Positions 1 to 56,392 of a stretch of 56,392 bases of DNA are shown one piece after another. The DNA comes from Dehalococcoidia bacterium (lineage in GTDB: Bacteria; Chloroflexota; Dehalococcoidia; DSTF01; JACRBR01). Below the pieces are notes generated by a model. That model searched no databases. It was not told where the DNA came from and was given only the letters and a program-made list of their open reading frames with translations. The DNA lies in NCBI GenBank assembly GCA_021462855.1, contig JAJTXQ010000003.1:1-56392 (forward strand), written 5' to 3'. Made by a program: the position numbers and the translations under genes. Within the stretch, counting starts at the first letter, position 1. Every line of letters starts with the position of its first letter.

Positions 1-330
1 ACGAACACGCCGACCAACACGGCGACGAACACGCCGACCAACACGGCGACGAACACGCCGACCAACACGGCGACGAACACGCCGACCGAGACGGCGACGA
101 GCACGCCGACCGAGACGGCGACGCACACGCCGACGAACACGTCGACGGCGACGGAGACGGCGACGAACACGCCGACGGCGACGCACACGCCGACGAACAC
201 GTCGACGGCGACGGAGACGGCGACGAACACGCCGACGGTGACACACACGCCGACGAACACGTCGACGGCGACGAACACCGCGACCAACACGCCGACGAAC
301 ACGTCCACGCCGTCGAACACGCCGACGAAC
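1..330 (+). repeat. In-frame tandem repeat array encoding Thr-rich repeats
   Basis: The array begins with three near-identical 24-bp units (acgaacacgccgaccaacac plus ggcg), followed by two diverged 24-bp units, then two copies of a longer 60-bp unit starting near 121 and 181, and then degenerate units. All units are multiples of 6 bp, so the frame is kept and the product reads T-x-T-P/A with x mostly Asn. The near-identity of the first units suggests recent slippage or recombination. The array runs off the left edge, so its full length is unknown. Confidence 0.9.
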
Positions 331-582
331 ACGAAGACGCCGCGCAGCAACACGTCGACGCCGACGAACACCTCGACGTCGACGCCGGTGAACACGGTGC
401 TGCCCGCGACGGCGGTGCCGACGAGGACGCAGCCGACGGTGATCGCCGTCCTGCCGGACACCGGCTCTGGCGGGTTCGGCGGGGGCAGCAGGAACGCGTC
501 AGCACTGCTGCTCGGCCTCGGCGGGACGGCGCTCGCGCTGGTGGCGGCCGGCCTGCGGTTGCGGAGGATGCGCAGGTGGTAG
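1..582 (+). CDS. Thr/Pro-repeat surface protein with LPDTG-type C-terminus (5' partial)
   Basis: The reading frame is open from base 1, so the gene starts upstream of the window; the first ATG in frame (238) is internal to the repeats and is not the start. The visible part is about 115 residues of T-N-T-P/T-A repeat, likely an extended and possibly O-glycosylated stalk. It is followed by LPDTG, a Gly/Ser spacer, a hydrophobic segment rich in L/A/G and the basic tail RLRRMRRW. This order (LPxTG-like motif, membrane span, positive tail) is the layout of a sortase-type or related cell-surface sorting signal. No sortase gene is in the window. The next gene encodes a protein of the same architecture. 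The N-terminal functional domain is not visible. Confidence 0.85.
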
Positions 583-608
583 CGGCAAGGATCAACTGAC
601 CAACCATA

Positions 609-641
609 ACGGGGAGAGGTTTCCAAAACCTCTCCCCGTTG
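609..641 (+). terminator. Perfect 15-bp hairpin after the first LPDTG gene
   Basis: Stem 609-623 pairs perfectly with 627-641 around a 3-nt loop. It lies 26 nt after the stop codon and 31 nt before the next start. There is no U-tract after the stem, so it may be a U-less terminator or a 3' stabilising hairpin. Confidence 0.7.
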
Positions 642-672
642 CGTACTCTGCACGCAAGGAGGTTGGGGGAAC

Positions 673-1653
673 ATGCGCAGGAGCGAAAGGTTCATCTTGA
701 GACGGTTGATGCCGAAACCGGAAAAGGCGCCGCTGGGCTTCGCGCTCGGGGCGGCATTCGCCATCGCCGCCGCTGCGGCAATCATCATCCCGACGTTCAC
801 CAGCGGCGGCGTCAGCCCCGCGTCGCCGCGCCCGGCGGGCGCCGCGATCATCCCCGCGGACTGCGACCCGACGGCGGGCGCCGCCGCAGCGGCGATCCGG
901 ATCACCAACGCGCCGGCGCCGCCGGCTGCCGTGGCCGACGGCACCGTGCTCAGCTACAAGGTCGGCGCCTCGTATCCGCCGTTCGCGGGCGGCGTCGCTT
1001 GTAACGCCTTCAACATCGATGTCTTCATCGATGTCCCGGGCCCGACCGGGTGGCAGTTCGTGTGCAACATCGACAGCATGGCGCCCGGCCCGGGCACGAC
1101 GGAGTGCGCCGGCACGACCGATTACGTCGCGAACGGCGCGCACCGCGTGGGCACGTTGCTCGTCGCGAACGTGAAGATCATCGGCGACAAGCACGACCGC
1201 GAGGAAGGTGACTGCATCGCCGAGTCGCGCGTGCCGACCGACCAGACCACGTGCTTCGACGCCGCCGCGGTATCGGTGATCACGCTGCCGCACACGCCGA
1301 CGCCGACGTTCACCCCGACGGCGACGAACACGCCGACGAATACGCCGACGCGGACGAACACGCCGGCGAATACGCCGACGCGGACGAAGACGCCGCGCCC
1401 GAACACGGCCACGCCGCGGCCCGACACCTCGACGCCGGCGCCGGACACGGCGACGCCGGTGAACACGGTGCTCCCGACGCGCGTCGTGCCGACGCCGACG
1501 CGGCCCGCCGGCGTCATCATCGTCCTGCCGGATACGGGCACGGGCGGCGGCGGCACCGGCGGCGGCAGCTTCGCGCTCGCCGCGGCGAGCGCCGCCCTGG
1601 CGGGCGTGCTCGCCTTCGCCGCGGGCGCCGGCCTTCGCAGGCGCGCCCGCTAG
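673..1653 (+). CDS. Secreted Thr/Pro-stalk protein with LPDTG C-terminal sorting signal
   Basis: 326 residues. The ATG at 673 is preceded by AAGGAGG at 656-662. The N-terminus has a long basic region and a hydrophobic span (about residues 20-40), an export signal. Residues about 50-210 form a globular region with six Cys (motifs CDP, ACNAF, VCNID, ECAG, DCIAE, TCFD), probably disulfide-bonded outside the cell. Residues about 212-270 are Thr/Pro repeats. LPDTG is at 285-289, followed by a Gly-rich spacer, a hydrophobic segment and the tail LRRRAR. The architecture matches the preceding gene, so the two are probably tandem paralogues. The function of the globular part is not recognised. Cell-wall or membrane anchoring is inferred from the C-terminus; in a Chloroflexota cell the anchoring enzyme is unknown. 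Confidence 0.9.
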   Translation: MRRSERFILRRLMPKPEKAPLGFALGAAFAIAAAAAIIIPTFTSGGVSPASPRPAGAAIIPADCDPTAGAAAAAIRITNAPAPPAAVADGTVLSYKVGASYPPFAGGVACNAFNIDVFIDVPGPTGWQFVCNIDSMAPGPGTTECAGTTDYVANGAHRVGTLLVANVKIIGDKHDREEGDCIAESRVPTDQTTCFDAAAVSVITLPHTPTPTFTPTATNTPTNTPTRTNTPANTPTRTKTPRPNTATPRPDTSTPAPDTATPVNTVLPTRVVPTPTRPAGVIIVLPDTGTGGGGTGGGSFALAAASAALAGVLAFAAGAGLRRRAR

Positions 1654-1675
1654 GCGCCGGTCAACGACACAGGTG

Positions 1676-1705
1676 GAAGGGGAGGCTCAAACGAGCCTCC
1701 CCTTC
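1676..1705 (+). terminator. Perfect 13-bp hairpin after the second LPDTG gene
   Basis: Stem 1676-1688 pairs with 1693-1705 around the loop aaac, 22 nt after the stop. No U-tract follows. It separates the surface-protein genes from the groESL promoter. Confidence 0.7.
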
Positions 1706-1751
1706 GCTGTTGCCGTGTCAAGCGCGCCCGGGCGCCGGGTACGGCCTGGCC

Positions 1752-1780
1752 TTGCCCGAAGGCGCGGACGCCGATAGCAT
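1752..1780 (+). promoter_or_regulatory. groESL promoter
   Basis: TTGCCC at 1752-1757 and TAGCAT at 1775-1780 are separated by 17 bp, a sigma70-type arrangement. The predicted transcription start falls at about 1787, exactly at the first base of the CIRCE element, so repressor bound at CIRCE would block initiation. Confidence 0.7.
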
Positions 1781-1786
1781 CAGCGT

Positions 1787-1813
1787 CTGGCACTCTCCCG
1801 ATGGGAGTGCTAA
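1787..1813 (+). promoter_or_regulatory. CIRCE operator (HrcA binding site)
   Basis: Left arm CTGGCACTC (1787-1795), 9-nt spacer, right arm GAGTGCTAA (1805-1813). The consensus is TTAGCACTC-N9-GAGTGCTAA; only two bases of the left arm differ. Its place directly upstream of groES fits classical HrcA heat-shock control. No hrcA gene is in the window. Confidence 0.95.
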
Positions 1814-1869
1814 GATGCGGTTCAACCCACATCCGTTTCGCTCGCAGATTCGCACAGGAGGTACCAGAA

Positions 1870-2229
1870 GTGGCCAAGGCTGCAGTCGCGTCCAGGCCGG
1901 CGGCAAAGCCGGCGTCGAAGGCGGCGCCGAAGCGCTCGTCAAGCAAGCTCGTCCCGCTGCACGACCGCATCGTCATCCGCGCGACGGTGCAGGAGGAGGT
2001 GCTCTCCAGCGGCATCGTCATCCCGGACACCGCCAAGGAGAAGCCGCAGCAGGGTGAAGTCATCGCCGTCGGCCCCGGCCGGCTCGACGACAACGGCAAG
2101 CGCATCCCGATGGATGTCCAGGTCGGCGACCGCGTGCTCTACGCGAAGTACACCGGCCAGGAAGTGAAGATCGACCAGGAAGAGCTGATCGTCCTCGCCG
2201 AGAAGGACGTGCTGGCGAAGGTCCAGTAA
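1870..2229 (+). CDS. groES: Co-chaperonin GroES with basic N-terminal extension
   Basis: 119 residues starting at GTG 1870, preceded by AGGAGG at 1856-1861. The earlier in-frame ATG at 1801 lies inside the CIRCE operator and is not used. The core begins near residue 27 with LVPLHDR and contains the mobile-loop region ([19 protein letters not shown]) and the typical C-terminus with a V-L-Y-A-K-Y motif. It forms the heptameric lid of GroEL. Unusually, 26 residues rich in Ala, Lys, Ser and Pro precede the usual GroES start (ordinary GroES is about 95 residues). The gene is followed 46 bp later by groEL in the same operon. Confidence 0.95.
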
Positions 2230-2266
2230 GCAGCCGTCGCGCCGCCGCGCGGACCGACAGGAGTAA

Positions 2267-3901
<1,635 letters not shown>

Positions 3902-3920
3902 CCGCAAACCCGCGACGTGC

Positions 3921-3952
3921 AGAAGCGCCCGCCGGAGACGGCGGGCGCTTCT
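3921..3952. terminator. 14-bp hairpin with GAGA loop between groEL and the converging gene
   Basis: Stem 3921-3934 pairs perfectly with 3939-3952; the loop gaga is a GNRA tetraloop. It lies between the convergent groEL and LLM oxidoreductase genes and could serve both. There is no strong U-tract on either side. Confidence 0.75.
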
Positions 3953-3969
3953 CTGTGCCGGCGCGGGAG

Positions 3970-4899
3970 CTACGTGCCGGCGAGCCGCTTCACCACCGGC
4001 GCCAGCGCCTCGAACCCGTCGCCGGAGAAGGCGATGTAGCTGAACCCGTAGCGGTCGCGCCGCTCCTGCAGCGCGTCGACGATCTGCTCGACGGAGCCGA
4101 CGAGCAGGTGCGGCGACTGCAACGCATCGGCCGGCGACATCGCGAAGCCCTTGGCGATCTGCTCGACGACGGCGTCGCGCGTGTCCGTCACGACGGACAC
4201 GAACACCGTCACGTTGATCTCGAGATCCGCGAAGCGGTCGCCCGCGGCTTCCCGGATCCAGGCGATCTTCTCCTCCGTCGAGGCGGCGTCGCCGGTCTCC
4301 ATTACCTGCCGGTTCACGGCGCCCGGCTCGAGGTTGAAGTTCACGCCGACGATGTCCGCCTTGCGCGCGGCGATCGACAGCACGCGCTTGCCGCCGCCGC
4401 CGACGAGGATCGGCGGCGGCTGCTGCACCGGCTTTGGCAGGCCGTGATAGTCGGTGACCGTGTAGTGCTTGCCGGTGAAGTTCACCGGCTCCTCGCCGAA
4501 CATGGCGCGGATCACCGTCAGCGCCTCGTCGAGGCGGCTGATGCGCACGCCGGGGCGGTCGTAGGCGATGCCCGACACGTCGTAATCGCTCTTCATCCAG
4601 CCGGCGCCGATGCCGACTTCGACGCGCCCGTTCGACAGCACGTCGAGCGTCGCCATCTCTTTCGCGAACACGAGCGGGTGCCGGTAGTCGTTGTCGAACA
4701 CGAGTCCGCCGACGCGCAGCGTCGATGTTGCCATCGCCGCCGCCGTGAGCGCGGGCACCGGAGCGAGCTGATCCTCGAAATGGTCGGGGATGAACAGCGT
4801 CGAGTAGCCGAGGTCCTCGATCTTGCGCGCTTTCTCGGTCCACTCCTCGCGCGTGCGGCCGCGCGATGTCTGGACAGCGAAGCGGAATTTGCGGGCCAT
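3970..4899 (-). CDS. LLM-class (luciferase-like) oxidoreductase, probably F420-dependent
   Basis: 309 residues. The start ATG is preceded on the minus strand by aggag four to five bases upstream. The N-terminus FRFAVQTS, followed by ARKIEDLGYSTLFIPDHF and the STLRVGGLVFDNDYRHP segment, is typical of the bacterial luciferase-like TIM-barrel family. The VEVGIGAGWMKSDYD motif is the family signature. It resembles the F420-dependent subgroup more than FMN monooxygenases, but the cofactor cannot be proved from sequence. Its substrate is unknown. It is monocistronic, converging on groEL. Confidence 0.85.
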   Translation of the reverse strand: MARKFRFAVQTSRGRTREEWTEKARKIEDLGYSTLFIPDHFEDQLAPVPALTAAAMATSTLRVGGLVFDNDYRHPLVFAKEMATLDVLSNGRVEVGIGAGWMKSDYDVSGIAYDRPGVRISRLDEALTVIRAMFGEEPVNFTGKHYTVTDYHGLPKPVQQPPPILVGGGGKRVLSIAARKADIVGVNFNLEPGAVNRQVMETGDAASTEEKIAWIREAAGDRFADLEINVTVFVSVVTDTRDAVVEQIAKGFAMSPADALQSPHLLVGSVEQIVDALQERRDRYGFSYIAFSGDGFEALAPVVKRLAGT

Positions 4900-5027
4900 G
4901 CTGCCTCCTGTTCGTGATGCGCCGGACGTGATCGTGACTGTAGCGGCCGGCAGGCCCGCGCGCGAGCCGGCCGGGCGGGCTGCGGCGGCTGTCGCCCTGG
5001 ACCGGAGTCCGAGACCGGCGGCGCGGG

Positions 5028-5033
5028 TATACT
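5028..5033 (+). promoter_or_regulatory. -10 element for a leaderless transcript (DUF3237 gene)
   Basis: TATACT ends 6 nt before the ATG at 5040, so the predicted transcription start coincides with the start codon. There is no Shine-Dalgarno sequence. The -35 region is weak. Confidence 0.6.
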
Positions 5034-5039
5034 CGCCGC

Positions 5040-5933
5040 ATGCTGTTCCCGGATGCTCCGTCGTTCGAACACCTCGCCGACCTGCAGATCACGTTCGAGC
5101 CGGCGCGTGACTTCGGCGCGGGGCCGCACGGGCGCCGCGTCGTATCAATCATCAGCGGCGGCGCGGTCGAGGGACCGGCGCTGCGCGGCCGCGTGCGGCC
5201 GGGCGGCGGGGACTGGGCGCTGCGGCACGCCGACGGCACGCGCGAGCTCGATGCCCGCGCGACGCTGGAACTCGGCGACGGCGCACTCGTGTACTGCTCG
5301 TTCACCGGGACGGCCGCGGGCGATGGCGCACTCCGCGCCGTCGTGCGGTTCGAGGCCGGCGACGAGCGCTGCGCCTGGCTCAACGGCGTCGTCTGCGCGG
5401 GCACGGGGCGGCTGGACGCCGGGGCGCTGGACCTGCGCGTGTTCGCTGTGCGGCAAGAGCCTGCGATGCCCGATGCATCGGAGCAGATCGCCGCCGAGCA
5501 CGTGCTCGATGCGCACATCCGGCTCGCGGCGCCCGAGCGGATCGGCGCCGGGCCGTTCGGGATGCGCACGGTGTTCATCGTCGAGGGGGGCACGTTCGAG
5601 GGGCCACGACTGCGCGGCGAGGTGCTGCCCGGCGGCGGCGACTGGCTGCTCTCATCGCCCGGCCACAACGAGCTCGATGTGCGCGGCACGATGCGCACCG
5701 ACGACGGCGCGCTCCTGCACCTGTACTATCGCGGCATCCTCCGCGTGCCGGACGACGCGGGTGCGCGCGTGATGGCCGGTGAGGACGTCGACCCGTCGAC
5801 GTACTACTTCCGCACGGCGCCACGGTTCGAGACGGGCAGCGAGACGTACGGCTGGCTCAACGCGACCGTCTGCGTGGCGTGCGGGTACTTCGGGCCGGGG
5901 CGCGTGGGTTATCGCGTCTTCGCGTTGCGGTAG
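5040..5933 (+). CDS. Tandem DUF3237 (UPF0311-like) protein
   Basis: 297 residues made of two homologous halves, about 8-140 and 152-297. Each half has the order G-A-G-P-x-G-x-R near its start, a G-G-x-x-x-G-P-x-L-R-G segment, P-G-G-G-D-W, a (E)LD-R-T block, and a YGWLN/CAWLN-VC motif near its end. This is the DUF3237 family, usually a single domain of about 150 residues, so this is an internal duplication and fusion. The family is a small beta-barrel fold of unknown function. The second half retains more of the family motifs, including the tyrosine-rich block LHLYYRG. Transcription is probably leaderless. The gene converges on purQ with a 2-bp gap. Confidence 0.85.
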   Translation: MLFPDAPSFEHLADLQITFEPARDFGAGPHGRRVVSIISGGAVEGPALRGRVRPGGGDWALRHADGTRELDARATLELGDGALVYCSFTGTAAGDGALRAVVRFEAGDERCAWLNGVVCAGTGRLDAGALDLRVFAVRQEPAMPDASEQIAAEHVLDAHIRLAAPERIGAGPFGMRTVFIVEGGTFEGPRLRGEVLPGGGDWLLSSPGHNELDVRGTMRTDDGALLHLYYRGILRVPDDAGARVMAGEDVDPSTYYFRTAPRFETGSETYGWLNATVCVACGYFGPGRVGYRVFALR

Positions 5934-5935
5934 CG

Positions 5936-6637
<702 letters not shown>

Positions 6638-6644
6638 CGCACGC

Positions 6645-6650
6645 AGTATA
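6645..6650 (-). promoter_or_regulatory. -10 element for leaderless purQ
   Basis: On the minus strand, TATACT is followed by 7 nt and then the purQ ATG. No ribosome-binding site lies between. Confidence 0.6.
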
Positions 6651-6668
6651 TCGGCCGCCGGCCGGCGG

Positions 6669-7562
6669 TCAGAGGTATGTGGCGAGCGCTTCGCGCAGCG
6701 GTGTCAGTCGCGGGTTCAGCACTTCGCGCAGGCGGCGATCGTCGGCCGTCGCCGGGCCGGTGATGAAGTCGATGGCGTCGGCGGTGAGGGGCGGCGAGGG
6801 CAGCAGCCCGGCCAGCGTGCCGATCGCTTTGCCGATCACCACCGGCTGGTGCAGGATGCGCCGCTTCATGCCCTTCACCTCCAGCGCGGCGCGGATGACC
6901 TCGTTCATCGTCAGCACCTCCGGGCCGCCCACCTCGAACAGCTCGTTGGCGGCCTCGGGCCGCAGCGCCGCGTCGGCCACGATGCGCGCGAGGTCATCGA
7001 TGAACACGGGCTGCATCTCCTGCTCGCCGTCGCCGAACAGCGGCACGAACGGCAGCCGCGCGGCGAACTGCAGGAGGCGGTTCAGCGACCGGTCACCCGG
7101 CCCGTAGACCCACGACGGGCGGACGATGACCCACTCGATGCCGCAGTCCTGGAGGTACTTCTCGGCCTCCCACTTGTAGCGGAACCAGTGCTTCTCCGCG
7201 TCGCGCGAGGCGCCGACGCCGCTGAGGTACACGAAGCGGCGCACGCCCGCGTCCTTCGCGGCGTCGACCTGGTGGCGCGTGCCCTTGAGGTCGACCTCCT
7301 CGAACGTGTTCCGTTTGCGCCGGTTCTCGATCGGTTCGTTCGGGAACTGCACGGCGTTGATGACGATGTCGGCGCCGCGCATCGCCGGCGGGAGCGTCGC
7401 GGGCTCGCGCACGTCGCCCTCGCGCGCCTCGACGCCGTCCGCGAAGGCCGCGCGGATGCGCGCCGCGTCGCGCCCGAGCACGGCGACGCGCTCGCCGCGG
7501 GCGAGAAGTTCCCGCACGACCGCCGACCCGATGAGCCCGGTGCCGCCGCTAACGAGGATCAT
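6669..7562 (-). CDS. NAD(P)-binding atypical SDR, NDUFA9/NmrA-like epimerase family
   Basis: 297 residues. The N-terminal Rossmann motif is GGTGLIG (residues 6-12). The segment DIVINAVQFPNEPIENR, then YLSGVGA and the WVIVRPSWVYGPGD block, are typical of complex-I NDUFA9-like and NmrA-like atypical SDRs. The canonical Tyr-x3-Lys pair is not obvious, as is usual in this group. A ggaggtgag ribosome site precedes the ATG. The role is unknown: members act as quinone-oxidoreductase-associated proteins, in sugar or lipid metabolism, or as redox sensors. It lies 31 bp upstream of purQ on the same strand, but purQ has its own promoter. Confidence 0.85.
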   Translation of the reverse strand: MILVSGGTGLIGSAVVRELLARGERVAVLGRDAARIRAAFADGVEAREGDVREPATLPPAMRGADIVINAVQFPNEPIENRRKRNTFEEVDLKGTRHQVDAAKDAGVRRFVYLSGVGASRDAEKHWFRYKWEAEKYLQDCGIEWVIVRPSWVYGPGDRSLNRLLQFAARLPFVPLFGDGEQEMQPVFIDDLARIVADAALRPEAANELFEVGGPEVLTMNEVIRAALEVKGMKRRILHQPVVIGKAIGTLAGLLPSPPLTADAIDFITGPATADDRRLREVLNPRLTPLREALATYL

Positions 7563-7616
7563 CGCTCACCTCCCCGCTGCGATGATACGCCGAACGCGGT
7601 CCGCGCGCGCGGGCCG

Positions 7617-8486
7617 CTATCGCGCGGGTGCATCGGGCTGGTGGCGGTGGCGCTCGGGCAGGCCGCGGGCGACCGTCTCGCCGCGGACGAACGCCGAGAC
7701 GACGTGCGCCAGCGCTTCCGGATTCTCGCGCCAGTACGCCGCGGACGGCGCGACGGCGAGTCGCGCGTGCGGCATCCGCTCGTGCAGCAGCTCGCCCGAC
7801 GCGAGCGGGTGGACCGGGTCATCGGGATGCGTCAGGACGAGCGCCGGCTGCGCGATCTCGCCGAGCCGATCTTCGGGGAGCATCTCGTCGTACAGCAGCG
7901 CGCGGATCGCCAGCGGGATCGACTCGCGCCGCTGCGCCGCGAGAAACGACGCGAGGTCGAGCCCGGCGTTCTCGCTCGCCGCGCGGCGTGCGGCCGGCGC
8001 CAGCGCCGCGAGTCGCGCCGTGGCCTTCGGGCCGAACAGCCGGAACGAGACGGCGAGCGGCCCGAACGTCCTTCGCGCCGGCTCGATGTCGCGCGCGAAC
8101 GGCGGCGGCGACATCAGCACGAGCGACGTGACGGCGTCCGGGTGCGCCAGCGCACAGGCGATCGCCGTGCCGGCGCCCATCGACCCCCCGTACACGCTCG
8201 CCGGCTCGATGCCGAGGGCGTGGATCAGCGCGTGCATATCCGCGGCGAGCGCGGCGTAGCCGTAGTCGGCGCGGCGCGTCGTGTAGCCGGAGCGGCCGTG
8301 TCCGCGCGCGTCGTAGGCGATGACGCGGAGTCCCTTCGCGGCGAACGATTCGATGCGCTCGCCGAAGCGTGCCATGAGCGCGACGCTGCCCATCAGGCCA
8401 TGGGCGACGACTAGCGGCGGGCCGTCGCCTGCGTGGTCCTCGTAGTAGAGGCGGATCCCGCGGACGCTCGCGTAAGGCACGAGCAT
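7617..8486 (-). CDS. Alpha/beta hydrolase fold protein
   Basis: 289 residues from the ATG at 8486; a TTG at 8498 would add four residues. The oxyanion region is VVAHGLMGS, and a YDARGHGRSG motif follows. The nucleophile elbow is GGSMG, giving a catalytic Ser. An acidic residue is present in LTHPDDPVHP. The segment that normally holds the catalytic His (usually GxGHxxxxE-PE) reads PSAAYWRENPEA, with no His. The protein may therefore be a non-classical or inactive hydrolase, or use another His. It is transcribed divergently from the next gene. Its substrate is unknown. Confidence 0.82.
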   Translation of the reverse strand: MLVPYASVRGIRLYYEDHAGDGPPLVVAHGLMGSVALMARFGERIESFAAKGLRVIAYDARGHGRSGYTTRRADYGYAALAADMHALIHALGIEPASVYGGSMGAGTAIACALAHPDAVTSLVLMSPPPFARDIEPARRTFGPLAVSFRLFGPKATARLAALAPAARRAASENAGLDLASFLAAQRRESIPLAIRALLYDEMLPEDRLGEIAQPALVLTHPDDPVHPLASGELLHERMPHARLAVAPSAAYWRENPEALAHVVSAFVRGETVARGLPERHRHQPDAPAR

Positions 8487-8637
8487 ATTGTCCCACAAGG
8501 CGGGCCTGTCCGTGGGTGACGCATTACGAGCACATCAACGTCCACCGCGGCTTCCAGCGCTACGAGTGCGGAACTGGTCAGTGCTACTCTGGTGGGGCGA
8601 TACGGATCAGGTCACGCTTGCCTCGCGGGAGGTCGTT

Positions 8638-9282
8638 GTGCGTGTGTCGCCGCTCGCCATACTCGGGACCGGTGCCGTCGCTGTCGTGGCCGTCGCGCTG
8701 TTGCTGTTTGCACAGTCCAGGCAGACGGCCACGTCGAGCCCACAGGCATGGAGCGCGTTCTCGGCACGCTATCGCGTCATGGCCCCGGAGCAGCTTGATC
8801 GGGACAAGGATCTGTTCCAGGTGTGGCTGCTCGAATACCGGAGCAAGCGCGACTGGTCGCAGACGCTGCTCTCCGACGATGCCTACCCGTCCCGCGCCGG
8901 CTCGACCGAGCAATTCGATGGCGACGTCCTCGTGAAGTACAACGCGCTGGCGAACACCACGACACGGCTACCCAACGAAGGCAACGCGCTAGCGGTTCCG
9001 CATCGCTGGCTCGTGCCGTTGCGCATTGACGATTACGTCGAACGAGGGTTCGCGGTCGACGTTCCGCAGGCGGATGGCGCCGTGCGCTTGTCCAGGGATG
9101 AGACATTCACATGCACGGCGGGCGAGCGCGTCGGGGAATCGGCTTGTCCGCCCGACGGTGTGATCAGCGGCAGGACGGAAGTCGATCTGGGTCCCGATGG
9201 CGTGCCGCGGCGCGTCGTCGAGCGGGTGGGCGAACGCTCCATCGCGGCATTCACGGTACTGGAGCTCTCGCCGCTCCCCTGA
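8638..9282 (+). CDS. Hypothetical membrane-anchored protein
   Basis: 214 residues from GTG 8638, preceded by ggagg at 8629-8633. Upstream in-frame codons back to 8488 are possible, but they lack a ribosome site and would put charged sequence before the membrane segment. A single hydrophobic span (about residues 5-23) anchors the protein; the remaining 190 residues are predicted outside the cytoplasm. Two Cys (in FTCTAG and SACPPDG) could form a disulfide. No family is recognised. Confidence 0.7.
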   Translation: MRVSPLAILGTGAVAVVAVALLLFAQSRQTATSSPQAWSAFSARYRVMAPEQLDRDKDLFQVWLLEYRSKRDWSQTLLSDDAYPSRAGSTEQFDGDVLVKYNALANTTTRLPNEGNALAVPHRWLVPLRIDDYVERGFAVDVPQADGAVRLSRDETFTCTAGERVGESACPPDGVISGRTEVDLGPDGVPRRVVERVGERSIAAFTVLELSPLP

Positions 9283-9294
9283 GCGCGCGCGCCC

Positions 9295-10101
9295 CTACAG
9301 GTGCGTGGTCAGGCCGCCGTCGACGAACATCACCTGCCCGCTGATGTACGCCGCCGCGCCGGATGCCAGGTACACCGCCAGCGGCGCGATCTCGTCGGCC
9401 GCGCCCGTGCGCTTCATCGGCACGAAGCGCACGGTCTTGTTCTCCGCAGGGTCGGGGTTGCCGATCAGCGCCGTGTGCTGCATCCACCCCTGCGCGATCG
9501 CGTTCACCGTGATGCCCCTCGGCCCCCACTCCGTCGCCAGCGCGCGGGTGAGGTTCAGCACGCCGTCCTGCGCCGCGCAGTACGCCGCGGCGTTGGCAAT
9601 GGCGCGCTCTCCGAGCACGGAGCAGACGTTGATGATCCGCCCCCCGCGCTCCTGTTTCAGCATCTCGCGTCCCGCGGCGCGGCAGCCGTGAAACGTGCCG
9701 GAGAGGTTCACCTGCATCACGCGGTTCCAGTCGATGTCCGTCGTCGCATCGGCCGCCTTGCCGAGGAAGAGGTCAGGCGCATTGACCAGGATGTCGATGC
9801 CGTCGAGCTCCTTGGCCACCTGCCGCACCATCACCTGCACGCCCGTGCCGAGCGTGACATCGGCGGCGACGGCCATCGAGCGGCGGCCCAGCTTCTCGAC
9901 GTCGCGCGCGGTGGACTTCGCCTTCATCATCGCCGGGCCGTCGGTGCTCGTCGACGACACGGCGACGTCGGCGCCGGCTTCGGCGAGCGCGAGCGCGATC
10001 GCCTTGCCCGCGGGCGACCCCACGCCGATGACGAGCGCGCGCTTGCCGGTCAAATCGAACGCGTCGATGCCGAGGCGCACGTCGCCCCATTCGTTCTTCA
10101 C
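9295..10101 (-). CDS. SDR-family protein with altered active site
   Basis: 268 residues from GTG 10101, which overlaps the stop of the upstream SDR gene by 4 bp (GTGA), so translation is probably coupled. It has the SDR Rossmann fold, with IDILVNAPD, the INVCSVLGERA block and the C-terminal GQVMFVDGG motif. Two key sites deviate: the glycine motif reads GVGSPAG, and the catalytic Tyr-x3-Lys reads YCAAQ, so the Lys is Gln. FabG-type dehydrogenase activity is therefore doubtful. Overlap with the intact SDR suggests the two work together, perhaps as a hetero-oligomer. The substrate is unknown. Confidence 0.85.
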   Translation of the reverse strand: MKNEWGDVRLGIDAFDLTGKRALVIGVGSPAGKAIALALAEAGADVAVSSTSTDGPAMMKAKSTARDVEKLGRRSMAVAADVTLGTGVQVMVRQVAKELDGIDILVNAPDLFLGKAADATTDIDWNRVMQVNLSGTFHGCRAAGREMLKQERGGRIINVCSVLGERAIANAAAYCAAQDGVLNLTRALATEWGPRGITVNAIAQGWMQHTALIGNPDPAENKTVRFVPMKRTGAADEIAPLAVYLASGAAAYISGQVMFVDGGLTTHL

Positions 10102-10913
10102 AGCGCCACCTCCGGCGCGAAGCCGAACGGCGCGAGGCCGCCGGCCAGGCCGCCGCCATCGATGATGAACCCCTGCCCCGTCACGTAGCTCGACGCATCG
10201 GACGCCAGGTAGACGGCGAGCGGGCCAAGCTCCCACGCCTCGCCGAGGCGCTGCGCCGGCAGGTAGCTGCCCTGGGTCTTGGCGAAGATCTCCTCGCGCT
10301 CGTTGCGCGCCGGCGCCTGCCGCACGAATCCGGGGACGATGCAGTTCACGCGGATGCTGTGCTTCTGCAGCATCCACGCCATCGACTTCGTCAACGCGAT
10401 GACGCCGGCCTTCGCGGCGCCGTAGCCGAAACTCAGCGGATAGGCCCGCAGCGCCGTGCCGGAGGCGACGCTGATGATCACGCCGCCGTGTCGCTCGGTG
10501 ACCATCTGCCTTGACGCGGCGCGGGCGCAGTAAAAGGCGCTGGAGAGGTTGACGTCGATCGTGTCGCGCCAATCGTCATCGTCCACGTCCCACAACTCGG
10601 CGTTGGCGCCGCGCATGTCGCCGACGCCGGCGTTCGACAACATGATGTCGAGCCGTCCGAACTCGGCGACCGCGCGCTGGATCAGCGCGTCGCACTGCGC
10701 GCTGACCCGCACATCGGTCGGCTGCGCGACGGCGCGCCGCCCGAGCGCGCGGATATCCGTTGCCGTGCGTTCGACCTGGTCCGCCGTGCGCGCGGCGCAG
10801 ACGACGTCGGCGCCGGCGTCGGCGAGCGCCAGCGCCATCTGCCTGCCGAGGCCGCGCCCGGCGCCCGTGACGACGGCGACCCTGCCATCGAGTTTCAGCC
10901 GTTCGAGGACCAT
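10098..10913 (-). CDS. Short-chain dehydrogenase/reductase
   Basis: 271 residues from ATG 10913, with ggagg about 6 nt upstream on the minus strand; a longer in-frame extension to 11009 has no support. It carries the classical SDR motifs: VVTGAGRGLG for the cofactor, LSNAGVGD, the Ser block ISVASGT, YGAAK (catalytic Tyr and Lys) and the C-terminal GQGFIIDGG. The fold and length match FabG-like oxidoreductases acting on hydroxyacyl, steroid or alcohol substrates. It forms a two-gene operon with the variant SDR downstream. A TACAAT hexamer at 10942-10947 may be its -10 element. Confidence 0.9.
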   Translation of the reverse strand: MVLERLKLDGRVAVVTGAGRGLGRQMALALADAGADVVCAARTADQVERTATDIRALGRRAVAQPTDVRVSAQCDALIQRAVAEFGRLDIMLSNAGVGDMRGANAELWDVDDDDWRDTIDVNLSSAFYCARAASRQMVTERHGGVIISVASGTALRAYPLSFGYGAAKAGVIALTKSMAWMLQKHSIRVNCIVPGFVRQAPARNEREEIFAKTQGSYLPAQRLGEAWELGPLAVYLASDASSYVTGQGFIIDGGGLAGGLAPFGFAPEVAL

Positions 10914-10995
10914 GCTGCGCCTCCGTTCGTGAGAGAGCGTCATTGTAGGAGCCGTGCGCGCCACGCGCGATCTGGGTCTAAGCGCGGGATTCCCG

Positions 10996-11001
10996 TAGAA
11001 C
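10996..11001 (+). promoter_or_regulatory. -10 element for a leaderless transcript (EamA gene)
   Basis: TAGAAC is followed by 6 nt and then the ATG at 11008, with no ribosome site between. The -35 region is weak. Confidence 0.5.
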
Positions 11002-11007
11002 GGGCGC

Positions 11008-11871
11008 ATGTCGTTGCTTGCGCTCTCGTTCCTGCTCGCGGCCGCGGTGTGTCACGCGTCGTGGAACTACATCGCCAAGGGGCTGCGGTCGAGCAGCGAA
11101 GTGACGTTCGCGATCGTGCTGTGCTCGGCGCTTGCGACGCTCGTGCCGGCGGCGATCGTCGTCGCGTGGACGCGCCCGTCGCTCGGCGCCGACGCCGTGG
11201 GGTTCATGGCCGTGAGCGCGTGCATCCACACCGGCTACTTCTACCTGCTGTTCCAGGGCTACCGCGCCGGCGACCTGTCCCTCGTGTACCCGCTGTCGCG
11301 CGGCACGGGGCCGCTGTTCGCCGTCATCGGCGCGGTCGTCATCCTCGGCGAGCGGCCGACGCCGCTGGCGATCGCGGGCGCTGCGCTGATCATCACCGGG
11401 GTGCTCGTGATCTCGGCGCCGCGCGACATGGCGCGCATCGTCGACGCGCGGCCTTCGATCATCTTCGCGCTGGCGACGGGCGTGACGATCGCCACGTACA
11501 CGCTGTGGGACAAGGAGGGCGTCTCGCGCTCGAGCCCGGTGCTGTACAGCCTGGGCACCGACGTCTTCCGCCTGCTGATCCTGGCGCCGGCCGTGCTCGC
11601 CACCGCACGCTCGCGGACCGCGCTTGCGTCGACGTTGCGCGATGACGGCCGCGCGGTCGCCACGATCGGCATGCTGACGCCGCTCGCGTACATCCTCGTG
11701 CTCGCCGCGCTGAACGCGTCGCAGGTGAGCTACGTGGCGCCCGCGCGGGAGGTGAGCATCCTGTTCGGCACGTTGCTCGGGTTGCGCCTGCTCGCGGAGC
11801 CGCACCCCGGCCAGCGGCTCGCCGGCGCGGCGATGATCGTCGCCGGCGTCATCGCGCTGGCGCTCGGCTAG
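11008..11871 (+). CDS. EamA/DMT-superfamily transporter
   Basis: 287 residues and almost wholly hydrophobic, with about ten predicted membrane segments in two EamA repeats (about 1-135 and 150-287). The Pro-rich PLSRGTGPLFAVIGAVVILGERP block and the ILFGTLLGLRLLAEPHPGQRLAGAAMIVAGV block are the two copies of the EamA signature. Members export amino acids or other small metabolites; the substrate is not predictable. Its stop codon and that of the converging gene share the palindrome CTAG (11868-11871). Confidence 0.9.
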   Translation: MSLLALSFLLAAAVCHASWNYIAKGLRSSSEVTFAIVLCSALATLVPAAIVVAWTRPSLGADAVGFMAVSACIHTGYFYLLFQGYRAGDLSLVYPLSRGTGPLFAVIGAVVILGERPTPLAIAGAALIITGVLVISAPRDMARIVDARPSIIFALATGVTIATYTLWDKEGVSRSSPVLYSLGTDVFRLLILAPAVLATARSRTALASTLRDDGRAVATIGMLTPLAYILVLAALNASQVSYVAPAREVSILFGTLLGLRLLAEPHPGQRLAGAAMIVAGVIALALG

Positions 11872-13448
11872 AGGTAGCGGCGCGCGTACGCCTTCGCCTG
11901 CTCGATGACCGCGGCGACGCCATCCGGCGCGCGCGCGATCGTGCCGTCGACAACGGCGAGCGTCGGGATGATGTGCGGCGCGTCGGGCGCGAGCGCGAAC
12001 GGGTTGTGGCCCAGCTCGTGCACGCCGGTGCTCCCGCGTGAAGGGTCGCCCGCCGACAGGTGGAGGAAGCTGCGGTTGCTGCGCGCGAACCCTTCGGGCC
12101 ATGCCGCCGGCACGTTGGAGTGCGAGAGCGGCGTGACCGCGCCGAGCGCGTCGTACCACCCCTCGCCGGCGACGAGCAGCGCGGGGAAGCGCGCCTTCAG
12201 CTCGTCGCGCAGGGCGACGAGGCCGGCGTACAGGTCATGGCGCGGGTCGTTCGTCCACACGTGCTGCGTGTCGAAGAAGGCCGCTGGCATGGCGTACGCC
12301 GCGGTGAGCGCGGACACCTGTTCGACGAGCCGCGCCCGCCACGACGGCGCGCCGGGGTTCAGCCAGATCTGCCAGCCCGGGTCGCGGGCGCGGCTGACAT
12401 CCCAGTCGGGGCTGTTGCCCCGGAAGGTCAACCCCGACGGCCAGCGCATCTCGGCGGGCGCGCCCCACTCGGCGAACCCGGGCAGGTTGGCGTTCACGCA
12501 GTTCGCGCCGAACATCGGCATGAGGCGCACGCCGAGCTCGGCCGCGCGCGCGGCGAGCCGCCCGAACGCCGCGGCGCCGCCGAGGCGCGGCTCGGCGTGA
12601 TAGTCGCCGTACTGCCAGTAGTAGCGCCCTTCCCAGCCGGCGAGGAACGCGAGCACGCGCCGCCCGTCGATGCGATCGGCGAGGTGCTCGATCGCGCCGC
12701 GCATGTCGTCGTAGGTGTTGAAGACGTAGCCGCTCCAGTGCATGCCGTGGAGCGTCACGGCGAGCGCGATCTCGCGTGCCCACGCCGGCACGTCGGCGCG
12801 CGTCGCCCACGGTTCGACGCCGAACGCGGCGTCGGTGTGGCGCTCGTGCCGCCGGACGATCGCCCCGGGGTCGCGCGTGCGGCCGATGCGCCACGGCGGC
12901 GCGGTCGTCCGCCTGGTCATCTCGTACGCCGCGTCCTCGTGGATCAGTTCGACGCACACGCCGTCGTCGCGCTCGATCACGGCGAGGCGTTTGGCGCGCA
13001 CGCGGTCGTCGAGCGACTCGAAGTACAGGTGGTCGCCGTCACCGGCATCGATGAAGATCAGCGGGGTGTGGACGGTCAGCGGGTAGGTCACGGTCGTGCC
13101 AGCGCGGCGCACCGGCTCGCGGGCCCAGCGGTGGCCGATGAGCTCGCCGCGCGGCAGGCCGCTGACGATGAGCTTGGTGCAGCGGATCGTGCTCGCCGCC
13201 TCCGCCTCGACGACGAGCTCGAGGCCATCGTCACTGCGGCGCGCGTCGATGCGCGCGTGCCCGGCCGCCGGCTGCGTGCCGCCGGCCCATGTCAGCGATG
13301 TCGCGCGGACGGCATGGCCGGCGCCGGTTTCGGTCACGTCGGGCGCGGCGATGCCGTACGTGTTCTCGAACGTGATCACCTGGAGCGACAGACGCCAGCC
13401 GTCGATGTCGAACACCGGGTCGCACGGGTCGAAGCTGAACTCGAACAT
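11868..13448 (-). CDS. Putative TIM-barrel glycoside-hydrolase-like protein
   Basis: 526 residues, no signal peptide. The N-terminal 200 residues look like a beta-sandwich. From about residue 220 a barrel-like domain begins, with YVFNTYDDMRGAIEHLADRI, LAFLAGWEGRYYWQYGDY, LGVRLMPMFGANCVN and AFFDTQHVWTNDPRHDLYAG. The last includes an acidic residue after a strand (FFD), and LLVAGEGWYD adds a Glu, as in retaining glycosidases. It resembles the DUF6259-type carbohydrate-active families, but the assignment is tentative. It is leaderless by position of its -10 element, and convergent with the EamA gene. Confidence 0.7.
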   Translation of the reverse strand: MFEFSFDPCDPVFDIDGWRLSLQVITFENTYGIAAPDVTETGAGHAVRATSLTWAGGTQPAAGHARIDARRSDDGLELVVEAEAASTIRCTKLIVSGLPRGELIGHRWAREPVRRAGTTVTYPLTVHTPLIFIDAGDGDHLYFESLDDRVRAKRLAVIERDDGVCVELIHEDAAYEMTRRTTAPPWRIGRTRDPGAIVRRHERHTDAAFGVEPWATRADVPAWAREIALAVTLHGMHWSGYVFNTYDDMRGAIEHLADRIDGRRVLAFLAGWEGRYYWQYGDYHAEPRLGGAAAFGRLAARAAELGVRLMPMFGANCVNANLPGFAEWGAPAEMRWPSGLTFRGNSPDWDVSRARDPGWQIWLNPGAPSWRARLVEQVSALTAAYAMPAAFFDTQHVWTNDPRHDLYAGLVALRDELKARFPALLVAGEGWYDALGAVTPLSHSNVPAAWPEGFARSNRSFLHLSAGDPSRGSTGVHELGHNPFALAPDAPHIIPTLAVVDGTIARAPDGVAAVIEQAKAYARRYL

Positions 13449-13454
13449 GCGCCG

Positions 13455-13460
13455 ATTCTA
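13455..13460 (-). promoter_or_regulatory. -10 element for a leaderless transcript (TIM-barrel gene)
   Basis: On the minus strand, TAGAAT is followed by 6 nt and then the ATG at 13448. No Shine-Dalgarno sequence is present. Confidence 0.55.
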
Positions 13461-13474
13461 CGCGGCGTTGGCGC

Positions 13475-13503
13475 TTCACACTACGTGCGGGCGTCCGTAT
13501 CCT
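13475..13503 (+). promoter_or_regulatory. Promoter of the 111-residue acidic protein gene
   Basis: TTCACA (13475-13480) and TATCCT (13498-13503) are separated by 17 bp. The gene has a separate ribosome site before its GTG start at 13541. It is divergent from the TIM-barrel gene promoter 20 bp away. Confidence 0.6.
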
Positions 13504-13540
13504 GCGGTGTCGCGCGGCCGCGCGCGGACTGGAGGGATGA

Positions 13541-13876
13541 GTGCCCGACTACAGCTTTGAGCGGGAGATGCGCACGCCGTCGTCCGAGGCGTACGCGATC
13601 GAGCAGGACGGCGACGCGATCGGCCGCGTCGACGTGCACTTCGCGGCAAACAACGCCGTGCGCGTGACGCTCTGCGTGCCGCCGGACTTCGACGACGACG
13701 ACATCGAGGAGTTGATCGCGGAGGTCGATGAGCGGTTGGTGCTGACGGCAAACGCGTATCGCGACGACTTCACGGTCACCGTGTGGCGCGGCGAGCAGGC
13801 GGGCGTGTTCTCGCCCGACGACGAGGACGGCGACGAGGCCGAGGAGCAGGGCAACGGGCTGCGGCCCGTGACGTAG
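13541..13876 (+). CDS. Small acidic hypothetical protein
   Basis: 111 residues from GTG 13541, preceded by ggaggg. The protein is strongly acidic: the centre reads PPDFDDDDIEELIAEVDERL and the tail is rich in Asp and Glu. The pattern of alternating hydrophobic residues in the N-terminal 50 residues suggests a beta-rich domain, followed by one helix. No Cys-based motif or known family is recognised. It has its own promoter. Confidence 0.75.
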   Translation: MPDYSFEREMRTPSSEAYAIEQDGDAIGRVDVHFAANNAVRVTLCVPPDFDDDDIEELIAEVDERLVLTANAYRDDFTVTVWRGEQAGVFSPDDEDGDEAEEQGNGLRPVT

Positions 13877-13914
13877 CGCCCGGCGCCTAGCGGCCGGCGG
13901 CCTGCGCCGGGCGC
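13876..13914. terminator. GC-rich 11-bp hairpin between converging genes
   Basis: 13876-13886 pairs perfectly with 13904-13914. It overlaps the last base of the upstream stop codon and the final codons of the MFS gene. There is no U-tract, so terminator function is uncertain. Confidence 0.4.
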
Positions 13915-15239
13915 CGCTCCGGCGAGCGCGCGCCGTCGCGCTCGGCGTCGCGGTCGGCGCGCTGCGCCTGGATCACGCCGTCGAGCGAGCGGAACTGCGG
14001 GAACATCGCGTACGCGGCTGCGACGGACGCCACCAGCAGCCCGGCGCCTGCGGCGACGACGGCCGGCGTGCCGAACGATTCGGCGAGCAGGCTGGCGGGC
14101 ACGGCGCCGAACGGCATCAGCCCGAACGACATCATCATCACGCTCATGACGCGGCCGCGCACGTGGTCGGGGATGACCGACGTGACCACGGTGTTGTTGA
14201 CCGTCGTGAACACCATCATCGCCAGGCCGACGCCGGCGATCATCGGGAGCGCCATGCCGAACACGGGCGACAGCGCGAACGCCGCGAGGAACACGCCCGT
14301 CGCCAGCGCGGCGATGAGCATGATGCGCCCCTTGTGCGGGTAGCGGTCCATGTTCGCGACGAGCAGCCCGCCGGCCAGCCCGCCGACGCCGCCCATCGCC
14401 GTCAGCAGGCCGAGGCCCGTCGAGCCGACGTGCCAGACGTCGTCGGCGAACACCGGCAGCAACGTCTGGTGCGGCATGGCGAAGACGATCGGCACCGTGC
14501 CCAGCACGAGCAGCCCAAGCACGAGCCGGTCGTTGCGGATGTAGCGGAAGCCGTCGGCGAAGTCGGTGAAGAACGTGAGCTTTGCGTCACGCTCGGCCGG
14601 CGGGATCTTCGGGATGCCGAAGGAGAAGACGATCGAAAGCAGGTAGAGCGCCGTCAGCACCGCGAACCCGCCGCCGATGCCGATCGGCGCGATGAGCAGG
14701 CCGCCGATCGCCGGCGCGACAATGCGCGTCGCGTTCATGGCGCTGGAGCTCAGCGACATGCCGTTCATGAGCAGGTCGCGCGGGAGCAGGTTCGGAAGCA
14801 TCGCCTGCCGCGCCGGCATGATGAACGAGAACGCGGTGCCTGAGCCGATCGACATGATCACCAGGTGCCAGAACTCGATCACCCCGGTGCTGATCAGGAT
14901 GGTGTTGGCGAGGTTCAGCGCAAAGACCGCCGTCTGCGCCCAGATCATCAGCATCCGCCGGTCGACACGGTCCGAGATGACGCCGCCGATCGGCGCCATG
15001 ACGAGCATGGGCAGCGCGACGCTGAGCATGATCATGGCCAGCGCGACCTCGCTGCCGGTGAGGTCGTACACCAGGTAGCCGCGCAGCACGAGCATCATGT
15101 TCATGCCGCCGAAAAACGCCACCATGCCGTAGAAGTAGCTTGCGTAATCCGGGACGGAGAGCGCGGCGAACGTGGCGCGCCAACCGTTCGACGGATACGC
15201 TCGCCCGTTCGTCACCGGGCCGTGCTGCTGGTAGTCCAT
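13887..15239 (-). CDS. MFS efflux transporter (MFS_3/EntS-like)
   Basis: 450 residues with 12 predicted membrane segments. The first cytoplasmic-loop motif appears as GGVISDRVDRRMLM and its second-half equivalent near LLVANMDRYPHKGRIM. The N-terminal ALSVPDYASYFYGMVAFFGGMNMMLVLRGYLVYDLTGS is typical of the MFS_3 group, which exports enterobactin or drugs. The C-terminus is a charged cytoplasmic tail. The MerR-type regulator gene lies 42 bp upstream on the same strand, so it is probably a regulator-efflux operon. Confidence 0.9.
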   Translation of the reverse strand: MDYQQHGPVTNGRAYPSNGWRATFAALSVPDYASYFYGMVAFFGGMNMMLVLRGYLVYDLTGSEVALAMIMLSVALPMLVMAPIGGVISDRVDRRMLMIWAQTAVFALNLANTILISTGVIEFWHLVIMSIGSGTAFSFIMPARQAMLPNLLPRDLLMNGMSLSSSAMNATRIVAPAIGGLLIAPIGIGGGFAVLTALYLLSIVFSFGIPKIPPAERDAKLTFFTDFADGFRYIRNDRLVLGLLVLGTVPIVFAMPHQTLLPVFADDVWHVGSTGLGLLTAMGGVGGLAGGLLVANMDRYPHKGRIMLIAALATGVFLAAFALSPVFGMALPMIAGVGLAMMVFTTVNNTVVTSVIPDHVRGRVMSVMMMSFGLMPFGAVPASLLAESFGTPAVVAAGAGLLVASVAAAYAMFPQFRSLDGVIQAQRADRDAERDGARSPERRPAQAAGR

Positions 15240-15281
15240 GCGTCGCGGGGCGCGCGCCCCGTCCCCCTCCGGTCGCAGCCG

Positions 15282-15773
15282 CTAGCCGGTCTGCGCCTGC
15301 TCTTCGTCGACGTGCTCGACCCAGCCGCGGTAGCGGCCGAGCTTCTCTTCGAGGTGCGCCTTCATCTCGTTCAGCGCCGCCAGCTTCTGGTCGACGACCG
15401 CGATCTGCCGTTCCGTCACCTCGACCGCGCGGGTGAGCTTCTCGCGCCGTTCCGAGATCTCCGCGTCCTTCCGGTACTCGGCGCGGAGCTGGAGCTTCAC
15501 TTCCTCCGCCTCGACCATTTCCTTGATGTCGGCGAGCGTGAACCCGAGCAGCGTCTGCAGCCGCTTGATGCGCTCGACGCGCGCGACGTCTTCCTCGGAG
15601 TACAGGCGGAAGCCGCCTTCCAGGCGCGAAGGGGGCTTGAGCAGGCCCTTCTCCTCGTAGAACCGCAGGGTGCGCTGGGTGACGCCGGTGCGCTCGGCGA
15701 CCTCGCCGATCTGGAGGTATGCCTTCGACTCGGCGGGCGGCGTGGGGTCGGCGGCGGGCGCGCGCTTGTTCAT
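15282..15773 (-). CDS. MerR-family transcriptional regulator
   Basis: 163 residues from ATG 15773. The winged-helix motif YLQIGEVAERTGVTQRTLRF with the following YEEKGLLKP is at about residues 20-48. A second helical part with GGFRLYSEEDVARVERIKRLQ follows, and a long coiled-coil helix at about 95-150 forms the dimer. The C-terminus has no Cys pair, so it is a drug- or stress-type MerR rather than a metal sensor. The promoter overlaps an inverted repeat, suggesting autoregulation. The MFS gene lies just downstream. Confidence 0.93.
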   Translation of the reverse strand: MNKRAPAADPTPPAESKAYLQIGEVAERTGVTQRTLRFYEEKGLLKPPSRLEGGFRLYSEEDVARVERIKRLQTLLGFTLADIKEMVEAEEVKLQLRAEYRKDAEISERREKLTRAVEVTERQIAVVDQKLAALNEMKAHLEEKLGRYRGWVEHVDEEQAQTG

Positions 15774-15780
15774 CGCGCTG

Positions 15781-15815
15781 ATCGTAGCCGAATCTAACGT
15801 GCGCGTCAACGTTAG
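15781..15815 (-). promoter_or_regulatory. merR-type promoter with palindromic operator
   Basis: On the minus strand, TTGACG (15804-15809), 17-bp spacer and TACGAT (15781-15786) lead to the ATG 7 nt later, so the transcript is probably leaderless. The perfect inverted repeat CTAACGT-N8-ACGTTAG (15794-15815) covers the -35 and part of the spacer, where MerR regulators bind. Confidence 0.7.
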
Positions 15816-15822
15816 GGGCGCC

Positions 15823-16575
15823 TCACCAGCCGCGGGCGCCGCGCGGACGCGCGCGGCCGACGATGAACGCGTTGATGAGCAGCGCGCCGGCAACGAAGCC
15901 GCCGATGTGCGCGAAGTACGCCACGCCGCCACCGGCGCCCACCGCATCGACGCCGAGCGACGAGAAGCCCATGAACAGCTGCGACACGAACCACATGCCG
16001 ATCAGGATCCACGCCGGCAGCGGGATCGGCACGATGATCAGCCCAAGGATCACCGCCACCGTAGCGCGCGGGTAGAGCACCAGGTACGCCGCCATCACCG
16101 CGGCGATGGCGCCGCTCGCGCCGATGGCGGGCGTCATATCGTCCGCGTTCACCACGCCGTGCGCGAGCGCCGCCAGCAGCCCGCCGGCGAGGTAGAACAG
16201 CGCGTAGCGCGCGTGCCCGAGCGCGTCTTCGATGTTGTCGCCGAAGATCCACAGGAACAGCATGTTGCCGCCCAGGTGCAGCCACGAGCCGTGCATGAAC
16301 ATCGCGCTGAACGGCGTGAGGAGCGCGTTCGGCTGCGTCTCGCAGCGCGCCTCGTTCACCGCCGACAGGTCCCCGCTCACGCCCGCCGCGTCGAACGTGC
16401 ACGCGGGGATGTTGCCCCAGCGGAAGATGAACCGGTCGAGCTCGGTGATGTTGCGCGCGATCGTGTCGCCGCTCAGGTACACCTCGTACATGAACACGGC
16501 GATGTTCACGAGGATGATCGCGATGTTCACGTAAGGCACGCCGCGCGAGCGGATGCTGTCGGCGATCGGGATCAT
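15823..16575 (-). CDS. Rhomboid-family intramembrane serine protease
   Basis: 250 residues from ATG 16575; a GTG at 16608 would add 11. It has six or seven membrane segments. The catalytic Ser is S154 in IGASGA, the catalytic His H223 in FAHIGGFVAG, and the H-x-x-x-N motif is HLGGN near residue 100-104, all conserved. It cleaves membrane proteins within or near the bilayer; its substrate is unknown. A roughly 45-residue loop with two Cys lies between the first two membrane segments. It is 61 bp downstream of cobO on the same strand and may be read through from the B12 operon. Confidence 0.93.
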   Translation of the reverse strand: MIPIADSIRSRGVPYVNIAIILVNIAVFMYEVYLSGDTIARNITELDRFIFRWGNIPACTFDAAGVSGDLSAVNEARCETQPNALLTPFSAMFMHGSWLHLGGNMLFLWIFGDNIEDALGHARYALFYLAGGLLAALAHGVVNADDMTPAIGASGAIAAVMAAYLVLYPRATVAVILGLIIVPIPLPAWILIGMWFVSQLFMGFSSLGVDAVGAGGGVAYFAHIGGFVAGALLINAFIVGRARPRGARGW

Positions 16576-16636
16576 GGTGCGGGTCGGGGCTGTCGTCGCA
16601 TGGCGCACAGCGTAGCGCGCCCGGACGGCGCGCGCG

Positions 16637-17197
16637 CTAGAACTCGATGCCGGGCTGCGCCTTGATGCCCTGCTGGAACGGGTGCTTGACCTCGCGCATC
16701 TCCGTCACGAGGTCGGCGAAGTCGATGAGCTCCTGCGGCGCGTCGCGGCCCGTGATGATGATGTGCGTGCGCTGGGGCCGCTCGCGCAGGGACGCGATCA
16801 CCTCGTCGACGGGCAGCCAGCCGTAGGCGAGCGGGTAGGTGAACTCGTCGAGCGCGACGATGTCGTACTCGCCCGAGGCGATCTTCTCCTTGCACTGCGC
16901 CCAAAGCTCGCGCGCGAGCGCCTTGTCCTTCTCGATGTCCTTCGACAGCCACGTGAACCCGCCGCCCAGCGCGATGACCTCCATGCCGATCTTCTTCGCC
17001 GCGCGGTTCTCCCCGTAGTTTGACGTGGTGCTCTTGATGAACTGGAGCATGCACACGCGGTAGCCGCGACCCCACGCGCGGAGCAGCGTGCCGAGGGCGG
17101 CCGTCGTTTTGCCCTTGCCGTTGCCGGTATTGACGACGACCAGCGAGTGTCGCGGCGCCTGCGCGCCTTCGGACTCGTGCGTTGCGGCGTCGCTCAT
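16637..17197 (-). CDS. cobO: Cob(I)alamin adenosyltransferase, CobO/BtuR type
   Basis: 186 residues. It transfers the adenosyl group of ATP to cob(I)alamin, the last step that makes coenzyme B12 from imported corrinoid. The P-loop GNGKGKTT is at residues 25-32, with VCMLQFIKS and [17 protein letters not shown] typical of the family, and the C-terminal [18 protein letters not shown] block. The start overlaps the stop of the ABC ATPase gene by 4 bp (ATGA), so it is translated with the uptake system. Expression should follow the cobalamin riboswitch. Confidence 0.95.
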
Positions 17198-18018
17198 GGC
17201 GCGCCCCCCGCGACGCCCGCGAACGCCGCGCCGTCGCTGCGCTCGCGCGCCGCATCCGGCACGACGATCGGCAGGCCGGTGCGCGGGTGTGCGAGCACAC
17301 GCACGGGCACGCCGTACACGCGTTCGATCGTCTCGGCGCGCAGCACGGTCGCCGGCGCGCCATCGGCGGCGACGCGCCCATCGGCGATCAGCGCCACGCG
17401 GTCGGCGAACGTCGCCGCGAGTGTCAGGTCGTGCACCACCGCCAGCGCGGCGATGCCGTCCGCGGCGCACAGCTCGCGCAGCAGGCGGAACGTGTCCACC
17501 TGGTGCGCCAGGTCGAGGTGCGAGGTCGGCTCGTCGAGCAACAGCAGGCGCGGCTCCTGCGCGAGCGCGCGCGCGATCAGCACGCGCTGGCGCTCGCCGC
17601 CGGACAGTTCGTCGACCGGCCGCGCGCGCAGGTCCCACGAGCGGGTGCGCAGCATCGCCGCCCGCACGATGTCGATGTCGCGCCCGCCCTCGGATTGAAG
17701 CAGGCCGAGGTGCGGCGTACGGCCCATCATCGCTACATCGAACGCGCTGAACCCGTCGGGCAGCGGCGCGCCCTGCGCGACGACGGCGATGCGCTGCGCG
17801 AGGCGGCGCGAGCCGGCGCGTTGGATGGGCTCGCCATCGACCAGCACGTCGCCGCGCGCCGCCGGGTGCGCGCCCGACACGACGCGCAGGAGCGTCGTCT
17901 TGCCGCAGCCGTTCGGCCCGGCGAGCGCGACGAGCTCGCCGGCGCGCACGCGCAGGTCGATGCCACGCAGCACGCGCCGCGCGCCGTACGCCGCCTCGAC
18001 CGCGCGCAGCTCGAGCAT
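17194..18018 (-). CDS. btuD: ABC transporter ATP-binding protein for cobalamin uptake
   Basis: 274 residues. Walker [10 protein letters not shown] is at 34-42; the ABC signature is LSGGERQRV; Walker B is LLLLDEP, followed by TSHLDLAHQ. These mark the FecE/BtuD type-II importer subgroup. Its start shares one base with the stop of the permease gene, and its stop overlaps cobO. It energises the permease on the cytoplasmic side. The C-terminal 40 residues are a family-type extension. The vitamin assignment rests on the riboswitch and cobO; the subgroup also includes iron-siderophore importers. Confidence 0.92.
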
Positions 18019-19112
18019 CACGCGGGCCTTCGCCCGGCGCCCTGGCGGCGCAGGAGCGCGAGGAAGAAGGGCGCGCCGACGAGCGCCGTGATGACGCCGA
18101 TGGGCACCTCGTAGCCGGGGTTGATGCTGCGCGCGATCAGGTCCGCGAGGATCAGGAAGGCCGCGCCGAACAGCGCCGAGAGCGGCAGCAGGCGGCGGTA
18201 GTCCGGTCCCCACGCCATCCGTACCGCGTGCGGCACGATCAGTCCGACGAAGCCGATGATGCCGCTCACGGACACCGCGGCCGCCGTGGCCAGCGAGGCC
18301 AGCGCGAGCACGGCGACCTTCACGGCCTCGACGTTCACGCCGAGATGCCGCGCTTCGTCCTCGTCGAGCTGCATGACGTTGATGATCCGGGCGAGCGGCG
18401 CGATGCCGGCGAGCGCGAGCGCGGCGTACGGCAGCAGGATGGCGGCGTCGGTCCACGTCGCCGTATTGAAGCCGCCGAGGATCCAGTTCAGGATCTCGAG
18501 CGTGCGCTCGTTGTAGGTGAGCATGAGGTATGTGACGACGGCCGTCCCGATCGATGATACGGCGACGCCCGCGAGGATCAACGACGCCGCCGGGACGGAG
18601 CCGCCGTTGCGCGCGAGCCCGTACGACAGCGCGACGGCGATCAGCGCGCCGGCGAAGGCCGCGGGCGGCACCGGGCTGAACATGCCCGCGACGACGAACA
18701 GCGGTGAGATGATCATCAGCGTCGCGCCGACGCTCGCGCCGGCCGCCACGCCGAGCAGGTACGGCTCGGCGAGCGGGTTGCGAAACACGCCCTGGTACGC
18801 CGCGCCCGAGAACGCCAGCGTCGCGCCGACCATGCCCGCGAGCAGCACGCGCGGCATCCGCACCTGCCAGATGATCGCATCGGCCGTCGCGGCGTGCTCG
18901 CCGGTGGAGATGAACGGCAGGTGGCCGGCGAGGATCGACAGCGTCGTCCGCGGCGGGATGTCGACCGTGCCCCAGCTCACCGCGAACAGCGCCACCAGCA
19001 GCGTGCCGAGCGCGGCGAGCAGGAACAGCGGCGCCTGCGTGCGCCATGTGACGAGCGGCGGCGCGTCATCGGGCGCGGCGAGGCGCGCGCGGCGGGCGGG
19101 CGCGATCTGCAT
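18018..19112 (-). CDS. btuC: FecCD/BtuC-type ABC transporter permease
   Basis: 364 residues with about ten membrane spans, normal for BtuC. The N-terminus has a basic region before the first span. Family blocks include [39 protein letters not shown] and [22 protein letters not shown] with the conserved GFVGLIVPH coupling motif. It begins 2 bp after the binding-protein gene and overlaps the ATPase gene start. It forms the membrane channel of the importer. Confidence 0.93.
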
Positions 19113-19114
19113 CG

Positions 19115-20110
19115 CTACTGGAACGCGTTCGGGTAGAACGCCTTCGCGAGCTGCTCGAGCGCGTCGACGATGCGCGGGCCCGGGCGGCTGATGATGTCCG
19201 CGTTGATGCCGTAGATCCGGTCCTCCTGCACCGCCTTGATGGCGCTCCAGCCGGGGCGCGCCTTCACCGACTCGACCGTTACGCCGAAGTCCTCGTCGGC
19301 GAGCACGATGATGTTGGGGCTCGCCGCGATGATCGCCTCCTGCGTGAGCTGCGGGTACGGCACGCCGCCGCCATCGCCGGCGATGTTTCGCGCGTGCAGC
19401 GTGCGGTACAGGCTGCCGATGAACGTGCCGTCGGACGCGCTGTAGAACGTGGAGTCCAGTTCGTGGTAGACGGCGGGCCCGCGCGTCGTCGGCAGGCCGA
19501 CGAGCTTCTCCTCGACCGCCTTGACGCGCGCGTTGAGGTCGACGAGCAGCTCGTTGGCGGCCTCCTCGGTGCCGGTGATGCGGCCGAGCAGTCCGATCTG
19601 GCCAAAGATGTCGTCGATCGATTTCACCTCGTCATCGATATCGAGGTAGAGCACCGGGATGTTGAGCCGGTCGAGGTTGCCGACGATGCCGCTGCCGTTG
19701 TCGGCGACGATCACGAGGTCCGGCGTCAGCGCGGCGATCGCCTCGACGTTCGGCTGGAACGCATCGACCTTCGGCTCGAACGCGGCGGCAGCCGCAGGGT
19801 AGTTCGCGAGCTTGTCGACGCCGGCGAGCGACGCCTCGCCGCCGACCGCAAAGATGATCTCCGTCGCGCCGGGCGACAGCGAGACGATGCGCTTCGCCGG
19901 GCCATCGAGGGTGAGCTTCTGCCCGTCGCTGCGCTCGATCTCTATCGGGAACGCCGATGGCGTCGAGACGCCCTGGATCTCGGTGGGGTTGTCCTCGAAC
20001 GGCCGGTCGTCGCCGGCGCCGTCGTCCCCGCCGCACGCCGCGGCGAACAGCAGCGCCGCGCAGACGGCCATGAGCCAGAGGGTGCGCGCTCCGCGCCTGA
20101 CGATGTCCAA
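19115..20110 (-). CDS. btuF: Cobalamin (BtuF-like) substrate-binding lipoprotein
   Basis: 331 residues from TTG 20110, which has gggagg four nt upstream; an ATG at 20071 is the alternative. The signal peptide ends in LLFAAAC with C26 as the lipid-modified Cys (the -3 residue is Ala, a loose lipobox). The mature part is a type III periplasmic-binding-protein fold: KRIVSLSPGATEIIFAVGGEASLAGVD, PDLVIVADNG and SPNIIVLADEDFG. This is the layout of BtuF and related corrinoid or siderophore receptors. The riboswitch lies directly upstream, which supports B12 as ligand. Confidence 0.9.
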   Translation of the reverse strand: MDIVRRGARTLWLMAVCAALLFAAACGGDDGAGDDRPFEDNPTEIQGVSTPSAFPIEIERSDGQKLTLDGPAKRIVSLSPGATEIIFAVGGEASLAGVDKLANYPAAAAAFEPKVDAFQPNVEAIAALTPDLVIVADNGSGIVGNLDRLNIPVLYLDIDDEVKSIDDIFGQIGLLGRITGTEEAANELLVDLNARVKAVEEKLVGLPTTRGPAVYHELDSTFYSASDGTFIGSLYRTLHARNIAGDGGGVPYPQLTQEAIIAASPNIIVLADEDFGVTVESVKARPGWSAIKAVQEDRIYGINADIISRPGPRIVDALEQLAKAFYPNAFQ

Positions 20111-20138
20111 CGTGCCTCCCCGCGCCCAGCGGCGCCCC

Positions 20139-20174
20139 AAACAAAATCGCCCCTGCCTTCCGGGACAGGGGCGA
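20139..20174 (-). terminator. Intrinsic terminator of the cobalamin riboswitch
   Basis: The hairpin 20147-20174 has a 9-bp outer stem (tcgcccctg with caggggcga) and is followed on the minus strand by TTTTGTTT (20139-20146). It lies between the aptamer and btuF. This is the clearest U-tract terminator in the window and makes transcription attenuation by bound B12 likely. Confidence 0.85.
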
Positions 20175-20326
20175 CATGAGCGCTGAGCGAATGCCCGCGC
20201 CTCTCCTCGGAGGCTTCGACGGAGCGAGTGGCGATCGACCTGGCTCCTCCCTCGCGGGAGATACAGTTGCGGGACAGCGCCGGCCTTGCACCGGACTTCG
20301 CCGCGCACTCGCGTATTCGGTTGTTG
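20175..20326 (-). promoter_or_regulatory. Cobalamin riboswitch (B12 aptamer)
   Basis: Conserved elements read in order on the minus strand: GTCCGGTGC (20288-20296), then a CCCGCAACTGT core segment (the GCAACTGT part at 20263-20270), then a B12-box-like GCCAGGTCGATCGCCACTC (20226-20244). These are signature pieces of the adenosylcobalamin-type aptamer. The aptamer ends directly before the terminator hairpin. It controls btuF, btuC, btuD and cobO; high B12 should stop transcription. The exact 5' limit is taken from the predicted transcription start. Confidence 0.93.
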
Positions 20327-20331
20327 GGCCG

Positions 20332-20361
20332 AGGATACGGCGGCGCGGCGCGCCGGGTCAA
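20332..20361 (-). promoter_or_regulatory. Promoter of the cobalamin-uptake operon
   Basis: On the minus strand, TTGACC (20356-20361) and TATCCT (20332-20337) are 18 bp apart. The predicted start at about 20326 is just upstream of the riboswitch core. Confidence 0.75.
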
Positions 20362-20388
20362 GGTCGCCGCGCCGCCATCTGCCGCGCG

Positions 20389-21876
20389 TCAACTCAGCTT
20401 GATCTGTACCGCCTTCGTCTCCATGTACTCGGCCAGGCCTTCGTGCCCCAGTTCGCGGCCGATGCCGCTCTGCTTGTAGCCGCCGTACGGCATGTAAGGG
20501 AGGCCGGCGCTGTGGTAGGCGTTGACCCACACCGTGCCCGCCTGCAGTCCCTTCGCCATGCGGAACGCGCGGTTGATGTCCTTCGTCCACACGGCGGAGG
20601 CGAGGCCGTACACGGTGTCGTTCGCAAGCCGCAGCGCCTCGTCCTCGTCTTCGAACGTGATGACCGAGAGCACCGGGCCGAAGATCTCCTCCCGTGCAAT
20701 GCGCATCTCGTTGTTCACGCCGTCGAAGATGGTCGGCTGCACGAACAGCCCGCGGTCGAAGCCGTCGCCCTGCAGGCGGCCGCCGCCGCACACCATCTCG
20801 GCGCCTTCCTCCTGCCCGGCGTGGACGTAGCGGACCACCTTCTCGAGCTGCGCCTCGTTGATCACCGGCCCCATCGTGGTCGCCGGGTCTTCCGGGTTGC
20901 CGACCTTGATCGTCGATGTGAACGCCTTGAGCTTCGCCATGAACTCGTCGCGGATCGACTTCTGCAGGAACAGGCGCGAGCCGGCCTGGCACACCTGCCC
21001 GGTGTTGAGGTAGATGCCGAAGAACGAGCCGCCGACCGCCTGATCGATGTCGGCATCGGCGAACACGATGTTCGGGGACTTGCCGCCGAGTTCGAGGGAG
21101 ATCTTCTTCAGGTTGCCCGACGCCGCCTGCATGACGGTCTTGCCGACGGCGGTGGAGCCGGTGAACGCGACCTTGTCGACCTTCTCGCTCGCCGCGAGCT
21201 CCGCGCCGACCGTGGGTCCTGGGCCCGTGACGATGTTGACCACGCCAGCCGGCGCACCGGCGGCGGCGATGATCCGCGCCAGCTCGAAGGTCGTGCCGGC
21301 GGTGAACTCCGACGGCTTGGCGACGACGGTGCACCCGGCAGCCAGCGCCGGCGCCAGTTTCCACGTGATCAGCAGGACCGGGAAGTTCCATGGCGTGATG
21401 ACGCCGACGACGCCGACCGGCTCGCGCACGGTGAGGCCAACGGCGTCCGGGACGAAGTTGGTGATCGCGTCGCCCTTGATGTCGAGCGCGAGGCCCGCGT
21501 AGTAGTCGTAGACGTCGGCGGCCATCGCGATCTCACCGATGGCCATGCCCGTGGGCTTGCCGACTTCCTTCGACAGCAGCTGCGCGAGCGGCAGGAGCTC
21601 GGCGCGCATGCCTGCCGCGATGTTACGGAGCACCGTCGCGCGCTGCGTGGCGGGCGCCTTCCTCCAGGCGCCGGCGTCGAACGCGGCGCGCGCGGCGTCG
21701 ATGGCGCGGCGGGCGTCATCGGCGTTGCCCCACGGGATGGTCTCGACGACGTCGCCGGTCGCCGGGTTGCGCCGTTCGTACGTCTCGCCCGTCGTCGCCG
21801 GCGCCCACTCCCCGCCGATGAATTGCAGGAACCGGCGCTCGCCGGCCACATCCGGTGTCTTTGTCTCCGCGACCAA
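20389..21876 (-). CDS. NAD(P)-dependent aldehyde dehydrogenase
   Basis: 495 residues from TTG 21876, with aaggagg about 8 nt upstream. Classical ALDH motifs are complete: TPWNFPVLLITWKLAPALAAG, FTGSTAVGK for the cofactor, the general base Glu in LELGGKSPN, the nucleophile Cys in NTGQVCQAGS, and EEIFGPVLSVITF. It oxidises an aldehyde to the acid. The overall pattern is close to betaine- or phenylacetaldehyde-type ALDH2-like enzymes, but the substrate is not fixed by sequence. It is upstream of the B12 operon on the same strand with its own promoter region. Confidence 0.95.
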   Translation of the reverse strand: MVAETKTPDVAGERRFLQFIGGEWAPATTGETYERRNPATGDVVETIPWGNADDARRAIDAARAAFDAGAWRKAPATQRATVLRNIAAGMRAELLPLAQLLSKEVGKPTGMAIGEIAMAADVYDYYAGLALDIKGDAITNFVPDAVGLTVREPVGVVGVITPWNFPVLLITWKLAPALAAGCTVVAKPSEFTAGTTFELARIIAAAGAPAGVVNIVTGPGPTVGAELAASEKVDKVAFTGSTAVGKTVMQAASGNLKKISLELGGKSPNIVFADADIDQAVGGSFFGIYLNTGQVCQAGSRLFLQKSIRDEFMAKLKAFTSTIKVGNPEDPATTMGPVINEAQLEKVVRYVHAGQEEGAEMVCGGGRLQGDGFDRGLFVQPTIFDGVNNEMRIAREEIFGPVLSVITFEDEDEALRLANDTVYGLASAVWTKDINRAFRMAKGLQAGTVWVNAYHSAGLPYMPYGGYKQSGIGRELGHEGLAEYMETKAVQIKLS

Positions 21877-21901
21877 TGCGTCATCCTCCTTGCCCTGTCG
21901 T

Positions 21902-21919
21902 TATGCTGGATACAGCATA
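21902..21919 (-). promoter_or_regulatory. Inverted repeat upstream of the aldehyde dehydrogenase gene
   Basis: TATGCTG-N4-CAGCATA, a perfect 7-bp palindrome, lies 26 bp before the start codon and just upstream of the ribosome site. It may be an operator or a 5' UTR hairpin. A -10-like hexamer overlaps it. The regulator is unknown. Confidence 0.5.
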
Positions 21920-22028
21920 TCGCGTGTGTTCGCCACGCGCCTACCGCGGACATGGTGCTCGCGGCGGCGCCGCGAGCACACCGCCGTCCGCCGCCGTGGT
22001 GTCAATCGATGCGATAGGCGATTGTGAA

Positions 22029-22057
22029 TTGACCTACAAGATACCCGTTGCTACGAT
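22029..22057 (+). promoter_or_regulatory. Promoter of the nuo operon
   Basis: TTGACC (22029-22034) and TACGAT (22052-22057) are 17 bp apart. Transcription is predicted to start at about 22064, leaving a 5' UTR of about 67 nt before nuoA. It is divergent from the aldehyde dehydrogenase gene. Confidence 0.75.
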
Positions 22058-22130
22058 CGCCGAGAACCTGGGCCAGGCCGCGCGGCCCGCTGCGCCGCGC
22101 CCCTGATTTCCGTCCGGGCTGGAGAGTCGC

Positions 22131-22505
22131 TTGCCGTTCGAGGCCCTGCTCGAGAACTACCTCGCGGTCTTCCTGGCGACGATCGTCGGCACCATTCTCG
22201 TCGCGACGGCGCTCATCGGGACGCGCATCCTCGCCCCGTACTCGAAAGACCGGGCAAAGGTGACGTCGTACGAGTGCGGCATGGTGCCAATAGGCCGCAC
22301 GCGCGCCCAGATCCACGTCCGATACTACCTGTTCGCCATCCTGTTCCTGATATTTGATGTCGAGGCGATCTTCCTGTTCCCGTGGGCGGTGAATGTCGCG
22401 CAGGCGAGCCACTCGGCGTTCTGGGCGATGGTCCTGTTCATTGGCATCCTCGCGGCCGGGCTCGGCTACGCGTGGCGGAAGGGGGTACTCCAGTGGAACC
22501 GGTAG
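22131..22505 (+). CDS. nuoA: NADH-quinone oxidoreductase subunit A
   Basis: 124 residues from TTG 22131. Three membrane segments; the loop [21 protein letters not shown] and the [11 protein letters not shown] motif are diagnostic of complex I subunit A. It lies at the junction of the membrane and peripheral arms near the quinone site. It is first of the eleven-gene operon; nuoB starts inside its end (13-bp overlap). Confidence 0.96.
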
Positions 22506-23092
22506 CCGAAACCACCACGACACCTTCGACCCCCGAAACGCCGCCCGCGGCGCCACAGCGCGAGCAGACGGGCATCGAGCGCGAGCAGGAGCGGCTGACG
22601 CCGGTGCCGTTCGTCCCGGGCAAGTCGTTCTATCGTCAGGTCCTGCCCGGCATCATCTCGGTGCCGGCCGATGCGGTGCTCGCGGTCTCGCGCAAGTCGT
22701 CGCTCTGGCCGATGACGTTCGGGCTTGCCTGCTGCGCGATCGAGATGATCGCGACGTTCATGGCGCACAACGACCTCGACCGGCTCGGCATCGTCCCGTG
22801 GCCGTCGCCCCGGCAGTCCGACGTGATGATCGTCTCCGGCACGGTGACGAAGAAGATGGCGCCGGCGGTGAAGCTGCTGTACGAACAGATGCCGAACCCG
22901 AAGTGGGTGATCGCCATGGGCGCCTGCGCCACCAACGGCGGGCCCTACTCGCGCTACGACCGCGTGATGCAGGGTGTCGACAAGATCATCCCGGTGGACG
23001 TGTATGTCCCCGGGTGCCCACCGCGCCCCGAGGGGCTGATCGACGGGTTCCTGGCGCTCCAGGCGAAGATCATGGAAGAGCGCAGCATCTAG
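22493..23092 (+). CDS. nuoB: NADH-quinone oxidoreductase subunit B
   Basis: 199 residues from GTG 22493, overlapping nuoA. It holds cluster N2, the last iron-sulfur centre before quinone. Its four ligands are seen: the Cys pair in LACCAIEM, the Cys in MGACATNGG and the Cys in [10 protein letters not shown]. An N-terminal extension of about 40 residues rich in Thr, Pro and Glu precedes the conserved core. The stop is immediately followed by the nuoC start. Confidence 0.97.
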
Positions 23093-23794
23093 ATGGCGCA
23101 AGACCCGCAGAGCCCCGACGAGCAGAAGCAACCGGACGCGAAGGACGCAGCCGCCGAAACGGCGCCGGCGGCGCCTGAAGGCGCGCCCGCGGCGAAGGCG
23201 GCGAAGCCAGCGGCGGAGCGCCCGGCGCGACCGGCGAAGGAAGCCGAGCCGAAGACGGCGCCGCGCGAGACGCCGCCGCCGGGCAGCCTGAACGAGGTCA
23301 TCGCGGCGGCGCTGCCGGATGTCAGCATCGCGGCGGCGTACATGGTGCCGGCGGTCAGCGGCGAGGCCGTGGCAATCGAGTTGAAGCGCGACGACGTGCC
23401 GGCGGTGCTGCAGGTCTGCCGCGACGACGCCCGCCTGGCGATGGACTATCTGCGCTGCCTGTCCGGCGTCGACTGGCAGGAGGAGGGGCTGGAGGTCGTG
23501 TACCACCTCTGGTCGTTCGAGAAGCGCCACGAACTCACGGTGAAGACGCGCGTGACCTACGAGGACGCCGTCGTGCCATCGGTCGCCGCGATCTACCCGG
23601 CGGCGGACTGGCACGAGCGTGAGGCGCGCGACATGTTCGGCATCGCCTTCAGCGGCCACCCGAACCTGGTGCCTTTGCTTCTGCCCGATGATATGACTGA
23701 CCACTTCCCGCTCCGAAAGGACATCCCGCTGCAGGAGATCGAGGAATGGCAGGGCGAAAACCTGCGCGAGGGCGCGGGCGAGGGCGAGGAATAG
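23093..23794 (+). CDS. nuoC: NADH-quinone oxidoreductase subunit C
   Basis: 233 residues, with no gap after nuoB. Residues 1-62 are an Ala/Pro/Lys/Glu-rich low-complexity extension not found in most NuoC proteins. The core (about 63-233) has the 30-kDa subunit motifs LVYHLWSFEKRHELTVKTRV (approximately, with an E-V-V start) and the hallmark WHEREARDMFGIAFSGHPNL, ending in FPLRKDIPL. It is part of the peripheral arm. The next gene, nuoD, is separate, not fused. Confidence 0.96.
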   Translation: MAQDPQSPDEQKQPDAKDAAAETAPAAPEGAPAAKAAKPAAERPARPAKEAEPKTAPRETPPPGSLNEVIAAALPDVSIAAAYMVPAVSGEAVAIELKRDDVPAVLQVCRDDARLAMDYLRCLSGVDWQEEGLEVVYHLWSFEKRHELTVKTRVTYEDAVVPSVAAIYPAADWHEREARDMFGIAFSGHPNLVPLLLPDDMTDHFPLRKDIPLQEIEEWQGENLREGAGEGEE

Positions 23795-24922
23795 ATGGTC
23801 GCAGAACAGCGCCCCGACCTCGAAACGATCGACATGCCGATCAACATGGGGCCGCAGCACCCCAGCACGCACGGCGTGTTTCGCATGGTGCTCGTCGTCT
23901 CGGGCGAGAAGGTCGTCGACGTCACGCCGCACATTGGCTACATGCACCGCGGCGGCGAGAAGCTGATGGAGACGATGGACTTCCGCCAGGGCATCGGCTA
24001 CGCCGACCGCACGGAGTACCTGGCGCAGTTCAGCGCCGAGCTCGGGTACGTGCTCGCCGTCGAGCGGCTGATGGGGGTGGAGGTGCCGGAGCGCGCGGAG
24101 TACATCCGCGTGATCCTCACCGAGCTGAACCGGCTCACGAGCCACTTCATGTTCGCCGGCGCGTTCGGCATCGACTCGGGGCTGTTCGGCACGAGCATGA
24201 TGTTCGCCTTCCGCGAACGGGAGTTCATCCAGGACCTGTTCGAGGAGATCTCCGGCGACCGCCTGATGTACGCCTACTTCCGCGTCGGCGGGCTGGCGTG
24301 GGAGGTGACCGACAACTTCGTCCAGCGCTGCCACGAGTCGCTGAAGACGGCGGAGCGCGGCATCCGCGACATCGATGACTTGCTGACGCACAACGAGATC
24401 TTCATGGGCCGCTGCCAGAACATCGGCGCGTTCACGGCGCAGCAGGCCATCGCCTACGGGCTCAGCGGGCCGATGCTGCGTGCGTCGGGCGTGCCGTTCG
24501 ACCTGCGCAAGGACGAGCCGTACTCGGTCTACCCGCGGCTGAAGTTCGACATCCCGGTCGGCAACTACGGCGACGTGTACGACCGCTTCCTGGTGCGCAT
24601 CGAGGAGATGCGCCAGTCGGTGAAGATCGTCGAGCAGGCGCTCGAGCAACTGCCGCCGGAAGGGCCGATCGTCGCCGAGAAGCTGCCGCGCCGCCTGCGC
24701 ACCCCGCCCGGCGAAGTGTACGCAAAGGTCGAATCGCCGCGCGGCGAGTGGGGCGTCTACCTCATATCGAAGGGGGGCGACAAGCCGTACCGGCTGAAGA
24801 TGCGCTCGCCTTCGTTCTGCAACCTTACGGCGCTGCGAGAGATGACGATCGGCCAGTTCCTGGCCGACGCGGTCATGGTATTAGGGTCGATGGATATCGT
24901 GCTCTGCGATGTGGACAGGTAG
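23795..24922 (+). CDS. nuoD: NADH-quinone oxidoreductase subunit D
   Basis: 375 residues, starting at the base after the nuoC stop. It forms the quinone-binding cavity with NuoB. Diagnostic motifs are MGPQHPSTHGVFR near the start, IGYMHRGGEKLME, LNRLTSHFMFAG and SPSFCNLTALREM near the C-terminus. It is related to the large subunit of NiFe hydrogenases but lacks the metal-binding Cys pairs, as expected for NuoD. Confidence 0.97.
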   Translation: MVAEQRPDLETIDMPINMGPQHPSTHGVFRMVLVVSGEKVVDVTPHIGYMHRGGEKLMETMDFRQGIGYADRTEYLAQFSAELGYVLAVERLMGVEVPERAEYIRVILTELNRLTSHFMFAGAFGIDSGLFGTSMMFAFREREFIQDLFEEISGDRLMYAYFRVGGLAWEVTDNFVQRCHESLKTAERGIRDIDDLLTHNEIFMGRCQNIGAFTAQQAIAYGLSGPMLRASGVPFDLRKDEPYSVYPRLKFDIPVGNYGDVYDRFLVRIEEMRQSVKIVEQALEQLPPEGPIVAEKLPRRLRTPPGEVYAKVESPRGEWGVYLISKGGDKPYRLKMRSPSFCNLTALREMTIGQFLADAVMVLGSMDIVLCDVDR

Positions 24923-26083
24923 ATGATGCGAGCCGTGATCCTGGCCGCGCCCTCGGTCGATGCGCTCGACAACCCGGCGCTCTCGGCGCTGCTCGGGCTG
25001 ATCGTGATCACGCTGATCATGACGCTCGGCGTCATGTTCGCGACGTGGTACGAGCGCAAGGCGGTGGCGCGCATGCAGCAGCGGCTCGGGCCGATGCGCG
25101 TCGGGCCGTGGGGGCTGCTGCAGCCGATCGCCGACACGCTGAAGCTCGTGTCGAAGGAGGGCGTGCGGCCGGCGTCGGCCGACCGCATCGCGTGGGACCT
25201 CTCGCTGGCGGCGATCTTCGTGCCGGCGTTCCTGGTGCTCGTCGCGATCCCGTTCACGGCGGACTGGTTCGTCAGCCCGATGGACCTGAGCCTGCTCTAC
25301 ATCCTCGCCGTCGGCGGCCTGTCGTTCATCGGCTTCCTGCTCGCGGGCTGGGGCTCCGACAACAAGTACGCGCTCCTCGGCGGCATGCGCGCCGCCGCGC
25401 AGCTCATCTCCTACGAGATCCCCATGATCCTGTCGATGCTCGCGGTCGTGATGGTCGTGGGCTCGGCCGATGTCTACCGGATCATCCTGTACCAGGACGT
25501 CGTGCCGCTCATCGTATGGCAGCCGCTGGCCTTCATCATCTTCCTGACGGCGACGATCGCCGAACTCGAGCGCCAGCCGTTCGACATCCCGACGGGCGAA
25601 TCCGAGGTGGCGGGCGGTGTGTTCATCGAGTACAGCGGCATCCGCTGGTCGCTGTTCCAGCTGACGGGCTACGTGAATATGTACGCCTACAGCCTGCTCG
25701 GCGCGTTCGTGTTTCTCGGCGGCTGGGAGTGGCCGTTCGGCACGGACATCGGCTGGGGGTACCAGTTGCTGCTGACGATGGTGAAGATGGCGCTGTTCAT
25801 CGTGTTCTTCCTGTGGGTGCGCACGTCGTTCCCGCGGCTGCGCGTCGACCAGTTAATGTCCTACGCGTGGAAGGTGCTGCTCCCGTTCGCGCTGGCGCAG
25901 ATCTTCCTGAACGGGCTCGTGCTCGTGTACGACCTGCCGGATGTCGTGCTGCTGGCCACGTCGGGCGGCGGTGCGCTGGCCCTGTGCTGGCTCGTGTACA
26001 GCGTCGTGCGCGTGAAGCCGCGACAGCCGCTGCGCATGGTCGGCAACGTGCCGGCAACGGCGCCGGGGAGCGTGTCCGGATGA
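24923..26083 (+). CDS. nuoH: NADH-quinone oxidoreductase subunit H
   Basis: 386 residues with eight or nine membrane spans; the start is an ATGATG right after nuoD. Key blocks are YERKAVARMQQRLGPMRVGP, AELERQPFDIPTGESEVAGG and FLWVRTSFPRLRVDQLMSYAWK. It links the quinone chamber to the proton-pumping arm. Its stop overlaps the nuoI start (ATGA). Confidence 0.97.
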   Translation: MMRAVILAAPSVDALDNPALSALLGLIVITLIMTLGVMFATWYERKAVARMQQRLGPMRVGPWGLLQPIADTLKLVSKEGVRPASADRIAWDLSLAAIFVPAFLVLVAIPFTADWFVSPMDLSLLYILAVGGLSFIGFLLAGWGSDNKYALLGGMRAAAQLISYEIPMILSMLAVVMVVGSADVYRIILYQDVVPLIVWQPLAFIIFLTATIAELERQPFDIPTGESEVAGGVFIEYSGIRWSLFQLTGYVNMYAYSLLGAFVFLGGWEWPFGTDIGWGYQLLLTMVKMALFIVFFLWVRTSFPRLRVDQLMSYAWKVLLPFALAQIFLNGLVLVYDLPDVVLLATSGGGALALCWLVYSVVRVKPRQPLRMVGNVPATAPGSVSG

Positions 26084-26544
26084 TCGGGATCCTCCGCAGC
26101 CTGGGGATGACAGCGCGCGTGGCCTTCCGCAAGCCGGTCACGAACTCGTATCCGAACGTGCACCGGCAGATCGCCAACCGCGACCGCGCCTTCCCGATCC
26201 TGTTGTGGGACGAGGAGCACGACGAGCCGTTTTGCACCGGCTGCCACGCCTGCGAGCGCGCCTGCCCCGTTGAGTGCATGACGGTGGTGATGAAGGACAA
26301 CCCGAAGCACGCCACGGGGGAAAGCAAGCGCCGGAAGATCATCGACGAATTCTGGATCGACTACGGCCGCTGCATGCGCTGCAACATCTGCGTCGAGGTG
26401 TGCAACTTCGAGGCGATTGGCATGAACAACACGTGGGCCGGCCACGAACTCTCTCGTTTCGACCGCTCGGAGCTGGTGATGGATTTGGACATGCTCTTGT
26501 CGCAGTCCAAAGCCGGGAAAGTGGATCCAGGCCTCAGGGCATGA
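26080..26544 (+). CDS. nuoI: NADH-quinone oxidoreductase subunit I
   Basis: 154 residues from ATG 26080, overlapping nuoH by 4 bp. Two ferredoxin-type cluster motifs: CTGCHACERACPVEC and CMRCNICVEVC, carrying N6a and N6b. The second motif is followed by Asn-Phe-Glu instead of the usual Pro. It is the entry point of electrons into the N2 chain; with no NuoEFG it may take electrons directly from a ferredoxin or another donor. Its stop overlaps nuoJ. Confidence 0.96.
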   Translation: MIGILRSLGMTARVAFRKPVTNSYPNVHRQIANRDRAFPILLWDEEHDEPFCTGCHACERACPVECMTVVMKDNPKHATGESKRRKIIDEFWIDYGRCMRCNICVEVCNFEAIGMNNTWAGHELSRFDRSELVMDLDMLLSQSKAGKVDPGLRA

Positions 26545-27035
26545 CACTGCTGTTCTTCTACGTCATGGCTGGCACGATTCTCGCGGGCGCACTGGGCGTG
26601 GTGCTCGTGCGGAATACCGTGTACGCCGCGCTGTTCCTGATCATGTCGCTGCTCGGCGTCGCCGGGTTGTACATCCTGCTGTCGTCGGAGTTCCTGGCGC
26701 TGGTGCAGGTGCTTGTGTACGGCGGCGCGGTGATGGTGCTGCTGGTGTTCGCGCTGATGCTCACGCGCGTGCACGAGCTCGACAAGAAGATGAGCGGCGA
26801 CCAGTGGCCGCTCGGCGCGGTCGCGGCGCTCGCGCTGCTCGGCGCGTTCATCGGCATGTGGACGCAGACTGACTGGCCGCGCGACCCCGACCAGGTCACG
26901 CTCGTGCCGTTCGCGACGATCGGCGACGCGCTGTTCAACCGCTGGTCGGTGCCGTTCGAGATCGTGTCGCTCGTGCTGCTCGTAGCGCTCGCCGGGGCTA
27001 TCATCATCGCGATGCAGGAAGAGGGGGAGCGCTAG
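26541..27035 (+). CDS. nuoJ: NADH-quinone oxidoreductase subunit J
   Basis: 164 residues from ATG 26541, overlapping nuoI (ATGA). Five membrane spans; the LLSSEFLALVQVLVYGGAVM block, with its pi-bulge-forming YGGAVMVL segment, is characteristic of NuoJ. The last span is followed by a charged end, and nuoK begins immediately after the stop. Confidence 0.95.
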   Translation: MTLLFFYVMAGTILAGALGVVLVRNTVYAALFLIMSLLGVAGLYILLSSEFLALVQVLVYGGAVMVLLVFALMLTRVHELDKKMSGDQWPLGAVAALALLGAFIGMWTQTDWPRDPDQVTLVPFATIGDALFNRWSVPFEIVSLVLLVALAGAIIIAMQEEGER

Positions 27036-27362
27036 TTGGAAGCGGTATGGGCTGACATCCCGCTGGAGCACTTCCTCGTGCTGAGCGGCATGCTCTTCTG
27101 CATCGGCGTGTACGGCGTGCTGTCGCGCCGCAACGCCATCCTGGTGCTGATGTCAGTCGAGCTGATGCTCAACGCCGTGAGCATCAACATGGTGGCGTTC
27201 GCGGTGTACACCGCGCCGACGCTGTTCATCGGCATCATCTTCACCGTGTTTATCATCGCCATCGCCGCGGCGGAGGTCGGGCTCGCGCTCGGCGTTGTGC
27301 TGCGCGTATTCCGGAACCGCGGGACCGCGAACGTCGACGAAGTAAGCGCGCTGAAATGGTGA
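27036..27362 (+). CDS. nuoK: NADH-quinone oxidoreductase subunit K
   Basis: 108 residues from TTG 27036, directly after the nuoJ stop. Three membrane spans with the two conserved proton-channel Glu residues, in [13 protein letters not shown] and [12 protein letters not shown]. Its length is normal for the family. No separate ribosome site is needed if coupled to nuoJ. Confidence 0.95.
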
Positions 27363-27402
27363 GCGCGCTGCGCACAGGCCGGGGGAGGTAATCATCAGCG
27401 GA

Positions 27403-29310
27403 TTGGGCATGGACGACGCGTGGCTGCTGCCGGCGATCCCGGTCGCCGCGTTCGTCATCCTCCTCCTCACCAGCCAGTACCTGCCGCGGCGCGGTGACTG
27501 GGTCGCCATCATCGGCATGGCGGCCGCGTTCGCGATCGTGTTCCCGATCGGGAAAGACGTCGCCGACGCCATCGGCGCTGGCGAGTTCCACGGCAGCGCG
27601 CGCTCGTGGCAATGGCTCGAAATCCCCGGCTACATCGAGATCCGCATGGGCACGTTCGTCGACCAGATCACGCTCGTGATGCTGTTCTGCGTGACGCTCG
27701 TCGCGTTGCTCGTGATGATCTACTCCACCGGGTACATGCACGGCGACAGGCGGTACGGCTGGTTCTACGCCGTGATCTCGCTGTTCGTCGCTTCGATGCT
27801 CGGGCTGGTGCTCGCGGACAACCTGCTGCTGCTCTACTTCTCGTGGGAGCTCGTCGGCCTCTGCTCGATGCTGCTGATCGGCTACTACAACGACCGTCAG
27901 TCCGCGGCCGAGGCGGCGAAGAAGGCATTCGTCACAACGCGCATCGGCGATGTCGGGCTGCTGATCGGCATCATCATCCTGTTCACGCAGACAGGCACGT
28001 TCAACATCGGCGAGATCCTGCACGCGGCGGAGGCGGGCGACATCCAGCGCGAGTGGCTGACGGCGGCCGCGGTATGCGTGCTGGCCGGCGCCGTCGGCAA
28101 GTCGGCGCAGTTCCCGCTGCACGTCTGGCTCCCGGACGCCATGGAAGGCCCGACGCCGGTGTCCGCGCTGATCCACGCCGCGACGATGGTCGTCGCCGGC
28201 GTCTACCTCGTCGCGCGCATGCTGCCGCTGTTCGAAGTCGTGCGCGGGATGCCGGAGCTGATCACCGCGCTCGGCCTGACGACGACGATGCTCGCGGCAT
28301 TCATGGGGCTCGCGCAGCGCGACATTAAGCGGGTGGTCGCCTACTCGACGCTGAACAGCCTCGGGCTGATGTTCGTCGCGCTCGGGTCGGGCGCGGTCGG
28401 CGCGGCGATGCTGTACCTGTTCGCGCACGCCTTCTTCAAGGCGCTCCTGTTCCTCGCCTCGGGATCGGTGATCCACGCGACGGAGGAGCAGGAGGTCGAC
28501 AAGCTCGGCGGGCTGTGGGGCAAGCTGCCGCTGACCGCGCCTGCGTTCGTCATCGGCGCGCTGGCGATGGCCGGCCTCGTGCCGCTGTCCGGCTTCTGGG
28601 CGAAGGATGAGATCCTCGTCGGCGTCGACCACGGCCACCTGACGCCGATCGTGCTGTGGACGCTGATCGTCAGCCTGCCGATCACGGCGCTGTACATGAC
28701 GCGCGTGGTGATGCTGACGTTCTTCGGCGAACCAAAGGATCACCATGTGCACGAGCACGCGCACGAATCCGCGCCGGTGATGACGATGCCGCTGCTGTTG
28801 CTGGCCGTGCTGGCCGTCGTCAGCGGCTTCGTCGTGTTCGAGGGCGTGGGCGAGGCGCTGGGCTTCCACAGCGGCTGGCTCGGGTTCATCTTCAATGAGG
28901 CGGAGGGCCCGCACCACTTCGAGGTGCAGTGGGGCCTGACGATCCTCTCCGTGGTGCTGGTGGTCGCGGGGATCGTGGGCGGCGTGTGGTTCTGGGGCGG
29001 GCGCGCCGAACCCGCGCGGCGCGCGGGCGCGTTCTCGCCGTTCTTCTACCGCATGTTCCTTAACCGCTTCTACTTCGACGAGGTCTACCAGTTCGCCATC
29101 GATAAGGTCGTGCTCGCCGCGGGACGCGTCGTCGCGGTGTTCGACCGCGTCGTGGTAAACGACACCGGCGTGAACGGCCCGGGCGAGGCGACGGACTTCG
29201 CGGCGTCCCTCGGCAAGCGCCAGCAGACGGGGTTGTTGCCGAACTACGCGCTGGCGATCGTCGTCGGCATCGTCGTGATCGCCGCGGTGGCCTTCGGGTA
29301 CCGCGGCTAG
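27403..29310 (+). CDS. nuoL: NADH-quinone oxidoreductase subunit L
   Basis: 635 residues from TTG 27403; an ATG at 27409 is the alternative. A gggggagg site lies 14-20 nt upstream, longer than usual. It is an antiporter-like proton-pumping subunit with the conserved blocks WELVGLCSMLLIGYY, HVWLPDAMEGPTPVSALIHAATMVVAG and the lateral helix region at the C-terminus. A His-rich loop, DHHVHEHAHES, lies near residue 450. The C-terminal 150 residues form the amphipathic lateral helix and last span. A short gap of 40 bp separates it from nuoK, the only notable gap in the operon besides the 12 bp before nuoM. Confidence 0.96.
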   Translation: MGMDDAWLLPAIPVAAFVILLLTSQYLPRRGDWVAIIGMAAAFAIVFPIGKDVADAIGAGEFHGSARSWQWLEIPGYIEIRMGTFVDQITLVMLFCVTLVALLVMIYSTGYMHGDRRYGWFYAVISLFVASMLGLVLADNLLLLYFSWELVGLCSMLLIGYYNDRQSAAEAAKKAFVTTRIGDVGLLIGIIILFTQTGTFNIGEILHAAEAGDIQREWLTAAAVCVLAGAVGKSAQFPLHVWLPDAMEGPTPVSALIHAATMVVAGVYLVARMLPLFEVVRGMPELITALGLTTTMLAAFMGLAQRDIKRVVAYSTLNSLGLMFVALGSGAVGAAMLYLFAHAFFKALLFLASGSVIHATEEQEVDKLGGLWGKLPLTAPAFVIGALAMAGLVPLSGFWAKDEILVGVDHGHLTPIVLWTLIVSLPITALYMTRVVMLTFFGEPKDHHVHEHAHESAPVMTMPLLLLAVLAVVSGFVVFEGVGEALGFHSGWLGFIFNEAEGPHHFEVQWGLTILSVVLVVAGIVGGVWFWGGRAEPARRAGAFSPFFYRMFLNRFYFDEVYQFAIDKVVLAAGRVVAVFDRVVVNDTGVNGPGEATDFAASLGKRQQTGLLPNYALAIVVGIVVIAAVAFGYRG

Positions 29311-29322
29311 GGCAGAGGGAAG

Positions 29323-30825
29323 ATGGAATCGGGTTACTGGCTGATCGCGACCGTCGCCATCCCGCTGATCGCGGGCGGTGTGATGGTGCTCATCCCCGAC
29401 GAGCGCAAGGACGTCGTCCGCTGGGTCAGCGCGGCGGTCGGGGCGGTGCTGTTCGCCATCTCCACGTACGTCTTCTTCATGTACGAGGTCGGCGGCGACC
29501 AGTACCAGTTCTTCATCCGCTGGGCGTGGCTCGAGGACGTCGGCTTCCTGGGCGAGAACGGCATCTCGCTTGCGTTCGGCATCGACGGCATCGCCGCGCC
29601 GATGGTGCTGCTGACGGGCGTCGTCGCGTTCGGCGGCGCGCTGATCTCGTGGAAGATCGAGCACCACAACAAGGACTTCTTCGCGCTGTTCTGGGTGCTG
29701 GTGTCGGGCGTGTACGGCACGTTCACGGCGCTCGACCTGTTCTTCTTCTTCTTCTGGTACGAGGTCGCGGTGCTGCCCATGTACCTGCTGATCGCCGTGT
29801 GGGGATCGAGCAGCGTGTTCCCGACGTTCGCGCGCACCAAGGAATACAGCGCGATGAAGCTCACGATCATGCTGGTGTCGGCATCGATCCTCATCTTCAT
29901 CGGTATCTTCGCCGTGTTCCACGAGGCGGGCGCCGGCACGTTCGATCTGCAGACGCTGTACGCGTACCAGTTCGACCCGCGCTTCCAGAAGATCGTCTTC
30001 CCGCTGTTCGTCATCGGCTGCGGCGTGCTGGCCGGCCTGTGGCCGTTCCACACGTGGTCACCCGACGGTCACGTTTCGGCGCCGACCGCCGTGTCGATGC
30101 TGCACGCGGGCGTGCTGATGAAGCTCGGCGCGTTCGGCATCATCCGCCTCGGCATCCAGCTGTTGCCGGAGGGCGCGACGTTCTGGATGCCCGGGCTGAT
30201 GATCCTGGCGACGGCGAACGTGGTGTACGGCGCGTTCGCGGCGACGGCGCAGCGCGACTTCAAGTACATGATCGGGTACTCGTCGGTGAGCCACATGGGT
30301 CTCGTGCTGATGGGCCTCGCGACGATGAACGTGATCGGCGTCAACGGCGCGGTGCTGCAAATGTTCTCCCACGGGGTCATGACGGCGATGTTCTTCGCCA
30401 TGGTCGGCTCGGTGTATGACCAGGCGCACACGCGCGACATGACGCTGTTCAGCGGGCTCGTGCACCGCATGCCGCTGTTCGTGTTCTTCTTCGGCATCGC
30501 GGGGCTCGCGTCGCTCGGGCTGCCCGGGCTGTCGGGGTTTATCGCCGAGTTCCACGTGTTCGGCGGCGCGTTCCGCACGTACCCGTGGGCAGGCGCGCTC
30601 GGCATCTTCGCCGCGGCGATGACGGCGGTGTACATCCTCCGCATGATGTCGATGTCGTTCTTTGGCCAGTTCAACGAGCAATGGTCGGGCCTGCAGGAGA
30701 TGACCTTGCTCGAGCGCGGCACCGCGGCGCTGCTGCTCGGTTTCATGCTCTTCATGGGCCTGTGGCCGGCGCCGTTCATCGACCGCATCCAGGAAAGCGT
30801 GCGTAACCTGCCGGGAGTTTCATGA
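29323..30825 (+). CDS. nuoM: NADH-quinone oxidoreductase subunit M
   Basis: 500 residues, 14 predicted spans. It shows the antiporter-like features ALDLFFFFFWYEVAVLPMYLLI with the key Glu, WPFHTWSPDGHVSAPTAVSM and YSSVSHMGLVLMG. The ribosome site aggg lies before ATG 29323. Its stop overlaps nuoN (ATGA). It pumps protons in the middle of the membrane arm. Confidence 0.96.
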   Translation: MESGYWLIATVAIPLIAGGVMVLIPDERKDVVRWVSAAVGAVLFAISTYVFFMYEVGGDQYQFFIRWAWLEDVGFLGENGISLAFGIDGIAAPMVLLTGVVAFGGALISWKIEHHNKDFFALFWVLVSGVYGTFTALDLFFFFFWYEVAVLPMYLLIAVWGSSSVFPTFARTKEYSAMKLTIMLVSASILIFIGIFAVFHEAGAGTFDLQTLYAYQFDPRFQKIVFPLFVIGCGVLAGLWPFHTWSPDGHVSAPTAVSMLHAGVLMKLGAFGIIRLGIQLLPEGATFWMPGLMILATANVVYGAFAATAQRDFKYMIGYSSVSHMGLVLMGLATMNVIGVNGAVLQMFSHGVMTAMFFAMVGSVYDQAHTRDMTLFSGLVHRMPLFVFFFGIAGLASLGLPGLSGFIAEFHVFGGAFRTYPWAGALGIFAAAMTAVYILRMMSMSFFGQFNEQWSGLQEMTLLERGTAALLLGFMLFMGLWPAPFIDRIQESVRNLPGVS

Positions 30826-32270
30826 CCGAGGGATTGAACTTCGACTACACGGTCTTCATCCCGGAGTTCCTGCTCCTCGGGCTCGCCGCGGCGATCGTCG
30901 CGCTGGACCTGGCGTACCCGGCGATCCGCAAGCAATGGCTGGCATACATCGCCGGTTGCGGGCTGCTGGCGACCGCCGGCGTCTCGCTCGCGTGGATCGA
31001 CGTCGAGACGAACTTCGCGGATCTCGTCGTGGTCGACAACTACCTGACGTACTTCCGCGTGTTCTTCATGGTCATCGCCGCCGTCGTCGCGTTCGCCTCG
31101 GCCGACCTCGTGGCGCAGCGGCTGAAGCACCCGGGTGAGTACTACGGCCTGATCATTGTGTCCACCGTCGGAGCGATCGGGATGGCGGGTGCGCGTGAGC
31201 TGATGACGGCGTACCTGTCGCTCGAGCTGCTGAGCTTCAGCCTGTACATCCTTGTCTCGTACGCGAAGTTCGACCGCCGCTCGAACGAGGCGGGCATGAA
31301 GTACATCCTGCTCGGCGCGTTCTCGTCGGCGATGTTCCTCTACGGCATGAGCCTGATCTACGGGATCACCGGCACGACGTATTACAGCGGCATCGCCGCG
31401 GCGCTCGGCGAGCGGGCGACCGACTTCGAGTGGGCGCTGCTGATGGGCCTGGTGCTGATGATCGCGGGCATCGGCTTCAAGATCGCGGCGGTGCCGTTCC
31501 ACATGTGGACGCCCGACGCGTACGAAGGGGCGCCCGTCGCCGTCACGGCGTACCTGGCGACGACGTCGAAGGCGGCCGGCTTCGCGTTCGTGCTGCCGCT
31601 GTTCAGCAACGCCTTTCAGGTCGTGCACGATGACTGGAGCTGGATGCTCGCCGGCATGGCCGCCGCGACGATGATCCTCGGCAACGTGGTCGCGCTGCAG
31701 CAGCGCAACATCAAGCGGCTGATGGCGTACTCATCGATCGGGCAGGTCGGCTATCTGCTCATGGGCGTCGCCGCCCTGTCGCACGCGAGCGCGTCGGCGC
31801 TGGTGCTGCACCTCACCGGCTACATGGTGTCGAACCTCGCGCTGTTCGTCGTGATCATCGCCTGGGTGCACATGAACGACAGCGAGGAGATCGCCGACTT
31901 CCGCGGCATGCGCGAGCGCGCGCCGCTGCTCGCCGGCGTGCTCGCGGGCGCGCTGTTCTCGCTTGCCGGCCTGCCGCTGTTCGCCGGCTTCGTCACGAAG
32001 TTCATCCTGTTCCAGGCGGCGACCGATGATGGCTATCTGTGGCTCGCGGCGATCGGCGTCACGACGAGCGTGATCTCGCTGTACTACTACCTGCAGGTCA
32101 TGCGCGAAGCGTTCGTCAGCGCGCCGGCCGAAGGCGCCGGGCCGTTGCCGGTGCCGCTGCTGATGCGCGGCCTCGCCGTCGCGATGATGCTCGGCGTGTT
32201 CTACGTCGGCCTGTATCCGCAGCAGCTGTTCGACGCGATCGACAACGCGACGCGCTTCCTCTTCGTCTGA
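30822..32270 (+). CDS. nuoN: NADH-quinone oxidoreductase subunit N
   Basis: 482 residues with about 14 spans, the third antiporter-like subunit. It has TAYLSLELLSFSLYILVSY with the conserved Glu, VPFHMWTPDAYEGAPVAVTAY, and AYSSIGQVGYLLMG. It overlaps nuoM by 4 bp and ends the operon. No clear hairpin terminator follows within the 91 bp before the converging GNAT gene. Confidence 0.96.
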   Translation: MTEGLNFDYTVFIPEFLLLGLAAAIVALDLAYPAIRKQWLAYIAGCGLLATAGVSLAWIDVETNFADLVVVDNYLTYFRVFFMVIAAVVAFASADLVAQRLKHPGEYYGLIIVSTVGAIGMAGARELMTAYLSLELLSFSLYILVSYAKFDRRSNEAGMKYILLGAFSSAMFLYGMSLIYGITGTTYYSGIAAALGERATDFEWALLMGLVLMIAGIGFKIAAVPFHMWTPDAYEGAPVAVTAYLATTSKAAGFAFVLPLFSNAFQVVHDDWSWMLAGMAAATMILGNVVALQQRNIKRLMAYSSIGQVGYLLMGVAALSHASASALVLHLTGYMVSNLALFVVIIAWVHMNDSEEIADFRGMRERAPLLAGVLAGALFSLAGLPLFAGFVTKFILFQAATDDGYLWLAAIGVTTSVISLYYYLQVMREAFVSAPAEGAGPLPVPLLMRGLAVAMMLGVFYVGLYPQQLFDAIDNATRFLFV

Positions 32271-32361
32271 CCCTTTCCGTCTGACCGCGTCGCACGCGAT
32301 ATCGCAACGGCGTGCCAAACATGTCCGCGCGGTGCGTTCGTGCGCTGGCGCAGGCTGCCCG

Positions 32362-32856
32362 CTAGCCGGGGCCGCCGGCGAGCGACGTGAGCGCTTCGCC
32401 GGTGAGCCGGTATACCGTCCACTCGTCCATCGCCACGGCGCCCAGGGACCGGTAGAACGCGATCGACGGCTCGTTCCAGTCCAGCACCGACCACTCGACG
32501 CGGCCGCACCCGCGCTCCACCGCCATCCGCGCGAGCTCGACCAGCAGCGCCTTGCCGAGCCCGCGGCCGCGGTGCGCCGGCCGCACGAAGATGTCCTCGA
32601 GATACAATCCTGGCCGCCCGAGAAACGTCGAGTAGTTGTGGAAGAACAGCGCGAAGCCGGCAACCGCTCCGCCATCCTCGGCGATCAGCGCCTCGACGTA
32701 CGGTCGGGCGCCAAACAGGTGCTCGAGCAGGGCGCCCTCGTCGAGGACGGCCTCCGACGACAGGCGCTCGTACTCGGCGAGCTCGCGGACCAGCGCGGCG
32801 ATCTCCGGCACATCGGCCGGCGCGGCGGCGCGGATGACGCGCGCGCCGGCGGTCAC
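32362..32856 (-). CDS. GNAT-family N-acetyltransferase
   Basis: 164 residues from GTG 32856, overlapping the stop of the crotonase gene (GTGA). The acetyl-CoA-binding P-loop is RPAHRGRGLGKALL (about residues 94-107), preceded by YLEDIFV. The middle has RVEWSVLDWNEPSIAFYRSLGA, typical of diamine or spermidine N1-acetyltransferase-like GNAT proteins. The acetyl acceptor is not predictable. It is translationally coupled to the crotonase. Confidence 0.9.
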   Translation of the reverse strand: MTAGARVIRAAAPADVPEIAALVRELAEYERLSSEAVLDEGALLEHLFGARPYVEALIAEDGGAVAGFALFFHNYSTFLGRPGLYLEDIFVRPAHRGRGLGKALLVELARMAVERGCGRVEWSVLDWNEPSIAFYRSLGAVAMDEWTVYRLTGEALTSLAGGPG

Positions 32857-33713
32857 CCGCCGCGCTCCTCGATCCAGCGGTTGAACGTTGGCGCGCGCTT
32901 CTCGCGGAAGGCGAGCACACCCTCGAGCGCGTCGGGGTGGTGGTCGGTGATCGCGGTGCGCGCGGCGATGTCCTCGAGCGCGGCGGCGAAGCCGGACTCC
33001 GCGGCGTTGTAGATCGAGCGCTTGAGCAGGCGCATGGCCACCTGCGGGCCGTGCGCGAGCTCGCGCGCCAGCTCGAGCGCCCGCGCTTCGAGCGCATCGG
33101 GCGCCGCCACCTCGTGCACGAGTCCCAGCGCGAGCGCCTCGCCGGCGCTGACGATACGGTTGCGCATCAGGAAGTCCATCGCGCCGGCGACGCCGAGCAT
33201 CTGCACCAGCAGAAAGTGCCCGCCCTCGTCCGGCATCAGCCCGAAGCGCAGCGTGCCGCTGCCCATGCGCGCCGCGATCGAGGCGATGCGGAAGTCGCAC
33301 GACAGCGCGAGCGAGAAGCCGGTCTGGACCGCGATGCCGTTGACCGCCGCGATCGTCAGCTTGTCGAGCGCCCGCACGACGACGTTCAGCGGCTGCGACA
33401 GCCAGCGCAGGCCTTCGTACGTGCTCGCCGGGTCGCGGTGGCCGGCGGGGATGTCGCGCATCAGCGGCTGCGCGCCCTCCGAGGGCACGGGCCGGCCGGT
33501 GATGTCATCGCCCGCCGAGAACGCGCGCCCGCTGCCCGTGAATACGATGACGCGCACCGCGTCGTCCATCTGCGCCTGTGTCAGCGTTTCGACAAGGTCG
33601 CGCTTCATCGGCTGTGTCATGCCGTTGAGGCGTTCGGGCTGATTGAACGTGATCACGGCGATGCCCGGATCCTCGACCCGGACCTCGAACCCGCGGAACG
33701 TGCCGGTGTCCAT
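32853..33713 (-). CDS. Enoyl-CoA hydratase/isomerase-family protein with altered catalytic pair
   Basis: 286 residues from ATG 33713, with gaggagg 6 nt upstream. The crotonase fold is recognised by VIVFTGSGRAFSAGDDI, the oxyanion-hole region TIAAVNGIAVQTGFSLALSCDFRIAS and FGLMPDEGG. Aligned with rat enoyl-CoA hydratase, the position of Glu144 holds Thr (SGTLRFGLMP) and that of Glu164 holds Asp (AMDFLM). The protein may therefore be an isomerase or another crotonase reaction rather than a hydratase. It is followed by an overlapping GNAT gene. Confidence 0.85.
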   Translation of the reverse strand: MDTGTFRGFEVRVEDPGIAVITFNQPERLNGMTQPMKRDLVETLTQAQMDDAVRVIVFTGSGRAFSAGDDITGRPVPSEGAQPLMRDIPAGHRDPASTYEGLRWLSQPLNVVVRALDKLTIAAVNGIAVQTGFSLALSCDFRIASIAARMGSGTLRFGLMPDEGGHFLLVQMLGVAGAMDFLMRNRIVSAGEALALGLVHEVAAPDALEARALELARELAHGPQVAMRLLKRSIYNAAESGFAAALEDIAARTAITDHHPDALEGVLAFREKRAPTFNRWIEERGG

Positions 33714-33773
33714 GCGCGCCTCCTCGTTGCACTGCGCAGCATAGGGGCGCGCGCGGCAATGAGCCACGGGCGG

Positions 33774-35102
33774 TTACAGCACCGCCAGGTAACGCTCCAT
33801 CTCGAAGTCGGTGACGTGCTTACGGTACGTCTCGTACTCGATCGTCTTGTTCTTGAGCAGGCTCTCGAACGTGTGCTCGCCGAGCGTCTTGCGCATGAGC
33901 TCGCTGCCGGCAAACGCCTGGATCGCCTCCTTGAGGCTGCCCGGGAGCGACTCGATGCCGCGGGCCGCGCGCTCGTCATCGGTGAGCGCGAACACGTTGC
34001 GGTCCGAAGGCTCCATCAGCGGGTACTCGCGCTCGATGCCCTCGAGGCCGGCGGCGAGCATCACCGCGAACGCCAGGTACGGGTTGCACGCCGGATCTGC
34101 CGCGCGATACTCGATGCGCGTCGCCGTCTCCTTGCCCGGCTTGTACTCGGGCACGCGGATGAGGTCCGAGCGATTCCGCCGCGCCCAGGTGATGTAGACC
34201 GGCGCCTCGTATCCCGGCACCAGGCGTTTGTAGCTGTTCACCCACTGGTTCGTGACGAGCGTGAACTCCGGCGCGTGGCGCAGCAGGCCGGCCATGTACG
34301 CGCGCGCGATCGGCGAGAGGTGCAGCGGGTCCGACGCGTCGAAGAAGGCGTTGCGGTCGCCGCGGAACAGCGACTGGTGCGTGTGCATGCCGGAGCCGTT
34401 CTCGTTCGCCAGCGGCTTGGGCATGAAGGTCGCGTAGACGCCGTTGGCGAGCGCGATCTCCTTCACGACGAGGCGGTACGTCATCGCGTTGTCCGCCATC
34501 GTCAGCGCATCGGTGTAGCGCAGGTCGATCTCGTGCTGGCTCGGCGCCACTTCGTGGTGGCTGTACTCCACGCCGATGCTCATCTCCTCGAGTGTGAGCA
34601 CAGTCTGGCGTCGCAAGTCGCTTGCGATGTCGAGCGGCGTCAGGTCGAAGTAGCCGCCCTTGTCGAGCGTTTCCGGCGCATCGGGCGACTTGAAGTAGAA
34701 GAACTCGAGCTCGGGTCCCACGTAGAACGTGAAGCCGAGGTCGGCCGCGCGCTTGAGCTGCCGCTTGAGCACGAAGCGCGGGTCGCCCTCGAACGCGCTG
34801 CCGTCGGGATGCAGGATGTCGCAGAACATGCGCGCGACACCGCGTTCACGCGGGCGCCATGGCAGCACCTGGAACGTCGCCGGGTCGGGCATCGCCACCA
34901 TGTCCGACTCATCGACGCGCGCGAACCCCTCGATGCTCGACCCGTCGAATCCCTGTCCTTCTTCGAGCGCCTGCTCGAGCTCCTCGACCGTGATCGCGAA
35001 GCTCTTGAGCGAGCCGAGAATGTCCGTGAACCACAGGCGGATGAACTTGATGTCGCGGTCGCGACACGCCTGGAGCACGAATTCTTTCTGGTTATCGATC
35101 AT
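33774..35102 (-). CDS. glnA: Glutamine synthetase, type I (GSI-alpha-like)
   Basis: 442 residues from ATG 35102, with ggagg four nt upstream. It makes glutamine from glutamate, ammonia and ATP. GS motifs are intact: GQGFDGSSIEGF, the metal-binding FYVGPELEFF, NENGSGMHTHQSL for ATP and the RIEYRAADPACNPY block. The residues around the usual adenylylation Tyr (NLY-D in GSI-beta) read NVFALTDDER, so this site is absent and adenylylation control is not expected. A TACAAT hexamer at 35129-35134 may be its -10 element. Confidence 0.95.
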   Translation of the reverse strand: MIDNQKEFVLQACRDRDIKFIRLWFTDILGSLKSFAITVEELEQALEEGQGFDGSSIEGFARVDESDMVAMPDPATFQVLPWRPRERGVARMFCDILHPDGSAFEGDPRFVLKRQLKRAADLGFTFYVGPELEFFYFKSPDAPETLDKGGYFDLTPLDIASDLRRQTVLTLEEMSIGVEYSHHEVAPSQHEIDLRYTDALTMADNAMTYRLVVKEIALANGVYATFMPKPLANENGSGMHTHQSLFRGDRNAFFDASDPLHLSPIARAYMAGLLRHAPEFTLVTNQWVNSYKRLVPGYEAPVYITWARRNRSDLIRVPEYKPGKETATRIEYRAADPACNPYLAFAVMLAAGLEGIEREYPLMEPSDRNVFALTDDERAARGIESLPGSLKEAIQAFAGSELMRKTLGEHTFESLLKNKTIEYETYRKHVTDFEMERYLAVL

Positions 35103-35227
35103 GCAGCCTCCCGTCGCCCACCGCAGCCATTGTATCGGTGCGCCGGCTGCCGCGATGGCCTCCGCGGACCCGCGTAACAGACTCTTAATCGAGCGCGCGC
35201 GCCGCGGCGTCAATCAGCGCTGGTCAC

Positions 35228-35256
35228 TTGTGAAAGTGTACTCACTCGCGTATGGT
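35228..35256 (+). promoter_or_regulatory. Promoter and possible operator of the HxlR regulator gene
   Basis: TTGTGA (35228-35233) and TATGGT (35251-35256) are 17 bp apart. The sequence CACTT-GTGA-AAGTG overlaps the -35 element as a short inverted repeat, a plausible site for autoregulation. Transcription should begin near 35263. Confidence 0.6.
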
Positions 35257-35275
35257 GCCAGCGCAGGAGGATGCG

Positions 35276-35743
35276 ATGGCGAAGGAATACGGGCTGCCCT
35301 GCCCCGTCGCGAAGTCGCTCGACATCATCGGCGACCGCTGGACGCTGCTCATCGTGCGTGACCTGCTGGTCCTGGGGCCGCGCAAGTACATCGAGTTGCA
35401 GGCATCGCTGCGGGGCATCGCGCCCAACGTGCTGTCGGACCGGCTGAAGACGCTGGAGGCGCACGGCGTCGTCGAGCGCGAATTCTACGAAGAGCACCCG
35501 CCGCGCGCGTTGTACAAGCTGACCCGCAAGGGCCAGGATCTGCGCGTGGTGCTGCAGGCATTCGTCCAGTGGGGCAGCAAGCATGCGTACGATGGCGTCG
35601 CGGTGGTGCACGCCGCGTGCGGCCACGAGCTCAAGCTGCAGTCCGTGTGCGAGCGCTGCGACGAGCGCGTCGCGCCGCGCGACAGCCAGATGAAGTACCG
35701 GCGCAAGGAAGCCGCCGCGGCCATGCATCGCGAAGGCCGGTAA
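35276..35743 (+). CDS. HxlR-family transcriptional regulator
   Basis: 155 residues from ATG 35276, with aggagg just upstream (35265-35270). The winged-helix domain contains CPVAKSLDIIGDRWTLLIVRDLL and the ELQASLRGIAPNVLSDRLKTLEAHGVV recognition region. A single Cys near the N-terminus (GLPCPV) is the type used as a redox or electrophile sensor in this family. The C-terminal segment ACGHELKLQSVCERCDERV is Cys/His-rich and could bind zinc. The two converging ABC exporter genes lie next to it and could be its targets, though this is only by position. Confidence 0.92.
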   Translation: MAKEYGLPCPVAKSLDIIGDRWTLLIVRDLLVLGPRKYIELQASLRGIAPNVLSDRLKTLEAHGVVEREFYEEHPPRALYKLTRKGQDLRVVLQAFVQWGSKHAYDGVAVVHAACGHELKLQSVCERCDERVAPRDSQMKYRRKEAAAAMHREGR

Positions 35744-35751
35744 CCCCTGCC

Positions 35752-36495
35752 CTACGTCTCGCGCCAGCGCAGGCCGAGGATACCGACGATCAGTCCGCCG
35801 GCCGTGATCGCCGCCAGATACGCCGCCGAGCGGCCGAATCCGCCGTTGCCCGAAAGGACCGCGTCGAGCGCCGTGCCGGCATGGGTGTATGGCGAGAATC
35901 GCGTCAGCCACTGCAACCACCCAGGCAGGCGATCCGGCGGGAAGTACACCGGCGAGAGCAGCGTGACCATGATGCCGACGAGATTCGCCATCACGTTGCC
36001 GATCTCCGCCGCCGGTGACCACGTCGCGATGATCAGCCCGAGGCCGGTGAGCGAGAGCGATGTCAGCACCAGCAGCGGAAGCAACTCCCAGCCGACGTGA
36101 ATGTCGATGCCCACGACCGGCGCGAACAACAGCACGGCCGCCGCCGTCGCCATCCCCTGCACAAGCGAAAAGCCGATCACGCCGAGTGCGTACGAAAGCG
36201 GGTGCACCGGCGACGTCACTACGAGCTTCAGCGTGAAGTTGAAGCGTTCGAACAACATGATCTGCGCCAGGTTGTTCACCGTCATGAGCCCGATCGCGAA
36301 TACGAGCGATCCCGTCATCAGCCGCGTACCGACGAGGTCCTGCGCGCCCGGCGGCACCAGCCACTTGGCGAAGTACAGCGTGCCTATCGGGATGATGATC
36401 GCCGTGACGATGTAGAACGGCCACCACGACCGCATTTTCAGCATCTGGATCTCGAAGACCACGAGCCCGTCGCTGGCGAACTTGGCGGGGATCAT
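35752..36495 (-). CDS. ABC-2 type transporter permease
   Basis: 247 residues with six predicted membrane spans. The layout (cytoplasmic start, TM1, and the NLVGIMVTLLSPVYFPPDRLPGWLQWLTRFSPYTHAG block) is typical of ABC-2 permeases for drug, polyketide or lipid export. Its start overlaps the stop of the ATPase gene by 4 bp, so the two form one exporter. It converges on the HxlR gene. Confidence 0.92.
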   Translation of the reverse strand: MIPAKFASDGLVVFEIQMLKMRSWWPFYIVTAIIIPIGTLYFAKWLVPPGAQDLVGTRLMTGSLVFAIGLMTVNNLAQIMLFERFNFTLKLVVTSPVHPLSYALGVIGFSLVQGMATAAAVLLFAPVVGIDIHVGWELLPLLVLTSLSLTGLGLIIATWSPAAEIGNVMANLVGIMVTLLSPVYFPPDRLPGWLQWLTRFSPYTHAGTALDAVLSGNGGFGRSAAYLAAITAGGLIVGILGLRWRET

Positions 36496-37391
36496 GCGTT
36501 CGCTCCCTCGCCGGTCAGCTCGAGGTACACATCCTCGAGGCGCGCCTTGCCGAGCGAGAACGTCGTGATGCCGCGCCGCGCGAGTTCGGCGAGCACGAGT
36601 TCCGGCGTCTGGCCGCCGATCGAGGCCCCCCCGGCGCCGTTCTCGTACGTCGCGCGGTACGGCTCGCGGCAGCGGGCGCGCAGGTCATCGAGCGTGCCGC
36701 GGGCGATGATCCGCCCGCCGCTGACAAGCGCGATGCTGTCGCACAGCGCCTCGGCTTCCTCCATGTAGTGCGTGGTGATGATCATCGTGCGGCCGCCGGC
36801 GCGCAGCCGCTTGAGCAGCGCCCAGACCTCGCGGCGGGCGTGCGGATCGAGCCCCGTCGTCGGCTCGTCGAGCACGATGACCGCGGGGTCTCCAACCAGC
36901 GCGATGCCGACGAGCAGCTTGCGCTTCAACCCGCCCGACAGCTGGCGCGCGATCGTCCGCGCGTGCGTCGCAAGCCCGAGCAGATCGACGAGTTCGTCCG
37001 CGCGGCTCTGGGCGGCGCGGCGTGACATCCCGCGCAGCCGTGCGAACGCCGCGAGGTGCTCCGCGGGCCGCAGGTGGTCGTACGGTTGCGCCTCCTGCGG
37101 CACGACGCCCATGAGAGCGCGCGCGCTCATCGGCCGGCGCACGACGTCGATGCCCAGTACATGGATCGCGCCGGATGTAGGCTGCAACTCACCGGTCACC
37201 TGCCGCACGAGGGTCGTCTTCCCGGCGCCGTTCGGCCCGAGCACCCCCATGACGGTGCCGGGAGGGACGGTGAACGAGATGTCAGCGTTCGCGAGCGTGC
37301 CGTTCGCGTAGCGCTTCATCAGGCCGTCGACGCGAATGGCCGAGCTGGCGTCGTGGTCCGGGAGAGCATATGGAGCGGAGGTTGCGTGCAT
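36492..37391 (-). CDS. ABC-2 exporter ATP-binding protein
   Basis: 299 residues. Walker A GPNGAGKTT, signature LSGGLKRKL and Walker B VIVLDEPTTGLDP are complete. After the nucleotide-binding domain there is a C-terminal extension of about 70 residues that ends with LGKARLEDVYLELTGEGANA, typical of DrrA/CcmA-like export ATPases. The permease gene follows with overlap. The N-terminal 17 residues before the ATPase core are poorly supported, so a start at a later codon is possible. Confidence 0.92.
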   Translation of the reverse strand: MHATSAPYALPDHDASSAIRVDGLMKRYANGTLANADISFTVPPGTVMGVLGPNGAGKTTLVRQVTGELQPTSGAIHVLGIDVVRRPMSARALMGVVPQEAQPYDHLRPAEHLAAFARLRGMSRRAAQSRADELVDLLGLATHARTIARQLSGGLKRKLLVGIALVGDPAVIVLDEPTTGLDPHARREVWALLKRLRAGGRTMIITTHYMEEAEALCDSIALVSGGRIIARGTLDDLRARCREPYRATYENGAGGASIGGQTPELVLAELARRGITTFSLGKARLEDVYLELTGEGANA

Positions 37392-37694
37392 GTGTGGCGC
37401 CCTTACGGTTCTTCGCTCTCCGCCGATTATCGGGCTGCGATCCGCGGCGCATCAGCACCGTCACATTGCGGTTTTCGCAACGAACCTCCGCGCCATTGAC
37501 ACGTGAGAGCGCCGTGCGACCCAGGCGCAGCGCGACATCGACGCGCGGCGGATGTTGCACCGCACCGCAGCGCGCGACGCGCGACATCGCGCGGCCGGCG
37601 AGACGTGGTGGCGCCACGGCATGGCGCACGTGCACGCTGCCTGGGCGGCGCTCACGTCGCATCCGGAACTGCGGTGAGGGGCAGGCGTTGGCGG
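37392..37694. other. Intergenic region without a supported gene
   Basis: A 303-bp stretch between the ABC ATPase gene and the second glutamine-synthetase-like gene, both on the minus strand. A short plus-strand ORF (37552-37677, 41 codons) encodes a sequence rich in Ala, Arg and His, but it has no ribosome site and no recognisable match. A minus-strand promoter for the ATPase gene could lie at its left end. The right end is the 3' side of the ligase gene; no strong terminator is visible. Confidence 0.6.
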
Positions 37695-39053
37695 CTACAC
37701 CTGCTCGAAGTAGCGGCGGCGCTCCCACTCCGTGACCGCGCGGCGGTGCCGCTCGGTCTCCCAGCGGCGCATGGCGACGAAGTGGTCGACAAACGCGTCG
37801 CCGAAGTAGTCGCGGGCGACCGCGCTCTGTTCGAGCAGGTTGACCGCGTGCTCGAGCGTGGATGGCAGCGGCGGCAGGCCCTCGCTGCGGTACACGTCTC
37901 CCGCTGCCGGCGGCGGCGGCGTGAGTCCCCGGTCGATGCCCGAGAGCCCGCCGGCGAGACACGCCGCGAACCCGAGATAGGCGTTGACATCGGCGCCCGG
38001 CGTGCGATTCTCGATCCGCACCCCAGCGGGCGACGGCGCGATCGCGCGCAGGGCGGCGGTACGGTTCTCGATGCCCCACGTCGCCACGGTCGGCGCCCAG
38101 CTGCCGCTGACGTAGCGCTTGTACGAGTTGACGTTCGGCGCGTACAGCGCGAACAGCTCCGGAAGCGTGTCGAGCGCGCCGGCGACGTACGCCGCCATCG
38201 TGCGCGAGATGTGATGCGCCGCGCCGGTGTCCCAGAAGGCGTTCTTGCCGTCGTGCCACAGGCTCTGGTGGATGTGTCCGCTGCAGCCGTCCATCGCGTC
38301 GGAGTACTTGGCCATAAACGTCGGCACGCAGCCTGACTGCGCGAGGATTTCCTTCGCGCCGCTCTTGAACAGCATGGCGCGGTCGGCCGCCTCGAGCGCG
38401 CCGGCGTAGCGGAGATTCATCTCGTACATGCCCTCGCCGTGCTCGCGGTTGTAGCCCTCGACCTCGACTCCGTATGCGTCCATGTACCGCCGCAGCGCGC
38501 CGACGACGCCGTCATCGATACTCGCGTGGCTGATCGAGTAGCAGTTGTAGCCGGGGTTGAGTGGCCGCAGGTCGCTGAATCGCTTCTCGCGCAGGCTCTC
38601 CTGGTCTTCGCGGAAGATGCGGAACTCGAACTCGGCGGCCATCATCGGCTCGAAGCCCATCGCGCGCGCGCGGTCGACGACCCGGCGCAGCGCCGTGCGC
38701 GGCGACTGAGCCACCGCCTCGCCGTGCTCGTCGTACGCATCGCAGACGACGGCGGCCGTCGCCGGCTCCCACGGCACGACGCGGAACGTCGCGAGGTCGG
38801 GCCGCAGCAGGATGTCGGCAAAGCCCGTGTCCGCGCTGCCGACCGCGAGCGGGATGCCCGTGATCAGTTCCTCGGCGATGTCCCAGCCGAAGACGACATC
38901 GCACTGGGCGAACCCCGTCCCCTCGCAGCCGTCGATGAACTGCCCGGCGGATACCCGCTTTCCCCGGTACACGCCGTCGATGTCGGGTGTGCCGATCTTG
39001 ACGGTCTCCACGCCGTGCGTGGCGATGCTGCGGGCGACCTCGTCCTTGCTCAT
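37695..39053 (-). CDS. Glutamine-synthetase-family ligase (type III / glutamate-polyamine ligase-like)
   Basis: 452 residues from ATG 39053. The beta-Grasp and catalytic domains of the GS superfamily are present: CDVVFGWDI, AAEFEFRIF with the metal Glu residues, CSGHIHQSLW for ATP binding and the GVRIENRTPGADVNAY block. The N-terminal TPDIDGVYRGKRVSAGQF is found in GlnA3/GlnT and gamma-glutamylputrescine ligases rather than in true glutamine synthetases. The amine substrate (ammonia, putrescine, ethanolamine or other) is unknown. It lies 4 kb from glnA, separated by the HxlR-ABC block. Confidence 0.88.
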   Translation of the reverse strand: MSKDEVARSIATHGVETVKIGTPDIDGVYRGKRVSAGQFIDGCEGTGFAQCDVVFGWDIAEELITGIPLAVGSADTGFADILLRPDLATFRVVPWEPATAAVVCDAYDEHGEAVAQSPRTALRRVVDRARAMGFEPMMAAEFEFRIFREDQESLREKRFSDLRPLNPGYNCYSISHASIDDGVVGALRRYMDAYGVEVEGYNREHGEGMYEMNLRYAGALEAADRAMLFKSGAKEILAQSGCVPTFMAKYSDAMDGCSGHIHQSLWHDGKNAFWDTGAAHHISRTMAAYVAGALDTLPELFALYAPNVNSYKRYVSGSWAPTVATWGIENRTAALRAIAPSPAGVRIENRTPGADVNAYLGFAACLAGGLSGIDRGLTPPPPAAGDVYRSEGLPPLPSTLEHAVNLLEQSAVARDYFGDAFVDHFVAMRRWETERHRRAVTEWERRRYFEQV

Positions 39054-39062
39054 CGTGCGGCG

Positions 39063-39092
39063 ATGATACCCTAGGCGGCGTGGTGGGTGAAC
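39063..39092 (-). promoter_or_regulatory. Promoter of the GS-like ligase gene
   Basis: On the minus strand, TTCACC (39087-39092) and TATCAT (39063-39068) are 18 bp apart. The ATG lies 9 nt after the -10 element, so the leader is almost absent. Confidence 0.55.
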
Positions 39093-39187
39093 CGGGGGCC
39101 GGAGTCCGGATCGCCCCGGGCAACGGGCCAAGCGGCCCTCGCGCGAGCGGCGCGGATGGCCGAGCCTGAGCAGAGGGAGGAAGGCGG

Positions 39188-39634
39188 ATGCCGAAGAAGA
39201 AGGCCAGGCAGCAGTACCGTGCGGGCGGCGGCTCGCAGATGACCACGTGGATCATCGCCATCGGGGGCGGCGCCGTCGCGGCGATCGCCGTGATCGCGGG
39301 CGTGCTCATCTTCACCGGGGGTGGCGACGACGGGCCGCCCGCGCGCCGCAGCCTCATGTCGCAGAACCCGCAGATCATCTCCGGCACAAGCACGACGATC
39401 GATGTCGTCGACCGCGACTTCAAGCCGGACAGCATCCAGATCCCCATCGGCTCGACAGTGACGTGGGCCTTCAAGGGTGACGAGATCCACGATGTGACCG
39501 ACGACCGCGACCGCTTCGCGAGCGAGAAGCTGCGCAAGGGCGACACGTTCGAGTGGAAGTTCGACCAGCGCGGTGAGTTCTACTACTACTGCTCGATCCA
39601 CCACATCATGCAGGGCACGATCATCGTCCAGTGA
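39188..39634 (+). CDS. Membrane-anchored cupredoxin (plastocyanin/azurin-like)
   Basis: 148 residues, with ggagg before the ATG at 39188. A basic start is followed by a membrane anchor (about residues 19-43). The cupredoxin domain (about 62-148) has the blue-copper ligands H101 (DEIHDV), C135, H138 and M141 in C-x-x-H-x-x-M-x-G. It is likely a type 1 copper electron carrier facing outside the membrane, or an accessory domain of a respiratory chain. It is divergent from the GS-like gene. Confidence 0.93.
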   Translation: MPKKKARQQYRAGGGSQMTTWIIAIGGGAVAAIAVIAGVLIFTGGGDDGPPARRSLMSQNPQIISGTSTTIDVVDRDFKPDSIQIPIGSTVTWAFKGDEIHDVTDDRDRFASEKLRKGDTFEWKFDQRGEFYYYCSIHHIMQGTIIVQ

Positions 39635-39657
39635 CGTTGCGCGCGAGCGAAACGAGC

Positions 39658-39682
39658 GGGGCCGCGCACTTGGCGCGGCCCC
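39658..39682. terminator. 10-bp GC hairpin between cupredoxin and the converging NYN gene
   Basis: 39658-39667 pairs with 39673-39682 around acttg. It is positioned to end transcripts from both sides. No U-tract follows on the plus side. Confidence 0.6.
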
Positions 39683-39706
39683 TCGTGATCCCGTGCAGGC
39701 AGCGCG

Positions 39707-40762
39707 TCACTTGCGGAGCCGGAACTCCTCGACGTGCTGGGCGAGGTCCACGTACCGGTCGGCGACCGCCTTCAGCTCGTTCGACGCCGTCTCGCTGAAC
39801 GCCGCGACCTCGACACGCACGCCGCGGCTCGCGACGAGCTCGACGACGCGGCGGAAGTCGCCGTCGCCCGACATCAGCACCACGATGTCGAGCCGATCGG
39901 ACATCGTCAGGATGTCGATCGCGAGCTCGATATCGAAGTTCGCCTTCATCGAGCCGTCGGCGAAGCGCTTGAGCGGCTTCGTGACGAGCCGATACGGGTG
40001 GCCGAGGAAGTGCTGCGCGAACCGCTGGCTCTCGAGCTTCGCCTGCGGGTCATCGGTGATCGGCGCGTACGCGCTGGCGCGCACGAGCTCGCGGTTTCGC
40101 GTGAAGTACTCCAGCACCTTCCCGAAGTCAATCGTGACGTTGCGCCGCTCGGCCGCATAGATCAGGTTCGGCACGTCGACGAAGAGCGCGACGCGCGGGT
40201 ACGCCGGCGGCGCCGCGGCGAGATCGCTCACCTTCTCCTGCAGCGCGCCTATCGTCGCCTGCAGCGACTGCAGCGCCGCGCTGACCTCCCTGCCGAAGCG
40301 GTCGAGCGTCGCCGCCTGCATGGCGACGGCCTCTTCGAGCGTCGCTGGCACGGCGATGTGCGCCGCCAGCTCCGCGACATCGGGCTCGGCGCCGTTGGTG
40401 GCGTGCGGCTTCTTGCGGCCGCGCCCGCCGCGCGTCCCGCGGCGGCGCTTCACCGGCTCCGGCGCGTCGGTCGCCTCGTACGGCGACGCTGCGAGCGACA
40501 GCGGGGGTGGCGCCGGCGTGTCCACCGGCGTGTCCGCGGCCTCGGCCGCCCAGTCGCGTCGCGGCGGCCGCGCGGGCGTGCGCCGGCGTGTTGTGGTGAC
40601 CCTGGTTGCCGGCTTGTCTGCCGGCTTCTCGGCCGGCGCGGGCTGCGCGGCGGCCGTCCTTGTCCGTGATGGTGTTCTTGGCGTGTCCTTTGCTCCTTCT
40701 GATCCGTCAGTGGTTGTCTTGCTTGTCGTGGCCTTCCGTGGCTTCCCGAAGAATCGAACCAA
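39707..40762 (-). CDS. NYN-domain (PIN-like) putative ribonuclease with basic N-terminal region
   Basis: 351 residues from TTG 40762, which begins 2 bp after the mrp stop. Residues 1-125 are low-complexity and basic (KRRRGTRGGRGRKK), likely RNA binding. Residues about 140-185 form a predicted coiled coil. The NYN domain (about 188-345) has the acidic residues D196 in FVDVPN, D277 and D283 in KANFDIELAIDI, and D300 and D302 in SGDGDF. This is the LabA/DUF88-like group of PIN-fold nucleases. No ribosome site is seen, so it is probably expressed by coupling to mrp. Confidence 0.88.
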   Translation of the reverse strand: MVRFFGKPRKATTSKTTTDGSEGAKDTPRTPSRTRTAAAQPAPAEKPADKPATRVTTTRRRTPARPPRRDWAAEAADTPVDTPAPPPLSLAASPYEATDAPEPVKRRRGTRGGRGRKKPHATNGAEPDVAELAAHIAVPATLEEAVAMQAATLDRFGREVSAALQSLQATIGALQEKVSDLAAAPPAYPRVALFVDVPNLIYAAERRNVTIDFGKVLEYFTRNRELVRASAYAPITDDPQAKLESQRFAQHFLGHPYRLVTKPLKRFADGSMKANFDIELAIDILTMSDRLDIVVLMSGDGDFRRVVELVASRGVRVEVAAFSETASNELKAVADRYVDLAQHVEEFRLRK

Positions 40763-40764
40763 TG

Positions 40765-41823
40765 CTACGCCCCCGCTGTCGCGAATTCCAGCACACTGCA
40801 GCGCGCCGCGACCTGGCGCGCCACATCGATGAACGCCTTCGCCTGCGCGCTTTCCGGTTCTGCCGCCACGATGGGCTTGCCCTCGTCCGCCGCGCGCCGC
40901 GTGCCGGGATCGAGCGGCAGCTCGCCGAGGAACTCCAGCCCCAGGTCTTCGGCGGCCGCGCGTGCGCCGCCGTGGCCGAAGACGTCGGTCCGCTCGCCGC
41001 AGTGCGGACAGGCGAAGTAGCTCATGTTCTCGATGACGCCGAAGATCGGCACGTTCATCTTGTCGAACATCGATACGGCCTTTGCCGCATCCTCGAGCGC
41101 GATGTCCTGCGGCGTGCTGACGATCACGACGCCGGAGATCGGCGCTTCCTGCGCCATGCTCATCGCGGCGTCGCTCGTGCCCGGCGGCAGGTCAATGAGC
41201 AGGTAGTCCAGCTCGCCCCAGGAGATGTCGTGCAGCAACTGCCGCACCGCCGTGCCGATCATCGGGCCGCGCCAGACGACGGGCGTACCGCGCGGCAGCA
41301 CGAACCCGATCGAGCATACCTTTACGCCGTAGCGCTCCTCGACGCGCAGTCCGCCCGGCCCTTCCGCCTGCGCCCCCTGGCCGATACCCATCATCGTCGG
41401 GATGTTCGGGCCGGTGATGTCGGCATCGAGCAGCCCGACGCGCGCGCCAAGCGAGGCGAGCGCGACGGCGAGGTTCGCCGATACCGTCGACTTGCCGACG
41501 CCGCCCTTGTTGCTGGCGACGGCGATGATGTTCTTCACACCCTCGACCGGCTTGCCGGCGCCCGTCCGGTGCTGGATGACGTTCGCTTCCATCACGACGT
41601 TCGCCTCGCGCACGCCGGGCAGCCCGAGGATCAACTCGCGGGCGTCGCGCTCGATCGTCTCGCGCACCGGGCAGGCCGGCGTCGTGAGCACGATACGCAC
41701 GTTCACGGTGTCGCCGCTGATCTCGGGCGTCTGCACGAACCCGAGGCTCACGATGTCGCGGTGGAGGTCGGGGTCCTGGATCGCGCTGAGCGCGCGGAGC
41801 ACATCCTGCTCGGATACGGGCAT
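40765..41823 (-). CDS. mrp: Mrp/NBP35-family iron-sulfur cluster carrier ATPase
   Basis: 352 residues from ATG 41823. Residues 1-85 are a MIP18/DUF59 domain. The ATPase domain has the deviant P-loop KGGVGKST (106-113), a second block LLDADITGPN, and the cluster-binding pair C272/C275 (CPHC). Mrp proteins bind and transfer [4Fe-4S] clusters. Its start shares one base with the stop of the SufR-like gene, and its stop is 2 bp before the NYN gene, so the three are one operon. No suf genes are in the window. Confidence 0.96.
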   Translation of the reverse strand: MPVSEQDVLRALSAIQDPDLHRDIVSLGFVQTPEISGDTVNVRIVLTTPACPVRETIERDARELILGLPGVREANVVMEANVIQHRTGAGKPVEGVKNIIAVASNKGGVGKSTVSANLAVALASLGARVGLLDADITGPNIPTMMGIGQGAQAEGPGGLRVEERYGVKVCSIGFVLPRGTPVVWRGPMIGTAVRQLLHDISWGELDYLLIDLPPGTSDAAMSMAQEAPISGVVIVSTPQDIALEDAAKAVSMFDKMNVPIFGVIENMSYFACPHCGERTDVFGHGGARAAAEDLGLEFLGELPLDPGTRRAADEGKPIVAAEPESAQAKAFIDVARQVAARCSVLEFATAGA

Positions 41824-42482
41824 CAATTCCCTCGATTCGGGACGGGCGCGGCGGCCCGCACGGCGACGATGTAGCGGCAGCAGACGGCGCAGCCGTCCTC
41901 GGGCGGCGGCGCGGCTTCGACAGGTGCGCCGATCACGGCGGCGAGAAACGTCTCGTGCCACGGGCACGGCCCCTCGAACTCGACGTGGGCGCGCATGACG
42001 CAGCTGAAGTCGCGCACCTCGAACCCGCGCGGATGTTCGTGCCACTCCGGGAAGCCGCCGAACGACCGCAGCACCGACGCGACGCGCTCAGCCTGCGCGG
42101 CCGTCTCGAGCCCGAGGACGTGCGCGCGGTGACGCGCCGCCAGCGTCGCGGCCGCGTTGCGGAACAGCGCGACCCGACGCTCGACCTCCGTGCGCTCCGC
42201 CGCGGCCTCGAGCCGTCCCGCCTCCTCGACCAGCAGGGCGACGAGCCGGTCGTAGCCGTCGGACACGCGTCGGTGGCCGTCTTCGGTGAGGCGGTACAGG
42301 AAGTGCGGGCGGCCGGTCGCGCGGCGTACCTCCTCGGCGCGGACGAGGCTGTCGCGTTCGAGCGTGGTGAGATGCTGCCGGACGGTCATCGATGCGAGCC
42401 CGAGCGCGGAAGCCAGCTCGTCGACGGTCGCGCCGTCGTTTCGCTTCAGGAGGGCGAGGATTTCGGTCTTGGTGGAGTGCAT
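41823..42482 (-). CDS. SufR-like iron-sulfur-sensing transcriptional regulator
   Basis: 219 residues. The N-terminal winged helix (KTEILALLKRNDGATVDELA, then LGLASMTVRQHL) is ArsR/DeoR-like, followed by a dimerisation helix region. The C-terminal half holds five Cys: C161, C173, C198, C201 and C202, with DFSCVMRAHVEFEGPCPWHE, as in SufR, which binds a [4Fe-4S] cluster and represses Fe-S biogenesis genes. The spacing (C-x11-C-x24-C) differs from the cyanobacterial form. The Mrp carrier gene follows with overlap, supporting an Fe-S role. Confidence 0.85.
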   Translation of the reverse strand: MHSTKTEILALLKRNDGATVDELASALGLASMTVRQHLTTLERDSLVRAEEVRRATGRPHFLYRLTEDGHRRVSDGYDRLVALLVEEAGRLEAAAERTEVERRVALFRNAAATLAARHRAHVLGLETAAQAERVASVLRSFGGFPEWHEHPRGFEVRDFSCVMRAHVEFEGPCPWHETFLAAVIGAPVEAAPPPEDGCAVCCRYIVAVRAAAPVPNRGN

Positions 42483-42582
42483 CTGGGGTGGGGTAACGCT
42501 CCTGCGGACAGTCTAGCAAGGCGTGATGGCGAGCGCACGTGACATAGTAAATACATTGATTTCAGCAAGAACGGTACATACC

Positions 42583-42612
42583 TTGACACCGTAGATTGTA
42601 TTGTGCAAGACT
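42583..42612 (+). promoter_or_regulatory. Promoter of the small CxH/CxxC protein gene
   Basis: TTGACA (42583-42588) is a consensus -35 element; the -10 (AAGACT, 42607-42612, 18-bp spacing) is weak. The surrounding 90 bp are markedly AT-rich compared with the rest of the window and also hold the divergent SufR promoter. Confidence 0.5.
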
Positions 42613-42678
42613 GCGGAACCATCCCCCACATCCAGACGTAGAAGAGATGCATTCGAAGGGGGAGGCAGGAGGATTGCC

Positions 42679-42936
42679 GTGGCAAAGACCATCGTGCAGG
42701 AAGCACCCGGGACCGAGGCGCCGCTGAGCGAGACACCCCTGACCGAGACGCCGACGTGCATCCATCGTTGGGTGATCGAGACCCCCAACGGGGAGATGAG
42801 CAGGGGCGTCTGCCGCTACTGTGGCGCGGAGAAGGAGTTCCCGAACGCCGCCGAGGACGGCCTGTGGGAGCGCAACGTCCCGCAGTCCCGCTGGACCGGG
42901 CGCACGGAGTACAGCGCCGGCGGTCACGGGTACTAG
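42679..42936 (+). CDS. Small conserved protein with CxH and CxxC zinc-ribbon-like motif
   Basis: 85 residues from GTG 42679, with aggagg 5 nt upstream (42668-42673). The first 35 residues are a flexible Thr/Pro/Glu-rich region. The core has CIHRW, then PNG-MSRGVCRYCGAEKEF, then a conserved aromatic tail ending WTGRTEYSAGG. The Cys/His/Cys/Cys set suggests one zinc site. From general knowledge, very similar C-x-H-W / CxxC-G-A-x-x-x-F proteins recur in Chloroflexota, but the function is unknown. It is single-gene and followed by a hairpin. Confidence 0.75.
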   Translation: MAKTIVQEAPGTEAPLSETPLTETPTCIHRWVIETPNGEMSRGVCRYCGAEKEFPNAAEDGLWERNVPQSRWTGRTEYSAGGHGY

Positions 42937-42964
42937 GCGCGACGGACAACCGCATAGCACGAAC

Positions 42965-42989
42965 ACGGGACGGCCATCGGCCGTCCCGT
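42965..42989 (+). terminator. 11-bp hairpin after the small CxH/CxxC gene
   Basis: 42965-42975 pairs perfectly with 42979-42989 around atc, 29 nt after the stop. It also lies just downstream of the converging SDR gene. No U-tract follows. Confidence 0.65.
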
Positions 42990-43013
42990 CCGTGTGTCCG
43001 CCGCCGGGCCTGG

Positions 43014-43871
43014 TTACCGCTCGCTGTAGCCGGTGCCGCGCATCGCCGGGTCGACGCCGGTGCCGCGCGCCTGGTCGATCCAGCCGAACTCTTTCAAGAT
43101 CTGCTGGCTGTACGTGACGCGGCCCGTCACGCGCTCGAGCGGCTCCGACGCCAGCAGGAGCGCCGCCTTCGCCATTAGCTCCGGCGGCTCGCCGCGCGGG
43201 TCGTCGAATCCCGAAACCAGCTTGTGGTGGACCGTGCCCGCCGTCGGCACGACCTGCGACGGGGACACACACGTCACGCTCACGCCATCCTGGTACACCT
43301 CGGCCGCGAGGCCCTGCGTGAACCGTTCGAGCGCCGCTTTCTCGGCGCCGTAGCACGTCGACCCGCGGAACAGCAGCGCCTGCCCGCTGTACGGGCCGCG
43401 CCCCGGCCCGATCGCCGCGGCCGAGGAGATGTTGACGATCGCGCCACTCTTGCGCGGGATCATGTCCTCGAGCACCAGCTTGCTGAGCAGGAACGGGGCG
43501 TGGAAATTCACCGCCCATGACCGCATCCAGCGGCTCAGTGGATAGTCCTTGATCTGGATGAAGTAGGTGAGCGCGGCGTTGTTGACCAGGATGTCGACCG
43601 GCCCGTAGGCCGCGCGCGCGGCCGCGAGCAGCCGCTCGCACTCCTCGGGCTGCGAGATGTCGGCGGTGATCGCCGTCGCCTCGCCCCCCGCGCCGTGGAT
43701 CGCGCCGACCGTTGTTTCGAGCGAGCCCTCGTACTGGTGCTCGCCCTCGCGCAGCGTGCGGGCGACGCAGGCGACGCGGCCGCCCTCGGCGGCGAAGAGC
43801 CGCGCGATCTCGGCGCCGATGCCGCGGCTTGCGCCGGTCACGACGACGCTCTTCCCATCGACCTTGCCCAT
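43014..43871 (-). CDS. Short-chain dehydrogenase/reductase
   Basis: 285 residues from ATG 43871, with gaggagg 7 nt upstream. Cofactor motif VVTGASRGIG, N-N-A-A motif ILVNNAALTYF, the Ser block VNISSAAAIG and YGAEK (catalytic Tyr/Lys) are all present. A C-terminal extension of about 25 residues follows the last strand. This is a classical SDR; the substrate is unknown, but the insertion of about ten residues after the cofactor motif is seen in some lipid- or steroid-acting SDRs. Confidence 0.9.
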   Translation of the reverse strand: MGKVDGKSVVVTGASRGIGAEIARLFAAEGGRVACVARTLREGEHQYEGSLETTVGAIHGAGGEATAITADISQPEECERLLAAARAAYGPVDILVNNAALTYFIQIKDYPLSRWMRSWAVNFHAPFLLSKLVLEDMIPRKSGAIVNISSAAAIGPGRGPYSGQALLFRGSTCYGAEKAALERFTQGLAAEVYQDGVSVTCVSPSQVVPTAGTVHHKLVSGFDDPRGEPPELMAKAALLLASEPLERVTGRVTYSQQILKEFGWIDQARGTGVDPAMRGTGYSER

Positions 43872-43988
43872 GAGCGGCCTCCTCGGGTACGGATCCCGGT
43901 GCACGGTACTCTCACACGACGCACCGCCGGGCGCAACCGTTGCGCCAGCGGCCCCGGCATCGGACAATCGCGGTCATGGGGGGATGTC

Positions 43989-44573
43989 ATGATTGAGACG
44001 ATCGCCGGCGTTATCGACGCGATCCGCGCCAACCGCGCGCGGTTCGAGGAGTTCTGCTACTCGCTGACCGATGAGCAGCTGGGCCGCCCGGTGCCCGGCT
44101 CCACGTGGATCGTGCGCGACTTCGCCGCGCACCTGGGCACACTCGATGTCGCGCTGCTCGGCTGGTTTGGCGGCGTCCGCTCCGGCGCGCCGGCGAGCGG
44201 CGGCGACGCTCCAGCATTCGACCCGGACACCTTCGACGTCGACGCGTTCAACGATGCGATCGTCGCCGAGCGGCGGTCGTGGCCGCTCGCGCGTGTTTTC
44301 GAGGAGGCGGCAGTGAACCGCGACCGCCTCATCGACCAGCTGGCGAGCCTGGACGACGACGAGGTCGACCGCCTCCTGCACTTCACCGGCGACGCCAAGC
44401 GGCCGGCGGGCGACCTGCCGCTCAGGGCGTTCCTAGCCGGGTGGGCGCAGCACGACCCGATCCACGTTGCCGACATGCTGAGGGCGCTGCCCGAGCGCGC
44501 CGGCGATGCCACGCTCGCCGCCTGGCTCGATCACCCGTTTGTACGCGGTTACCAGGCGTTGATGAACCCGTAA
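43989..44573 (+). CDS. DinB/MDMPI-like maleylpyruvate isomerase-family protein
   Basis: 194 residues from ATG 43989; a G-rich purine stretch lies just upstream. The four-helix bundle of the DinB superfamily is recognised by VRDFAAHLGTLDVALLGWF (first metal His, H48) and AQHDPIHVADM near residue 160, giving the usual three-His type metal site. Members act on thiols (mycothiol- or bacillithiol-dependent) or are of unknown function. There is a CIN-like hydrophobic C-terminus. It is divergent from the SDR gene. Confidence 0.8.
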   Translation: MIETIAGVIDAIRANRARFEEFCYSLTDEQLGRPVPGSTWIVRDFAAHLGTLDVALLGWFGGVRSGAPASGGDAPAFDPDTFDVDAFNDAIVAERRSWPLARVFEEAAVNRDRLIDQLASLDDDEVDRLLHFTGDAKRPAGDLPLRAFLAGWAQHDPIHVADMLRALPERAGDATLAAWLDHPFVRGYQALMNP

Positions 44574-44675
44574 CGCTGCGCACAGCCGACCGCGCCGAGT
44601 GCGGACATCGTGTACCGATCGGCGCGCTGCGGAATCCGCAATCCGCCGGCGATAGCGCGGGGCGACGGCGCGGGC

Positions 44676-44681
44676 TAGCAT
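44676..44681 (+). promoter_or_regulatory. -10 element for a leaderless transcript (APH-like gene)
   Basis: TAGCAT ends 6 nt before the ATG at 44688, with no ribosome site. Confidence 0.55.
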
Positions 44682-44687
44682 CGCCGC

Positions 44688-45755
44688 ATGGCTGAACAAG
44701 CTCCTCGCCTGGCGGTCACGCGACTCCGCGGCGGCGGCGACATCGGCGCACCGTTACTCTCGTACTTGCGCGATCGGCTCGAGGCTGCCGCCCTCGAGTA
44801 TGCGGTGGCGCCAACGCCGATCCTTGGCGGGTTCGACACCGCGATCTATGGCTTCACGCTGCAGGGCGGCGGCGCGCGCGACGGCGCCTGCGTGGCGCGC
44901 GTCTTCCCCTCCCCCGCCGACGGACCGCGCGCACGGCACGAAGCCGCGGTGCAGCGCGCCGTCGCGATGCTCGGTTTTCCAGCGCCGGAGGTGCTCGCGT
45001 TCGAGCCTTCGCCGGACGTCCTGGGCGCGCCGTTCATCATCATGCGGCGCATTCCGGGGCGCGTGATGCTCGATGGCATGGTCGGCCCGCGCATGGGCCC
45101 GCTGGCGTCGCTGCTCGGACGCACGCAGGCCCGCCTGCATGCACTCGATGCCACGGCGTTCCGCGATGCAGCGGGAGCGGACGCCGACGACGCGCGTCTC
45201 GCCGGCGGCGCCGGCGTGTTCTTCGACGACTGCGCGGCCGTCGTGTCGCGCGCGTCGCTCGATGGTCTGCGCCCGGCGCTCCGCTGGCTCGAGGAGCGGC
45301 GGCCGTCCCCTTCGCCGAGCGTCATCTGCCATGGCGACTACCATCCGCTGAACGTGCTGGTCGAGCGCGGCGAAGTGACGGGCGTCGTCGACTGGGCGTG
45401 GGTCGCCATCGCGCCCGCCGAGTTCGACATTGGCTCGACCGTGGCGCTGCTCGGCCACGGGCCGGTGTCGCTGCCACGCGCCGTGATGCCGCTCGTCCGC
45501 CTCCTGCGGCGCTGGATCACGTTCCGCTACCTCCGTGGCTATCGCTCGCTGCGCCCGTATGACGCCCGCGCCGTGGCCTATTACGAGGCGCTTCGCCTCC
45601 TCGGGTTTCTCGTCGAAGCGGGCGAGCAGATGCAGGCCGAAGCGGGTCGCATCGACTCCACGATGGACTCGCCGTTCCACGCGCCGGCTGTGCGCGCAGG
45701 CGCGATCGCGCGCCTGCGCCGGATCACCGGCCTGGACGTCACGCTCCCCGCATAG
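44688..45755 (+). CDS. Aminoglycoside-phosphotransferase-family kinase-like protein
   Basis: 355 residues. The protein-kinase-like fold of the APH family shows the catalytic loop VICHGDYHPLN, the metal-binding VVDWAWVAIA and the preceding APFIIMRRIPGR hinge. The glycine-rich loop is weak (ILGGFDTAIYGF). Members phosphorylate small molecules such as antibiotics, choline or homoserine; the substrate is not predictable. It is leaderless by position. The next gene is the molybdoenzyme alpha subunit, 169 bp away. Confidence 0.85.
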   Translation: MAEQAPRLAVTRLRGGGDIGAPLLSYLRDRLEAAALEYAVAPTPILGGFDTAIYGFTLQGGGARDGACVARVFPSPADGPRARHEAAVQRAVAMLGFPAPEVLAFEPSPDVLGAPFIIMRRIPGRVMLDGMVGPRMGPLASLLGRTQARLHALDATAFRDAAGADADDARLAGGAGVFFDDCAAVVSRASLDGLRPALRWLEERRPSPSPSVICHGDYHPLNVLVERGEVTGVVDWAWVAIAPAEFDIGSTVALLGHGPVSLPRAVMPLVRLLRRWITFRYLRGYRSLRPYDARAVAYYEALRLLGFLVEAGEQMQAEAGRIDSTMDSPFHAPAVRAGAIARLRRITGLDVTLPA

Positions 45756-45924
45756 GGCCCGCGCGCCGGCCTGGCCTGTCCGCCCGGTTCCGTCCAGACC
45801 GCCTGTACCCAAAGATATGGGCGTTAAGGGCGCTACGGCCCTCCAACCCGGGCAACAATTGCGACAAGATTCACGAAGTACGCCGGACCCAGTTCGAACG
45901 GGATGCGACCCCGGAGGTGCAACA

Positions 45925-48900
45925 GTGCCAGACCCGAACGCACGGCGCGCGAGCAGGCGCCAGATCCTCGCCTCGTTCCCGGCGCTGCTCGCCGGCGTAG
46001 GCGCCGCCGGCTTCCTCAACCCGACGCCGGCGTTTTCGTTCCTGAAACCGTTGCCACAGCAGGAGAACCCGCTCGAGTCGTACCCCGAGCGCGGCTGGGA
46101 GGGCATCTACCGCGACCTCTACACGCCCGACTCGAATTTCCATTATCTGTGCGCCCCAAACGACACGCACGGCTGTCTGCTCAAGGCGAACGTGAAGAAC
46201 GGCGTCGTCGTCTACGCCGACCCGAGCTTCGGATACAACGGCGCGGTCGACGCCTACGGCAACCAGGCGTCGGCGCGCTGGGACCCGCGCGTCTGCATCA
46301 GCGGCCTCGCATACGTGCGCCGCTTCTACTCCGACCGCCGCACGAAGGGCCCGATGATCCGAAAGGGCTTCAAGCAGTGGGTGGAGGATGGCTTCCCGCG
46401 CGGGGAGGACGGCCTGCCGCCGAAGAAGTACCTCGAAGGGCGCGGCAAGGAGGAGTTCGAGCGCGTCGAATGGGACGAAGCGTGGGAGACGATCGCCCGC
46501 ACGCTGATCAACATCGCCCAGACGTACACCGGCGAAGAGGGTAAGGAACGCCTCGAAAGGCAAGGCTACGACGAGGCGATGATCGAGACGTTGCACGGCG
46601 CCGGCACGCAGACGCTGAAGGCGCGCGGCGGCATGCCGCTCATCCAGCCGATCCGCGCAGCGGGGTTGTACCGTCTGCAGGGATCGATGGCGCTCCTTGA
46701 CGCGCACATTCGCGGCGTCGGGCCGGACGAGGCGCTGGGCGGGCGGCAATGGGACAGCTACTCGTGGCACACTGACCTGCCGCCGGGCCACCCGATGGTC
46801 ACAGGCCAGCAGTCGCTCGACTTCGACCTCTACACGGCGGAGAACGCGAAGCTTGTCACGCTCTGGGGCAAGAACTGGATCGCGACGAAGATGCCCGACG
46901 GGCACTGGCTGACCGAGGCGAAGCTCCACGGCGCCAAGGTCGTGACGATCGCGCCGGAGTACCAGTCATCGAGCTCGAAGGCCGACGAGGTGATCGTCAT
47001 CCGGCCGGGCAGCGACTCCGCATTAGCATTCGGGCTCGCGCAGGTGATCATCCGCGAGAAGCTGTATGACGCCGATTTCGTGAAGCGGTCGACGGATCTG
47101 CCGCTCCTCGTGCGCATGGATACGCTCAAGCTGCTCCGCCCGCGCGACCTCGACGCCGCGGCGCCGCTCGGCGCGCTCACCAACACCACGCGCCTGTACC
47201 AGGAGGGTGAGAAGCCGCCAGCGGCGGCCGCGCAGAGCGGGCAGTACGTCCCGCAGGCGCTGCGCGAGGAGTGGGGCGATTTCATGGTGTGGGACGCGCG
47301 TACGTCGGCGCCGGCGGCCGTGACGCGCGATCAGGTCGGGCAGTTCTTCGCTGACACGGGCATCGATCCCGCGCTCGAGGGCGAGTTCAGCGTGAAGCTG
47401 GCGGACGGCGCGACCGCCGCCGTACGGCCGGTGTTCGACCTCGTGAAGCAGTACCTCGACGCGTCGTGCACGCCGGAGCAGATCTCGAAGGTCTGCTGGG
47501 CGCCCGTCGAGGCGATCGAGTCTCTCGCCCGGAGAATCGCCGCAAACCAGAAGTCGACGTTGTTCGTCGAGGGCATGGGGCCGAACCACTTCTTCAACAA
47601 CGATGTGAAGGACCGCGCGATCATCCTCGTCGCGTCGCTCACGAACAACGTCGGGCATTTCGGCGGCACCGTGGGCAGCTACTCCGGCAACTATCGCCTC
47701 GGCCTGTTCGGTGGCATCTCGCAGTGGACGGGCGAGAACCCGTTCGAGATCGAGCTCGACCCGAGCAAGCCGGCGAACACCAAGTCGTATTACAAGGGCG
47801 AGTCGGCGCACTACTACAACTACGGCGACCGCCCGCTGCGCGTAGGCAACAAGCTGTTCACTGGCAAGACGCACCTGCCGACGCCGACGAAGTCCGTGAT
47901 CCTCTCCAACTCGAACTCGATCCTCGGCAACGCCAAGTGGGCGTACAACGTGATCATGAACACGCTGCCAAAGATCGAGATGTTCGTCGCGTCCGACTGG
48001 TTCTGGACGGCGACGTGCGAGTACGCCGACATCGTGCTGGCCGCCGACCCGTGGAGCGAGCGCAAGAAGCCGGATATCTACGCCGCGGTGAGCAACCCGT
48101 TCCTCCAGGCGTGGGTCCGCTCGCCGCTGCCGCGCACGTACGACACGCACGACGACATGGAGTCGTGGGCGGGCATCTGCGCCAAGCTGGCAGATATCAC
48201 CGGCGACCAGCGCTTCCGCGATTACTGGAAGTTCGTGCACGAAGATAACGTCGAGGCGTACATCAACCGCGTGTTCCAGGCCGGCAACACGACGCGCGGT
48301 TACACGTTCCAGATGCTCGACGACGCCTGCGAGCGCGGCACGCCGCTGTACTCGATGGCGCGCACGAGCCCGCGCATCGTCGGCTGGGAGCAGACCCAGG
48401 AAAGCAAGCCCTGGTACAACCGCACCGGCCGCCTCGAGTTCTACCGCGAGGAAGACGAGTTCATCGAGTACGGCGAGAACCTGCCGGTGCACCGCGAACC
48501 GTCCGACGGGACGCCGTATGAGCCCAACGTCATCATGGCGAGGCCGCACCCGGCGCTGAAGCCGGTCGGACCGGAAGCCTACGGGCTCGACGTCAACGAC
48601 ATGCGCACCGAGGTGCGGCAGGTGCGTAATGTCGTCCGCACGCCGGAGGAGCTCGCCCAGAGCAAGCACCCCCTGAGGGCGCAAGGCTACTCGCACGTGC
48701 TCATCACGCCGAAGTACCGCCACGCCTGCCACAGCACCGGCGCGAGCACCGACTACGACGTCGTGATGTGGGGGCCGTATGGCGACTTCTACCGCCACGA
48801 CAAGCGCAAGCCGTGGGTCAGCGAGGGGTACATCGACCTGAACCCCGAGGACGCGAAGGAGCTCGGCGTCGAGGACGGCGACTACGTGTGGTGCGACGGC

Positions 48901-49404
48901 GACCCGGAAGATCGCCCATTCGTCGGTCACCAGGACCGGCCGGACGATTACAAGGTGACGCGCTGGCTCGTCCGCGTGCGCTACTACCCGAGCATCGCGC
49001 GGGGGATCGGGCGCGCCTGGTTCCACTTCTACATCGGCACGCACGGCAGTGTCGAAGGGCACGAGACGCGCGCCGACGGCCTCGCCAAGAACCCGCGCAC
49101 GGGCTACCAGTCGGGCTACCGCTACGGGAGCCACCAGGCGATCACGCGCGCCTGGCTGCGGCCGACGCTCCAGACCGACAGCCTGATCCGCAAGGATCCG
49201 AACGGCCAGACCATCGGCAAGGGGTTTGCGCTCGACGTGCACTGCACCGTGGGCGCGCCGAAGGAGTCGTTCGTGAAGATGGAGAAGGCCGAGGACGGCG
49301 GCATCGATGGCGAGGGGCTGTGGCAGCCCGCATCGCAGGGCTACCGCCCGGGTTACGAGAACGACGAGATGCGCGCGTACCTCTCCGGTGAGCTGATCAA
49401 GTAG
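45925..49404 (+). CDS. Molybdopterin oxidoreductase alpha subunit, type II DMSO-reductase family (CISM), Tat-exported
   Basis: 1159 residues from GTG 45925, with ggagg upstream. The Tat signal SRRQIL (10-15) precedes a hydrophobic stretch to about residue 30, so it folds with cofactor in the cytoplasm and is then exported. Aligned with NarG, the FS0 ligand positions read C76, D80, C84 and C124 (NarG: His, Cys, Cys, Cys). The molybdenum ligand D284 lies in WHTDLPP, matching NarG Asp222. Molybdopterin-binding blocks include VTLWGKNWIATKMPDGHWLTE and FVASDWFWTATCEYADIVLA. NarG, EbdA, SerA and NXR-like enzymes share this family; which reaction it carries out is not decided by the sequence. It is followed by beta, gamma and TorD-like genes. 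Confidence 0.92.
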   Translation: MPDPNARRASRRQILASFPALLAGVGAAGFLNPTPAFSFLKPLPQQENPLESYPERGWEGIYRDLYTPDSNFHYLCAPNDTHGCLLKANVKNGVVVYADPSFGYNGAVDAYGNQASARWDPRVCISGLAYVRRFYSDRRTKGPMIRKGFKQWVEDGFPRGEDGLPPKKYLEGRGKEEFERVEWDEAWETIARTLINIAQTYTGEEGKERLERQGYDEAMIETLHGAGTQTLKARGGMPLIQPIRAAGLYRLQGSMALLDAHIRGVGPDEALGGRQWDSYSWHTDLPPGHPMVTGQQSLDFDLYTAENAKLVTLWGKNWIATKMPDGHWLTEAKLHGAKVVTIAPEYQSSSSKADEVIVIRPGSDSALAFGLAQVIIREKLYDADFVKRSTDLPLLVRMDTLKLLRPRDLDAAAPLGALTNTTRLYQEGEKPPAAAAQSGQYVPQALREEWGDFMVWDARTSAPAAVTRDQVGQFFADTGIDPALEGEFSVKLADGATAAVRPVFDLVKQYLDASCTPEQISKVCWAPVEAIESLARRIAANQKSTLFVEGMGPNHFFNNDVKDRAIILVASLTNNVGHFGGTVGSYSGNYRLGLFGGISQWTGENPFEIELDPSKPANTKSYYKGESAHYYNYGDRPLRVGNKLFTGKTHLPTPTKSVILSNSNSILGNAKWAYNVIMNTLPKIEMFVASDWFWTATCEYADIVLAADPWSERKKPDIYAAVSNPFLQAWVRSPLPRTYDTHDDMESWAGICAKLADITGDQRFRDYWKFVHEDNVEAYINRVFQAGNTTRGYTFQMLDDACERGTPLYSMARTSPRIVGWEQTQESKPWYNRTGRLEFYREEDEFIEYGENLPVHREPSDGTPYEPNVIMARPHPALKPVGPEAYGLDVNDMRTEVRQVRNVVRTPEELAQSKHPLRAQGYSHVLITPKYRHACHSTGASTDYDVVMWGPYGDFYRHDKRKPWVSEGYIDLNPEDAKELGVEDGDYVWCDGDPEDRPFVGHQDRPDDYKVTRWLVRVRYYPSIARGIGRAWFHFYIGTHGSVEGHETRADGLAKNPRTGYQSGYRYGSHQAITRAWLRPTLQTDSLIRKDPNGQTIGKGFALDVHCTVGAPKESFVKMEKAEDGGIDGEGLWQPASQGYRPGYENDEMRAYLSGELIK

Positions 49405-49412
49405 GTGATGTG

Positions 49413-50552
49413 ATGGCAAAGGTCTTCAACTGGCAACTCAACCGCGAGATGACGTACCGCTTCGAGGAGGCGCGGCCGCAGCGGCAGGCCGGGGCGGTCT
49501 TCGACACGAACAAGTGCATCGCCTGCCAGACGTGCACGATGGCGTGCAAGACGACGTGGACGTCGGGCAAGGGCCAGGAGTTCATGTTCTGGAACAACGT
49601 CGAGACGAAGCCCTGGGGCTCGTACCCGATGGCGTGGGACGTGAAGATCCTCAACACGCTCGGCGCGCAGTCGTGGGATGGCAACACGTACACCGGCAAG
49701 ACGATCTTCGAGTCGGCGGAGCAGGGCGAATACCACGTCGGCTACCTGCCCGATGACATGGACTACGCCGGCCCGAACCGCGGCGAGGACGAACTGAGCT
49801 CCGTGATGTCGGAGGAGAAGTTCTACCTGAAGATGCCGCACGACGCGTGGTTCTTCTACCTGCCGCGCATCTGCAACCACTGCACGTACCCGGCGTGCCT
49901 GCAGTCCTGCCCGCGCACGTCGATCTACAAGCGGCCGGAGGACGGCATCGTGCTGCTCGACCAGTCGCGCTGCCGCGGCTACCGCGAGTGCGTGCGCGCC
50001 TGCCCGTACAAGAAGGTGATGTACAACCACGTCACGCGCGTGTCTGAAAAGTGCGTGCTGTGCTATCCCGCCGTCGAGAAGGGCGTGCAGACGCGCTGCA
50101 TGCGCACCTGCATCGGCAAGATCCGCACGTTCGGCTTCGTCAGCCCGCCCGACAAGGTGCGCGAGGACAACCCGGTGGACTTCCTCGTGCACGTGCGCAA
50201 GGTGGCGCTGCCGCTGCTGCCGCAACTCGGCCTTGAGCCGAACATCTACTACATCCCGCCGATCCACGTCGGCAGCCAGGCGTTCCTGCGGATGATGTTC
50301 GGCCCCGGCGCCGAGCAGGCCGTCGCGACCTACAAGAACGCGATGGAAGGCAACGACCCGGAGCTGCTCGGCGTGCTGATGCTCAACGTTTCGACGGACC
50401 GGATCATCCACAAGTTCAACGTCAGCAATGGCCAGGTCGCCGGCTTCGGCGAAAACGGCCAGGAGCTCGTGCGCGTGCCGCTCAAGGAACCGACGATCGT
50501 GCGGCCGGCGTTCGACCCGACCCTGGCCGTGTATCGCTACAACACCGCGTAG
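49413..50552 (+). CDS. Molybdoenzyme beta subunit with four iron-sulfur clusters (NarH/EbdB-like)
   Basis: 379 residues from ATG 49413 (a GTG at 49410 is in frame), with aggtga upstream. Cluster-binding Cys are C35, C38, C41, C45; C154, C157, C162, C166; C187, C193, C197 with Tyr190 at the fourth place, suggesting a [3Fe-4S] centre as in NarH; and C214, C217, C229, C233. The start VFDTNKCIACQTCTMACKTTW and FFYLPRICNHCTYPACLQSCP are typical of NarH/EbdB. It carries electrons from the alpha subunit to the gamma haem. It has no signal and probably rides with alpha through the Tat system. Confidence 0.95.
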   Translation: MAKVFNWQLNREMTYRFEEARPQRQAGAVFDTNKCIACQTCTMACKTTWTSGKGQEFMFWNNVETKPWGSYPMAWDVKILNTLGAQSWDGNTYTGKTIFESAEQGEYHVGYLPDDMDYAGPNRGEDELSSVMSEEKFYLKMPHDAWFFYLPRICNHCTYPACLQSCPRTSIYKRPEDGIVLLDQSRCRGYRECVRACPYKKVMYNHVTRVSEKCVLCYPAVEKGVQTRCMRTCIGKIRTFGFVSPPDKVREDNPVDFLVHVRKVALPLLPQLGLEPNIYYIPPIHVGSQAFLRMMFGPGAEQAVATYKNAMEGNDPELLGVLMLNVSTDRIIHKFNVSNGQVAGFGENGQELVRVPLKEPTIVRPAFDPTLAVYRYNTA

Positions 50553-50564
50553 ACGGAGGCAGCC

Positions 50565-51509
50565 ATGACACTCGAACCACTGCAGCGGCGGATTGGCAGG
50601 CGCAAGCTCATCGCGGGCGCCGCCGGCGGCGCGATGGCCGTGGGCGCGGCGGCGATCGTCGGCTGCGGCGACGATGACAACGGGCCGGCGCCCGACTGGG
50701 CGGGCCGCGTCGTCTCGAAGTTCATCCGCGACGACGTGCCGATTGAGAACCCGCGCGCGTCGCTGTGGGGCAGCGCGCCGAAGGTCGAAGTGCCCATGCA
50801 GCCGCAGGCGTCGGCATTGCCCGTGCGGATGCAGCCCAGCGTGCCGAGCATCCGCGTCTGCTCGCTCAACGATGGCAAGCGCATCGGCTTCATGCTCGAG
50901 TGGGCGGACCCGCAGCGCGACGAGAAGGTGGTCAAGACGCCCGAGTTCAAGGACGGATGCGGTGTCCTCCTCGGTCCGCCGGAGGTTCCGGCGACCTACT
51001 TCATGATGGGCGTCGCGGACATCGCGGCCAGCATCATGCACTGGCGCGCCGACTGGCAGAAGGACGTCGACGACGGGTTCCAGGACCTCGAGACGGGGTT
51101 CCCGAACGTGGCGTTCGACTTCTATCCGCCGCTGGTCGATGCGCCGCGCCCGCTCGTCGTCTCGGAGGACTACCCGGAGGCCGGCCGGCCGTGGCTGCCG
51201 GGAATGAACGCAGGCAACCCGCTCTCTCAGCCGAACAAGACGAGCGCCGTCGAGAAGCTGCTCGCGAACGGCCCCGGCACGATCACGCACATGGCGGTGC
51301 AGGACGCGATCGGCCGCGGCACGTGGAAGGATGGCGCGTGGCGCGTGGTGATCGCGCGCGACTTCGCCGCCTCGAACGAGGGCGAGATCGAGCTCAAGGG
51401 CGGCCAGGAGTACGCGCTGGCGTTCACCGTCTGGGCGGGGTCCGAGGGCGACCGCGGCTCGCGCAAGTCACCGAGCAACCTCGGCAAGCTGTTCATCGAG
51501 AACGCGTGA
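50565..51509 (+). CDS. Molybdoenzyme gamma subunit, EB_dh-type haem b protein with Tat-lipoprotein signal
   Basis: 314 residues from ATG 50565, with ggagg before it. The N-terminus RRIGRRKLIAGAAGGAMAV is a Tat-like signal; IVGC with C34 is a lipobox, so the mature protein would begin with a lipid-anchored Cys. The body matches the ethylbenzene-dehydrogenase haem-binding domain: SIRVCSLNDGKRIGFMLEWAD and IMHWRADWQKDVDDGFQDLE. Such proteins bind one haem b (Met and Lys ligands in EbdC) outside the membrane. If right, it anchors the complex to the outer leaflet. The stop and the next start share one base. Confidence 0.88.
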   Translation: MTLEPLQRRIGRRKLIAGAAGGAMAVGAAAIVGCGDDDNGPAPDWAGRVVSKFIRDDVPIENPRASLWGSAPKVEVPMQPQASALPVRMQPSVPSIRVCSLNDGKRIGFMLEWADPQRDEKVVKTPEFKDGCGVLLGPPEVPATYFMMGVADIAASIMHWRADWQKDVDDGFQDLETGFPNVAFDFYPPLVDAPRPLVVSEDYPEAGRPWLPGMNAGNPLSQPNKTSAVEKLLANGPGTITHMAVQDAIGRGTWKDGAWRVVIARDFAASNEGEIELKGGQEYALAFTVWAGSEGDRGSRKSPSNLGKLFIENA

Positions 51510-52255
51510 TGGGACAGGCAGCGACGAAAGCGCGCCGGACGGTCGAGCATCTGAAACTCACGGCGATCGCGTACCGCGGGTTGGGCCGTGCGCTGTCCGG
51601 CGACCCGCGCGACGCGTCGAGCACGCTCGGCGAGCTCGGCGCGTGCCTCGACGCGCTCGGCTGGCGCGCCGCAGCGGCGGAGATATCGCGCGCGCGCGAC
51701 GCCTTCGCCGCCGCGGCCGATGACGCCCGCACGCAGTACTCGCGCATCTTCCATCGCTCGCTGCCGCCGCCGTATGAGACGACGTACACATCGGGCGGCA
51801 GCGTGCGCGAGCTCGCGGACATCGCCGGGTTCTACCGCGCGTTCGGCATGGAGGCAAGCGGCGAGAAGTGCGACCACGTCGCGGCGGAGCTGGAGTTCCT
51901 GTCATATGTCGCGTTGAAGGAAGTGCACGCGCACGAGCAGTCGCAGCCCGAGCGGGCGGCCGTGAGCCGCGAGGCGCACGCGCGGTTCATCGTCGCGCAC
52001 GCGGGCACGTGGCTGCCGCTGTTTGCCGCGCAGATCGAGCGCGTCTCGTCCGAGGGCCCGTATGCGGGGGTCGTGCGGGCCGCGCACCTGGCGATCGCCG
52101 CCGATGCCGCGGACCTCGGCGTGAGCATGCCGCCGGTGGCCGTCTACGCCGCGAACCCCGACGCGATGCCCGGCCCGCCGGCCTCGCCCGACCGCCCCTA
52201 TTGCGGCGCGGACGAGGACCCCGACGGCGACGACGCGCCCCAAGTGGCGCCGTAG
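51509..52255 (+). CDS. TorD/NarJ-family molybdoenzyme-specific chaperone
   Basis: 248 residues from ATG 51509, overlapping the gamma stop by one base (TGATG). A helical protein with the family motif YSRIFHRSLPPPYETTY and the later FYRAFGMEASGEKCDHVAAELEFLSYVA, followed by the basic/acidic C-terminus. It corresponds to the delta subunit (EbdD, DdhD) that inserts the molybdenum cofactor and guards Tat export of alpha. It is cytoplasmic and is the last gene of the operon. Confidence 0.9.
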   Translation: MGQAATKARRTVEHLKLTAIAYRGLGRALSGDPRDASSTLGELGACLDALGWRAAAAEISRARDAFAAAADDARTQYSRIFHRSLPPPYETTYTSGGSVRELADIAGFYRAFGMEASGEKCDHVAAELEFLSYVALKEVHAHEQSQPERAAVSREAHARFIVAHAGTWLPLFAAQIERVSSEGPYAGVVRAAHLAIAADAADLGVSMPPVAVYAANPDAMPGPPASPDRPYCGADEDPDGDDAPQVAP

Positions 52256-52298
52256 CGGCTGCTGCGGATCGCTCCAGCACGCCGTCACCCGATGAGGC

Positions 52299-52329
52299 GC
52301 GAAACCCGCTCGCGCAGAGCGGGTTTCGC
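52299..52329. terminator. 13-bp hairpin after the molybdoenzyme operon
   Basis: 52299-52311 pairs perfectly with 52317-52329. It lies 43 bp after the TorD-like stop and just before the stop of the converging gene. No U-tract follows. Confidence 0.7.
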
Positions 52330-52334
52330 ATCGG

Positions 52335-53315
52335 TCACGGCAACTCGATGCCGAACTCGCGCCAGCCCGACCAACTCCCGGCGTTGAGCGCGCCATCCCA
52401 GGCGCGCACACGCCAGCGGTAGATGACGCCGCACGCCGCGTCCGCGGTCATGTTCTTCGAGGCGCCGAGCACCACGTAGGTTTTGAACTCGGCCCACGTC
52501 GTCGCGGTGACCTTTGTCTCGACCTGCACGGTGTGGCTCTGGATGCCGCTCGGGTCGCTCGGCGGGGTCCAGCGAAGGATCACGTCGTCCGGGGGACAGG
52601 CGAGCTCTGCCCCGTTCGACGGTTCGGTCTGCACCGGCGCCGGCGGCCCCTGCGTGTCGGGCGTGGCGGTCGGCGAAGGCGGCGCCGGCGTTGCCGAGGG
52701 CGTGGACGTCGGCGGCACTGGTGTCGCCGGCACGGCCGTGGGCGAGGGCGCCGGGCGTGTCGGAGATGGCGGCAGCGGCGATGTTGCCGTCGGCGTGGGA
52801 ACGCGCGGCGGCGTGCCCGTCGCCAGCGGCCGCGATGGTTCGGGCGAAGGCGCTGGCGCCGTGACGGACGCCGATGGCGTCTCCGGCGCCGGCCCGGGCG
52901 TCGCATCAGCTTCGTCGCCGATGATCAGGACGACGGACGCGCTCCCGCGCGCGCCGTCCGCGGCGTGGGCGATGACTTCCACGGTGTACTCACCTGCGGC
53001 GCCGGGCGTCCACGTCGTGCGCCGGGAGACGATCGCTTCCTCGCCGAGATCCTGCTCCTCGGCGATCGTCTCGTCGTTCGCGCGCAGCTCGACGCGGGCG
53101 ACGCCGCCCGCGCGCGATGCGTGCCAGCGCAGAGGCACGGTCTCGCCGACCTCGTAGCGGGCGCCGTCGAGCGGATGGTCGATCCACACGCGCGGTTCAG
53201 CGGCGGCCGCTGCCGGTGACCCGTCTCCGCCCCGTGTGACCACGAGCGCCGTGCCCAGCACGGCGGCGGCCGGCACGAGTACAACGATCGCCGCGGGGAT
53301 GATCAGGCGATTCAT
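52335..53315 (-). CDS. Membrane-anchored Ig-like / Fn3-like protein with Pro/Thr linker
   Basis: 326 residues from ATG 53315, overlapping the upstream gene by 4 bp (ATGA). A single membrane span (about 5-26) anchors it. Residues about 55-150 look like a bacterial Ig-like domain (RVWIDHPLDGARYEVGETVPLRW and GEYTVEVIAHAADG). A long Pro/Thr/Ser stretch (about 150-230) is a flexible stalk. The C-terminus (about 240-326) has a fibronectin-III-like fold with DVILRWTPPSDPSGI. Probably an extracellular adhesion or structural protein; function unknown. It pairs with the larger upstream protein. Confidence 0.8.
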   Translation of the reverse strand: MNRLIIPAAIVVLVPAAAVLGTALVVTRGGDGSPAAAAAEPRVWIDHPLDGARYEVGETVPLRWHASRAGGVARVELRANDETIAEEQDLGEEAIVSRRTTWTPGAAGEYTVEVIAHAADGARGSASVVLIIGDEADATPGPAPETPSASVTAPAPSPEPSRPLATGTPPRVPTPTATSPLPPSPTRPAPSPTAVPATPVPPTSTPSATPAPPSPTATPDTQGPPAPVQTEPSNGAELACPPDDVILRWTPPSDPSGIQSHTVQVETKVTATTWAEFKTYVVLGASKNMTADAACGVIYRWRVRAWDGALNAGSWSGWREFGIELP

Positions 53316-55873
53316 CGCGCGAGGTCCAACCCGGTGAACCACACCTGCATCTCGCATGGTGCGTCCTGATCGTCGAGCGCGGCCGCGTCGTTGTCCCAGT
53401 CCACCACCTCAAAGAGAGTTGCCCACTCGCTGAGCGTGTACGGACCGAGGACGATCGGGCGCGATTCATCGATCTCGGACTCGAGGGTGTAGTCCTCGGT
53501 GGTGCCGCATATGGTGTCGTCCGCGGCCATGTCGTCATCGCGGATGTTGAACCAGAACTCGAGCCGGTCGCCATCTCCGACCTGCACCCTCGCGGTGTGA
53601 TGGTTCGTGGCGAAGTCGCCGCAGGGTTCCGGCCACCTGGGTGCGCACATGCTCAGCCGTTCTTCGCGCCACAACAGCGTGTTGTCCGATGGCAGCCTTC
53701 TGGGGTCGAAGGCGAGACATGCACCGCCCCAAATCTCCCCCAGGCCCCCGCAGTCGTGCGTCCAGAACACCCACGACAAGCCCCAGTCGACCATGCCCCC
53801 GTCCGCCCGTACCACGTCGAACCCTCCGATGCCGTACGCTTCCGCCACGAAGTCCGCTACCGGGATGCAAACGATCACGAAGCAAGCGGACCCCACGCCG
53901 TCATCGATGAGCCCGACTTCCATCGACACCAAATCCACTTCGATTTCGACAAGCGGGCGGCCGCAGCCGCGTCGCTCTATCGAGAAGGGCGCGCTCGGCG
54001 GGGACTCCATCTCCTCAAACCCTTCGGATCTCTCGTAGACGGCCGTCACCTTGAACTCATACGGTTCCCAGCACGGTGGCATCTCGGCCAGCGAGAGTTG
54101 CGTGCCGCGGCTGCTATCCCAGAGCCGGTACCAGTTCAGGGGCATCGTCTCGAGTCCCGCCGGTGGTCCCGTGCTGCGGACGTAGATGCGGAAGCCTGAG
54201 ATGGCGGAGCGGGGGAACGCGTTGTTGGGGCGCCAGTCCCATACCAGCAGCTGGTCGCGGATCTCCGCGCACGCCCAGAGTGCGGCCCCCGCCTCGGCGC
54301 CGTCGCCCCCGCCAAAGTCCGCGTAGTCCGTGCACTCCTCCTCGCTGGGCTGGTGCACGTTGAACGGGGAGGGTATGGCGGGGGTCTCGATCGCGACCGC
54401 GTGGATCTCGCCCGAGTATGGAGCGATGTGATATGTGACGCGAAAGCCGTCCGTCGCGGCGAAGAGCGAGCGTCCGTCCCATTCATCGGACGCGTGTTCG
54501 GCAGCGAAGCTCCCGAGAGCGATCGGCTCCTCCTCGCCGCGCCTTGCCCAGCACTCGAGCGCCACCGGTACCGGCGCCCCCGGGTCTTGCGAGAAGATGC
54601 GCCGGCTCATGCCGGAGGCGAACGCGGCGATGTTCCATCCGTCACGTGTCGGCGAGAGGGAGACGCGCGGATGGTTGGGGATGCGCGCGTACGGTTCGAG
54701 CCGCGCCACGGAGAGATAGCACCAGGCCGTGTCGAACGAAGACGTCGTGTCGAGGTCGGTGATCTCCAGCTGCAGCATGGTCATGGCGCGCGCCTCGGCG
54801 GGCGGCGCCGTTATCGTGCAGGCTCCAGCGGGGATATCGACCGCGGCGAGGCCGCTTTCGGATTCTCCGCCTTCGTTGGTCGAGGAGACGTAGTACTCGA
54901 CGTGACCGCTGCGGATCAGCCGGTCGGTGTAGGAGAGCGCGCCGCCGTCGTGGGGCGCCAGCGTCGCGATACGCCGGAAGTCGCCGCCGCCGAAAAAGCG
55001 GTACACGCTAAAGCCGGTCTCGTCATCGGAGGCGTCGCTCCACTGGAGCACGACGTCGCAGCCGTCGCGATGCGCCGCCAGGAGGTCGGTGGGTGCGGCC
55101 GGGGCGGCTGTGCCGCCGAGTGGTTCGAGCCCCCACGGCAGTTCGTCCCCGCCGCCGCCTTCCGCGGCCGGCACAGCGTCGTCCTGCGGTTGCGGAGGTG
55201 GGTCGGCCGGCGCCGGCCGCGCCGCATCCTCGCCGGCGTACCCCTCCGGCACGGCGTCCGGCGGGACGTAGACGATGAGGCGGTTGGCCGGCCCCTCATC
55301 ATCCGCGGGCGCCACGACGTTCTCGGGTCCCACGCCAAACGCCTGCGCCACCGAAGCCGCCGTCGCGCCTTCTGCCATCTCGACCGGGATGCCGACCATG
55401 CCGGGGTGGGTCCCCGCGTCGACCTGCACGGCCACCGGCGCGGAGTGCGCCGCGGCGCCGTCGCCGGAGGTTGCGCGGGCGACCAGGGTGTGCGGTCCGG
55501 CAGCGTCGGGGACCCAGGTCATGCGCGCGATCGCGGACGAAGCGGCGTCCCGGGGCGCCCGGCGTCGCGCCAGCCGTCCATCGACCCACAACTCGTAGGT
55601 GGCTACGGGATAGCCGTCGAGCGCTTGCAGCACGACCATTACCGGATCGCCGAGCGGCACGCTCGCGCCGGTTGCCGGTGAACTGATCTCGATCCGGAGC
55701 TTGTGTGCGCTGGCGGGGTCAATGGCGGGGAGCGATCGGGCGCCGTCGTCCTCGTCCAGGAGCAGGGTAGTGATGAAGGCGAGGGCAGCCGCCAGCACGA
55801 GCGCGAGTGCGACGGCCGCCGCGAGCAGTCGCCGGTCGGGCATCCGGCCTGGGCCTGACCCCTTCTTCGCCAT
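53312..55873 (-). CDS. Large membrane-anchored modular extracellular protein (Ig-like, LysM-like, Fn3)
   Basis: 853 residues. The N-terminus has a basic start and one membrane span (about 16-39). Then an Ig-like domain (RIEISSPATGASVPLGDPVMV), a degenerate LysM-like segment (GATAASVAQAFGVGPENVV), a Pro-rich linker, and an Fn3-like domain (APTDLLAAHRDGCDVVLQWSD) follow. The C-terminal 450 residues contain paired Cys and aromatic-rich strands with no recognised family. It is likely a surface-exposed binding or structural protein. The downstream gene overlaps it and has a related layout. Confidence 0.78.
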   Translation of the reverse strand: MAKKGSGPGRMPDRRLLAAAVALALVLAAALAFITTLLLDEDDGARSLPAIDPASAHKLRIEISSPATGASVPLGDPVMVVLQALDGYPVATYELWVDGRLARRRAPRDAASSAIARMTWVPDAAGPHTLVARATSGDGAAAHSAPVAVQVDAGTHPGMVGIPVEMAEGATAASVAQAFGVGPENVVAPADDEGPANRLIVYVPPDAVPEGYAGEDAARPAPADPPPQPQDDAVPAAEGGGGDELPWGLEPLGGTAAPAAPTDLLAAHRDGCDVVLQWSDASDDETGFSVYRFFGGGDFRRIATLAPHDGGALSYTDRLIRSGHVEYYVSSTNEGGESESGLAAVDIPAGACTITAPPAEARAMTMLQLEITDLDTTSSFDTAWCYLSVARLEPYARIPNHPRVSLSPTRDGWNIAAFASGMSRRIFSQDPGAPVPVALECWARRGEEEPIALGSFAAEHASDEWDGRSLFAATDGFRVTYHIAPYSGEIHAVAIETPAIPSPFNVHQPSEEECTDYADFGGGDGAEAGAALWACAEIRDQLLVWDWRPNNAFPRSAISGFRIYVRSTGPPAGLETMPLNWYRLWDSSRGTQLSLAEMPPCWEPYEFKVTAVYERSEGFEEMESPPSAPFSIERRGCGRPLVEIEVDLVSMEVGLIDDGVGSACFVIVCIPVADFVAEAYGIGGFDVVRADGGMVDWGLSWVFWTHDCGGLGEIWGGACLAFDPRRLPSDNTLLWREERLSMCAPRWPEPCGDFATNHHTARVQVGDGDRLEFWFNIRDDDMAADDTICGTTEDYTLESEIDESRPIVLGPYTLSEWATLFEVVDWDNDAAALDDQDAPCEMQVWFTGLDLAR

Positions 55874-55926
55874 GTGATCGACCGTCCGCTGACGCGCCGA
55901 ACATGCGCGGACCCGCGTCGTGCGTA

Positions 55927-55932
55927 ACTATA
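55927..55932 (-). promoter_or_regulatory. -10 element upstream of the 853-residue protein gene
   Basis: On the minus strand, TATAGT leaves a leader of about 45 nt. No clear -35 element is visible. Confidence 0.5.
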
Positions 55933-56136
55933 CACCGCGCCACACCGCGCTGCGCGGGCCGCCCGGCCCAATTCCAAGCCGGGACCGGCGCGTCGGCCGC
56001 GCGACGCATTACGACTCGGCCGCGCGTCCGCCGTGGCGAGCGGGACGCGTTTCGGTCCGCTTGCTGTCCGCGTTGCAGTCCAACGCCCCGTGCGGGCCGG
56101 ACAGGGCTCGGTCACGGGGCGTGTGTATCGGTAAGT

Positions 56137-56210
<74 letters not shown>

Positions 56211-56218
56211 GTCCCCCG

Positions 56219-56266
56219 CGCTTCCGCCTCGCAAGCGAATCCGCCCGGATTCGGCGGGCGGAAGCG
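56219..56266. other. Nested hairpin between the two tRNA genes
   Basis: The outer stem 56219-56228 pairs with 56257-56266 (10 bp); an inner stem GAATCC-N4-GGATTC lies at 56237-56252. It could guide processing of a tRNA-Leu/tRNA-Cys precursor or act as a terminator; no U-tract is present. Confidence 0.5.
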
Positions 56267-56278
56267 TTGTCGGTCCGT

Positions 56279-56365
56279 TGGTGCCGAGGAGGAGATTTGA
56301 ACTCCTACGCCCTTGCGAGCACCGCCCCCTCAAGACGGCGTGTCTGCCTATTCCACCACCTCGGC
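56279..56365 (-). tRNA. tRNA-Leu (GAG), with encoded CCA
   Basis: On the minus strand, GCCGAGG pairs with CCTCGGC, followed by discriminator A and CCA. The anticodon loop TTGAGGG reads GAG. A long variable arm (about GTGCTCGCAAGGGCGT) is present, as expected for a class II tRNA. It is 68 bp upstream of tRNA-Cys in transcription direction. Confidence 0.96.
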
Positions 56366-56392
56366 GTGGGCGCGCGCGTCGCGCGGCGCACC

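Follow-up and report, generated by a model that had tools for sequence, protein, structure and literature searches.

An Aspartate Among the Predicted FS0 Ligands of a Dehalococcoidia Nitrate/Nitrite Oxidoreductase, and Asp/Cys Exchange at the Same Position in Its Homologues

Gene content of the locus

The window (the whole stretch of DNA analyzed, 56,392 nucleotides of contig JAJTXQ010000003.1 from a Dehalococcoidia bacterium) encodes a 1159-residue catalytic molybdenum (alpha) subunit of the type II DMSO reductase family on its forward strand, at 45925–49404. The reading frame starts with a GTG codon at 45925, and the motif GGAGGTG is located upstream of it. The N-terminus features a Tat signal (ASRRQILASF) whose twin arginines are nearly invariant among homologues; from this signal, the alpha subunit is predicted to be Tat-exported. 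The protein was matched by the Pfam family Molybdopterin with 93 bits. The NCBIfam model DMSO_red_II_alp matched it below the cut-off of that model, and no NCBIfam equivalog scored above its cut-off; thus, no name was obtained from NCBIfam.

The beta subunit, with four Fe-S clusters (FS1–FS4), is encoded at 49410–50552 on the same strand. It was identified by its match to 7B04_A (E = 1.3e-115), by NCBIfam DMSO_red_II_bet and by Pfam Fer4_11, and its cysteine motifs match those of 7B04_A in the alignment. The gene for the heme b-containing gamma subunit follows at 50565–51509 (forward strand; Pfam EB_dh, 87.9 bits). Its residues M148 and K301 align with the heme ligands M155 and K305 of 7B04_C. 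An assembly chaperone of the TorD/NarJ type is encoded at 51506–52255, also on the forward strand (Pfam Nitrate_red_del, 57.1 bits; DMSO_red_II_cha). Judged from their sequence and arrangement, the alpha, beta, gamma and chaperone genes form one operon. The features that define the type II DMSO reductase family, i.e. an Asp on the molybdenum together with an Fe-S beta and a heme-b gamma partner in the operon, are all present, and the sequence places the alpha subunit in the NXR/periplasmic-Nar branch of this family.

The gamma subunit begins with a twin-arginine motif followed by a lipobox-like IVGC that ends the signal, and it is a probable Tat lipoprotein. Such a lipobox would anchor the complex by a lipid, not by a membrane helix. 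Similar gamma N-termini were seen in two relatives (L060, 11640–12551, LAAC; L062, near 10672–11592, VGGC), and the archaeal gamma subunits of L057 and L059 have a hydrophobic anchor. Elsewhere in the window, an apparent complex I (nuo) gene cluster was observed at 22382–32267, as judged from the predicted protein starts.

Among solved structures, the best match of the alpha subunit was the alpha subunit of Kuenenia NXR (7B04_B; E = 3.9e-282, residues 32–1159, 40% identity). The AlphaFold model of the alpha subunit had a mean pLDDT of 81.5 and a pTM of 0.85, and its top structural match was again 7B04 (TM-score 0.90 normalized by query, 0.93 by target). Perchlorate reductase and NarG aligned to the model with TM-scores of only about 0.6 by query.

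The FS0 ligand set of the alpha subunit

An initial annotation, made from the sequence alone, had proposed that the alpha subunit carries a variant set of FS0 ligands, Cys-x3-Asp-x3-Cys followed by a distant Cys. This pattern is real, and its limits (46150–46296) were exact. Counted from the GTG start, C76 is encoded at 46150–46152, N79 at 46159–46161, D80 at 46162–46164 and C84 at 46174–46176, all within the motif CAPNDTHGC (46150–46176, forward strand); C124, in the sequence DPRVC, is at 46294–46296 on the same strand. The correspondence with NarG, which had been drawn from a shared VKNG motif, was reproduced by phmmer: C76 aligns with H49, D80 with C53, C84 with C57 and C124 with C92, and the substrate-site residue N79 aligns with N52. 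When residues 49–151 were compared to solved structures, the highest score among NarG chains was that of the H49C mutant (3IR5), as expected if the alpha subunit has a Cys at the position of H49.

In the 2021 crystal structure of Kuenenia NXR (7B04), FS0 is held by C67, D71, C75 and C115 (PMC8387239). In this region, the window protein aligns to this chain without gaps, with C76, N79, D80, C84 and C124 corresponding to C67, N70, D71, C75 and C115. The suggestion that Asp is a cluster ligand is thus supported by a structure in which D71 binds FS0, and an Asp ligand of FS0 has already been published for Kuenenia NXR. By analogy to 7B04, coordination of FS0 by D80, along with the cofactor chain described below, is almost certain. 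The residue set found is 3 Cys + 1 Asp and not 3 Cys + 1 His, which at the sequence level is characteristic of the NXR/periplasmic Nar superclade. Confidence in the model is only moderate around C124 (block mean of 57), and the FS0 coordination in the window protein is deduced from homology. According to a 2021 study of ethylbenzene dehydrogenase (PMC8840923), conservation of the FS0 His ligand is apparently complete across subfamily II; this statement is contradicted by 7B04 and by the present alignments.

Conservation was assessed in 64 aligned homologues from both of the clades described below. Residues C76, N79, T81, H82, C84 and C124 were invariant, and the D80 column contained Asp in 57 sequences, Cys in the remaining seven, and nothing else. 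Among all loci with the motif (n = 141, counted with a regular expression in which N, T, H and C were fixed on either side of an unrestricted ligand position), 118 had Asp, 23 had Cys, and no other residue occurred. The loci that came from contig scans had been found with the pattern [DC] at the ligand position and are unusable for estimating the conservation of D80; the relatives from whole genomes were found by tblastn and are free of this bias.

The initial annotation had also considered D80 as a non-ligand, with H73 or a second histidine (numbered H83 there; the residue is H82) as the donor. In NarG and EbdA, FS0 does have a His ligand (PMC8387239), and H82 is invariant (64/64), but this arrangement is scarcely credible: the Kuenenia counterpart of H82 (H73) is absent from the 7B04 ligand list while D71 is present; at the position of window residue H73, relatives can have Thr, Val, Ala, Ser, Tyr or Ile instead (His in 17 of 46 window-clade members); and the sole natural substitute for D80 is Cys (23/141), as expected for a ligand position. 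Both His candidates were thus rejected.

The genome of the bacterium (3.0 Mb) contains about 15 further molybdopterin alpha subunits on contigs C6, C8, C9, C11, C13, C28 and C33 (L001–L008). Several of these feature a His-type FS0 motif, HCVDCYPSNC, in which an additional residue precedes the third ligand; this spacing resembles that of ethylbenzene and steroid dehydrogenases.

Clade placement and Asp/Cys exchange

In the phylogenetic analysis, the window alpha subunit was grouped with proteins of Methanoperedens and Thioploca/Thiomargarita in a clade of 46 rows (SH-aLRT 99). A separate clade of 18 rows (support 100) contained the NXRs of Kuenenia and Nitrospira, and in both trees the window protein was located outside of this NXR clade, in its sister clade. 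The proteins closest to it are L040 from Chloroflexota (70% identity) and proteins from Actinomycetota and Nitrososphaerota. The window clade covers many bacterial and archaeal phyla, to which the present protein adds a Chloroflexota member; the Asp ligand itself was known. No relatives of the alpha subunit were found on viral contigs. The proposal that the Asp variant may mark a subclade held in part: the variant does mark clades, but it marks the whole pair (NXR and its sister) and not a small subclade.

The sister clade of the Nitrospira/anammox NXRs has been described as containing putative Nars, the characterized Nar of Hydrogenobacter and the NxrA of Nitrotoga (PMC6050957). Based on the shared tree position, and with Nitrotoga and Hydrogenobacter placed as in that paper, the window clade is probably this published nitrate reductase/Nitrotoga clade. 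In another survey, NXRs were grouped with the nitrate reducers Methanoperedens and Thermogutta, and the direction was described as not assignable by sequence (PMC10732223).

The Cys forms of the D80 position, which would give FS0 four Cys ligands, fall into two groups. The first, in the NXR clade, comprises 15 proteins of one Chloroflexota family with the motif CAPNCTHNC (L021, L048, L179–L189, L192, L195). The second, in the window clade, comprises eight Nitrospirota proteins with the motif CTPNCTHNC (L147, L148, L153–L155, L198–L200). In a tree calculated after masking of the ligand residue, each group had a support of 100. Parsimony required at least two Asp/Cys changes on this masked tree and also on the first tree. 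Because the four-Cys forms are two subclades, one per main clade, Asp and Cys appear to have been exchanged at least twice at FS0. The beta gene adjoined the alpha gene in all seven loci checked. One genome (G600) has both an Asp copy (L149) and a Cys copy (L200), and both forms are also present in G734 and G710.

We tentatively interpret these forms as an evolutionary switch from Asp to Cys in two lineages, the Chloroflexota family of the NXR clade and the Nitrospirota of the window clade, in which an all-Cys FS0 was kept. As far as sequences can tell, this repeated switch is the new element, and it is less expected than the Asp ligand itself; no report of it was found in the open-access literature searched. 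An effect of the Asp ligand on the redox potential of FS0, also suggested in the initial annotation, was proposed without measurement in the 2021 structure paper, where the bearing of the ligand on potential or direction was raised as a question and not answered (PMC8387239). The natural Asp/Cys switches are ready pairs for testing whether the ligand sets either one. If FS0 is tuned by this ligand, the Asp/Cys difference would separate the enzymes according to the potential at which they work or the direction they favor.

In a separate observation, an alpha gene with 48% identity to that of the window was found on a plasmid of Natronococcus occultus (L038; NC_019976.1, 6001–9374), where it is absent from the gene table of the plasmid. 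This gene appears to be split by a frameshift after its FS0 motif, CTPNDTHNC.

Function and catalytic direction

The alpha subunit has the expected catalytic residues. D284 (46774–46776, forward strand) aligns with Kuenenia D275, for which the role of molybdenum ligand is taken from PMC8387239, and it is invariant in 69/69 alignment rows, outgroup included. N79 and K930, which are active-site positions in NXR, are also invariant among the aligned homologues. Fourteen alignment columns separate the window clade from the NXR clade. At one of these, T321 (46885–46887, forward strand) is NarG-like: Thr occurs in 46/46 members of the window clade, and Asn (Kuenenia N312) occurs in 18/18 members of the NXR clade. 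PMC12300631 includes this pair in its list of active-site differences. Likewise, M551 takes the place of NXR Glu527, with Met in 42 of the 46 window-clade sequences.

The complex is best regarded as a Tat-exported, outward-facing molybdenum nitrate/nitrite oxidoreductase, and most likely a respiratory nitrate reductase; the phylogeny and active-site residues (the clade mates and T321) favor nitrate reduction over nitrite oxidation with a probability of roughly 65%. Nitrate would be reduced at the Mo-bisMGD, with D284 on the molybdenum and N79 at the substrate. Electrons would pass between heme b of the gamma subunit and the molybdenum via FS4 to FS1 in the beta subunit and then FS0 in the alpha subunit, the last presumably bound by C76, D80, C84 and C124.

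The catalytic direction is not readable from sequence, and clade membership does not fix it, because the clade probably also holds the NxrA of Nitrotoga, a real nitrite oxidizer (PMC6050957). The same enzyme, with the same FS0, could thus run as an NXR of the periplasmic Nitrotoga type in a Chloroflexota nitrite oxidizer. This reading is considered unlikely, although several observations agree with it. Nitrotoga NxrA is reported alongside nitrate reductases in the sister clade (PMC6050957); the Tat signal of the alpha subunit implies a periplasmic orientation; the Met/Lys pair at the gamma heme b is linked to a high potential in Kuenenia NXR (PMC8387239); and the genome encodes two heme-copper terminal oxidases, which is compatible with aerobic nitrite oxidation. 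Against it stand the NarG-type T321, where all 18 NXR-clade proteins have Asn, the Met in place of Glu at M551, and the presence of nitrate users among the named clade mates. We know of no nitrite oxidizer in the exact subclade of the window protein. In the genome, the best match to NirK scored 166.9 bits (cut-off 296.3) and no NrfA was found, an outcome that neither supports nor excludes either direction. By inspection, the neighborhoods of L056, L058 and L060 contained no obvious nitrogen-cycle genes.

A substrate other than nitrate or nitrite (chlorate, selenate or a hydrocarbon) is highly improbable: the family does include perchlorate reductase and ethylbenzene dehydrogenase, which were matched at E = 3e-59 and 1e-37, but N79 and K930 are invariant, the residue equivalent to N79 is Ile in ethylbenzene dehydrogenase, and the similarity to NXR is far above that to any other solved enzyme.

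As a putative nitrate reductase, the window enzyme was compared to four known systems. With Kuenenia stuttgartiensis NXR (7B04; kustd1700/1703/1704) it shares the 3 Cys + 1 Asp set at FS0, the Asp ligand of molybdenum, the substrate Asn, the active-site Lys (917 in Kuenenia, 930 here), the beta cluster motifs and the gamma heme Met/Lys pair; it differs in its sequence (40% identity), its residues at Kuenenia positions 312 (Thr, not Asn) and 527 (Met, not Glu), its position in the sister clade, and its gamma subunit, a probable Tat lipoprotein. Like E. coli NarGHI, it has the same fold, electron route and FS0 ligands at aligned positions; unlike it, it lacks the 3 Cys + 1 His set (H49), the cytoplasmic location and the NarI membrane subunit, and the TM-score is about 0.6. 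The clade of Nitrotoga NxrA and Hydrogenobacter thermophilus periplasmic Nar is likewise sister to the Nitrospira/anammox NXRs and has a Tat-exported alpha subunit; it mixes nitrate reducers with one nitrite oxidizer, and its equivalence to the window clade is drawn from tree position (PMC6050957). The nitrate reductase of Candidatus Methanoperedens nitroreducens (L090) belongs to the same clade (55% identity) and has a Tat-like twin Arg and the FS0 motif CAPNDTHNC, but it is archaeal and lies in another subclade. In Methanoperedens, a laterally acquired nitrate reductase serves nitrate-dependent methane oxidation, and the tree in that same report labels the protein NxrA (PMC7327174).
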